IMG/VR virus record: IMGVR_UViG_3300030106_004514
Span: 1-38,497 of that record
Length of the DNA: 38,497 nt
Reading direction: 5' to 3' (one strand)
DNA from: a virus
The notes under the pieces are model-generated. The model saw nothing but the letters and a program-made list of their open reading frames with translations, was not told where the DNA came from and did not search any database. The translations under genes were made by a program, and so were the position numbers. Position 1 is the first letter of the stretch; each line of letters begins with the position of its first letter. This document shows positions 1 to 38,497 of this stretch, in pieces.

Positions 1-98
1 GCAACCAACGCCTTTTGCATCTCTTCGGCGGCGGCCTCATCGCTAAGCTCGGCACCTCTTCCGCCTAGCAGCCTGATTGTCTCTTCCGCGCCAGATCT
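1..98. repeat. Terminal overlap, left copy (98 bp)
   Basis: Bases 1-98 are identical to 38399-38496 and lie inside one coding frame that reads smoothly through the joint. This is the usual sign of a circular assembly graph written out as a line. The unique length is 38,398 bp. A genuine short terminal repeat is possible but less likely, because the repeat falls in the middle of a gene. Confidence 0.9.
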
Positions 99-1376
99 CT
101 TCGAGAGGGCGTCAATCTGGGCCTTGCGGCGAACGGCGATCTTCGCCTCGTTGTCGCCGCCCTTGCTGCTTAGCTTCTTGATGGTCGGGAACTGGTTTAA
201 GATCTTCGTATACACGCGGTTGGACTTGGCTCCGATCTGCTCATCCAGCTTGTCCTGGAAGCTCTTCCTCCCCTCGCCGCCACCGTCAGCGTATGCGTTC
301 TTGAGCTTCTCCGGCAGCGAATCGCCGGGGTACTCGCCCACAATCCTGAAGAACTTCTGGGTGTCTCTGCCCAGGGCGGAGTTGGCCTTGGCCCTGCGGG
401 CAATCTTCTCCAGCTTCTTGCCCAGAAGTTGCGTCTCTTTGTCGAGCTTCGCAATCTCCTTTGATCGCTTCTCCGCCTTGGACTTCTGGTCTTGCTCCTT
501 GACCTTCATGTCCCGCTCGGCAAGCTTGGCCTCTACCTCAGCAGCCTTGGCAGCAGCCTCTGCCTTGTCTGCATCCTGCTGCGCCTTGTGGACTGCGGCC
601 TGAGCCTCACGACCCTTCACGCCACCGACAGCCTCAATCAGGCTAGTGGGCTGCATGTCTACTGCGCTGCGTGCCTGCTGGATAAGCTCCAGTCGTCGGG
701 CTGGGTCCTTCTCGCTCTGGATGGCGATGATGAACTCTTCCTTCGTTCTGGGAATGAACCTGCCTTCAACAGCGGGCGCGACCTTGGCCTCGGCTTCTTC
801 AAGCCGCTTCTGGTCGGAGAGCATCTGTTGGATCTGCTCATAGGTGTAGTCGCCCCAGCCGCCAGGCTTTGGCTGCGCCATGCCTCCGATCGGCACCTGT
901 CGATAGAACTCACCGTGGGGCGAGCCCGTGACGTCCCTGCGCTCTGATCCAATCTGGCCAATGGGGTACGCCGAGGGGCCAACGTTCTCCAGGTACTCAA
1001 CGCCAGGAGGGGCGGGGCTCGTAAACCCTGCCTGCCCCATAGCCGTCGCGGTGTCGATAGCGCTCTGGGGGATGGCGCCCAGCTTGGACTGTAGCTCTTC
1101 TCGCTCTGCGCGGATGGCCCCAAGCTCTTCGTTGCGTCCCTGGTTGGCGGCCTTGACCCGCTCCTTCTCTGCCTGGGCTCGCTGGTAATAGTCGTACTCG
1201 TCCATGCCGCGAGAGATGCCTGCCACGGCCAGGTCCATGAGGGGCGATTGGACGACTGTCTCCAGGGTGGCCAGGGGGTGGGGTCGCTCCTGCCTCTGGG
1301 CGAACTCCATCCGGTTCCTTGGGCGGTGGCCGTAGATGGCCAAGATCTCCGCGCTGCCTGGTATTGCTCTCGCCAT
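1..1376 (-). CDS. Mid-size internal virion (ejection-type) protein, split by the contig ends
   Basis: This is the N-terminal part (about 458 codons) of a 502-aa protein whose last codons lie at 38266-38398. It starts at ATG 1376, 8 bp after the previous stop, behind a GAGGG ribosome site. The first 100 residues are mixed. Around residues 225-345 there is a long run of Ala, Lys, Glu and Gln typical of a coiled coil. There is no signal peptide or membrane segment. It sits second in a set of three genes of rising size (205, 502, 1005 aa) after the tail genes, as in the T7 gp14-15-16 and P22 gp7-20-16 ejection sets. The role in DNA ejection is inferred from order and composition; no domain was recognised. 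Confidence 0.75.
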   Translation of the reverse strand, partial: MARAIPGSAEILAIYGHRPRNRMEFAQRQERPHPLATLETVVQSPLMDLAVAGISRGMDEYDYYQRAQAEKERVKAANQGRNEELGAIRAEREELQSKLGAIPQSAIDTATAMGQAGFTSPAPPGVEYLENVGPSAYPIGQIGSERRDVTGSPHGEFYRQVPIGGMAQPKPGGWGDYTYEQIQQMLSDQKRLEEAEAKVAPAVEGRFIPRTKEEFIIAIQSEKDPARRLELIQQARSAVDMQPTSLIEAVGGVKGREAQAAVHKAQQDADKAEAAAKAAEVEAKLAERDMKVKEQDQKSKAEKRSKEIAKLDKETQLLGKKLEKIARRAKANSALGRDTQKFFRIVGEYPGDSLPEKLKNAYADGGGEGRKSFQDKLDEQIGAKSNRVYTKILNQFPTIKKLSSKGGDNEAKIAVRRKAQIDALSKRSGAEETIRLLGGRGAELSDEAAAEEMQKALV

Positions 1377-1384
1377 GACGCCCT

Positions 1385-2002
1385 CTATGTAGTCAGGTAG
1401 CCCAGGATGTTACCAACGTCGCCGGTAAGGCTTGCCTTCTTGGGGGCCTTGTAGTTGGCCATCGCGTTCTGCACCAGGTCGCGCGCAGCCTTGCTCCTTG
1501 CCATGCCGGAGATCCTGGCGATGGCATTCTGGTCCAGCGCACCAGCCTGCCGAGCAGCGTTGAGGGCGTTGTTGACCTCGATCATGTTCTGGGTCTCGTC
1601 GGTCTGCCTTCCCCGCTCCATGGCCAGGTTCGCCGTTGCAAGGTCCGCCTCTCCGCGAGCCAGGGCGTCGTGGCCCTTGATCCCGGCCTGACGGAACGCG
1701 GCGATAGACCCGGGACCCCCAATGTTTGCCCGGCCCATGCCAAGAGCGGCGGCCTCTGCCACGTCGCGTTGCGCTGCCCCTGGCGCAGCCGCCATCTTAG
1801 ACTGCATCGCCGCCTCGCGCTCTCGCATGCTCTTCTCTGCGGCCTCAGACGCGGCGATGTTTTGCCCAAACAGGTCCTTGTTTCTTTGGGCCGCCCTGCC
1901 CCTGGCCCTGCGCCGATCCTTCTGCCCCTGGGTCTCGACCCCGATAATCCCGGCACCAACATCGCGAAGAGTACCCGCAAGGGTACCAAACAAGCCTCTC
2001 AT
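1385..2002 (-). CDS. Small internal virion (ejection-type) protein
   Basis: A 205-aa protein rich in Ala, Gly, Arg and Gln. Residues 1-25 form a short glycine-rich amphipathic stretch (GTLAGTLRDVGAGIIGV), followed by long helical, coiled-coil-like sequence. It starts at ATG 2002 with GGAG 7 nt upstream and 9 bp after the preceding stop. The N-terminal glycine/alanine segment followed by helices resembles the smallest podovirus ejection proteins (T7 gp14, P22 gp7), and it is the first of three genes of rising size. No domain was recognised; the function is inferred from position, size and composition. Confidence 0.7.
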   Translation of the reverse strand: MRGLFGTLAGTLRDVGAGIIGVETQGQKDRRRARGRAAQRNKDLFGQNIAASEAAEKSMREREAAMQSKMAAAPGAAQRDVAEAAALGMGRANIGGPGSIAAFRQAGIKGHDALARGEADLATANLAMERGRQTDETQNMIEVNNALNAARQAGALDQNAIARISGMARSKAARDLVQNAMANYKAPKKASLTGDVGNILGYLTT

Positions 2003-2011
2003 GTCGCGCTC

Positions 2012-4285
2012 CTACGTTAGATGCTTCTTGCCAATCAAATACACCCAGCAGCCACCGTATCCAATAAAGATATCCTGCTGGTTATAGTTTCCGCCGAACT
2101 CAACATCAGCGGGGGTTGTCGGGTCCACCTTGTGGACAGGGTACTCTGGATCGACCTCAAGCCGAACCTCTAGGTACCTCTCCATTCCCGGCTTGCCGTC
2201 AAAGGCGTCGCTGTAAACCGGCAGCCCCGGCACGTCGCTCACGCCCTTTCGTTGCTCTCTGTATGTGTTGGACTGCCCAATGAACACAGGCGTGCCACCT
2301 GCGGTGTAGCCCTTTCCGCCAGCGCCAACAAGGGGGACGTTGACCAGCTTGTACTCTGCCGTATCCGTTGCGGACTGGAGGGCAGGCAGGTCCATGTTAA
2401 CGCCGTCAATGAAGAAATCCTTGGGGACCGTCGCGCTCGCCGGGGAAATCCCCCCGTTGGTGATCGACCTGTACGCCAGTTGCTGATACTCGGTGTCGTC
2501 CCCGCCAGGGCCGCTGACCATGCCGACGCCCACCGAGTAGATAGCGGAGCGGGCATTGACCGTCACTGTCGCCTGGGCCAGGGGCGCACCACCATCTACA
2601 GTCACCGTATCCCCGTTGACATAGCCGTACCCGGGAAAAGCAACCGCATAGCCAGTAATGCCCCCTGCCCCGTCGACGGACGTCACCCTGATTGTAAGAC
2701 CCGTGCCCGACCCGCTAGTGGCGGTGGTGGCAACGGTTGTCCCTGCGGCGTATCCGGCACCAAGAACAGTCACGGCTACAGACCCAACGCCGGGGGATTG
2801 CTGGCCTGCCGGCTGCGTGGCGTTTAGCCAGTTGGGCACGTCCGTCACGCTGCCGTCGTTGACGTGGTTCCATGACACCGGAACCCGGTCGGACGTATGG
2901 TTCATCCCAAAAATAACGTGGTGGAGGGTGAACGGCTCTACGATGGGGATGACCCTGCGGTCCAGGTACGCCTTCTCTCCGTTGGTTCCGTAGTCGGCGG
3001 CCACCGGAGGGGTGGCGGTGGTCTGAATGAAATTGGTCCCGTTGTTGTAGGTGTACGGCGCAAGGGGGAAGTCGTCGCGCGCGCCCATCCTGTTGAACGG
3101 AAACCCCTGGCCGAGGGGAACCGCAATGACGTCGTACCCTGCGTCCTGGGCTATCTGCTCCTCTGGGTACGTCATCGACTGGGTGCTGTACCCGCCTCTG
3201 ATTTTATCGTGGAAAACCTGGTCAATCTTCTGAAGGTTGGTGTTGATGCCGCTCGGCAAAACGTCCGCGCTAACCAGGTCTCCAGCCACGGGCTTTGTAA
3301 TTGTGATCGACTCCGCCAGTCGTCCGCTGTAGTTCGCCTGGGTCGGGATGTTTTGCACGACAGGCGGGGAGGATGCCGCAGACCCAATGTCTCTTTGCAC
3401 CCGCTTGGCCTTGAACTTGAGGCCAATCCACACGTTCACCAGCGCCGCGTGCTGCCTGCGGTTGGCATCAAAGTCATGCAGCCTTGGCGCAAACAGCGCG
3501 GCAACGTAGGTCTTAAATGGGCTGAACTGCCGGTTGATTCCTGTGACCGTGTCCGGGTTAAACTTGGCGATGGTGCCAATAAAGTTGGTCGCCGGATAAG
3601 AGATGGAGACGACCTCCTTAAGGTCTCTGGACATCTCCATTGGGGTCATGGTGTTTGTTCCGAGGTCGTTCCAGGCGAACTGCTCTTTCTCGTAGATAAC
3701 AAGCCGGAAGTCGTAGGCGTCCGTCCTGTCGTAGGACTTCTTGCCTTCGTATGGATTGGGACACCAGTCGTTTGGGAACGGGTCCGTTGACGACTTTAGC
3801 TGGTAGCCGCCATAGGTCGCAGGGCCTGCGGGGGCGGTGGTTGCTGCGGACGTGACCTTGGTGGTCGATGTCTTTTTGCCAAACCACTGGCTCATGATTG
3901 CAGCCGGCTCGTCGGCCTGGTCGAACGAGAAGGAGATCTCCTCCAGCACAGGGATCGACTGGCCGGGTGACACTCGCGCCGAGTCGGTAGCGGGCCAGTC
4001 ATCTTGCAGCGGGGGCAGGCAAAACGGGATGTAGTACGGCGCATCGCAAGAGGTTGCTGTCTCGCTGATCGTGTCGCCGTCCGTGGTTGCGTTGTCGAAA
4101 AAGTATTTAGAGTCCAGCCAGGGGGTGTTGAGGCTTACCCTAAACGTGCTGTAGGGAGCCTCCATCTGGTCGGTGTCCAGGCTGACGGCCTCTAGCTGCG
4201 CCTCCATCCCCTCAATGGGATCAAACGCATGGTCTACCGTCAGCACCACCCCGCGAGGCAGGTTCTTTCTAGTTACCTTGGACAT
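2012..4285 (-). CDS. Large virion structural protein with an inserted glycine-rich beta module
   Basis: A 757-aa protein with no membrane segment, rich in Thr, Asp, Pro and aromatic residues, as in phage surface or tail proteins. Residues about 495-575 hold two glycine-rich GxGY units (VLGAGYAAGT and FPGYGYVNGD), each next to a VTV strand. Such GxGY modules recur in phage tail fibre and decoration proteins. The flanking sequence (residues 1-490 and 580-757) is non-repetitive. The start at ATG 4285 overlaps the previous stop as TGATG. Position between the tail nozzle and the ejection set suggests a tail or capsid surface role; the exact role is not identifiable. Confidence 0.7.
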   Translation of the reverse strand: MSKVTRKNLPRGVVLTVDHAFDPIEGMEAQLEAVSLDTDQMEAPYSTFRVSLNTPWLDSKYFFDNATTDGDTISETATSCDAPYYIPFCLPPLQDDWPATDSARVSPGQSIPVLEEISFSFDQADEPAAIMSQWFGKKTSTTKVTSAATTAPAGPATYGGYQLKSSTDPFPNDWCPNPYEGKKSYDRTDAYDFRLVIYEKEQFAWNDLGTNTMTPMEMSRDLKEVVSISYPATNFIGTIAKFNPDTVTGINRQFSPFKTYVAALFAPRLHDFDANRRQHAALVNVWIGLKFKAKRVQRDIGSAASSPPVVQNIPTQANYSGRLAESITITKPVAGDLVSADVLPSGINTNLQKIDQVFHDKIRGGYSTQSMTYPEEQIAQDAGYDVIAVPLGQGFPFNRMGARDDFPLAPYTYNNGTNFIQTTATPPVAADYGTNGEKAYLDRRVIPIVEPFTLHHVIFGMNHTSDRVPVSWNHVNDGSVTDVPNWLNATQPAGQQSPGVGSVAVTVLGAGYAAGTTVATTATSGSGTGLTIRVTSVDGAGGITGYAVAFPGYGYVNGDTVTVDGGAPLAQATVTVNARSAIYSVGVGMVSGPGGDDTEYQQLAYRSITNGGISPASATVPKDFFIDGVNMDLPALQSATDTAEYKLVNVPLVGAGGKGYTAGGTPVFIGQSNTYREQRKGVSDVPGLPVYSDAFDGKPGMERYLEVRLEVDPEYPVHKVDPTTPADVEFGGNYNQQDIFIGYGGCWVYLIGKKHLT

Positions 4286-5580
4286 CAGTCAGTCGATTCC
4301 TCAAGCGTGGTCAGGCAGCCGTTAATGGACATCCCGCCCATGGGCTCTGTGCCGAGGGGGCTGTCTGCAATCGTGCCGCCGTTCCCCTGCCAATACGACT
4401 TCATGAACATGGTCGTCTGTGTTCCTGGGTTCGCCGCCCTGGGATCTGCCCATCCCTTTCGGATGTTGCCCTCTCCGGCCACGGGGGTGCCGCCTGACGG
4501 GGTTGATGTGATCTGAGAGTACCACGGAATCGCGATGGCCATCCTGACGCGGGCGTTCCTGTGGATTGGAATGTTCATGTCAGACAGTCGGTAGACGTAC
4601 CCGTAAAAGTCGTCACCGCCCGACCCGGGAGGGGAAAACAATACCGGAGGCTCCATGTCGGTGTAGTTCTCGGTAGGGGACTGCCCTGCTGCGTATCGGC
4701 CCGCCGAGTGGGTGGACGCCGCGTCGATCCTCCGGTTCCAGATAACAACCTCGTTGTCATTCATGGATCGGTCCTCCTGGGCGAACGGGTTGTCCACACA
4801 GATGGAAACGTAAAGCTGCTTGCATGACCAGGCAGCATTGGTCTTGTAGCTGGTCGCGCCCTGGGCAACGTAGCCGAACGGCTTGGAGTAATATCCGAAA
4901 TACTGTCCTCGCCGGTCCGTCCGCAAGAAGAGCATCAGGTCGTGAAGCAGGCAGGGCTCAGCAAAGTTCCAGCTATGGGACCATACGTATTGGTACCCGT
5001 TGGACAGCCTTCTCTGGTCTGCGGATGCCCCCTGTCCATTTAGCCAGAAGTCGGCCCAGTCTGCGTCCTCTGTGGCTCCGTCGTTGGATATCTCTCCTGA
5101 GATGCCGTCTCCCCATTCGCGAATCTTGGTGCCCTTGTACCTCCACTTGTTCTGGAAGCCGATTGACGGGGTTGATGACTGCAAGTCATCAGGGGTCACC
5201 TTGCCTGCGCCAGCGGCCCAGTTGGTAGACGGGTTGGTCGTAACGGTCGTGTACTTGTTGTTCTTCAGGGGAAGCCACGGGAGAGTCGTCCCCTCTGTGG
5301 TTCCCTTGGCCGCCCGGTACTTAGCAGGGAACCTGTCCGCAGCGTGCCCAGTAAGAGACACTCCCTTGGTGTCTGGCATCGAGGTGTACATGGCGGGCTG
5401 GTACCCAAACACAAACTGCTGCTGGGTCATGCGGGTAGACGCATCCCCGGCGGGCACCTCGTTGAAATGCTCAACCGAGTCTTGCAGCGCCTGGTCGATG
5501 CGGGTCCCGTCAATGGTCGTGCCATCGCTGAACTGCTCGTCTGTCAGCGTCCGGTTCGACTTTTTGTGATCGTATGCCAT
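4285..5580 (-). CDS. Virion structural protein, function unknown
   Basis: A 431-aa soluble protein, rich in Asn, Thr, Gly and Trp, without signal peptide, membrane segment or coiled coil. It starts MAYDHKKSNRTLTDEQF at ATG 5580, one base after the stop of the beta-helix gene, and ends in a TGATG overlap with the 757-aa gene. The two large genes are therefore translationally linked and probably act in the same structure. The region 150-300 is rich in aromatic residues and tryptophan. No family was recognised; assignment to the virion rests on context and composition. Confidence 0.65.
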   Translation of the reverse strand: MAYDHKKSNRTLTDEQFSDGTTIDGTRIDQALQDSVEHFNEVPAGDASTRMTQQQFVFGYQPAMYTSMPDTKGVSLTGHAADRFPAKYRAAKGTTEGTTLPWLPLKNNKYTTVTTNPSTNWAAGAGKVTPDDLQSSTPSIGFQNKWRYKGTKIREWGDGISGEISNDGATEDADWADFWLNGQGASADQRRLSNGYQYVWSHSWNFAEPCLLHDLMLFLRTDRRGQYFGYYSKPFGYVAQGATSYKTNAAWSCKQLYVSICVDNPFAQEDRSMNDNEVVIWNRRIDAASTHSAGRYAAGQSPTENYTDMEPPVLFSPPGSGGDDFYGYVYRLSDMNIPIHRNARVRMAIAIPWYSQITSTPSGGTPVAGEGNIRKGWADPRAANPGTQTTMFMKSYWQGNGGTIADSPLGTEPMGGMSINGCLTTLEESTD

Positions 5581-5581
5581 G

Positions 5582-6151
5582 TTAGCTCAAGCAGTTGACG
5601 AGTGTTACGTGGTCACCAAATATCACCATCTCTCTCTTCGAGCATCCGATAAGGATGACGTTGCCTGCGTCAGGCGCTCCGCCCAGGTTCTTAACCCCTA
5701 GCGTGCCGCCTACAAACAGGCAGCCAATAAAGATGGCCTGTCCGCCGTCTTCCACGGTGACAATCTCCGTGGTGTTCATGCTCTCAAGTCGATGGAAGGT
5801 GCAGCCCACGAAGATGGCCCGCTTGTCTGCGGCAATCTTAAGGGCTGCGATATTGGGCTTGTCTTCAACGGTAGAGAAGGACACCCCGTGGAACATGGCG
5901 TCTTCGCCTATGTCTGACGTCTTGTCTGCTTGGACGAAGGTGCCGTTGCCGCTGACCAGGGTGTACGGCTTTGAGAGTTGGAGAGGCGGGCACTCCGAAG
6001 ACAGGTTAAAGGCGTTGAACTCTGTCTCGTCCTCTTCAACGGGCTGGCCTTCTGGGTGGATGTCTAGGCCGTCAACCTTGTCCGCCAGGCTGTCTCGGAT
6101 CATCCGGTTCTGAAGGGGAATCCCGTCTGCGTCTAGCTCCAGTATCTCCAT
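5582..6151 (-). CDS. Short right-handed beta-helix virion protein
   Basis: A 189-aa protein whose C-terminal half has repeated short strands spaced as in parallel beta-helices: AIFVGCTF, AIFIGCLFVGG, NVILIGCS and HVTLVNCLS. The repeated (hydrophobic)-x-G/N-C pattern is the kind seen in tailspike and pectate-lyase-like ladders. It is far shorter than a full tailspike (usually 500 aa or more), has no catalytic domain and ends on the last rung. The N-terminal 70 residues are acidic and may attach to the tail. The start at ATG 6151 overlaps the nozzle stop as TGATG. It probably caps or decorates the tail; this is inference. Confidence 0.65.
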   Translation of the reverse strand: MEILELDADGIPLQNRMIRDSLADKVDGLDIHPEGQPVEEDETEFNAFNLSSECPPLQLSKPYTLVSGNGTFVQADKTSDIGEDAMFHGVSFSTVEDKPNIAALKIAADKRAIFVGCTFHRLESMNTTEIVTVEDGGQAIFIGCLFVGGTLGVKNLGGAPDAGNVILIGCSKREMVIFGDHVTLVNCLS

Positions 6152-9100
6152 CAGCGACCCGTCCTCCTGATGCCCCCAAGGACGCGAATAACAACCTTGG
6201 CCGACTCAAGGACAACCTTCTCCGCCTTGTTCTGTAGGTGCCCCCACAGCATGTACGACACGCTCTGCCCCCGAATGCCATCGCTGATGTTAAGCAGGGT
6301 CACCTCTTCGTCATCCACTAGCTGCGCGTAGTTTGTGGTTGCCTGGCCCGGGGTTCCGTAGAACGGGCCGTCTGCTCCTGAGTTGGTAAACGTGTCGGGC
6401 ACCAGCGTTGCCGTACCGCTTTTCTTGTAGCGGGTTCGGATTGACGTCTTGTTGGGGCTAGACACCACGGCCGGGGTGTTCTCCGTGGAGTTGGCCGTAT
6501 CGGTCGCAGGAACGACGTCTATGACCTGAGACGACCACTCCTTCACGTCGGACCCCGAAACGCAGTTTAAGAGGCCAAAGGGCCACGTATCCACAAGCCT
6601 GAGCGTTGTGTCTGCCATTCCGTGTGAGATGCCGACAACGTTGACGCCCCTTCCTTTGATCTGAACATCGCCCTCTGCGGAGATGTTCTGAGTCTTGTAG
6701 GCCCAGTCGATGGGCTGCGCCACGTTGTTGTCTTCGCTCTCAATGGTGCCAAGCTTGCTCTCGTCCCACACGTAGGGAATCAGGTTGAGGTAGTCCTGGG
6801 TGTTGGTCACCGAGCGACTGGGCTTCTCCGGGAACACGTTGCTGTTCTTTACCTCAATGCCCATCCCGACAGTGTAGGCGGACAGGGCCGCAGACTGCGT
6901 AGGCTCGAACGGAATATACAGAAGCCTGGACAGCGACATGGCCGGGGTGTTCAGGAAGGGCCAGTGAGCCCAATCGGTAGTGCCAGCGCCGCCGTTTGCA
7001 GAGTTAAAGGATATGTTGATGTAGCTGCCAGCGGCATCAGCAACACCGGCAGCGTCTGTCCTGGTTACGGTCCAGGTGCTAGTGCCTCCTCCTGTTTTGA
7101 ACGTGGGCAGCCTCTCTGAGTCGAGAGCAAAGTCCACGCCGGTTGCCAGCCCCGGAACCGTAAGCGGGGTCCAGTGGGTCTTGTCAAAGTACAGGAGGAT
7201 CTCAATCCTCTGGTATCCAATGTCGTAGCCACCGTTGATGGAATGGGTTGCCCTGCTCAGGGTTGGGACGGGAAGGTGGTCATAGAACGTCGTTCCGCAC
7301 ACCACGTCGATAGGCACAAGATACGTGTCCTCTCTCGACGTCGTGGCCCCGAGGGTCCTTAGCTGTAAGCCGGTGGGAATGGGTATGGGCTTTCCTACGT
7401 ACAGGAAGTGGTCTGTCTGTGCAGGGGTGAGCGAGCCGCTTCCGTTAACGCCGTCGCGCCTCCACCGGCCAACAACGCCACGGTTGTCCTCTCCAAGCTC
7501 AACGCTCCTGTCTACAGAGCCCCCTCGCTCGTATCGAAGAAGGTAGCAGGGGCGAGACCTGGTGTCGTCGTTTGCCCTGCGGTTGCCGGCCATGTCGATG
7601 GTCTGGCTGTCTGCTGTCTGGCCCGCCACGCCCTCCGGGTAAGACCCAACAAGGAACAGGTCTTCTGGAGTGCTGCCCACCCACGGAGACCGAATGTTCT
7701 TCTGGACCTGCACGTCGAGCGCGGTGTTGGTCATGGTCTGGGTGGTCCAGATAGCCCACCTGTCTTCTCGGTAGTAGAGAATGAGGTCGTTGGCCGGCAG
7801 CGCCCAGATGATTGCCTTTAGCTTGTGGCAGTAGGTCGCGCTCATGCCTGCCGGGTCAAAGCGCAGTCGGGTTAGCTGCTGCTCCTGGGGCACCGGGTTG
7901 GAGATGTTGCCGCTCTTGGTGAAGAAGTTGGTGAGCGGGTTCGACATGTAGTCGGTGAAGAATGGGCTGATCTGATTGGAAATTGTCTGGATGGACAAGC
8001 CGCGCATTACGTATACGCCGTTCTTGTCCATCCAAACGAGCCCTCCACCGGCCGTAACTATGGACCCCGCGTCCGCGCATCCTCTGTTGGGGTCAAGGCG
8101 GACGAGCCTGCCCGTGGTTATCACCACCCCTTGGGTCGGCTGGTAGTACCAGGTCTCGTCCTCGGTGAAGATGATGAGGTTGCCCACGTGCTCAACTACG
8201 GCTGTGATCTCCTTCTCCGACCCAACCGGGAGGATGTTGCTGGAGAGGATGCTTGCCGGGTAGTTGAAGTCAGAGAAATAAAGGGTGCGGCCCGAAAACA
8301 AAACCAGCCGGCCATTGAAGGTTGTGCCCCCAGCCGGCCGAGGGAACTCCGTCTTGTTTAGGTACGTCATGCCCGCGCTGTATGGGCCGTCAGCCGCAGT
8401 CACCGGGACTATCATCGACGACTCTCCGTAGTACGGAGACCAGGTCCACTCGTGAACCGTGTCGATTTGATGCTCTCTGCCTCGCCGCTGGATTACCTTG
8501 CGGCCTTTTCTGAACCCCCTGAACGTCGCAGGGATGTACGCCATCAGCCCTGTGTCCGTGTTCCCAAAGAACAACTCGTCGTTTGCCTCTGCGAAAAAGA
8601 ACGGGGATGCGTTTTCTGTGGCCCGGATCCAGGACTGGTTGTTGGTGGTCCGGGTGTTCGGCATGTCCGGGAACACCGCCTCATCCGCTGCGGGGTATTC
8701 GTATGCGAACTGCCAGGCCGACTCGAAGTTGGCGTGCCACTCGTCCATCTCTACCTTGGTGTCGGTAGACGTCGAGTTGCTGGAGGTGTGGTAGTAAAGC
8801 GGGCTCTCCCAGTGCTCGTCGGTTGTGATGTCGTAGATCGACACCAGGTAGATGGGCATCTGGGCCGTGAGGGACAGCGCGTTCTCGTCCGCTGTCGCGC
8901 CATAGGGGTCCCCCTCTTCCCTGTCTCCGGTGTACGCCACGCCCTCAAACACGCTGAGGATCTGCTGGTGGCCAAAGTTTGTCTCAATAATCCTTGAGCC
9001 AAGGTGCCGCTTGTAGCCCCACTCCTCTGTGCTTGCGCCCCTGCGGATGGCGCCCATAGAGGTGTCGATCTCCGCCACCTGGCCGAAGCCGCTGCGGGCC

Positions 9101-9210
9101 TCCCAGGAGTTGTTGCGGTAGAGCATGTTGAGCGCAAAGGTGCCCCTGGTCGGAGCATCTGCCTCGATACCTCCGCCTAGCCCCTCAATCTGGTTGCCTC
9201 TTACGGCCAT
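6151..9210 (-). CDS. Tail nozzle / tail tubular protein B-like (P22 gp10 / T7 gp12 type)
   Basis: A 1019-aa protein with the layout of podovirus nozzle proteins. The N-terminal segment has GGIEADAPTRGTFALNMLYRNN, the start used to describe variables loaded onto the genome-stabilising tail hub. Beta-propeller-like blades follow (for example NGRLVLFSGRTLYFSDF near residue 290, NLIIFTEDETWYY near 345, GGGLVWMDKNGVYVMRG near 385), then a long C-terminal beta-rich extension. P22 gp10 (about 470 aa) and T7 gp12 (about 800 aa) close the portal channel. This one is longer, and the extra C-terminal half could hold receptor or fibre contacts. It starts at ATG 9210, one base after the adaptor gene. Confidence 0.8.
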   Translation of the reverse strand: MAVRGNQIEGLGGGIEADAPTRGTFALNMLYRNNSWEARSGFGQVAEIDTSMGAIRRGASTEEWGYKRHLGSRIIETNFGHQQILSVFEGVAYTGDREEGDPYGATADENALSLTAQMPIYLVSIYDITTDEHWESPLYYHTSSNSTSTDTKVEMDEWHANFESAWQFAYEYPAADEAVFPDMPNTRTTNNQSWIRATENASPFFFAEANDELFFGNTDTGLMAYIPATFRGFRKGRKVIQRRGREHQIDTVHEWTWSPYYGESSMIVPVTAADGPYSAGMTYLNKTEFPRPAGGTTFNGRLVLFSGRTLYFSDFNYPASILSSNILPVGSEKEITAVVEHVGNLIIFTEDETWYYQPTQGVVITTGRLVRLDPNRGCADAGSIVTAGGGLVWMDKNGVYVMRGLSIQTISNQISPFFTDYMSNPLTNFFTKSGNISNPVPQEQQLTRLRFDPAGMSATYCHKLKAIIWALPANDLILYYREDRWAIWTTQTMTNTALDVQVQKNIRSPWVGSTPEDLFLVGSYPEGVAGQTADSQTIDMAGNRRANDDTRSRPCYLLRYERGGSVDRSVELGEDNRGVVGRWRRDGVNGSGSLTPAQTDHFLYVGKPIPIPTGLQLRTLGATTSREDTYLVPIDVVCGTTFYDHLPVPTLSRATHSINGGYDIGYQRIEILLYFDKTHWTPLTVPGLATGVDFALDSERLPTFKTGGGTSTWTVTRTDAAGVADAAGSYINISFNSANGGAGTTDWAHWPFLNTPAMSLSRLLYIPFEPTQSAALSAYTVGMGIEVKNSNVFPEKPSRSVTNTQDYLNLIPYVWDESKLGTIESEDNNVAQPIDWAYKTQNISAEGDVQIKGRGVNVVGISHGMADTTLRLVDTWPFGLLNCVSGSDVKEWSSQVIDVVPATDTANSTENTPAVVSSPNKTSIRTRYKKSGTATLVPDTFTNSGADGPFYGTPGQATTNYAQLVDDEEVTLLNISDGIRGQSVSYMLWGHLQNKAEKVVLESAKVVIRVLGGIRRTGR

Positions 9211-9211
9211 G

Positions 9212-9904
9212 CTAGAGCCAGTAGTCTGCTGAAGACACGTCGTTGACGTAGTTCGCGCTGCCCACGTTCCTGTGTGTCAGGTACTCCTCCAAGGCCGCCT
9301 CCCTCTTTTCAAGCTGATACAGCAATGGCTCGTTTATCGCCGCGTCTGCGATCGCATATTGTTTATATGCGTAAAGGGCGATGAGGTCATGGAATAGTCC
9401 GAGATCATCGATATAGGCAGAGGGGGCGGCGGGATCCCAGCTTACGTTGGAGTCGGGGACATAGGCCAGCCGCAGTGTGGTTGTGATTCTCCCGGTGAAC
9501 ATCAAGATGCCGTCCGTGAAGAAGTAGCTGCCGACCGTAGACTGTAGTGCCGCGAGGCTTTGCACTGGGTTGTACACCACCAGCGGTGTTCCCGTTGTCT
9601 CCCCAGGCCGGTAGGCGGAGATCAACATCTCCAGCCTCTCGCCTGGCGTGGTGGCCAGGGCGCCCACGATTGGGCCGGCAAAGCCCGTCGGGGTTACGGC
9701 AGACAGGTCTAGCTGGATTGCGTCAGTAAGCGTGTACTCTGCCGTGCGCGCGTAGATGCTTGGGTCGTACGTAATGACCTTGTTTCGGAACTCGTTGTAG
9801 CCGACCTGGAGCATCTTTGTGACCAGGTTGTTGGGCACAAAGGTCTGGTCGGGTTCGTCGATGTAGGTCCTGAACGTGTTGATTACAAACTCTGCGTTAG
9901 CCAT
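9212..9904 (-). CDS. Head-to-tail adaptor protein
   Basis: A 230-aa protein located directly between portal and nozzle, the position of T7 gp11 and P22 gp4. The N-terminal helix-rich segment (FVINTFRTYIDEPDQTFVPNNLVTKMLQVGYNEF) is followed by a beta-rich middle and a C-terminal helical part (GLFHDLIALYAYKQYA, then a YQLEKREAALEEYL helix). This helix-beta-helix layout is common in portal-binding adaptors. The start at ATG 9904 overlaps the portal stop as TAATG. The family assignment is by order and fold pattern, not by a signature motif. Confidence 0.75.
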   Translation of the reverse strand: MANAEFVINTFRTYIDEPDQTFVPNNLVTKMLQVGYNEFRNKVITYDPSIYARTAEYTLTDAIQLDLSAVTPTGFAGPIVGALATTPGERLEMLISAYRPGETTGTPLVVYNPVQSLAALQSTVGSYFFTDGILMFTGRITTTLRLAYVPDSNVSWDPAAPSAYIDDLGLFHDLIALYAYKQYAIADAAINEPLLYQLEKREAALEEYLTHRNVGSANYVNDVSSADYWL

Positions 9905-11838
9905 TACGCCGGACCTCCTCTGCGCGAGCCAATGAGGGCTTCGTTGCGATTGGTGATCTTATGCTCTGCCGCGCCAATGCTGCCGTACCGGGACGCGCTG
10001 GCTGCCTGCTGCTGCGCGACCTGGGTTTGCGAGGCAGGAGACGTTTGCGAGCCGATGTTGGCTGCCACGTTCCCTGGGCCTTCTGACATTGCTGTCTGGC
10101 GCGGGAAGATCTTCGCGTTGTTGAGGGCGGTGACGTAGTCGTCGAACGGAGCCCCAGCGGTTGCGATTGAAACCAGAACATCGCGAACGTAGTTCTGCTT
10201 TTCCGGCTCCATGGAGTAGAACTCCGCAGTCTTCATGAACTCCGTGAACACCTGCTTAAAGGCGTCGATGTCGTCGTTGGCGAAGATCTCAATCATGCCG
10301 CCACCGATAATGACCGCGAGCATGTCCCTGGCGTGCGAGAGAGACTGAATCTTCTCAGAGATTCTCTGGTTGCCAGTGCGGAACGATAGCTCGTTCAGGG
10401 CCTCGTCTCGCTCAATCAAGCCCATCTCAAGCAACTGCATGACCTTGGCGTCTCGGTCCTGGGCCTCGTCACGGAACAGGCTCCCGGCCTGGAGGAAGAC
10501 CTCCGGGGCGTCAGAGAGGCTCGTCGACTGTACGGCGTTGTACACCGCGCGCCCGTACTGGTCGAACATGGCCATCATGCGGGGCTCTTGGTAGTGCCTC
10601 TGCATTAGCTTGAGAACGCACTTGGCGGTCTTGGCCACGCCGCGCTCAATGTATTGCTGGGTGATCTGAAGCTGGCTGGTGTCCTGCTCGGTCAGGGTCT
10701 CCATGCCCTTGCCAGACGTGATGCCCACAGCCCTCTTGCCCAGGGTGACGGAGTGGACTCCGCCAACGTCCATCATCTCAGACTGAATCCTCATGATGTT
10801 CTGGGTCACGTATTCGGGCAACGGGGCCGGCATGACCTGCTCTGGGCGAGGCGATGCCGCGTTGTAGTAGATCTTCTCTCCGGCCCTGGACGTGATGGAC
10901 GTAGAAGAAACTCCCGCCGTCTTTGGGATCAACCACTTGGGGTTACCCATAAGCTCCACGTTCTGGATCATCTGAGACCGTGCGCGGTTGTACAGAAGTT
11001 GCAAATCCAACAGCGGAGCCAGGAAGCTGATGCCCCAAAGACGGCGGTCGACTTCTGTGTAGCGGACGATCTGAACAGGGAACATGTCCTTGTCCTTGAC
11101 CGCCTTGTACAGATACGTGTTGCCGACAATCATCGCGCACCGGCCATCGCGCCAGTAGATCTCATAGAACTCCACCCGGTTGCGCGGGGGAGAGTTCGAC
11201 ACGCCAGTGCTGACAACGCCGTAGTTCAAGTCCTCGGCCTTGGGGGCCTCATCAATCTGCTTTGAGTGCTCGGGGAACGTCTTCTTCAAGGACTCCCTGG
11301 TCACAAAGCGGCGCAGGCCAATCCACTGGCTGTCGTCAGGATCAATAACCCCAGGCTCAAAGAAGATGTCGTGAGGCCGGTAGACGTCCGTCTTAACCTT
11401 CCCCGTGCCGGGGTCGTAGAACGAGTGAAGGGCCGCCGTGCCGAACTGAAGCAAGATCTGAATAAGCTTCTCAAGCTTCCACTTCATCCCGTCTTCGTGC
11501 CAGTAGTAGCGAAGGGCGATCTCACAAGACTTCGCCTTGACGATGTCTTCGTTAGACGGAGAGGCAGGAAGCACGGCCATCGAGGGGTAGCTCAGGGCCA
11601 GTCGACTCAACACGTTGCGGTACATGTTGACAAGCAGGTTGACCGTAACCTTTGTCTGGCCTTCAGAGTTGGCCATGCGACCACGGTCTAGCTGGGTGAT
11701 GCGCCGGTTGTCGTTAATCCACTGACGACCCTCAAGGAAGCGAGCGGAAATGTTCCAAAGCCTGCGCTCGGCAGACTTCTCCGTCTTCGAGGACTCAATG
11801 ATTCCTCGGATGTTTTGGGGGAACTTGTCTTTAATCAT
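9904..11838 (-). CDS. Portal protein
   Basis: A 644-aa protein, the usual length for portals of short-tailed phages. The N-terminus (residues 18-60: KTEKSAERRLWNISARFLEG, then QWINDNRRITQLDRGR) and the block around residues 60-100 (VTVNLLVNMYRNVLSRL) are typical. The wing region (FFEPGVIDPDDSQW near 150) and a long helical stem (MRIQSEMMDVGGVHSVTLGK near 350) also fit. Portals form the 12-subunit ring at one capsid vertex through which DNA enters and leaves. Unusually, this gene lies after the capsid gene, separated from it by two small genes. The C-terminal 60 residues are Gln/Ala/Ser-rich and probably flexible. Confidence 0.85.
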   Translation of the reverse strand: MIKDKFPQNIRGIIESSKTEKSAERRLWNISARFLEGRQWINDNRRITQLDRGRMANSEGQTKVTVNLLVNMYRNVLSRLALSYPSMAVLPASPSNEDIVKAKSCEIALRYYWHEDGMKWKLEKLIQILLQFGTAALHSFYDPGTGKVKTDVYRPHDIFFEPGVIDPDDSQWIGLRRFVTRESLKKTFPEHSKQIDEAPKAEDLNYGVVSTGVSNSPPRNRVEFYEIYWRDGRCAMIVGNTYLYKAVKDKDMFPVQIVRYTEVDRRLWGISFLAPLLDLQLLYNRARSQMIQNVELMGNPKWLIPKTAGVSSTSITSRAGEKIYYNAASPRPEQVMPAPLPEYVTQNIMRIQSEMMDVGGVHSVTLGKRAVGITSGKGMETLTEQDTSQLQITQQYIERGVAKTAKCVLKLMQRHYQEPRMMAMFDQYGRAVYNAVQSTSLSDAPEVFLQAGSLFRDEAQDRDAKVMQLLEMGLIERDEALNELSFRTGNQRISEKIQSLSHARDMLAVIIGGGMIEIFANDDIDAFKQVFTEFMKTAEFYSMEPEKQNYVRDVLVSIATAGAPFDDYVTALNNAKIFPRQTAMSEGPGNVAANIGSQTSPASQTQVAQQQAASASRYGSIGAAEHKITNRNEALIGSRRGGPA

Positions 11839-12170
11839 AGCCCCTTCAACCCGTACTCATCCATAAACCCACTAGAGGGATCTCGGTACTTGGCGGACGG
11901 AGACGTCTTGTAGTCATACGCAGACTTCAATCCCGCGCCAACAACGCCCATGTCAATGCCGCTGCCAGAGCCAAAAGAAGACGCGAGAGACCCGGCGCCC
12001 GCCAAAAGAGGGTTGCCGGTGGCGGTGCCGTAAAGCTGAAGCCCCTTCCCTCCAAGGTCTAGCGCCTTAGACAAAAAGCCCTTATCTTTCTTTGGGCCGC
12101 CGCTGAACTGCATAGCGGCAGCCTGACGCGGCGAGTAGGCCCGCTCCGCCATGCCCGTAAGGTCAGCCAT
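11835..12170 (-). CDS. Small glycine-rich virion-associated protein
   Basis: A 111-aa protein with a glycine/serine/alanine-rich middle (residues 50-85: NPLLAGAGSLASSFGSGSG) and basic N-terminal half (GGPKKDKGFLSK). The chosen start is ATG 12170, with GGAGA 5 nt upstream and an 8-nt overlap with the previous stop. A longer reading from 12194 has no better ribosome site. The end overlaps the portal start by 4 nt (ATGA), so it is coupled to portal translation. The composition resembles small internal or ejection-type head proteins, but no family was recognised. Confidence 0.65.
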   Translation of the reverse strand: MADLTGMAERAYSPRQAAAMQFSGGPKKDKGFLSKALDLGGKGLQLYGTATGNPLLAGAGSLASSFGSGSGIDMGVVGAGLKSAYDYKTSPSAKYRDPSSGFMDEYGLKGL

Positions 12171-12354
12171 GATTGTCTCCATACACGACGTCAAACACAG
12201 GGACGTTGGACAGGTCCCCTTGTCTGGCGAGAAGAATATCCTCCTCTATCTTCACCTTCTTGATCAAAAGGTAAACGTAGTAGGAGACCAAAAAAAGGCA
12301 AAGCGCCCCCATCAACAAAGCGAGTGAAGCTAAGATGATGAGGACGCTTTGCAC
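12163..12354 (-). CDS. Small single-pass membrane protein
   Basis: A 63-aa protein. Residues 3-27 (VLIILASLALLMGALCLFLVSYYVYLLI) form one long transmembrane helix, followed by a basic stretch KKVK and an acidic soluble tail. The start is taken as GTG 12354 because GGAGGT lies 6 nt upstream; a longer frame back to 12435 would run into the capsid gene. It lies between the capsid and portal genes. One-helix proteins here could be a pinholin or a membrane anchor for assembly; neither can be shown. Confidence 0.7.
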   Translation of the reverse strand: MQSVLIILASLALLMGALCLFLVSYYVYLLIKKVKIEEDILLARQGDLSNVPVFDVVYGDNHG

Positions 12355-12383
12355 AGGGAGACCTCCGGGGCCCAAGGGATGGG

Positions 12384-13772
12384 CTACAGGAGAGTCAGAC
12401 CTGCAAGAATCGCGTTGCGATTCGGCTGTACGCACACGGTGTTGTAGTACCAGCGGTAGTAGCCCTCATACGAATCCTGGTTCTGGACTCGAAGGAGGAC
12501 GTCGCCGTCCACATCCGCGAAACCGTGAGGCTGAAGCTCCAGGAGCTTCCACGTGTCGGTCTTGAGGAAGATGAGACCGCCGTTGGCAACGTGGCGGGAG
12601 GTCTTGAGCGGCATGTTGCCGTAAGACAGCCCGCTGAAGCCGCCGTTGAACGCTCCCGACTTCTCGCCGCTGACGTTCTGCACCGCGTTCGACGCGCCGG
12701 CGGTAAGCTGGAACAGGGCCGCATACTTCTGGCGCTGGAGCGGGTTCATCAGAATGATGTTCGGCTCCGTGCCAGAGGTGTTGAGCACCGTGTCCATGAC
12801 TGCCTGGATTCGGGTGAGCCCGATGTCCGCTCGGTCATGGTTGCCTGCCGTGGCCATGGTGATCGCCGTCGACTGCAAGGCCGTAGCCGTGTTCGTCGCC
12901 GTCGTTCGGTCCACGGTGAAGTGCGTAGGCTCTGCGATGTTGCCGAAGATGCCGACCGGCTGGGTGCCGATGACGGCTTCGATAGCAACATCCGCAGGAG
13001 CGTTGCCCTGGGTGTCAGGCATACGAACAGCGCACGCGACTCCGTCCGGGAGCCCGGTGAGATCGAGATCGTTGACCGCAGCGGCTCGCATGGTGAACGT
13101 GCGGTTGGCGAAGTCGAACGGCGTGCCAGCCGCCTGGAGGTCACCGTAAGCGTTCGGACCACCGCCCCATGTGGCGATCGTCTCATACGTGTCCATGCGG
13201 ATGAACTCGATTCGGAGATCGACAGGAGCCGCGAGGTTCGCTGCGATGTTGTGAAGCGTTTGAAGCTTCTCAAGATCACCGAAGAACTCGTAGGTCATCG
13301 GGCCTGCGGCGTTGGTCTTGTTCTCGTGCTCGTTGATGAAGCCCAGAACGCGACCACCGGAGACCATGCTGCGGTCTGCCTCGTTCTTGACGTCGGTGAC
13401 GAGCTTCTTCATCTCGGCATCCATCCACCCGATGAACGAGTTGGGGCCGCCCTTGCCAGCCGAAGCCATGGCAGGGCCGGTGACCTGGAATCGTCCGTAC
13501 AGGTACGCGGATGTGATCTGAAGACGGTTGAAGCCCTGCTGACCGGCAACCGGAAGGGTTCCGCCCTCAGCCCGGTAGCCCACGCCCGAGTTACGGTCGA
13601 GGTGTACGGGAATGATGGCGACCTTGCCGTTCCAGTCCACGGTGGTCTTCTGCATGAGTTCGAGGACCATTACCTCGTTGTTAAGCTGCTCCTGGACCGG
13701 CCCAAGGTAGAATTCCTTGAGGATCGCGGCCAGGGTCCCTGGGGCTGCCAGGGTTCCTACTGTCGCTGTCAT
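12384..13772 (-). CDS. Major capsid protein
   Basis: A 462-aa protein following a scaffold gene. It begins MTATVGTLAAPGTLAAILKEF and has the N-terminal helix, the NSGVGYRAEGGTLPVAGQQ segment (an E-loop-like region near residue 62), a spine helix (SFIGWMDAEMKKLVTDVKNEADRSM, residues 115-140) and long beta-rich A and P domain sequence seen in HK97-fold capsid proteins of podoviruses. It starts at ATG 13772 behind GGGAG. There is no protease gene nearby, so if the prohead matures by cleavage the enzyme is not evident. Confidence 0.8.
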   Translation of the reverse strand: MTATVGTLAAPGTLAAILKEFYLGPVQEQLNNEVMVLELMQKTTVDWNGKVAIIPVHLDRNSGVGYRAEGGTLPVAGQQGFNRLQITSAYLYGRFQVTGPAMASAGKGGPNSFIGWMDAEMKKLVTDVKNEADRSMVSGGRVLGFINEHENKTNAAGPMTYEFFGDLEKLQTLHNIAANLAAPVDLRIEFIRMDTYETIATWGGGPNAYGDLQAAGTPFDFANRTFTMRAAAVNDLDLTGLPDGVACAVRMPDTQGNAPADVAIEAVIGTQPVGIFGNIAEPTHFTVDRTTATNTATALQSTAITMATAGNHDRADIGLTRIQAVMDTVLNTSGTEPNIILMNPLQRQKYAALFQLTAGASNAVQNVSGEKSGAFNGGFSGLSYGNMPLKTSRHVANGGLIFLKTDTWKLLELQPHGFADVDGDVLLRVQNQDSYEGYYRWYYNTVCVQPNRNAILAGLTLL

Positions 13773-13786
13773 GGTGAGTTACTCCC

Positions 13787-14635
13787 TCATCCAAATGGGT
13801 TGTTGCTGAGGAACTTCCGCAAAGCGGAGGTGCCCTCATCGATAGACAGAAGCTTCGTTGTCTCAGGCGGGCTTTGCATTTGCATGTCGCCAGATGACTC
13901 GACACGAGGAGCAGCCTCCGGCGCTGGCTGAGACGGAGTCTGTTCGAGTCCGTTCTCGGCAAGATACCGGGCGATGGCTGCTTCCTCGATGCCGCCCACC
14001 TGAGCGGTGTAATGCTCGGCAACCTGAAGCGCGGTCACGTCTGGGTTGTCGGCAACAGCCTGGTAGATTACCTCACGAGGAACCGACGGGAATGAAGCAA
14101 GCGCATGATCAACCTCGGCTTCGAGTTGCTGGCCTGCAACTGCGACTTCCTGTTGATAGATGCGCTCGTTAATTCCACCAAACTCGGCACGGATCTTGTT
14201 GACCAACTCCTGGTTAGACGAGCCCTCTTCCTTGAGAAGCTCCTCTAGCCAAGCAGCGTCAGAACCGCTTTCCTCTTTGGTAGCCTTAGGGGGAGCAGCA
14301 GGGGCCGTAGCTTGACTTGCTCTAGCCTGCTCAAGCTCGGCCGACAGTCTGTCGATCTCGCTCTTGAAGCCATTGCGCGCGTCAAGCACCTGCTTGAACC
14401 GGTTATACGGGACTCGGTGGCCCGGAGCAGGGTCTTCTTCAGCAGCGGGGCTGTGGTCCGCGACCTCTGAATTGCCTGCATCTCCCTCTCCTTCCGCATT
14501 TGCTTGTACGTCCTCAGCGGGGTCGGACGCTGCCTCTTGGGCCTGTGGAGTTTCACTGGGCTGCTCCTCTGCGGGGACATCCCCGTTGAGGAAATCGGCC
14601 AAAAGACTTTGATCTTCCTGACTTAGCATGCTCAA
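13787..14635 (-). CDS. Capsid scaffolding protein
   Basis: A 282-aa acidic protein immediately upstream of the capsid gene. Residues 15-90 are low-complexity and rich in Glu, Pro, Ala and Gln. Residues 95-125 form a coiled coil (NRFKQVLDARNGFKSEIDRL, then SAELEQARAS). The C-terminus is amphipathic and basic (TSALRKFLSNNPFG), the kind of tail that binds capsid subunits. The start is TTG 14635, because AAGGAGA lies 6 nt before it. ATG 14629 is possible but 12 nt from that site. Position, acidity and coiled coil together support scaffold. Confidence 0.75.
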   Translation of the reverse strand: MSMLSQEDQSLLADFLNGDVPAEEQPSETPQAQEAASDPAEDVQANAEGEGDAGNSEVADHSPAAEEDPAPGHRVPYNRFKQVLDARNGFKSEIDRLSAELEQARASQATAPAAPPKATKEESGSDAAWLEELLKEEGSSNQELVNKIRAEFGGINERIYQQEVAVAGQQLEAEVDHALASFPSVPREVIYQAVADNPDVTALQVAEHYTAQVGGIEEAAIARYLAENGLEQTPSQPAPEAAPRVESSGDMQMQSPPETTKLLSIDEGTSALRKFLSNNPFG

Positions 14636-14668
14636 TGAAATCTCCTTCGGTTAACGCTCGACAGCGAA

Positions 14669-16270
14669 TTATTTCAACGTTGACGTATCCATCAACGAGG
14701 ACATGTTGTGCGGAACGCCCCAGCGATCTGAGTTCGCCTTGGCATGCACTTTGTTGAAGACCTTGCCAGTGTTCAGTTCAAACTGCAACATCTCGCGCAC
14801 ATTGGTGGGCTCACGCGAATGAACCTCTTCGGTCATGGCGTCTAGCTGGTCTATGCCCATTAGTGTCAACGCATAGGCGAAGATCATGTCGTCGTGGCGC
14901 TTTGACTGGGCAACAGGCTTTCCCTTGTCGTTGTAGATGAACGTGTTCATCTCGAACTTCATGCGGTCGTCGACCACGTCTAGCCAGTTCTTTGAAACGT
15001 ATTCGTGGAGCCGGCTTATCATCACGGGCCTGGTCGACACGTTTGTGTTGAATCCGATCTTCTCGACGAACCGCTCGCCCATCTTGTCGTACTGGGTTCG
15101 CTTAAACACGTATGCGTAGTCGTTGCCCATAAGGTGCTCAAGGACCGCAAGCCCATACGAGTTGCTCTCCACCACGCACAAGGCGTCGAACTTCTTCGCC
15201 TCCTGGTGGACCCGCTCGGAAAACTCGTGAGGAGACATCCGTTGGTAGAACGTAGAGCACACAAACGGAGACTTCTTGTCTGTCACGTCCATGACACAAA
15301 AGGCCGAGAAGTCCCCGCTGGGGCTGCCAGAGGCCACGTCAACGCCCATGGCATACACGCGCCAGGGCTGGGGCTCTGAGTACGTGCGGTACCCATGGTG
15401 GCACTGCACGTGCGGGAAGATCACATCAAAGAACTTCTCTCCAGACGTAATGAACGCCTGCTCTGCTGTGGCCGGGTACTCCTGAAGAAGGGTGTTCCAG
15501 TTGCCCATACACTTGACCTGGTAGGTCTCGTGCAGCCAGTTCGCCTGGCCATCTGTTAGCTCGAAGTCCTCGGCATAGGTTTTGATCTTCGGATGTAGCT
15601 GGCCCTTGTACTTCTTCTTGTAGTAGCCGCGCTCTTCCATCCAGGGGAAGAAGACCTTCTTGAACCCGTTCTCCTCGCTGGCCCACATGCGGTGGGCGTC
15701 GTTCATGCCGTTCGCGGTGGTCTCCAGGACAATCTCCGCGTTGGGCCCCAGGGTCGGATAAGTAGACGCGATCGTCTTCTCAGGGTCTGGCCAGAACGCA
15801 AACTCCGAGCAGTGAAGCGCCTGGAGCGTGGTGCCACGAATACCCTCAGAGGCCGCAGTCGCAACCTTGATCATCCCGCCGTGGTAGAACCGCATCTCTC
15901 GCGTGTTCGACCGCTCTGTCGAGAACTGAAGGAACTTCGGCAGATAGGTATAGAACCGCTTGTAGATATCAAATATCGACTCTGCGGACTCGATCTGATG
16001 AGCAAGAACACCCACCTTGAAGTTGGGCGTCAGCAGGGCCCTCCAGAAGTTCCGAGCCGCCACGACCGTCGTCATGCCAAGCTGGCGAGCTTTGAGGATG
16101 TAGACCCAGGGGTTCTCCTCCAGGTTCGCCATGAACCGCTCCTGGGCGTCGTTCATGACAAACGGGACAACGTTGCCCTTCTTGTCGACGATCTTCAGGT
16201 AGCGGGAGAAATAGTGGAAGTCCCTCGCGCACGCCTGAATCTCCTGGAGGACTCTGGGGTCCGTCGCCAT
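14669..16270 (-). CDS. terL: Terminase large subunit
   Basis: A 533-aa packaging motor. Walker A-type residues LKARQLGMTT lie at about 59-68, the Walker B/catalytic Glu region LHCSEFAFW at 152-160 and the coupling motif LETTANG at 182-188. The C-terminal RNase H-fold nuclease begins at MGVDVASGSPSGD (first Asp at 311) and includes CVVESN near 370 and the HDD motif before MIFAYAL near 485. It cuts concatemeric DNA and pumps it through the portal using ATP. The start at ATG 16270 overlaps the small-subunit stop as TAATG. Whether packaging is headful or site-specific cannot be told from the sequence alone. Confidence 0.9.
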   Translation of the reverse strand: MATDPRVLQEIQACARDFHYFSRYLKIVDKKGNVVPFVMNDAQERFMANLEENPWVYILKARQLGMTTVVAARNFWRALLTPNFKVGVLAHQIESAESIFDIYKRFYTYLPKFLQFSTERSNTREMRFYHGGMIKVATAASEGIRGTTLQALHCSEFAFWPDPEKTIASTYPTLGPNAEIVLETTANGMNDAHRMWASEENGFKKVFFPWMEERGYYKKKYKGQLHPKIKTYAEDFELTDGQANWLHETYQVKCMGNWNTLLQEYPATAEQAFITSGEKFFDVIFPHVQCHHGYRTYSEPQPWRVYAMGVDVASGSPSGDFSAFCVMDVTDKKSPFVCSTFYQRMSPHEFSERVHQEAKKFDALCVVESNSYGLAVLEHLMGNDYAYVFKRTQYDKMGERFVEKIGFNTNVSTRPVMISRLHEYVSKNWLDVVDDRMKFEMNTFIYNDKGKPVAQSKRHDDMIFAYALTLMGIDQLDAMTEEVHSREPTNVREMLQFELNTGKVFNKVHAKANSDRWGVPHNMSSLMDTSTLK

Positions 16271-16755
16271 TAGTTAACGGATTGCTCGCGCTGGATTCGC
16301 TCAAGCTCCTCAGCGATGTCCCCTTCTGACACGACGCCGTCTTTGAGCGAGTTCGTCTTGGCCCTGACATACTCAAGCTCCGCTTCGGCCTTCTCGATCG
16401 TAAGCTCGTCGATGCGCTCCTGGGCCGCCTGAGACATCCGAGACTTCATCTTGAACTCGTCAGTCGTGCGCTCAAGAGCCCAGGCTAGAGCGCGCCAATC
16501 CTTCTGGCCGTGCTCGATCAACTGCTCCAGCATGTCGCCACGGGCTGCGCTGCGGGCGGCCTCGTACCGATACGAGAACTCCTGCAAGGATTCGTGAGCG
16601 GTCGTGCTCTTGCCCTGATAAGCCCAGGACTTCAAAGACGATTTGCTGATGCCAACGGCGTCAGCGATCATCTGAAGGGTGAACCCTCTCTTGGCGAGAG
16701 CGTAGATGTCCTCAGCCACTGCGGGCGTGAGTTTATTTGGGCAACGCTTGGCCAC
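16270..16755 (-). CDS. terS: Terminase small subunit
   Basis: A 161-aa protein with a helix-turn-helix near the N-terminus (residues 24-46: RGFTLQMIADAVGISKSSLK, then SW), then a long helical, coiled-coil oligomerisation region (residues 70-135) and an acidic C-terminus. Its position immediately before the large subunit (TAATG overlap) and this layout are those of small terminases, which recognise the phage DNA. The start is GTG 16755 with GGAGG about 10 nt upstream, overlapping the previous gene by 23 nt. Confidence 0.8.
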   Translation of the reverse strand: MAKRCPNKLTPAVAEDIYALAKRGFTLQMIADAVGISKSSLKSWAYQGKSTTAHESLQEFSYRYEAARSAARGDMLEQLIEHGQKDWRALAWALERTTDEFKMKSRMSQAAQERIDELTIEKAEAELEYVRAKTNSLKDGVVSEGDIAEELERIQREQSVN

Positions 16756-17212
16756 GGCAGAACTTCCTCCATAGAACCGTCTGCTCTCTGGTGGGCTGAT
16801 GAGAGGACAAGATCTTGTGATACGTCGTCATGAACGACACCAGGTCTAGGCCGAACTTCGGGAGGTCAAACCCCTGGCCAACCTCGTTCTGAGGGGCGTT
16901 GTTCATCAGGCGCTTGTTCATCTGGCGAAGCACGTCACGGCACATGCGGTGACGCTTCGAGAGCGCGCTGTTGCTAACCCCCGACAGCATCTGAAGGCAC
17001 TGGCCAACCTCGGCCATGGCGATAGCCCGGGTCGCCATTGCGTTCGTGCGCTCTTCCATCTTGCCGGGGTTGTAGAACAAAACGTCTACGCTTCGCTTGA
17101 TCTCCTGAAGGCAATCCGCCAGAAGGCCCTCGATGATCTCAAACTGAGAGAGCGGCTGCGCGATAATCTCTTCGCCATCGCCAGCCTCGGCAAGAATGAC
17201 CTCTTTAGCCAC
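16733..17212 (-). CDS. Hypothetical protein upstream of terminase
   Basis: A 159-aa, mostly helical protein. The start is taken at GTG 17212, with GGAG 7 nt upstream and an 8-nt overlap with the previous stop; an upstream frame to 17251 has no better site. Residues 20-45 and 60-90 are amphipathic helices, and a Lys/Arg-rich section follows (ALSKRHRMCRDVLRQMNKRL, residues 85-105). No membrane segment or known motif was seen. It overlaps the small terminase gene, so a role near packaging or DNA metabolism is possible but not shown. Confidence 0.6.
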   Translation of the reverse strand: MAKEVILAEAGDGEEIIAQPLSQFEIIEGLLADCLQEIKRSVDVLFYNPGKMEERTNAMATRAIAMAEVGQCLQMLSGVSNSALSKRHRMCRDVLRQMNKRLMNNAPQNEVGQGFDLPKFGLDLVSFMTTYHKILSSHQPTREQTVLWRKFCRGQALPK

Positions 17213-17486
17213 GGTGTCGCTCCAGAAGCTGCACGAGACCAAACTGACCATGGACCCGAGAAAGGGTCTTGAAGTGGTCCAGCATGAACAGAACGACGCG
17301 CTCCGGCGAAACGCCCATGCGGGTAGACAGGCCGATCAGGAGATCCTCCAGCGGCTGGTCCACATCCGACACCGTCAGCTTCACGAGGTTTCGAGGGCGG
17401 CCAACCGGCAATGCCTCGGTCGATGTAGCCTTCTTCTTCGCGGGGGCCTTCTTCTTCGCTGGAGCTTTCTTCTTTTCGGTCGCCAT
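17205..17486 (-). CDS. Small protein with a histone H1-like Lys/Ala/Pro tail
   Basis: A 93-aa protein starting MATEKKKAPAKKKAPAKKKA at ATG 17486, which overlaps the stop of the transglycosylase gene as TGATG. Residues 4-20 are tandem KKKAPA repeats as in bacterial and eukaryotic H1-like DNA-binding tails. The rest (PVGRPRNLVKLTVSDVDQPL, then helices to residue 93) is a small alpha/beta domain reminiscent of ribbon-helix-helix proteins. It probably binds DNA, perhaps condensing or marking it near the packaging genes; this is inference. Confidence 0.65.
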   Translation of the reverse strand: MATEKKKAPAKKKAPAKKKATSTEALPVGRPRNLVKLTVSDVDQPLEDLLIGLSTRMGVSPERVVLFMLDHFKTLSRVHGQFGLVQLLERHRG

Positions 17487-17911
17487 CAGTTGGCTCCTCT
17501 TGGTCTTTTGAGAACCCTGATGCGCTTTCGGACGAGCTTGGCGAATGCACGGCTCCTCCTGTAGCACTGATTCCCTGAATTCCAGTGGCATAGCCACTTG
17601 CTTCCGTATCTCTTCTGGTACCGGACTATGGCCCCTATCCCTGACTTAATCAAGTCACAGCCTTCAAAACGGCCAGAATCGCAGTGGAACACAGGCTTGA
17701 CCTGCAACGGGCCATGGGCCCCACGAGAGCTAACGGCCTCCCGGTTGAAGCGGCTCTCTGTATACGACAGAGCTACCGCAACAGCCGGGTCAACGCCGCC
17801 ATCGTGAGCAGCCACGCCCACCTCGACGCAAGTCTCGTAACGCTCCAGGCCAAGAGCCAGGGAAGGCCAGACAGAAGCCTGAGCGCACAAGAACATCACG
17901 TAGAAGACCAC
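17486..17911 (-). CDS. Secreted SLT-type lytic transglycosylase
   Basis: A 141-aa protein with a hydrophobic N-terminus (residues 1-22) that looks like a signal or anchor sequence. The transglycosylase core is ALSYTESRFNREAVSSRGAH, then GPLQVKP. The Glu in the SYTESRF motif is the expected catalytic acid and GPLQVKP matches the following conserved turn. Three Cys pairs could form disulphides outside the cytoplasm. It cleaves peptidoglycan glycan strands. GTG 17911 is preferred because GGGAGG lies 5 nt upstream; ATG 17896 (TGATG) is the alternative. It sits far from the endolysin gene, among replication and packaging genes. Confidence 0.8.
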   Translation of the reverse strand: MVFYVMFLCAQASVWPSLALGLERYETCVEVGVAAHDGGVDPAVAVALSYTESRFNREAVSSRGAHGPLQVKPVFHCDSGRFEGCDLIKSGIGAIVRYQKRYGSKWLCHWNSGNQCYRRSRAFAKLVRKRIRVLKRPRGAN

Positions 17912-18348
17912 TTCTGCCTCCCATACTCGGCGATAAGCAGAGCGTCTGCGTTCCTGTGCGTCACCTTCTGGCCAGGAAACAAACGCTGGGCTGCAGCCTT
18001 CGTCACCTTCTTGTCACCCTTCGACATGCACTTCATCGCTTTCTGCCACGTGCCAGGGGTCACCGCCACAAACGGGATGGCGTGGCAGACAAGCAGGGCT
18101 CGACAGAACCCGTAGCTTGTGCCGAACTTGAACGTAGACGCTACACCCTGTCTCGGCATGGCGCTCACCTTCTCAAGGTAAGCCATCTTGATGTAGCGAG
18201 ACCACATGGCCACCTGGGTCGCCACGTCGTGCTCTGTGTCGTCGAGCCTGATAACGGCCACCACGCGACCCTCGCTGCACAAAATGGCGATAGCGCCCGA
18301 ATACCCAGGGTCTACGCCCATCGAGAACTGTCGGTCGACCTCGTTCAT
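17896..18348 (-). CDS. RuvC-like Holliday junction resolvase
   Basis: A 150-aa RNase H-fold nuclease. GVDPGYSGAIAIL near residue 11 supplies the first Asp, the EKV segment near residue 59 the Glu, and HRNADALLIAEYG near residue 130 the last acidic residue. This is the usual RuvC-type set of metal ligands and the usual length. It would resolve branched DNA before packaging or during recombination. The start at ATG 18348 overlaps the helicase stop as TGATG, so it is coupled to the helicase. Its partner in trans is probably the Rad52-type annealing protein on the other arm. Confidence 0.8.
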   Translation of the reverse strand: MNEVDRQFSMGVDPGYSGAIAILCSEGRVVAVIRLDDTEHDVATQVAMWSRYIKMAYLEKVSAMPRQGVASTFKFGTSYGFCRALLVCHAIPFVAVTPGTWQKAMKCMSKGDKKVTKAAAQRLFPGQKVTHRNADALLIAEYGRQKWSST

Positions 18349-19685
18349 CAGATAACCCCCGGCGTCATGTGCTCGAAACGCATACGGCTACCCGACCAGC
18401 ACACCTCGTCGATGCCAAGGTCGGTCATCACGCCGTCTCGGAACTTGCACATCCCAATCTCGGCCAGAGAACGGCTCATCCCAGGCTGAACACGGTGCGG
18501 AATCCACGGAACAAGAGCCACATCAGCGTCATCCTCGATGGCTCCAGAGCCCTTTGCGTCGCTGATAGAAGGCCGCTTCTTGCTGCGTTTAGCCTCCAAG
18601 GTGGGCTGAGACAGCACGACGACGACGCAGTTTAACTCAACGGCCAGGAGCTTTAGACCTCGGCTGTTGGCCGAGATGCCCTCTTCCTGGGTAGAGTCCC
18701 GCCTGGACGACCCGCCGCGCATAAGCTGCAAATAGTCGACCACCACGAGGCAGGGCTTGCTGTGCTCTGCGCTCATCTTCCTGGCTGCTCTTCGTATCGC
18801 TGCGACTGTCCCGCACTGTGGCCCCTCAATCTTGATGGGCAAAGAGGCTAGCATGTCAGCGGCCCCCATGACACGAGAGTAATCGTGCGCGTTCATCTCT
18901 GGCTTGGTCTGTACATGCAAAGGCACGCCACTCTTGGTCGCAACAAGCCGGCCGTACACCTGCCTGGCAGCCATCTCGTAGCTACAGATAAGAACAGGAA
19001 ACCCCTTCTCGGCCGCTGACAGAGCAAAGTTGTTGATGCTCAGCGCGCTCTTGCCGTGCCCTGCACACGACATCACAGCCACCTGCCACCCAGGCTTGAG
19101 ACCACCACCCAAGATGGTGTCCAAGGGCTGAATACCCGTGGGTATGACCGTGTTATCAGCCGTCCCGTCCTGGACAGAGCGTACGTAGTCGATGTGGTCT
19201 CGAACCCCATCGTACGCAGCCACGCCTGTGCCCAGGTTCCCTCGGGAGTTGATGCCCCTGAGAATCTCCTCGGCCTGGTCGATGGCCTCGTCAGCAGGCA
19301 AATCAGTCCGACCAAGAGCAGCCACGTCGTCACCTGCGTGGATAAGGGCGCGCTTGGCGCTCTTCTCCAACACGATGTCCACATAGTTGCTCAAGTTCGA
19401 CTTCGACGGAGCCTTGTCCAAAATCGAACCCAATTGAACAACGCCACCAAAGGACTCCCACACTCCCTTGTCCATCATCCACTGACGGATGCTCACCTCG
19501 TCAAACGTCTTCGACGTAGCGTGAAGTGAACACATAGCGTCCCACAACGTAGCATTCCTGGAGAGAAAGAAGTCCCCCCGCTGAAGCCCTCGTCCATCAA
19601 CATCCTCGAACAAGGATGGGTCTACGAGAAGCGTGCTCAACACACTCCCTTCTGCCTCTGTAGACCTCGGCAAATCATCAATCAT
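18348..19685 (-). CDS. DnaB-type replicative helicase
   Basis: A 445-aa hexameric-type helicase. The N-terminal DnaB domain (STEAEGSVLSTLLVDPSLF, residues 8-26) leads to a RecA-like core with Walker A CAGHGKS (about 207-213), the H1a-type Glu in SYEMAARQ (about 235-242) and Walker B LVVVDYLQL (about 313-321). It unwinds the fork 5' to 3'. No primase domain or separate primase gene is present, and no DNA polymerase, so host enzymes must be recruited. It starts at ATG 19685 with GGGAGG upstream and is the first gene of the leftward arm. Confidence 0.9.
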   Translation of the reverse strand: MIDDLPRSTEAEGSVLSTLLVDPSLFEDVDGRGLQRGDFFLSRNATLWDAMCSLHATSKTFDEVSIRQWMMDKGVWESFGGVVQLGSILDKAPSKSNLSNYVDIVLEKSAKRALIHAGDDVAALGRTDLPADEAIDQAEEILRGINSRGNLGTGVAAYDGVRDHIDYVRSVQDGTADNTVIPTGIQPLDTILGGGLKPGWQVAVMSCAGHGKSALSINNFALSAAEKGFPVLICSYEMAARQVYGRLVATKSGVPLHVQTKPEMNAHDYSRVMGAADMLASLPIKIEGPQCGTVAAIRRAARKMSAEHSKPCLVVVDYLQLMRGGSSRRDSTQEEGISANSRGLKLLAVELNCVVVVLSQPTLEAKRSKKRPSISDAKGSGAIEDDADVALVPWIPHRVQPGMSRSLAEIGMCKFRDGVMTDLGIDEVCWSGSRMRFEHMTPGVI

Positions 19686-19799
19686 CTGACACCTCCCTCG
19701 CGTGCGCGCGGAAATATATATATATCTCTAGTACTTAGAGATACTTCTTAGAAAACCTCAGATATACAGATATTCAGATATCTATATATCGGGAAAAAA
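19686..19799. promoter_or_regulatory. AT-rich island with inverted repeats upstream of the helicase
   Basis: From 19711 to 19799 the sequence is strongly AT-rich, in contrast to the GC-rich remainder. It holds a perfect inverted repeat TCTCTA-GTACT-TAGAGA (19725-19741), a second GATAT-TCAG-ATATC (19769-19782) and runs of TATATA. It lies between the XRE gene stop and the helicase start, so leftward promoters and operators are expected here. No unambiguous -35/-10 pair was found. It is also the best place for a DNA-unwinding element. No ORF was seen. Confidence 0.55.
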
Positions 19800-20024
19800 T
19801 TAGAGGATGATCGGTTCAAGATTATCTCCCAGCAAATCATTGAGGGACACACCCAAAACCTTCCCAGCCTTGCACCAGAAATGAATCGAACCAGACCTCT
19901 CCTTCTTCTCAACAAGACAGAGGTACGAACGACTCACACCCATACGCAAAGCTAAGCTAGCCTGAGTAAAACCCTGGGACTCTCGGACCTCCTTCAAGTT
20001 GTGCTGAATTACTGACTCATCCAT
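19800..20024 (-). CDS. Small XRE-family (Cro/CI-type) repressor
   Basis: A 74-aa protein that is almost entirely one helix-turn-helix domain (FTQASLALRMGVSRSYLCLVE, then KKE; residues 19-42), the size of Cro or of a one-domain CI-type regulator. It has no dimerisation or RecA-sensitive C-terminal domain. It starts at ATG 20024 with AGGAGG 5 nt upstream. It lies alone between two divergent arms and is flanked by inverted repeats, including a palindrome overlapping its own promoter at 20045-20073. It therefore probably represses itself and one of the arms. No integrase is present, so integration is not implied. Confidence 0.85.
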   Translation of the reverse strand: MDESVIQHNLKEVRESQGFTQASLALRMGVSRSYLCLVEKKERSGSIHFWCKAGKVLGVSLNDLLGDNLEPIIL

Positions 20025-20044
20025 CTCAACCTCCTGTTGACCGT

Positions 20045-20073
20045 AAGATACTGTATCTCTCAGTAAAGGGCAA
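20045..20073 (-). promoter_or_regulatory. Leftward sigma70-like promoter with overlapping operator palindrome
   Basis: On the minus strand, TTGCCC (20073-20068) and TATCTT (20050-20045) are 17 nt apart. The spacer and -10 contain the palindrome AGATAC-T-GTATCT (20046-20058), a 6-bp inverted repeat with a 1-bp centre. The XRE start codon lies about 20 bp downstream with its ribosome site in between. The half-site GAGATAC reappears at 19738. Autoregulation by the XRE protein is inferred. Confidence 0.55.
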
Positions 20074-20309
20074 GGGGGTTGCTGATTTTTTGGGCCGCGT
20101 CAGGAGGGCATAACCCCCCGCTTTCGACGATCTCAAAACTCTTTTCGACCCGGGCGCGCATAATGCATGCGTTAGCCGGGGCAGGGAAGCCAGGGGATGT
20201 CACCCCCCACCCCCTCGCAATCACGACGCGCAACGCGACGCCCGACCCTCTCTCAGACACCACGAGCCCCTGTGTAACTCTCCGAAACCATTGGGGAAAT
20301 CGATAGTGG

Positions 20310-20338
20310 TTGACGGAGAGAAAACGGCGTGCAATGAT
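20310..20338 (+). promoter_or_regulatory. Candidate rightward promoter
   Basis: TTGACG (20310-20315), then 17 bp, then AATGAT (20333-20338). The -35 matches sigma70 consensus at five of six positions and the -10 at four of six. It is the best spaced pair before the first rightward gene at 20416, giving a leader of about 70 nt. Not experimentally shown. Confidence 0.45.
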
Positions 20339-20381
20339 GGTGGCTCATTTGGCGTTCTCGTCTCGTCGCACCGTGCGTCGT

Positions 20382-20415
20382 TGCGAGGCGCCGCATTACG
20401 TCCGAGGAGGACACC
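20382..20415 (+). promoter_or_regulatory. Structured leader 1: double hairpin with SD element
   Basis: Hairpin TGCG-aggcgc-CGCA (20382-20395) is followed after 4 nt by GTCC-GAGGA-GGAC (20400-20412), which contains the AGGAGG ribosome site, then 3 nt and ATG 20416. This is the first of five copies of this arrangement. Confidence 0.55.
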
Positions 20416-20991
20416 ATGGCGAAGCGAAAGAACTCTCCCGCGAATTACGCATACAAGGCGACCGACAAGCGAGCCGTTTACGCGGTCTGGAACCCCGCGA
20501 TTAAGCATGCGCGAAACGCATGCCTGACGTACAGCGAGGTCGACGTCCAGACGGCCAAGGGCTTGCGTGACCTCGCGTTGAAGTGCATGCCCGACGGGTG
20601 GGCGATTGGCGAGAAGCTGCCGCCGATGAAGGGCAGTGGCCCGCTTGGCGGATACGCGATTGAATGCGAGGGGATGACCTTCGGCATCTACGACTGGCCT
20701 CGCGGCCGGAAGGGCATCCGCGTTCTCGTGCCCGTGGAGGGATGCGAGACCCAGACCGCCGCGCTCCAGGCCGCTGGTCGCCGGTTCGCGAGGAGTGGCG
20801 TATGGGGCAAGGCCATCGCCGAGGGCCGGAAGCCCAAGGCATCCGCGAAGACGCAGGAGGCCGTGAGCGAGGCCAAGGCCGAGGCCGTCGTCGAGGTCGC
20901 GAAGGATGCGCCCGTGGGGGTTGACGCGGATGCGTTGGCAGCCATCGTCGCCGAGGCTGTCGCCAAGGCGATGGCCGCCGTCCTCGCATAG
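20416..20991 (+). CDS. Hypothetical early protein 1
   Basis: A 191-aa protein, first gene of the rightward arm. It begins MAKRKNSPANYAYKATDKRA; the first 130 residues are basic and mixed alpha/beta, with several aromatic residues. Residues 130-191 are an Ala/Val/Glu/Lys-rich helical tail (AVSEAKAEAVVEVAKDAPVG, then DADALAAIVAEAVAKAMAAV). No signal peptide, membrane segment or known motif. The basic globular part plus helical tail could bind nucleic acid and oligomerise; that is a guess. It has its own SD hairpin and contains three GCATGC words. As a first early gene it is a candidate host-takeover or regulatory protein. Confidence 0.7.
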   Translation: MAKRKNSPANYAYKATDKRAVYAVWNPAIKHARNACLTYSEVDVQTAKGLRDLALKCMPDGWAIGEKLPPMKGSGPLGGYAIECEGMTFGIYDWPRGRKGIRVLVPVEGCETQTAALQAAGRRFARSGVWGKAIAEGRKPKASAKTQEAVSEAKAEAVVEVAKDAPVGVDADALAAIVAEAVAKAMAAVLA

Positions 20992-21123
20992 GCGTTAACG
21001 CCAGCACGTTCGGATGCGTTGGGGGGCTTCGGTCCCTCAACGCCATTCGGCGTTGGTGCATGGATATCCGTGCGTCAACGTCGCATGCAATCCGGCATGC
21101 GAATTAGGTCCGAGGAGGACAAC
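20991..21123 (+). promoter_or_regulatory. Structured leader 2 with mutually exclusive hairpins
   Basis: In order: a palindrome GGCGTTAACGCC (20991-21002); a 12-bp hairpin 21016-21043 with loop TTCG closed by C-G and two G-U pairs; a 7-bp hairpin CAACGCC-ATTC-GGCGTTG (21038-21055) sharing bases 21038-21043 with the preceding one; TCGCATGC-aatccg-GCATGCGA (21081-21102); and the SD hairpin GTCC-GAGGA-GGAC (21108-21120) 3 nt before ATG 21124. The shared arm means the second and third hairpins cannot form together. Confidence 0.6.
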
Positions 21124-21465
21124 ATGGGAAAATTTGACGACGCCTTACGCATGGCAGTGCGTCCGCGAAATGCGAGCCAGGTCGCCGCATGCGAGACGGT
21201 ACTCATGCAAGAGTTCATGCATGTGTTGATGGACAGGGGGCCACGCAAGCCGCTGGACATCTGCATGAGTGAACTGCCGAGCCTAGCGCATGCGGTTCGT
21301 GTCATGCCTGACGACATGTACTACGCCACCTGGCGCATGCTCTACCTGTACGTGGAGCATCCGAGCCCAGAGCTACTCGCCGCATGCGAGGGCGACGAGG
21401 CGCATGCCAAGGAGGCTATCGAGGGAGTGCTTGGTGCCATCATGACCCTCAGGCATGCGTCCTGA
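21124..21465 (+). CDS. Hypothetical early protein 2
   Basis: A 113-aa soluble, helical protein beginning MGKFDDALRMAVRPRNASQV. The start at 21124 is set by the leader SD hairpin; a longer frame from 21019 would translate the hairpins. It has four Cys and many Met and His residues (as in AACETVLMQEFMHVLMD). No known family was recognised. The gene holds seven GCATGC words falling in different codon phases: Ala-Cys, Ala-His-Ala and Arg-Met. The word is therefore not imposed by one amino-acid pair. Confidence 0.7.
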   Translation: MGKFDDALRMAVRPRNASQVAACETVLMQEFMHVLMDRGPRKPLDICMSELPSLAHAVRVMPDDMYYATWRMLYLYVEHPSPELLAACEGDEAHAKEAIEGVLGAIMTLRHAS

Positions 21466-21574
21466 GCCGGTCCGCTGCTCGATGCACATGAGTGACGGCA
21501 TGCGACACAGCATGTCGCACTCATGTGTATCAGGCATGGGATTGGTCCTATGCAATCGGTCCAAGGAGGACACT
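21466..21574 (+). promoter_or_regulatory. Structured leader 3 with a long bulged hairpin
   Basis: GATGCACATGAGTG (21481-21494) pairs with CACTCATGTGTATC (21518-21531), 14 bp with one G-U. It continues on the right arm as CGACA/TGTCG (21503-21507 with 21513-21517), leaving an 8-nt bulge ACGGCATG on the left. Next come GATTG-gtcctatg-CAATC (21540-21557) and the SD hairpin GTCC-AAGGA-GGAC (21559-21571), 3 nt before the GTG start 21575. No T run follows, so it is not an intrinsic terminator. Confidence 0.6.
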
Positions 21575-21790
21575 GTGAGTAAGAGCAAGAAGCATGCGAC
21601 CACGCATGCAAAGGAAATCACGATGGCCGTGGTCATCGCGGATGCAACGCCGGAGAACATCGCCATCGCCAAGGGATGGGTCGCCGACAACAAGCGCAGC
21701 CAGCGCATGCGTAAGGACAAGCGCGACAGCCAGCGCATGGACATCATGGCGAATGCCATTCGTGAGTGGCAGAAGGCAGGTGACGCATGA
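21575..21790 (+). CDS. Hypothetical early protein 3 (small, basic)
   Basis: A 71-aa protein starting at GTG 21575, the only non-ATG start among the five leader genes, positioned exactly 3 nt after the SD hairpin. It begins (M)SKSKKHATTHAKEITMAVVI and is very basic (WVADNKRSQRMRKDKRDSQR in the middle), so it may bind nucleic acid. It overlaps the next gene by 4 nt (ATGA). Not recognised. Confidence 0.65.
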   Translation: MSKSKKHATTHAKEITMAVVIADATPENIAIAKGWVADNKRSQRMRKDKRDSQRMDIMANAIREWQKAGDA

Positions 21791-22086
21791 AATGCGAGGC
21801 CATCGGCGCCAACCTGATGCAGCAGCATGTGGATGAGAAGGTTCGCATGCTTGACGCATTCATCGACCTGCTTGAGCACATCGAGGACCACCCCGTTTCC
21901 CGATACGAGTTCGGCGAAGACGAGGCCCTCGGCTTGCGATGCTTCGCGGGCTACTTGGCATGCGAGCTTGAGGAGCTACGCATGGGCCACGGAAGCGGGA
22001 CGCTGCCCGACGCCCTCTCGCATATCGCCATGCACTTCACGAGCCAGATGGCCAAGAACCACATGCGAGATAACCCTCGCCGCTAA
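21787..22086 (+). CDS. Hypothetical early protein 4
   Basis: A 99-aa acidic helical protein (MKCEAIGANLMQQHVDEKVR at the start; the segment LDAFIDLLEHIEDHPVSRYE follows). The ATGA overlap with the preceding basic 71-aa gene means the two are translated together, and the opposite charge suggests they might bind each other; a small basic/acidic coupled pair has the layout of a toxin-antitoxin or regulator pair, but no such family was recognised. Unlike its neighbours it has no structured leader of its own. Confidence 0.65.
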   Translation: MKCEAIGANLMQQHVDEKVRMLDAFIDLLEHIEDHPVSRYEFGEDEALGLRCFAGYLACELEELRMGHGSGTLPDALSHIAMHFTSQMAKNHMRDNPRR

Positions 22087-22211
22087 TGCATGCGGGTCGG
22101 CTGAGCACCGGCCCCTTGCTTCATGCATGCGACGCCACTTGTCGCATGTATGGAGCAGGATGTTCCTGCAATTACCCCCTCATGCGAGGGACTACATCCG
22201 AGGAGGATGAG
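22087..22211 (+). promoter_or_regulatory. Structured leader 4 with a 16-bp G-U-containing stem
   Basis: GCTTCATGCATGCGAC (22118-22133) pairs with GTCGCATGTATGGAGC (22141-22156): 16 bp with two G-U pairs and loop GCCACTT. GCAGGA-TGT-TCCTGC (22155-22169), CCCTC-ATGC-GAGGG (22177-22190) and the SD hairpin ATCC-GAGGA-GGAT (22196-22208) follow, then 3 nt and ATG 22212. In this copy the closing G-C pair of the SD hairpin is replaced by A-T on both sides, a compensatory change. Confidence 0.6.
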
Positions 22212-22409
22212 ATGATTGAGAATCTAGATGCGAAGACGAGAGAGCAGATTGGCAACTCGTGCCACGGATACACCGTGTTCGAGACGACGGATGAGGAGGC
22301 ACGACTTGCACGCATCCAAGAGCTAGCCAAGCTGCTCAGTGCGGACGCATGCGATGGGCCAGAGCTACTGGCTGACCTCGAGCTTCACCCGTACGCCGAC
22401 CAGGCATAG
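22212..22409 (+). CDS. Hypothetical early protein 5 (small, acidic)
   Basis: A 65-aa acidic, mostly helical protein (MIENLDAKTREQIGNSCHGY at the start, then DEEARLARIQELAKLLSADA). The start at 22212 is fixed by the SD hairpin ending 3 nt upstream; a longer frame from 22086 would include the 16-bp stem. No membrane segment or known motif. Small acidic early phage proteins often mimic nucleic acid or bind host enzymes; nothing here proves that. Confidence 0.65.
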   Translation: MIENLDAKTREQIGNSCHGYTVFETTDEEARLARIQELAKLLSADACDGPELLADLELHPYADQA

Positions 22410-22539
22410 GACACGTGAGAGTACACCCCAACCAGGGGGCAGCTTTAGCTGTACCCCCTGGTGGGGTGGTTTGGTTTTCGGCGGGGTGGTCCCGCCAAAT
22501 TTCCCCCTCATGCGAGGGGATAAGTCCGAGGAGGACACG
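22410..22539 (+). promoter_or_regulatory. Structured leader 5 with four successive hairpins, possible attenuator
   Basis: A long hairpin 22425-22467 has 14 bp (ACCCC, bulged A, ACCAGGGGG against CCCCCTGGTGGGGT) topped by CAGC-TTTA-GCTG and followed by GGTTTGGTTTT. Then GGCGGG-gtggt-CCCGCC (22480-22496), CCCCTC-ATGC-GAGGGG (22504-22519) and the SD hairpin GTCC-GAGGA-GGAC (22524-22536), 3 nt before ATG 22540. The T-rich stretch after the first hairpin is interrupted, so it could act as a partial terminator. Confidence 0.6.
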
Positions 22540-23115
22540 ATGAAGAGAGTTGACATTCGCATACGGTGGCCCGACCCAACCCTGGATACGGGATGGTCTT
22601 GGCGACTCGCCAAGGGCTACACGAAGGAGGCATGGGATGGGAAGATGGCCCTTCACATGCCGGTGCTTGACATGGGACAGGCAAAGACTCGCAACGAGTG
22701 GGTCTTGAGTCACCTGCCATCAGGCGGCCTAATCACGGTCCTGAAGCGGCCACTCAAGGATGCGGCTGCGGCTGTGGATTTGGCATGCGCTAGCGTGGAC
22801 GACTGGCGTCACATCATGGAGTACGACCACCATGCGGTGGATGCGGGGCCACGGCACTGGCCGTGCTTTGAGATGCGAGAGTTCAGGGATGCGGTGAATG
22901 ACGAGTGCAAGATGCTGCATGAGTACATGCGCAACCCCGTGCTGACTGCCGCATACAACCAGATGTTCGACGTCGCGCTGACGTATGCGGATTGCGATGC
23001 CCCTGGCTGTGGGTACACCGCATGCGTGGAGCCCGATGCGGACTACCCCTGCCCCGAATGCGACGAGGGCCGCATCGTCTCCCCCATCGAGCGAGTTCTC
23101 GGGGGGGAGGTGTAG
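22540..23115 (+). CDS. Hypothetical early protein 6 with C-terminal zinc ribbon-like motif
   Basis: A 191-aa protein. The N-terminal 145 residues are unrecognised mixed alpha/beta sequence rich in Trp and His. Residues about 148-180 hold Cys residues spaced as C-x4-C-x4-C-x8-C-x2-C (CDAPGCGYTACVEPDADYPC, then PEC), suggesting a bound zinc. The start ATG 22540 follows the fifth SD hairpin; the longer frame from 22339 would read through the leader hairpins. It is the last of the genes with a structured leader; the following genes are separated by only a few bases or overlap. Confidence 0.7.
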   Translation: MKRVDIRIRWPDPTLDTGWSWRLAKGYTKEAWDGKMALHMPVLDMGQAKTRNEWVLSHLPSGGLITVLKRPLKDAAAAVDLACASVDDWRHIMEYDHHAVDAGPRHWPCFEMREFRDAVNDECKMLHEYMRNPVLTAAYNQMFDVALTYADCDAPGCGYTACVEPDADYPCPECDEGRIVSPIERVLGGEV

Positions 23116-23117
23116 TC

Positions 23118-23819
23118 ATGCGTATTCTCGCAACGGCTAGGTCTCGCAACAGGCAGACCGGGGATGTGCCGACCGTGACCATCGGTCGCACGAAGAAAGA
23201 GATGCGTGCTTCATGCGCTCACTCCAAGTGCTCGCTGTTCCACGCATCCATGAAGGCCAAGTCCGACAAGGCATGGGCCAAGAAGAATGCGGCGGGCAAC
23301 ATCAGGTGCTACGCATGGGATGGGACGCCGAACATGGCAGCCCAATCCAAGGCGAAGAAGCATGCGAGGGGAGGGGATACCTCGCTTCGCAAGGCACTCG
23401 ATGACCGGCTCTGGTCAGCACGCATGGTCAGGGTCAGCGACCTCGGTGACATCTCGTGGCTCACGGAGGATGAGGCATGCGAGTTGCTCGACACCATCGA
23501 GGACGAGGGGCTCACGCCTATCGGCTACACGCATGGGTGGGGCAGAGCGCCATGGCTCAAGGGCAGGGTGATGGCTAGCGTTAGCAACGCAGACGAGTTC
23601 ATCCATGCGTGGGTTCGTGGGTGGGGATGCACTGTCATCCTGCCCCCTAACCACGATGAGCCGACGTTCACCGTGCGTGGTGTGACTGGCACCGTATGCC
23701 CGACCAAGCTGGGCGAACCGATTGATTGCAATACATGCCTTAAGTGCGATGGGAATGGGCTCATCGGCTTCCCAAGGCATGACCATTACGGCCGACATGT
23801 GGCCAAAGGAGTGAAGTGA
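23118..23819 (+). CDS. Cysteine-rich DUF7227/GP88-like phage protein
   Basis: A 233-aa protein beginning MRILATARSRNRQTGDVPTV and carrying clustered cysteines: CAHSKCSLFH near residue 33, CYAWDGTP near 60, CP near 194 and CNTCLKC near 205. GYTHGW and LMASVSN-like segments (here VMASVSNADE) are other typical blocks. This pattern matches, from memory, phage proteins annotated DUF7227 or grouped with mycobacteriophage gp88, whose cysteines probably hold a metal or Fe-S cluster; the biochemical role is unknown. The start ATG 23118 is 2 bp after the previous stop. It is coupled to the next gene through TGATG at 23819. Confidence 0.7.
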   Translation: MRILATARSRNRQTGDVPTVTIGRTKKEMRASCAHSKCSLFHASMKAKSDKAWAKKNAAGNIRCYAWDGTPNMAAQSKAKKHARGGDTSLRKALDDRLWSARMVRVSDLGDISWLTEDEACELLDTIEDEGLTPIGYTHGWGRAPWLKGRVMASVSNADEFIHAWVRGWGCTVILPPNHDEPTFTVRGVTGTVCPTKLGEPIDCNTCLKCDGNGLIGFPRHDHYGRHVAKGVK

Positions 23820-24172
23820 TGAAGCTGAACGTGGATGTGAGTGAGTCGTTGCACAAGAGCATGCAGCTTGCGGTGCTTGGCATGAAGGAGGTGACCGAGG
23901 CCACCTTCGAGGAGTTCTTCATTCGGATGTGCATGTATCACCGTGCGTTCGGGCTCGACATGCAGTACCCGACGACCGAGACCGCATGGCGTGCATTCAT
24001 CGGGGTCAAGAACCCTCGTGTCATCCCCGAGGAGATTGGCGAGTGGTGGCACCGCATGGGTGAGAGCCTGAGCTACGACCTGCTGCACAAGCACAGCATG
24101 GACTACGAGTACTCCTGGTTCAGCGAGGACTGGGATGCACACGAGGCTGCATGCGGGAAGGACGAGGCATGA
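23819..24172 (+). CDS. Hypothetical protein, early operon
   Basis: A 117-aa acidic soluble protein (MKLNVDVSESLHKSMQLAVL at the start), with many Trp and Tyr in the second half (GEWWHRMGESLSYDLLHKHS, then YEYSWFSEDW). The first 25 residues, a short beta strand followed by a helix, recall ribbon-helix-helix repressors but lack the basic strand. ATG 23819 forms TGATG with the preceding stop and has AAGGAG upstream. The end overlaps the next start as ATGA. Function unknown. Confidence 0.65.
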   Translation: MKLNVDVSESLHKSMQLAVLGMKEVTEATFEEFFIRMCMYHRAFGLDMQYPTTETAWRAFIGVKNPRVIPEEIGEWWHRMGESLSYDLLHKHSMDYEYSWFSEDWDAHEAACGKDEA

Positions 24173-25581
24173 GTGAGAGCGAAGCAACTGAGCCTATGGA
24201 GGGCAATAGCATGAGTGATGAGAGCAACAACATGAGTGATGAGAACAACAACAACACCCAGGAGGGTATGAGCATGAGTGACAACGACGCAGTGGAGAAG
24301 TTCGAGAAGACCCTGGCAACCTCTGGCCTTGAGGCCGCATGCGATGAGTGGGGGCAGGGATACGATGACGAGATGGAGCGCAAGCTCCAGGCGCATGTGG
24401 AGAAGAGCTTCGAGGAGAATGAGCGCACCCTCGCCGAGCGGGTAGCTGCACTGGATGCCAAGGCAGGGTCGCCGGAGGAGTTCAACAACTCCCTGCCGAA
24501 TGGCAAGCTTGTACAAACCCTATGCATGACATCGGAGGCTGTGCATGCGGTGAACAAGAGGACCCTGGAGAACAGCATGGGTGTGTTGAAGAACACCAAG
24601 GCTGTGAACCAGACCATCAAGGCCGTGGTCAAGGCGCAGGACAACATGTCCATGCTCAAGGATTACGTATCCGCAGTGGAGACACACCTTGAGGACCTCA
24701 TCGACGGGGCGACCACCGCATTCGAGGAGCGCATCACCGAGGAGAGGGGCCTCGCCAAGGAGAAGCTGGATGACAGGCTCATGGAGTTCGAGTCCGACCT
24801 CTCGGATTTGCACGATGCCCAGGAGCGCATCCAGGGCTTCGAGGATTTGCTGGCCAACCTGCCGGTGGACCTGAACGAGGTCGGGGATGCGCTGGAGGAC
24901 CACGACAACAGGCTCACCGATGCAACGCATGCCATCGAGGAGTTGACCTCTGCGCTGGATGACCTGTCGGATGCGCCGACGGCATGGCCTACGGAGGAGG
25001 AGAAGAGGGAGATACGCATTGAACTGCGCTCGGATGCAAAGGAGGACCTGACCGAGTGGCTCGACAACAACGTATGGTCGGACGTGGATGACCGTTGCGA
25101 GGCTGTGCTCAACGAGATGGACCTGTCGGAACGGCTCGACATGTATGAGCTAGGCAAGCTCGTCGTCCAGGCCATGGATGAGTCATCCCTCTCGCTGATG
25201 GCGGAGAAGCTCCCCGACCACCTGTGCATGAGTGACCTGGCAACCGAGGTCGTGTACGAGATGGACATGTGGGATGTGACCCAGCAGGTCATGGACAACA
25301 TGGACATGCACGACCTGGCCGAGAACGTCATACGTGAGTTGGACATGGACCAGATTCGGGAGGAGGTGCTCGAAGGCGTCGAGGTCGTTGAGCGGTGTGT
25401 TCCGCATATCGAGGACCGCATCCATACGCTGGAGGAGAAGGTCAAGGCCATGTCAGGCGAGGCAGACACGGACACCAAGGTGCATACGGTGGACGTGGAT
25501 GGCCTGGCCTTCAGGGTGGACAAGCTGGAGCGTGTGTTCCACAGCATGCGTAGCCTCATCATCGACTCGGAGGAGTTCTAG
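24169..25581 (+). CDS. Acidic coiled-coil protein with tandem 13-residue repeats
   Basis: A 470-aa very acidic protein with three parts. Residues 1-38 are low-complexity with repeated MSDE/MSDN units. Residues 40-310 are long coiled coil (for example LDDRLMEFESDLSDLHDAQE). Residues about 320-405 are tandem 13-mers such as DMWDVTQQVMDNM, DMHDLAENVIREL and DMDQIREEVLEGV, followed by a final coiled coil. It starts at ATG 24169 (ATGA overlap). AGGAGG before ATG 24274 could give a second, shorter product. The 13-mers resemble leucine-ladder repeats of phage coiled-coil proteins of unknown role. It is probably a filament or scaffold between DNA-processing proteins; inference only. Confidence 0.7.
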   Translation: MSESEATEPMEGNSMSDESNNMSDENNNNTQEGMSMSDNDAVEKFEKTLATSGLEAACDEWGQGYDDEMERKLQAHVEKSFEENERTLAERVAALDAKAGSPEEFNNSLPNGKLVQTLCMTSEAVHAVNKRTLENSMGVLKNTKAVNQTIKAVVKAQDNMSMLKDYVSAVETHLEDLIDGATTAFEERITEERGLAKEKLDDRLMEFESDLSDLHDAQERIQGFEDLLANLPVDLNEVGDALEDHDNRLTDATHAIEELTSALDDLSDAPTAWPTEEEKREIRIELRSDAKEDLTEWLDNNVWSDVDDRCEAVLNEMDLSERLDMYELGKLVVQAMDESSLSLMAEKLPDHLCMSDLATEVVYEMDMWDVTQQVMDNMDMHDLAENVIRELDMDQIREEVLEGVEVVERCVPHIEDRIHTLEEKVKAMSGEADTDTKVHTVDVDGLAFRVDKLERVFHSMRSLIIDSEEF

Positions 25582-25583
25582 TC

Positions 25584-26012
25584 ATGGGTAAGGCATACAA
25601 GCAGATGAATGACCCAAGGGTAGAGGCCATCCGCACTGACAGGCTGGTTGGCATAGGCACATGTGCATACATGGACGAGTCCCTCACCGACGCTGAGCTT
25701 ATCCACGACCTCGATGCATGCGGGATAGTGGATGCACGGGAGGCCGTGCAGTGGGCCAGGCAGCGGGAGGTAGAGAGCATGGAGTTCGCCCTCAACGCCA
25801 TGGATTGCAACCCGTTCGGGAGGACGGATGCATACCGCAAGCAACTCGAAGAGTTCATCGAGGCCATGGAGGAGGACGAGCAGTGCGATGTCTTCGGGTG
25901 CGATGAACGCTCCGAGGGCGGAGGCTCTACCATGTGCGCATGGCATGCAGAAGAGGATGGGCGTGGCGACCACGAGATGGAGCGCATGCGTGACATGGAG
26001 GACGACGCATGA
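25584..26012 (+). CDS. Hypothetical protein with CxxxxC...CxxH zinc motif
   Basis: A 142-aa acidic protein. The C-terminal third has CDVFGCDERSEGGGSTMCAW, then H (residues 107-127), the C-x4-C-x12-C-x2-H arrangement found in small zinc-binding modules of many phage proteins (consensus CxVxGCxx...GxCxxH). The first 100 residues are helical and acidic. The start ATG 25584 lies 2 bp after the previous stop, and the end overlaps the next gene by 4 nt (ATGA). It may bind nucleic acid or protein through the zinc module. No catalytic motif seen. Confidence 0.65.
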   Translation: MGKAYKQMNDPRVEAIRTDRLVGIGTCAYMDESLTDAELIHDLDACGIVDAREAVQWARQREVESMEFALNAMDCNPFGRTDAYRKQLEEFIEAMEEDEQCDVFGCDERSEGGGSTMCAWHAEEDGRGDHEMERMRDMEDDA

Positions 26013-26287
26013 GCAAGCAAGACCCACGAGACCTAGCTGTACGCATCCAGGCTGACGGCATCCAAGAGCATGTGATTCCCAGGAATGGGAAGGACTTCAC
26101 GCTTGAGGAAGCTCAGGCATACGTAGGTGGATACGTCGAGGTGGTGGACTGCGGCCTTGGGATGATCTTGCTCGTCGATGAAGACGGCATGCTCAAGGGC
26201 CTGCGGCGCAACCGAGTCGCATCCGCTATGGCTGGCACCAACATCGTTGGCGATGCGTTGTTGTGCCCATCACAGATGTTCCCATAG
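26009..26287 (+). CDS. DUF3846 domain protein
   Basis: A 92-aa protein. Residues 30-90 match the DUF3846 pattern: YVGGYVEVVDCGLGMILLVD, then EDGMLKGLRRNRVASAMAG and IVGDALL. The family is common in phages and mobile elements and occurs next to recombination and anti-restriction genes; its role is not known. It starts at ATG 26009 (ATGA overlap) and is followed after 7 bp by the next GTG start with AGGAG. Confidence 0.8.
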   Translation: MSKQDPRDLAVRIQADGIQEHVIPRNGKDFTLEEAQAYVGGYVEVVDCGLGMILLVDEDGMLKGLRRNRVASAMAGTNIVGDALLCPSQMFP

Positions 26288-26294
26288 GAGAGAC

Positions 26295-26483
26295 GTGGAC
26301 AACGACAACATCGCAGCATTTCTTGTAGGCATGGAGAACGACGGCATCGAGGTGACAGACGAGCCATCGGGACGCTACGGCCTACGCATATCGGGAGACC
26401 TGGTTGGCATGTTCAACACGCCAGCCTCAGCAATTGAGTACATCGTATCCGTGCTGAAGAGCACATCGGAGGAGAGACAATGA
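26295..26483 (+). CDS. Small hypothetical protein
   Basis: A 62-aa protein read from GTG 26295, with AGGAG upstream (26286-26290) and a 7-bp gap after the DUF3846 stop. It looks like a small alpha/beta domain (IAAFLVGMENDGIEVTDEPS, then GRYGLRISGDLVGMFNTPAS and a final helix) with no membrane segment. An upstream frame to 26178 overlaps the DUF3846 gene and is not needed. Its end overlaps the Rad52-type gene start as ATGA, so the two are co-translated. Confidence 0.65.
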   Translation: MDNDNIAAFLVGMENDGIEVTDEPSGRYGLRISGDLVGMFNTPASAIEYIVSVLKSTSEERQ

Positions 26484-27169
26484 GTGACATGCAGAAGACC
26501 CTGGAGCTACTACGCAACCCATTCCCACCACAGTGCATCGAGTGGAGACCTGGCAGTGTCGCCAAGACAGGCCAGTCATGCACCCTGCTTGCATACCTGA
26601 AGGTCGATGCCATCGAGGACCGTCTCGATGAGGTCGCGCCCGACTGGTCATGCGACTACAAGCAGGGGCCTACGGGTGGGCTGCTATGCGGTATCACCAT
26701 CGGCGGCGTCACCAGGTGGGACGGCAGCGAGAACACACAGATTGAGGCCGTGAAGGGCGGTCTATCGGATGCGTTCAAGCGTGCGGCTCGGCGATGGGGT
26801 GTTGGCCGCTACCTCTGGCGGCTCGGCACGCAGTGGCATGAGACCATCGACCACCACTCGGCATTGCATGACGGCGTGAGCTATGAGAAGCTCAAGCTTG
26901 GCAACAAGTGGGGATGGGTTAGGACCCCTGACCTACCTGCATGGGCTCTTCCTGAGCCACCGAAGGACCGGAACTGGGAGGGTGAGCGCAAGGCATTCTG
27001 TGCTGAGCTTACCGACATGGGCCGCTCATACGGTGACGTGGCGGAGTTCTGCCAAGCAATGGGACGGCCCCGGCCTTCCCGCATGACAACACAGCAGCGC
27101 AGCGCGCTGATGGACTACCTCGCATCTCCCGAAGGGGCTGGTGCAATTAACGACTGGCTCGCCAGTTAG
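26480..27169 (+). CDS. Rad52-type single-strand annealing protein
   Basis: A 229-aa protein. Residues 55-115 show the Rad52/Rad22 core: SCDYKQGPTGGLLCGITIGG, then VTRWDGSEN, and VKGGLSDAFKRAARRWGVGR, then YLW. It anneals complementary single strands and would drive strand-annealing recombination that builds or repairs concatemers. It starts at ATG 26480 (ATGA overlap). An SSB-like gene follows directly, the usual pairing. The C-terminal 75 residues are a separate helical part, possibly for protein contacts. No exonuclease gene was recognised nearby to make the 3' single strands. Confidence 0.85.
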   Translation: MSDMQKTLELLRNPFPPQCIEWRPGSVAKTGQSCTLLAYLKVDAIEDRLDEVAPDWSCDYKQGPTGGLLCGITIGGVTRWDGSENTQIEAVKGGLSDAFKRAARRWGVGRYLWRLGTQWHETIDHHSALHDGVSYEKLKLGNKWGWVRTPDLPAWALPEPPKDRNWEGERKAFCAELTDMGRSYGDVAEFCQAMGRPRPSRMTTQQRSALMDYLASPEGAGAINDWLAS

Positions 27170-27179
27170 GAGAAATCAC

Positions 27180-27719
27180 ATGGGATTTACCACAGGAAAG
27201 CATACAGGAAACCAGGGCAACCAGGAGAGCAAGCGGCACCAGCCGCCTGTCCCCCAGGGCACCTACCACGTACGCATCTCGGATGCACAGTACTCGGCGG
27301 TGAAGTCGGGCAAGCAAATCGATGACGAGTCTCTCGCATGGCTCGTGTCGAAGGGCTGCCCCGATGCATGCGCTGGTCGGCTCAGGGTTGGCGACGCTGC
27401 CAAGAACCTATACGTCACGATGGAGATTGTGGGTGGCTCGTATGCCGGCCGCAAGATTCGCGAGTGGCATCTGTTCTGGCATCCGTCCATCACGGCGATG
27501 GACATCGGGCGTGGCATGGTCGAGCAGTTGTCCGTCGCATGCGGTGCGCTGTCGTGGGATGAGCCGAAGGAACTCATCGGCTGTGAACTCACGGTGCATA
27601 CGCGAGTCGAGCGGGACCCCAGGTATGGGGACAAGGTGAAGGTCAAGCTGTACGAGCCGGCAGGCCAGGCAGCACAGCAGGCACCGCCCGCATTCGATGA
27701 CCAGGACATCCCGTTCTAA
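27180..27719 (+). CDS. SSB-like protein (DUF669 type) with acidic tip
   Basis: A 179-aa protein with an OB-fold pattern seen in phage DUF669 proteins: VPQGTYHVRISDAQYSAVKS, then GGSYAGRKIREWHLFWHPSI and LSVACGALSWDEPKELIGCE. It ends FDDQDIPF, the acidic tip by which single-stranded-DNA-binding proteins recruit partners. It probably coats ssDNA and hands it to the annealing protein encoded just upstream. The start ATG 27180 has TAGGAG upstream. The stop overlaps the next start as TAATG. Confidence 0.8.
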   Translation: MGFTTGKHTGNQGNQESKRHQPPVPQGTYHVRISDAQYSAVKSGKQIDDESLAWLVSKGCPDACAGRLRVGDAAKNLYVTMEIVGGSYAGRKIREWHLFWHPSITAMDIGRGMVEQLSVACGALSWDEPKELIGCELTVHTRVERDPRYGDKVKVKLYEPAGQAAQQAPPAFDDQDIPF

Positions 27720-28012
27720 TGGGTTTCATCAACGCAGCCGAAACGTATGCGGCACGCACATCCGAGAGGAGAGGCGTTCCGTTCCGCGACTACGACATGG
27801 GTCATGTCCGCATCTATGATGCCCTAGACCAACTGCACAAAGAGATGTGCAGGATGGACAACGGCAACATACGGCTCTGGTTCGACGCATACCCTGGGCT
27901 CAGGGATATGCTGAACGACTGGGCCGAAGGGCAGAAGCTCAGGCAATGGCATGAGGAGGACGAGCCAAAGGGTGACCCTGTCATGGACCTCATCCTGGGT
28001 GAGGGCCTATGA
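27719..28012 (+). CDS. Hypothetical protein, early operon
   Basis: A 97-aa acidic helical protein (MGFINAAETYAARTSERRGV at the start). It starts at ATG 27719 in a TAATG overlap with the SSB-like gene and ends in an ATGA overlap with the zinc-finger gene, so it is translated between them. There is no membrane segment, cysteine cluster or known motif. Confidence 0.65.
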   Translation: MGFINAAETYAARTSERRGVPFRDYDMGHVRIYDALDQLHKEMCRMDNGNIRLWFDAYPGLRDMLNDWAEGQKLRQWHEEDEPKGDPVMDLILGEGL

Positions 28013-28218
28013 GCACCGTATCCTGGACGAAGGACAAGATCATCGGCACTCTGCGACAGCTTAGGCGTGGCCGCATTGAACCCTGCATCGAATGCGGGGA
28101 GGACGTGTGGGACGAGGGCGAGGTGTGGTGTGAGCCATGTCGGCAGGCGGTCATGCTTGCGGAGGCTGACGAGCACATGGCCCTTGCATACATGGACGAG
28201 GGGCCGTTGCCCCCATGA
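28009..28218 (+). CDS. Small zinc-finger protein
   Basis: A 69-aa protein. Residues 26-44 have C-x2-C-x11-C-x2-C (CIECGEDVWDEGEVWCEPC), and the rest is helical. The layout recalls the DksA/TraR zinc finger, which binds RNA polymerase, but the finger spacing is shorter and the long N-terminal coil is absent. It may be an early regulator; that is only a possibility. It is the last gene of the rightward arm, 76 bp before the terminator. Confidence 0.65.
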   Translation: MSTVSWTKDKIIGTLRQLRRGRIEPCIECGEDVWDEGEVWCEPCRQAVMLAEADEHMALAYMDEGPLPP

Positions 28219-28294
28219 GTAACAGGGACACGGCCCTGACATAACCGCATGCTGACCGTGTAAGGCATGCACCAGACCAGGTTTCCGCTGGTCA
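28219..28294 (+). ncRNA. Structured 3' untranslated region before the terminator
   Basis: No gene here. The stretch has CAGGG-acacgg-CCCTG (28222-28237), two GCATGC words (28247 and 28265) that can pair with each other, and a hairpin GACCAG-gtttccg-CTGGTC. With the terminator that follows, this could be released or protected as a short 3' RNA, but no promoter was seen. Confidence 0.4.
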
Positions 28295-28351
28295 GGGTCT
28301 CAACGCACATGAAGGGCTCCTCCAGGCCCGTGCGTTGAGGCCCTTTTTTTT
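28295..28351 (+). terminator. Rho-independent terminator ending the rightward arm
   Basis: GGGTCTCAACGCAC (28295-28308) pairs with GTGCGTTGAGGCCC (28330-28343): 14 bp with one T-G pair and a 21-nt loop that itself contains GGGC and GGCCC. Eight T follow (28344-28351). It ends the rightward transcript just after the zinc-finger gene. The opposite strand lacks a T run, so it is directional. Confidence 0.9.
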
Positions 28352-28727
28352 ATCTCGAAATCGCCAGGGTCACGGCTACTGCGCTCGCAGTCAGCACGCC
28401 TACGGTGAACGCCAGGACAGGGTCCTCATACCAGGGCGCAGGTACGTATGCGTCAGAGAGGAGTCTCTCCAGCGTAGCTACCTGCTCCTCCTTGGCCTCT
28501 AGCTGGACGCTGAACGCATCCTTGGCAGCAGATAGGGTGCCACCTACCAGTTCGAGGTCAGCTTCGCATGTAGGTAGCAATACGCGCATGCTGGTGAGGC
28601 ACTGCTTCGCCTCGTCGGTCGGCACCAGGACGCCAGTGCATGGGGATGGGGTGCCTTGCTCCACTCCGTGAGCTTTCTCGCACGGCGTAGCTACGACTAA
28701 TGCGACGACTAATGCGAGCGCACTCAC
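28350..28727 (-). CDS. Signal-peptide/TM lysis-type protein
   Basis: A 125-aa protein from GTG 28727, 4-nt overlap with the preceding stop (GTGA) and AGGAG upstream. Residues 1-15 (SALALVVALVVATPC) are a hydrophobic export signal. A coiled coil follows (LSAAKDAFSVQLEAKEEQVA, then TLERL, near residues 62-90), then a C-terminal membrane helix (AFTVGVLTASAVAVTLAI). The signal-coil-membrane layout resembles spanin-like or other late lysis proteins, but no spanin pair is evident. There is no clear lipobox (ATPC has Pro at -1). It is the last gene of the leftward arm; its stop lies within the T run of the terminator. Confidence 0.6.
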   Translation of the reverse strand: MSALALVVALVVATPCEKAHGVEQGTPSPCTGVLVPTDEAKQCLTSMRVLLPTCEADLELVGGTLSAAKDAFSVQLEAKEEQVATLERLLSDAYVPAPWYEDPVLAFTVGVLTASAVAVTLAISR

Positions 28728-28731
28728 GCCT

Positions 28732-28881
28732 TCATGCTCTCCTGCTGTGCGCGGATGGCTGCGGCTCGGCGGACGGACCTCTTTCTCTGGTCCTCTCCCA
28801 GGACTTCTTGTCCCACTTCTTCGCCACATCAGGGGCGTTGATGTGCATGGCTATGCGTTGCTTGGCGTTCTTGTATGGCAT
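28732..28881 (-). CDS. Small conserved phage protein (MPYK...AKKWDKKSW type)
   Basis: A 49-aa basic protein. The first part, MPYKNAKQRIAMHINAPDVA then KKWDKKSW, resembles a very common small phage protein that starts MPYKS-KQR and ends near AKKWDKK. It starts at ATG 28881 within a TGATG overlap with the 922-aa gene stop; the end lies 5 bp before the GTG start of the next gene. The C-terminus is Ser/Arg/Ala-rich. It is absent from simple long-ORF lists because of its size. Function unknown. Confidence 0.65.
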   Translation of the reverse strand: MPYKNAKQRIAMHINAPDVAKKWDKKSWERTRERGPSAEPQPSAHSRRA

Positions 28882-31649
28882 CAGAAGCCGAACCTCTTGA
28901 GCCGCTCTCTTGCTGCCTCATTCTCTGTTAGCTCAAGGCCCATGTCCTTGATCTTCTTCTTGGTCTGGGCATCGATACGCTTGGCCGCCTGCTCCTTGCG
29001 CGCTTTCTCCGCCGCATCCTTGAAGGACTTCATCACGTTGGCCTTGGTTCGCATGCCTTCGCTGTACTCAGCGGCGGTCTTCCTCTCCATCTTCTCTTGC
29101 TCGAAGTCTCCACGGCGCTGACGCATGCGCTTGAGTGCAGCCTCGGTCATGTTGCGAGCCGCCTCCTTTCTCTCCGCCTTGGTGGGCGCAGTGCCACGCA
29201 ACGACTCACGCGCAACCCTTCGCTCGTAGTCGGACGCCGCCTTCTCCTTGCTCGCCTCCCCTCTTCGCTTGAGCACGCGCTTGAGGAACGGGAGGTTCTT
29301 TGCCTTGTCCCTTGCGATGGCACGCTGCCTGGCTGCGGCGTCGATCTCCCCCTTGGTGCGGGACCCCTTGTACCTCTTGCCTTTCTTCCTGAACTCAGCA
29401 GGGATGTGGCCGGTAACCGCGCTCTTTTCCAGGCCTTCGTAGTTTTTCTTGGAGATGTTGTACCGCCCAGCGGAGCCGGTCTTTAGGCGGGCCTTCTGCC
29501 TGTCCTCCTTTGCAATCTCCGCCTTCCTCTCTTGAGCAGCCCTGCTGGTGTCCTTGGTGCCTGGGCTGGTGGCTGCCTTGGTAGCGATTGCCCTGAGCCT
29601 AGACCTCTTGTCCGCTCTCTTCATGCCCTCGTCCAGCTTTCGCCGGTCCACTCCGGTAAGGACGCTCGACTCCTCATCCCTCATTGCCTCGACAAGGCCC
29701 TTCTGGCTGATGTTGTAGCCAAGCGTGCCCAACTCGTAGGCCACCCCGGCGGGACCAAGGAACCTTCCACCAACTCGCGCGATACTTCCGGCAACGGCGG
29801 CTGTTCCTGGGGACACCGACGCCCCAACGGTACGCAGCATGCGATGCCCCTTGCCCACCAGCCGGTTCGCCTTGCTGGTCTTCTCGAAGCCCTTTCCTCC
29901 CGGCTTTGATGCGTCGTCCAGGTAGTCTGCCAACTCCTCGTAGTTCCAGTCCTGGCCCAACAACTTATCCACGTTGTCTACGCCTAGAGCCGATGCGACA
30001 GCGGCCTTGAGCTTCCCTTTGTGCGGGGTCTTGGACTTGGTGAGGGCCTCTCCTGCGACAGGGTCCTTAGGCTTGTACTCAGGATCCTTCCACTTGGCCT
30101 TGCCCTTCTTGCCCTTCGCTGCCTTCGACTCAGCATCAATGGCTGCCTGCCTGTCTACGGCGCGCTGCCCCTTGAGGGTCCTGACATCAGCGGGGTCAGC
30201 CACTCCGCCCTCTGTATACACGCTGGCCTGGTCGGCTATTCGTTGCCTGGACGCCTGTGCTCGCGCCCTCCTTTTCGAATGCGCTGCGGCTCGCTCACCC
30301 TCCGCTTCGTGCCACTGCTGTCTGTATGCATCCTTGGCTGCCCGGTTGGCCTTCTGCTGCTTCGTCAACTTAGGCTTGGTCTTAGGCTTGGCCTTAGGCT
30401 TGGCCTTGGTCTTTGGCGTGACGTTCTTAGGCTCCGGCGCTGGCGATTCGAGATTGGGAGGAATCACCTGAGCCCGTATGTTTGCGGCGTCACTCTCTGA
30501 CAAAGCAGATGCGGCCGCTGCTTGGCGAGAGGCTCTCGCCCTGTCCACCTTCTTGACCTCGGGCTGCCCAGCATCGCCTCCGGCCGCTGCCTGGGCGGGT
30601 GGCTTGCTCTTGGCACCGGCCCTGCTCTTGGCTGCATCCTTTGCGGATGGGGTCTGCGCTGGTGGCGTTGTCCCACCAATAGACGCTCTGTATGCGATGG
30701 CCCCCGCCTTGAGGTCGGGGATCTGCCCAATGGCGTTGCGAAGTTGTAAGCCTGTTGGCTTGCTTGGGTTGCCAAGCAACTTCAGCACCTTCTTCTTCTC
30801 GTCAGGCTTTAGCGTCTCGAAGAAGTCCTTCGTCTGCTGCTGGCTGAGGGTCGGCCCAGTCTTGCCCGCCTTCCCGTTCCACTTGGGGATGGATGGCCTG
30901 TCCGTTGTGGTCGCGGTGGTGGTGGTTGCGGGTGGCTTGGGTGCGGCGGTGGTCGCTGCTCCCTTCTTCTGGCCCTTGACCCACTTCAACATCTTGGCCT
31001 TGCCCGTGGCTCCCCCTCCCTCGGCCTCGACCAGGTAGTAGAGTTGAGACGCAAGGGATTGGTCGGCGTACTTAAACCCTGCCCTCTTTGCAAGTTCCTT
31101 AGCCGTCTTGAGCGCATCGGGGTGCGCCTCGGCATACGCCTTCACAAGGCCCGCTCGCATCTTGCCCTTCTCCGGGCCAAACGTGTCCTGCTTTGGCGCG
31201 TACTTCTTTCGATCGCCCTTGGTTGCGGTTCGCTCTTCCACCACCTCGGCCTTGGCATCCGCCGCCTTCTCGGGGTCTACACCCCCTGGTGCTTGCTTGG
31301 CCTGGGCCTGCTCGGCCTCGGCAATCGCCTTGTCGTCGATGGCCTCAAGGTCAGCCCCAGCTTGCTTGCTGCGCTGGATGCGGAGGTTGGCCATGTGCTG
31401 TCTTGCGGATGCGGTCTCGGTTTCGATCTTCTTGATAAGCTCTTGAGCCAGCTTGTCGACGGTGCTCTTGTCCCCGGTTACTTTCTTGAAGGCCTCGTAC
31501 TCGGAGAAGAAATCACTGTACGCCTTCTTTGCCTCGGCGCTGCGGTGCTTTCCTCCCGCATCCTGGTACATCTTTTCCAGCGGCCGGAGCGCCGTTCGGA
31601 TCTCCTTAGCCAAGGTATCTACGTATTTCTTGTTTACGCTGCGGGCCAC
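28881..31649 (-). CDS. Large Lys/Ala-rich disordered and coiled-coil protein
   Basis: A 922-aa strongly basic protein with no clear globular domain. Residues 1-100 are helical. A low-complexity region follows, with a Lys/Pro tract at about 405-430 (PKTKAKPKAKPKTKPKLTKQ). Residues about 540-680 include a more hydrophobic segment (AAVAGSIARVGGRFLGPAGV near 630), and the C-terminal 240 residues are very basic helices. The DNA of the tract has 12-bp near-repeats. It starts at GTG 31649, with AGGAG 7 nt upstream and a 1-bp gap. Its size and position suggest a virion or DNA-associated protein (ejection or packaging aid); this is a guess. Confidence 0.65.
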   Translation of the reverse strand: MARSVNKKYVDTLAKEIRTALRPLEKMYQDAGGKHRSAEAKKAYSDFFSEYEAFKKVTGDKSTVDKLAQELIKKIETETASARQHMANLRIQRSKQAGADLEAIDDKAIAEAEQAQAKQAPGGVDPEKAADAKAEVVEERTATKGDRKKYAPKQDTFGPEKGKMRAGLVKAYAEAHPDALKTAKELAKRAGFKYADQSLASQLYYLVEAEGGGATGKAKMLKWVKGQKKGAATTAAPKPPATTTTATTTDRPSIPKWNGKAGKTGPTLSQQQTKDFFETLKPDEKKKVLKLLGNPSKPTGLQLRNAIGQIPDLKAGAIAYRASIGGTTPPAQTPSAKDAAKSRAGAKSKPPAQAAAGGDAGQPEVKKVDRARASRQAAAASALSESDAANIRAQVIPPNLESPAPEPKNVTPKTKAKPKAKPKTKPKLTKQQKANRAAKDAYRQQWHEAEGERAAAHSKRRARAQASRQRIADQASVYTEGGVADPADVRTLKGQRAVDRQAAIDAESKAAKGKKGKAKWKDPEYKPKDPVAGEALTKSKTPHKGKLKAAVASALGVDNVDKLLGQDWNYEELADYLDDASKPGGKGFEKTSKANRLVGKGHRMLRTVGASVSPGTAAVAGSIARVGGRFLGPAGVAYELGTLGYNISQKGLVEAMRDEESSVLTGVDRRKLDEGMKRADKRSRLRAIATKAATSPGTKDTSRAAQERKAEIAKEDRQKARLKTGSAGRYNISKKNYEGLEKSAVTGHIPAEFRKKGKRYKGSRTKGEIDAAARQRAIARDKAKNLPFLKRVLKRRGEASKEKAASDYERRVARESLRGTAPTKAERKEAARNMTEAALKRMRQRRGDFEQEKMERKTAAEYSEGMRTKANVMKSFKDAAEKARKEQAAKRIDAQTKKKIKDMGLELTENEAARERLKRFGF

Positions 31650-31650
31650 T

Positions 31651-31950
31651 TTACTGCTCCTGGTTCCATGCGGCAGCCACGTCGGCTGGACCGTTGGTCT
31701 TGGCTAGCGAGTGGGCGACAATCTGAAGCTCACGCTTCTTCGCCAACCGCTTGCGGTCTAGCTCCTGAATCTTCTCATTACGCAGGTCGATTGCCTGCTG
31801 CATAATCTGAGACGTATGCACACGCGCCTTCGCGGCTGCGCTCATGGCCTTGGCCCGGCGCTCAACACGGTCGCTCTCTGCGGTGGCCCTCTTCCACATC
31901 AGGAAGAAGAAGCCACACATGGCTGTCAGGGCAGGGATAACGTATTCCAT
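31651..31950 (-). CDS. Small membrane-anchored coiled-coil protein
   Basis: A 99-aa protein. Residues 3-20 (YVIPALTAMCGFFFLMW) form a transmembrane helix and the remainder is a basic coiled coil (ATAESDRVERRAKAMSAAAK onwards). ATG 31950 is preferred: it overlaps the previous stop as TGATG and has GGAG 6 nt upstream; GTG 31962 is the alternative. Short anchor plus coil is a layout of inner-membrane lysis proteins such as Rz-like proteins and of small holins. It is close to the holin candidate and endolysin, so a lysis role is plausible. Confidence 0.65.
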   Translation of the reverse strand: MEYVIPALTAMCGFFFLMWKRATAESDRVERRAKAMSAAAKARVHTSQIMQQAIDLRNEKIQELDRKRLAKKRELQIVAHSLAKTNGPADVAAAWNQEQ

Positions 31951-32204
31951 CAGGCGCTCCACTTTACCTTGTTGGCCCAGTAGGCCGGAGACGAGGGGCC
32001 ACGAGCAATGTTCTTGGCATGCCTGCTTTTAAATGCAGCGCGCTGCTCCTTCGACTGGTTGGTCTTCGCCCCTTGCTCGCCAAACCGGATGAGCTTCCCC
32101 GCATGCAGAACCACGTGGCTCTTGGTTGGGTGGCCAGGGGTTCGCCTTGGCTTCCCTGGGGACAGACTCGCCCTGAGCTTTGCCGCCGTCTGCCGTGCGC
32201 TCAT
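31950..32204 (-). CDS. Conserved small phage protein (GKLIRFGEQG...RHAKNIA type)
   Basis: An 84-aa basic protein. GKLIRFGEQGAKTNQSKEQR, then FKSRHAKNIARG and AYWANKVKW, matches a pattern shared by many marine and freshwater phages and some virion-associated proteins of unknown function. It starts at ATG 32204 (ATGA overlap with the holin candidate) and its stop overlaps the next start as TGATG. No membrane segment. Function unknown. Confidence 0.75.
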   Translation of the reverse strand: MSARQTAAKLRASLSPGKPRRTPGHPTKSHVVLHAGKLIRFGEQGAKTNQSKEQRAAFKSRHAKNIARGPSSPAYWANKVKWSA

Positions 32205-32482
32205 CTTGGCTCCGTCTTCGTCTTGGCAGGGATGCGCGCCCCTTGGCGCACCAGCTTCTCAAGCTTCTCATCCGCTGCCTTCTCTTTGATAATCCTCAGC
32301 ACTTCCTCTGCGGTGGCAGCGATGGCATCCAGGACGTTGTCGAGTTCCTTCTGGTCAGCCTCACGCTTCTTCTCCAGCCGCAGCATGCGCTTGTCGCTTT
32401 GCATGTGCAGGTAGATCAAGAAGGCGCAGAACATCCCAAGGACGCCCTGCTCCATCAAGCTGCCGACGAACTCTTCGCCCAT
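32201..32482 (-). CDS. Holin candidate (single-helix, BhlA/UviB-like layout)
   Basis: A 93-aa protein beginning MGEEFVGSLMEQGVLGMFCA, then FLIYLHMQ: an acidic N-terminus followed by one membrane helix (residues 11-26). A long basic/acidic coiled coil then runs through KKREADQKELDNVLDAIAAT and beyond. This layout (short N-terminus, one helix, charged helical tail) is that of BhlA/UviB-type holins. ATG 32482 overlaps the previous stop as TGATG. Placement in the same late cluster as an M15 endolysin supports the lysis reading, but the sequence alone does not prove hole formation. Confidence 0.65.
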   Translation of the reverse strand: MGEEFVGSLMEQGVLGMFCAFLIYLHMQSDKRMLRLEKKREADQKELDNVLDAIAATAEEVLRIIKEKAADEKLEKLVRQGARIPAKTKTEPR

Positions 32483-32850
32483 CAGAAATAGACCGCCACC
32501 GAGAAAGCCTGCGCCGCCTCGTACTGAAGCGCATCCGCAGTCCCCTCGTCGATGGGGAGGTAGAGGCTCTGGCCAGCAGGGATGGGCAGGCCGGTGGTGG
32601 TGGCGTGTCCCCCGTTCGCGCTGTACAGATACACGACAGCGGTCGCATGCGGGTTGCCGATGACCAGTGCCTTCGGAGCCCTGGGCCACGGGCGGCTGAG
32701 GGTGTTGGCAACCGCAGCCACCTTTGCCACCACTGCGTCAAGCAGGGCTGTGTTGGATGCGAAGGTGGCAGCGTCAAGCTTCACGATAACGAAGTTGCCG
32801 TTGACCACTGGGAAGTTGGACACCTGTCTTGATGATACACCTGTGCTCAT
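32482..32850 (-). CDS. Small virion surface protein, hypothetical
   Basis: A 122-aa, mostly beta-strand protein (NFPVVNGNFVIVKLDAATFA at the start region; later KALVIGNPHATAVVYLYSAN and PIPAGQSLYLPI), a pattern common in phage decoration or fibre-associated proteins. ATG 32850 is preferred because it overlaps the previous stop as ATGA; ATG 32871 is the longer alternative. It directly follows the LamG gene and a 68-aa gene. Exact role unknown. Confidence 0.6.
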   Translation of the reverse strand: MSTGVSSRQVSNFPVVNGNFVIVKLDAATFASNTALLDAVVAKVAAVANTLSRPWPRAPKALVIGNPHATAVVYLYSANGGHATTTGLPIPAGQSLYLPIDEGTADALQYEAAQAFSVAVYF

Positions 32851-33053
32851 GGGGTTGGCTCCTCTTGCCATGCTGATGTCTGGACTAATGCAAAGGCTGC
32901 GGCGTGGTCAATCCATCCGTCAACCGGCTCGGTGAATTTGAGGATAGCCTCTGTGCCATCAAGGCTGTAGCGAGGCTGGGTAGTGACGCATGTGGGGTTC
33001 TCCATGTGGGAGGCCACATCATCAGCGGGGTACACTCGGTAGTGAAGGATCAT
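32847..33053 (-). CDS. Small hypothetical protein next to LamG gene
   Basis: A 68-aa protein (MILHYRVYPADDVASHMENP at the start, then SLDGTEAILKFTEPVDGWID), mostly beta. It starts at ATG 33053 and is joined on both sides by 4-nt ATGA overlaps, so it is expressed with the LamG protein and the beta protein; all three may form one surface structure. No known family was recognised. Confidence 0.6.
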   Translation of the reverse strand: MILHYRVYPADDVASHMENPTCVTTQPRYSLDGTEAILKFTEPVDGWIDHAAAFALVQTSAWQEEPTP

Positions 33054-34612
33054 GGCGGTGAATCGTCCTTAACGTCAGAGGCTGCCAGGTTAACTGCGGT
33101 GCCGTTGTCTCCCTCGGACCCGTAGTCAACCAGTGTGGGGAAGCTGTTGTCTCCAGCCCCAAAGCGATACAAGTGCTGCGGCGGGGTGGGCAGGGACCTG
33201 GGGTCTGGCATGTTGCCCGCTGCGTACAGGGCCGTGATGTCAGACGCGCTAAGCGCGCTGGTCCACATGCTTACCTGGGAGATGTTGCCTGAGAAGTATT
33301 GCTCAAGGTCTGACGCGCCGTCGTACCGGAACACGCCGATGCTAAAGTCGGACACATCAATGTCGCTGCTCCTGGACTTGGAGAACCCGACGTAGTTTCC
33401 GTCAGCGTATAGCTTGACCGCCTCTGCTGTGCTGGCCTGTCCACTGAACGTGATGACAATGTTGTGCCACTCTCCATCTGTTGGGTCGATGCCGTTAGGA
33501 TCTGTCGAGTTAACCCAGACCTCTTTGGTCGCTCCGTTGGGGCTACTGGTGGCGTCGTCCCTGCCGAACAGGCCAGCGGTTGATGTGGCGCTGCCGATCG
33601 CCTTGAAGTACGCAGGGCTCCCGCCAGAGGCTCCTTGGATCTGCAAGTAGTAGTACTTAACGCTAGAGCTTGAGTGGCCGAATGACCATAGGGCTTGCTG
33701 TGCAGTGCTTGTGGTCTTGAACCATACGGATACGGTCTGCGGCTCATCCTGCCAGTCGAAGTTCCCGCCCGAGCTAACCACGGCGTCGGCCTGGATGTAG
33801 TCCTGCACGCCATCAAACAGGTAGCTCATCCCTGCCGGGTAGCCATCAACGATGGACGAGATGGTCATGTTATATGCGGTGCCGTCCGCCCCGCCAGACC
33901 CGTAGTCCTTCAGGGTGGGGAACAAGACATCCCCGTTGCCGAACTTGTAGTAGTGGCGCGGGGCTGGCGTAAGGGCCAACTCGTTGACTGGTCGGTTGTT
34001 GTTGTACACGGCTGCGACCTGGGCGGCGGTTAGCTCCGAGGTGTACAGGCTGGCCTGGTGAATGAGGCAGTCGGCGGCGTAGCTAGTGGCCCCGCCAAGT
34101 CGTCGAGCGCCAAACGCCATGGTGTCGGAGGTGAGGGCTCCTGCGCTTAGGTTGACGACAGTGGGCGTCCCTCCGTCAACGTATACGTGGATCCTCGTTG
34201 AGCCGTCATAGGTCACCACGATGTGATGCCACGCCCCGTCGTCCAGCCCCGCGCCAATAACAACCGGGTTGCCTCCGGTGCCAATCGGGTAAGAGCCTGA
34301 ACTGTCCCCCCACCCATACAGGTTGATGGCCCCGCTAGCAGAGATAGCCAGCCAGTACCTTGTGGTTGCAGCGCCTGAGTTGGTGAACGACCACAGGGCC
34401 GACAGTGACGCGGACGTGGGGGGCACCTTGGCCCAGATGGACACCGAGTGCTCCGTGTTTCCGAAGTCGATAAGGGCTGCGGCTCCGTTAGCAAGGACGT
34501 AGTCGTCTACGCCGTCAAAGTCGTAGGACTTGCCTTCTGGGGCCGGGGCGGCGCCCCCTCCTCCGACCAGCATCGGCCTCGCAAACGGAGACCATGGAGG
34601 GGCACCGTTCAT
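33050..34612 (-). CDS. Tandem LamG (concanavalin-like) lectin protein, candidate receptor binder
   Basis: A 520-aa protein with two jelly-roll LamG/concanavalin-like domains, at about residues 28-215 and 255-465. Typical landmarks appear twice: YDFDGVDDYV and YLFDGVQDYI at the start, the ISLYVD-like segment (IHVYVDGGTPT, then AVKLYADGNYVGF), and GAWHHIVVTYDGS versus GEWHNIVITFSG. Each is followed by a matching linker (YYKFGNGDVLFPTLKDYGSG, and the copy YRFGAGDNSFPTLVDYGSEG). The gene therefore arose by internal duplication. Such domains bind sugars, so host-surface binding is likely. It follows the endolysin (ATGA overlap) rather than the tail nozzle. Confidence 0.75.
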   Translation of the reverse strand: MNGAPPWSPFARPMLVGGGGAAPAPEGKSYDFDGVDDYVLANGAAALIDFGNTEHSVSIWAKVPPTSASLSALWSFTNSGAATTRYWLAISASGAINLYGWGDSSGSYPIGTGGNPVVIGAGLDDGAWHHIVVTYDGSTRIHVYVDGGTPTVVNLSAGALTSDTMAFGARRLGGATSYAADCLIHQASLYTSELTAAQVAAVYNNNRPVNELALTPAPRHYYKFGNGDVLFPTLKDYGSGGADGTAYNMTISSIVDGYPAGMSYLFDGVQDYIQADAVVSSGGNFDWQDEPQTVSVWFKTTSTAQQALWSFGHSSSSVKYYYLQIQGASGGSPAYFKAIGSATSTAGLFGRDDATSSPNGATKEVWVNSTDPNGIDPTDGEWHNIVITFSGQASTAEAVKLYADGNYVGFSKSRSSDIDVSDFSIGVFRYDGASDLEQYFSGNISQVSMWTSALSASDITALYAAGNMPDPRSLPTPPQHLYRFGAGDNSFPTLVDYGSEGDNGTAVNLAASDVKDDSPP

Positions 34613-35247
34613 GCTAGCTCCCGCTCATGCAGCCACGCCCAGAGGCTAGGGCTGACAGGCATTAGCCTGGACTTGAATGGCTTGGTCAACCCGCTCTCTT
34701 CCTTCGCTGCCTTGATGGCTGCCTTGGTGCGTGGGCCGATGATGCCATCAGATGGCCCAACATCAAAGCCTTTGGCGTTGAGTGCATCCTGAACGAGCTT
34801 CATTCTTTCGGCTTTTGGAACTTGGACATGAGGGCCGTCACGAAACGTAACCCAAAGAGCACCCGCTTCAAGGCCGACATCTTTCGCCAGGCCGCCCATA
34901 GGGATGTACCACCTACGGAGGCTGCCTTTCTGTAGAAGCTCAAGAGAAAGGCCATCGCTCTTTGGAGGCCTGCCTTCGTAGAGGACGTCATCTTCATCGT
35001 CTGCTCCAGAGTAGATCCATAGGTCAGCGGCCAGGGACGGGAGGTAGTTGTGCAGGCTGAACTTCTTCACCCCGTCGAGCTTAGACCTGCCGGCTTTGTA
35101 TGCGGTGTTCTGCTCAGCAGGGGTGCGGTGCGCCCAGATCAAACACATGGAGGTGCCAGGGTTTGCAGTGCTGTGCGTGACAGCCAACTCGTTGACTCGC
35201 CAGCGCAGCCACTCATGCAGGTCCGAAAGCTTTGGGGGCGTTCTCAT
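34609..35247 (-). CDS. Endolysin: M15-type peptidase with PG-binding domain
   Basis: A 212-aa protein. The N-terminal peptidase has zinc-binding residues in LHNYLPSLAADL (His and Asp, residues about 64-74) and FRDGPHVQV (His, near 135), the pattern of VanY/L-alanoyl-D-glutamate peptidases (M15). The C-terminal peptidoglycan-binding repeat (VQDALNAKGFDVGPSDGIIG, then PRTKAAIKAAK, residues about 150-182) anchors it. It cuts the peptide stem of the cell wall at lysis. There is no signal peptide, so a holin must release it; candidates are downstream. It starts at ATG 35247 (ATGA overlap). The separate transglycosylase at 17.5 kb is a second wall-cutting enzyme. Confidence 0.85.
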   Translation of the reverse strand: MRTPPKLSDLHEWLRWRVNELAVTHSTANPGTSMCLIWAHRTPAEQNTAYKAGRSKLDGVKKFSLHNYLPSLAADLWIYSGADDEDDVLYEGRPPKSDGLSLELLQKGSLRRWYIPMGGLAKDVGLEAGALWVTFRDGPHVQVPKAERMKLVQDALNAKGFDVGPSDGIIGPRTKAAIKAAKEESGLTKPFKSRLMPVSPSLWAWLHERELA

Positions 35248-38200
35248 TTCCTATCCTTGTAGTCCGAGGCTCCAATACCAAACACCGAGGGGGCCATGCG
35301 AGCGACGCCCTCTGCCACGCCGTACTTCTCTGTGAACTCTTGCATGTCTTGTAGGCTGATCGGCATTACAGCGCCAAGCGCCATGCCGGGCAGGGACTCA
35401 ATGGGGTCGCCCTTGAAGTCTTTGCCGTATGCCAACTGGAACCCAATCGAAGCGGCAGGGGACGCCTTGCCACGAAGGGCGCGCTCTACCTCTCGGCCAA
35501 GGCCCTCTCCGTAGTTGCGAAGCTCCCCGGTGGCCAGCTTCTGCGATGGCCGGTAGAGCAGGCGAAGCATCGGGGCCAGGCCTCCGGTTGCGTCGTATCG
35601 GGTGTTGCCGATTCGGATCTTCCCAAAGTCAGAAGACATCGGGTCCAGGTTGACTCCGTCAGATCCCTCTTCAGCAAACGCGGCGTTGAGGAGAGCAACC
35701 CCTGATGCCCACTTAAGGGCAACCGTCCCCAACTCGCGCATGACAATCCTCTCTGCCATCACAGAGTCGAGGTGGTTGCCCTTAGCATTCGCAGCTAGCC
35801 GAGCGCCGCCGACAAGCGGACGCATAAGAGTTCTTACACGAGACCACGCAAACTTAGGGCTGAACATGATTGCGTTCAGCATCCTGGAGATCTTAGGCGC
35901 GCGGTCAGCGCCAAGCGGCAGCTTCGTTCTGCCCGTACTCATGTTAATCAAGTCTGCGATTTCATTGAGGTTCTTTGAGCCAAGCTCCTTGAGAATCTCT
36001 TGAGCCTCGCTCACCGTCTTGGCGTCACTCAGCCCGGTTAGCTGCATAAACTTTTCTTTGCGAAGCCGGTTCAGCGGCAGCGAGTAGGTGCGCTCGGAGA
36101 AGCGGCCAAACGTGTCCAGCTTCTTCATGGCCTCAGCCATTGCGCCCTTGTCCGTCTCTTTGTACATGCGGCGAAGCAGCCTGTCCCCGAACACGTTCCC
36201 GGAGAACTGGTCCTCCGATGTCCTCAGCCGGCCACCGGGCTTCATCCCTTGCGGGTCGATCCTGCTACCGATGCCCGTGTAGTCCACGCCAGCGCCCCGG
36301 GCGGCAGCGGCCTTCAGCCTCTCTAGCTTTAAGGCGTCGCCAGCCAGGCCTTGGATGTCGCCGTCTACGATCTCCCGCTGAGCCCTGTATGCGTACATCT
36401 CTCCAGCGTCCAGCGTCTTATCCAGCGCCTGCTCAGCCTTGCCCCCCTTGACAGCGCCGAACATGTCTCTGAACACCGCCTTCGTGTTGGCAACAGAATT
36501 GCTGCCAGACAGAGAGACGATTCCCTGGCGGCCAGGGGCTGACAGGTCGACCGACGCCAAGAACATCTTAGGCATAGACATGACATCGAGCAGAAGGTTG
36601 GTGACGTATCCCTTGCTGTCCAGCGCACGGAGGTCGGCCAGGTCGGCAGCCTGCTTCATCTCAATAGCGGATGTCCTCACATCCATTAGCTTCTTTAGCT
36701 CTTCGGTGGTGGCCTCAAGAGGAAACCCGTTGGCGTCTACGTCTAGCTGGTCAAGAGGCTTGCCAAGGCGCTGGGCGATCTTCTTGATGATCTCCTGCTC
36801 CACCTTGGAGTACTCCTTGATGTTGGACGCCACCCGCTCAATGTTCTTCGCCTCTTTGGCTGTTAGCTTCTTACCCCGTGATGCGGTGGCACGAGCCTTC
36901 ATGCTGATGACGTCGTAGTCTTTTCCGATCATCATCTTCTGGGCGTTGAGCGCACGGCCTCTCTCAGATGCGCTACGCTTGAGAGCCTCCATCGTGTTGT
37001 AGAAGCTCTCTTCAATCCTGGCCAACTCAACGACCTGGTCCTTGGCCTCATCAAGCCGGTCGGCCATGGCGAACTCTCTGATGCGCTCCTGTACGGCCAT
37101 GTGCTGGTCCTGGAGCCTGCGCCCATGCAGCATGACCGCCGCTCCCTCAGCATCAGACAGAGGCCTGGGCACTGAGTTGACGTCGTCAATCAGAACCTCG
37201 ACGCGGTCAAGGATGCCATCGTTCTTGGCCTGGTCCACTGCCTGCTGGAATGACTTGCTGACAGGGACGGGCAGCGGGTCTCCTCCCGGGATGACGCCTT
37301 CCCTCACCTTCTCAATGTCAGACATCTTGGCAGTCATGACCTGCTGGAAGTCATCGACGACGTCGCCGGCTGCCTGGGTTACGGGCTGTGTCACGGCTGT
37401 GGTGGATGGCGCTGGCGAGGTCACGATGTCCTCGACCTCCTCAACCACGGGAGAGGGGGCCGGGGCCGTCTGGGGAGGAGGCGGCTCAGGAACTCCCTTG
37501 GCTGCCTGCTTCGCCTTCTTTGCCTGGGATGCCTTCATCAAGCGCCTAAGCGGACCCGCCACACCCACAAGCTCAAGGCCTGCCTCAACGGGGTCTGTCT
37601 TCAGCACGCCGCCCGGGTTGTTTATCAGCGACGCATACCACCCGCCAATGTCGCCAATGATGCCTCCCTGGTCTGCGGCTAGAATCTCCCCACGGGTTTT
37701 CTTCTGCATCCCTGCCGGGCCATACAGCGCCTCCGGGGTTTCCGTCTGCTCTCCAAACGGATTGAACTCCTGCAAGTCCCTGGCAAGCGCGCTCTCTGTC
37801 GGCAGCGCCCCCTTGGCCTCAGCCCGCTGCACCGCTCGCTCAGCAGTGGTGATAACGTCGGGTTCACCCGCCGCCTCAAACGCACCGCCAGCCTCTCTAA
37901 GCAAAACCCTGGAGCCCGGGATGGGGACGCCCAGGATTGTCTCGTTCTTCTCTGGTCCCGTGGTGCCGGTGGGCGTGGTCATGGTCGCCCTGCGGAACCC
38001 CTCCCTTGCAGGGATGGGGACTGGGCTCCTGTATAGACCAGGCTTGTCCGGGGTGATCGCCGCGCCCTCTGGGAGTTGGGCTAGCTGTCGCTGGCTAAGC
38101 GGAGCGGGCGGTGGTGGCAGCTTTGGCCTTTCGACGATCTTCTCTGGGTCAACGTCGCCGTTGTCCACCAGGGCCTTTACGGTCTTGGACACCTGCTCAG

Positions 38201-38261
38201 CGGTCGGCGGCTTCTCAAAGTGGAGCACGGTCCCGTCGTTAAGTGTGATGTCGTAGGCCAC
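35244..38261 (-). CDS. Large internal virion (ejection-type) protein
   Basis: A 1005-aa protein starting at GTG 38261, 4 bp after the stop of the 502-aa protein. The first 40 residues (AYDITLNDGTVLHFEKPPTA, then EQVSKTVKALVDNG) resemble a short domain found at the start of many large phage virion proteins. Proline-rich stretches lie near residues 50 and 255. Residues about 380-530 are helical, and residues 565-690 (LLDVMSMPKMFLASVDLSAP and on) match large polyvalent phage proteins. No membrane segment. It is the last and largest of the 205-502-1005 series, so an internal head protein that passes into the cell with the DNA is likely. TTG 38297 would lengthen it but overlaps the upstream gene. 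Confidence 0.7.
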   Translation of the reverse strand: MAYDITLNDGTVLHFEKPPTAEQVSKTVKALVDNGDVDPEKIVERPKLPPPPAPLSQRQLAQLPEGAAITPDKPGLYRSPVPIPAREGFRRATMTTPTGTTGPEKNETILGVPIPGSRVLLREAGGAFEAAGEPDVITTAERAVQRAEAKGALPTESALARDLQEFNPFGEQTETPEALYGPAGMQKKTRGEILAADQGGIIGDIGGWYASLINNPGGVLKTDPVEAGLELVGVAGPLRRLMKASQAKKAKQAAKGVPEPPPPQTAPAPSPVVEEVEDIVTSPAPSTTAVTQPVTQAAGDVVDDFQQVMTAKMSDIEKVREGVIPGGDPLPVPVSKSFQQAVDQAKNDGILDRVEVLIDDVNSVPRPLSDAEGAAVMLHGRRLQDQHMAVQERIREFAMADRLDEAKDQVVELARIEESFYNTMEALKRSASERGRALNAQKMMIGKDYDVISMKARATASRGKKLTAKEAKNIERVASNIKEYSKVEQEIIKKIAQRLGKPLDQLDVDANGFPLEATTEELKKLMDVRTSAIEMKQAADLADLRALDSKGYVTNLLLDVMSMPKMFLASVDLSAPGRQGIVSLSGSNSVANTKAVFRDMFGAVKGGKAEQALDKTLDAGEMYAYRAQREIVDGDIQGLAGDALKLERLKAAAARGAGVDYTGIGSRIDPQGMKPGGRLRTSEDQFSGNVFGDRLLRRMYKETDKGAMAEAMKKLDTFGRFSERTYSLPLNRLRKEKFMQLTGLSDAKTVSEAQEILKELGSKNLNEIADLINMSTGRTKLPLGADRAPKISRMLNAIMFSPKFAWSRVRTLMRPLVGGARLAANAKGNHLDSVMAERIVMRELGTVALKWASGVALLNAAFAEEGSDGVNLDPMSSDFGKIRIGNTRYDATGGLAPMLRLLYRPSQKLATGELRNYGEGLGREVERALRGKASPAASIGFQLAYGKDFKGDPIESLPGMALGAVMPISLQDMQEFTEKYGVAEGVARMAPSVFGIGASDYKDRK

Positions 38262-38265
38262 TGCG

Positions 38266-38497
38266 CTACTCGCCAAGGGTGACGGGGATAGGACCAAGGC
38301 CTTCGACGTCTACTGTGGCCTTCTTCTTGCGGGCCTGCGGGGCCAAGCGCCCGATGTCCTCTCCGGTCCTGCGGATAACTTCGTTTGCTTCCGCGACCGC
38401 AACCAACGCCTTTTGCATCTCTTCGGCGGCGGCCTCATCGCTAAGCTCGGCACCTCTTCCGCCTAGCAGCCTGATTGTCTCTTCCGCGCCAGATCTA
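38266..38497 (-). CDS. C-terminal end of the mid-size internal virion protein
   Basis: This is the same gene as the one at 1-1376, read through the circular joint. The frame continues without a break and ends at TAG 38266-38268, followed after 4 bp by the GTG start of the 1005-aa protein. The last residues are DVEGLGPIPVTLGE. Bases 38399-38496 repeat 1-98, so only 38266-38398 is unique. The final base of the window, A 38497, differs from its counterpart C 99. Confidence 0.8.
   Translation of the reverse strand, partial: RSGAEETIRLLGGRGAELSDEAAAEEMQKALVAVAEANEVIRRTGEDIGRLAPQARKKKATVDVEGLGPIPVTLGE
38399..38496. repeat. Terminal overlap, right copy (98 bp)
   Basis: Second copy of the 98-bp sequence found at 1-98. 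The match ends at 38496; the last base of the window does not continue it. Confidence 0.9.

Follow-up and report, generated by a model that had tools for sequence, protein, structure and literature searches.

Cysteine-rich genes of the early operon

Four rightward open reading frames (ORFs) with Cys-rich patterns lie between positions 22,540 and 28,218 of the window (the whole 38,497-nucleotide stretch of viral DNA analysed), and the coordinates and strand reported for them in a first-pass annotation agreed with the ORF list. They encode a 233-residue protein (23118..23819, +; 'the 23118 protein') with nine Cys in total, and three orphans: a 191-residue protein (22540..23115, +) with a five-Cys zinc-knuckle-like segment at its C-terminus (C-x4-C-x4-C-x8-C-x2-C), a 142-residue protein (25584..26012, +) and a 69-residue protein (28009..28218, +; C-x2-C-x11-C-x2-C). 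The motifs of the first and last orphans had been read correctly; for the 142-residue protein the Cys/His pattern was present as described, with a spacing of C-x4-C-x11-C-x2-H rather than an x12 interval. The early-operon setting was borne out. The same operon carries a Rad52/Erf-type single-strand annealing protein (26480..27169, +; Pfam Rad52_Rad22 E 2.1e-10, phrog_1097 E 1.1e-44) and a probable ssDNA-binding DUF669 protein (27180..27719, +; Pfam DUF669 E 3.6e-7; phrog_2300, unknown function, E 2e-9; phrog_6015, SSB, E 0.0019), and divergent from it lies an HTH-like regulator (19800..20024, -; HTH read from the sequence) with a homologue in the relative L031. A sigma-70 scan gave two matches (shuffle mean 3.5), one of them upstream of the operon at 20310-20338, and nine terminator-like sites were found against a mean of 3.7. 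A repeated leader, TCCGAGGAGGAC, precedes several genes and is probably a shared ribosome-binding context. Megablast of the 20-32 kb region found no DNA relatives among phages, and Rfam gave no match on the operon at E up to 1.

Cys made up 59 of 2,416 residues (2.4%) in 16 rightward early ORFs, one of which (26307) was entered with an incorrect start, compared with 62 of 8,725 (0.7%) in 21 other ORFs, a hand-picked set rather than all ORFs of the window. Stretches with two paired ligands occurred in 4 of the 16 early ORFs and in none of the 21 others. In composition-preserving shuffles (2,000 for each protein), P was 0.0075 for the 22540 protein, 0.215 for the 23118 protein, 0.087 for the 25584 protein and 0.054 for the 28009 protein, so that only the 22540 motif exceeded the expectation from its own Cys content. 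The high Cys content across the early operon accounts for part of the motif effect. That it would account for most of it, the apparent metal-protein cluster being chiefly chance Cys pairs in a Cys-rich operon, is an explanation we hold to be a minority possibility: it fits the three proteins with P values of 0.054 to 0.215, but fails at 22540 (P 0.0075) and at 23118, where none of the seven Cys columns is kept in fewer than 63 of 65 relatives. The Cys motif of the 23118 protein is counted as real because it is conserved, and not because of its pattern (shuffle P 0.215).

The four genes had also been proposed to form a cluster of metal-binding proteins, which as a functional unit did not hold: the early operons of two 39-kb relatives, L031 and L032, clearly share only the 23118 protein by BLAST, with some other early proteins matching scattered ORFs at E 0.008 to 1. 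The four Cys-rich genes are not one functional cluster. The further suggestion that several early proteins bind host nucleic acid or RNA polymerase found no support in any of the analyses. Against 50,697 phage records, tblastn produced no match to the 22540 and 28009 proteins at E up to 1, and matches to the 25584 protein began at E 0.09, this weak best match being a Caulobacter phage gene annotated as a DNA helicase. Single-sequence scans of viral contigs with the 22540 and 25584 proteins gave no matches, and none of the three orphans had a significant match in Pfam, PHROG or NCBIfam, to a zinc family or otherwise. Judged by sequence pattern, all three are zinc-knuckle-like and may bind zinc; they would be unrelated, small and fast-changing proteins, each probably stabilised by the metal.

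Family membership and conserved residues of the 23118 protein

The resemblance of the 23118 protein to DUF7227/GP88 proteins, already remarked in the first-pass annotation, was confirmed at several levels. The protein scored 27.3 bits against Pfam PF23872 (DUF7227; cut-off 27), the profile covering only residues 171-230, and was assigned, like DUF7227 itself, to phrog_2554 (E 8.8e-9). A 100% identical copy is present in UniProt (A0A516MCS4). A BFVD search returned nine matches at E up to 0.001, the named ones being DUF7227 proteins, with GP88-domain proteins from E 0.016 and radical SAM names only from E 0.3 upward. A family alignment was built from 102 ORFs; filtering on start and coverage kept 95 of them, and dereplication at 85% reduced these to 63. 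With L005 and the window protein added, and L010 substituted for L004, it contained 65 sequences. In hhalign this alignment matched DUF7227 (84 sequences) at 98.2% (E 3.5e-14) over 186 columns, with the two Cys groups lined up together with the terminal His and the GD region, and the window protein and L005 as a pair alone matched at 97.8%. The combined profile matched a broad GP88 set (PF17338, PHROG 1392) at 95.8% (E 6.9e-9) over 192 columns, again aligning the Cys groups together with the GD and YT motifs, although the Cys spacing differs in GP88; a column-reversed decoy reached 0.3% in the same comparison. PHROG matches crossed in both directions: phrog_1392 (GP88) was matched by a DUF7227 protein (E 1.4e-5), and phrog_2554 by one of GP88 (E 1.4e-4). 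PF17338 was absent from the Pfam matches of the 23118 protein at E up to 10 and matched in 0 of 22 phage records carrying the family. That the 23118 protein, DUF7227 and GP88 belong to one phage superfamily is well supported by these profile comparisons, and the superfamily kinship of the 23118 protein with GP88 was detected only by combined profiles. A PADLOC match of the 23118 protein to Csx24 (E 0.0033) was judged to be chance because the relatives L065 and L126 lacked it.

The three N-terminal and four C-terminal Cys that characterise DUF7227/PHROG 2554 are present in the 23118 protein, and among the aligned relatives five of the seven columns are conserved in 65/65, one in 64/65 and one in 63/65. 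The N-terminal triad, C33-x4-C38-x25-C64-Y65 (23214..23312, +), has the family form C-x2-C-x(6-25)-C-Y; C38 and Y65 are found in all 65 relatives and C64 in 64, and the first Cys stands three residues ahead of C38 in 63 sequences and five ahead in two (the window protein and L005). The clade of the window protein differs from DUF7227 in having C-x4-C rather than C-x2-C, and in an insertion ahead of strand 2. Each Cys of the C-terminal tetrad, C194-P...C204-x2-C207-x2-C210 (23697..23747, +), is conserved in 65/65. Between these groups lie Gly110-Asp111 (23445..23450, +; 65/65), at the end of strand 2 as assigned from the models and placed, as we assume by analogy, like the GGE motif of radical SAM enzymes, and GYTHGW on strand 3 (23523..23540, +), in which Tyr137 and His139 are each invariant (65/65). 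Altogether, R105, D111, Y137, H139, S154 and H221 are invariant in the 65 sequences, and GD, YTH and the late His are also invariant in a small DUF7227 alignment (4 sequences).

Predicted fold and comparison with radical SAM enzymes

The AF2 model of the 23118 protein had a pLDDT of 80.2, and that of the relative L065 a pLDDT of 96.7 and a pTM of 0.92. The L065 model is a predicted six-strand alpha/beta partial barrel, and the 23118 protein is likewise predicted to fold as a (beta/alpha)6 partial barrel. In both models three Cys follow strand 1 and GD follows strand 2, an order of elements that would be compatible with a radical SAM barrel. In VIA searches, for which rows were labelled radical SAM from entry titles and which had no unrelated-barrel baseline, the first 15 rows for L065 (8 distinct proteins) were all radical SAM, with Z from 4.6 (rmsd 4.5, 149 aligned) down to 3.3, and so were 10 of the first 11 rows for the 23118 protein, headed by QueE (Z 6.6, rmsd 5.5, 164 aligned). 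All VIA Z values were below 7, a level called common by the tool, which speaks against the radical SAM reading, as do the hhalign comparisons with PFL-AE and MoaA-like sets (14 of 15 sequences each, one PFL-AE sequence being excluded by range), which gave 0.1 to 3.6%; the positive comparison of these two sets with each other gave 99.1%. Foldseek gave no match below E 0.03 for either model, and PDB sequence searches with the 23118 protein and with an alignment profile (A4) stayed empty at E up to 10. The 23118 protein matched none of the radical SAM models of Pfam or NCBIfam, and NCBIfam radical SAM models matched 0 of 10 proteins from the 23118 family, DUF7227 and GP88. The triad spacing C-x2-C-x(6-25)-C departs from the canonical C-x3-C-x2-C; radical SAM members with other Cys spacings exist. 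QueE, viperin, PFL-activating enzyme and MoaA were alike to the 23118 protein as top structural matches of the two models and in the modelled position of three Cys after strand 1, but unlike it in Cys spacing, in the low Z and in giving no sequence match. The 23118 family may be a distant relative of the radical Fe-S enzymes.

A further candidate connection runs through DUF5131. The Pfam GP88 profile gave five weak matches to DUF5131 ORFs, two above the cut-off; one coincides with PF07505, and the other four were assigned to DUF5131 by sequence recognition. All five DUF5131 proteins tested matched the NCBI model 'radical SAM mobile pair protein A' (TIGR04471; E 2.3e-12 to 6.6e-28), in each case below its equivalog cut-off. 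The DUF5131 set (20 of 26 ORFs extracted) reached 0.2% in hhalign against canonical radical SAM families, and because it fails this direct comparison the link with radical SAM depends on the name given by NCBI. DUF5131/TIGR04471 proteins (PADLOC PDC-M30B, PDC-M41B; PHROG 2045; TIGR04471-like set, 29 of 30 loci) resemble the 23118 family in an N-terminal GC..GC..CYA and are matched by the Pfam GP88 profile, but the sequences inspected have no CP...CxxCxxC tetrad, and direct profile matches to the 23118 family were non-significant: the 23118 family, DUF7227 or their merges scored 0.1 to 1.5% against DUF5131. GP88 against DUF5131 gave 0.2, 7.4 and 19.6%. DUF5131 matched in 0 of 44 phage records carrying the 23118 family, and the DUF5131 protein L162 matches defence-candidate models, whereas the 23118 family does not. 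A PDB match of L162 (E 0.22) was regarded as chance.

Early position, proposed role and distribution

In two mycobacteriophages, Maminiaina gp96 (GP88) and a 23118-family gene of Equemioh13 occupy the same right-end operon slot with homologous flanking genes, while the two slot genes themselves align by BLASTP over at most 14 residues (E 0.55). In D29 the GP88 gene is close to the right end, and right-arm genes of this phage are active at 15 min, with a start near Pleft (PMC5712189). In cluster A phages, early expression is described for those genes downstream of Pleft that are related to Hammer 103 (PMC7474061), and in cluster K phages 'gp88' is a gene number (PMC11797047). The early position of the 23118 gene is fairly well supported, and early expression in this phage would be expected by analogy. 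Neighbour clustering found no companion gene in more than 21 of 102 loci of the family, a count in which companions are underestimated because the loci are uneven in length and include near-copies, and because the clustering joined the family itself in only 90 of 103. The 23118 gene stands alone, with no dedicated recurring partner.

The reading we put forward, to which we give an even chance, is that of a stand-alone Fe-S protein, made early and built much like a radical SAM enzyme, which acts on a target in the host by modifying it. The protein would fold as a (beta/alpha)6 partial barrel, the three Cys in the loop after strand 1 holding an iron-sulfur cluster that leaves one site open, in radical SAM style, and the four Cys ahead of the last strand a second, fully ligated cluster. 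Produced early in infection and acting alone, it would most likely modify a macromolecule or metabolite of the host by radical-type chemistry, in host takeover or counter-defence. The earlier suggestion that one of the early proteins may carry an Fe-S cluster is the favoured one for the 23118 protein. We consider Fe-S binding likely and catalysis a hypothesis, with SAM use and the target both presumed; zinc may instead occupy one or both Cys sites.

More doubtful, in our estimate, is a purely structural role for the same fold, with the seven Cys holding zinc or an inert cluster in a non-catalytic inhibitor or adaptor with a host protein or nucleic acid as its binding partner. The low fold scores, the non-canonical triad spacing, the missing sequence link with catalytic radical SAM families and the solitary gene all agree with such a role, but the invariant polar residues (R105, D111, Y137, H139, S154 and H221, 65/65) look more like an active site than like a scaffold, and GD, YTH and the late His are again invariant in the four DUF7227 sequences. 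Self-modification, by an enzyme acting on nucleotides or DNA among the phage's own DNA precursors rather than on the host, appears improbable: thymidylate synthase, ribonucleotide reductase and glutaredoxin lie near the CRP-403 relative, and the S-EIVl thymidylate synthase lies two genes from the GP88 relative, but no nucleotide gene was found among the frequent companions (102 loci, top 40 clusters) or among the 10 window proteins scanned (Pfam, PHROG).

Single-sequence scans with the 23118 protein (viral contigs) and with DUF7227 gave no match, nor did the first genome-contig scan, and plasmids gave one match to the 23118 protein at E 0.3. One scan of viral contigs recovered at least 586 relatives of the 23118 family, and among 50,697 phage records 148 matched the family, 185 DUF7227 and 377 GP88 (D29 included). 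The annotation was 'hypothetical protein' in 136 of the 140 matches listed for the three families, and no paper on DUF7227, DUF5131, GP88 family protein or radical SAM mobile pair was found in the open-access literature searched. The 23118 family is widespread in phages yet unstudied. On a broader and speculative view, which we think rather unlikely as a whole, DUF7227, GP88 and the 23118 family would be an unrecognised phage radical SAM superfamily, combining a non-canonical N-terminal triad with an auxiliary cluster and deployed early by very many phages against a common host target, and DUF5131 of candidate defence systems would be its bacterial cousins. The slot exchange in mycobacteriophages is a ready-made genetic system and, if borne out, an enzyme-class prediction for so common a gene would open a new area of phage-host chemistry.

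Cysteine motifs in the early operon

The four rightward genes with cysteine patterns listed in the first-pass annotation (22540-23115, 23118-23819, 25584-26012 and 28009-28218; named here by start coordinate) were all present in the window, which is the entire virus record (38,497 bases), with the patterns as described, except that the x12 spacing of 25584-26012 was in fact x11. The early operon is Cys-rich, cysteine making up 59 of 2416 residues in 16 of its rightward ORFs versus 62 of 8725 across 21 other, hand-picked ORFs. Per-protein shuffling gave P 0.0075 for the 22540 motif and 0.054 to 0.215 for the other three; of the four, only the 22540 motif exceeds the expectation from its own composition. 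The 22540, 25584 and 28009 proteins had no significant match in Pfam, PHROGs or NCBIfam. Among 50,697 phage records, tblastn gave zero matches (E up to 1) for 22540 and 28009 and nine weak matches for 25584, in Caulobacter phages (best E 0.09), and viral contig scans with 22540 and 25584 recovered no relatives. Zinc binding by these three orphan proteins is a guess from the cysteine pattern.

Several early genes are preceded by a leader with TCCGAGGAGGA (window 20393-20432, 21101-21140, 21552-21591, 22170-22215 and 22498-22556; TCCAAGGAGGA in one copy), two copies sharing a longer stretch with CCCCCTCATGCGAGGG; the leaders had no match in Rfam. A 476-aa acidic protein encoded mid-operon (24151-25581) reached no Pfam cut-off, and on reading appears coiled-coil-like.

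The 23118 family and its superfamily

The 233-aa 23118 protein scored 27.3 bits against Pfam DUF7227 (cut-off 27) and E 8.8e-9 against phrog_2554, and tblastn found relatives in 27 Mycobacterium phage records. Alignments of the Mycobacterium phage matches and viral contigs were used for a larger viral contig scan, which produced at least 600 stretches and at least 586 confirmed relatives, of which 80 were kept. With one relative (L065) as query, 148 phage records from many hosts were matched, and 57 of the 60 matches listed were annotated as 'hypothetical protein'. In all 65 aligned relatives G15, C38, Y65, R105, G110, D111, Y137, H139, S154, C194, C204, C207, C210 and H221 (window numbering) were invariant, while C64 was kept in 64. 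The first cysteine of the N-terminal triad was found three residues upstream of C38 in 63 relatives; in the remaining two, L005 and the window protein itself, it was five upstream. The Pfam DUF7227 profile matched 38 of the 65 (E up to 0.1).

Genuine DUF7227 and GP88 members were retrieved as comparison sets. In profile comparison, DUF7227 was matched by the 23118 family at 98.2% (E 3.5e-14) and by the window and L005 pair by itself at 97.8%; the 23118 protein is almost certainly a DUF7227 superfamily member. The combined profile of the family and DUF7227 matched GP88 at 95.8% (E 6.9e-9) when a broad set was used and at 92.4% with a narrower set, compared with 0.3% for a column-reversed decoy. 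Uncombined profiles were weaker against GP88 (34.6% for DUF7227 and 16.2% for the 23118 family; 87.9% and 18.3%, respectively, with the broad set), and PHROG cross-hits between the groups were consistent with a joining of DUF7227 and GP88. The Pfam GP88 profile matched five DUF5131 ORFs, two above its cut-off. For each of five DUF5131 proteins tested, the nearest NCBI model was 'radical SAM mobile pair protein A', with all matches under the strict cut-off. Our own DUF5131 profiles gave no link to the 23118 family and DUF7227 (0.1 to 1.5%) and no convincing link to GP88 (0.2, 7.4 and 19.6%).

One DUF5131 protein (L162) matched the PADLOC phage-defence-candidate models PDC-M30B (E 1.7e-112) and PDC-M41B (E 1.4e-110), and because of these matches the DUF5131 cousins of the superfamily may lie on the defence side.

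Relatives of 23118 were also located on five cyanobacterial plasmids (190-223 kb) and one Methylobacterium plasmid (128 kb). The family is multi-copy in Nostocales (L117-L160, genomes and plasmids), with six loci in Calothrix parasitica NIES-267, and sits in a conserved cassette with small genes, among them DUF6876, that recur at 27 to 36 of the 39 loci; near the family at 13 of these loci is a large protein (1505 aa in L149, at 672-5189) that Pfam did not match at E up to 0.01. Site-specific transposons lie within family copies at Calothrix loci L148, L151, L153 and L156-L160 (Pfam run on L148 and L156). Three copies are broken directly after the first Cys of CxxCxxC by elements with three integrase-family genes, two are cut directly after the CYV/CFV triad and preceded by a related element, and TnsA-like/Mu-type transposase, TniB and TniQ genes adjoin copies cut at the N-terminus. 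Conserved Cys codons may be transposon insertion targets.

Predicted fold and chemistry

Models of the window protein (mean pLDDT 80.2) and of L065 (pLDDT 96.7, pTM 0.92) followed the order strand 1, Cys triad, helix 1, strand 2 ending in Gly-Asp, strands 3-5, Cys tetrad, strand 6 and final helix, in our core numbering (two extra strands precede the core in L065). Foldseek by itself was uninformative for both models. With VIA, radical SAM enzymes filled the top 15 rows for L065 (8 distinct proteins, with Z falling from 4.6 to 3.3). For the window model they took 10 of the top 11 rows, led by QueE at Z 6.6. Such Z values would not convince on their own. When compared by profile with sets of PFL-AE and MoaA-like sequences, the 23118 family, GP88 and DUF5131 all gave negative results, the two sets matching each other at 99.1%. 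Because of this negative comparison, a radical SAM reading would rest on how the fold matches ranked, on where the triad lies and on the DUF5131 bridge, which owes its name to NCBI, the sequence giving no proof. We predict, with moderate confidence, that the 23118 protein holds at least one Fe-S cluster; that it is an active radical SAM enzyme is a tentative hypothesis, less likely than not.

Gene position and putative role

Two 39-kb phage contigs carrying relatives (L031 and L032) shared RuvC (64 and 67%), DnaB (45 and 34%) and several further proteins with the window, and the sole clearly shared early protein of their rightward operons was the 23118 relative. In the mycobacteriophages Maminiaina and Equemioh13, with related right ends and presumably both of cluster A, GP88 and a 23118 relative, respectively, occupy the same slot; the five flanking genes are 73, 64, 79, 74 and 60% identical, and the slot genes themselves do not align. 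GP88 also lies near the right end of D29, whose right-arm genes, by RNA-seq, were expressed at 15 min, starting close to Pleft (PMC5712189, in passages that do not name the GP88 gene). LUZ100 gp04 carries a fragment matching L065 residues 2-52; host promoters P1 and P2 lie upstream of it, but with terminator T1 in between, and these promoters are assigned to early genes in the LUZ100 report (PMC10134795).

The commonest companion gene of the family, integrase-like on reading, was found at 21 of 102 loci. An enzyme keeping no pathway partner would most likely act on something supplied by the host. For this phage an early accessory role is predicted with good confidence and, because of the early-type gene position, the spread across unrelated phages and the stand-alone gene, a putative role in host takeover or counter-defence is preferred.
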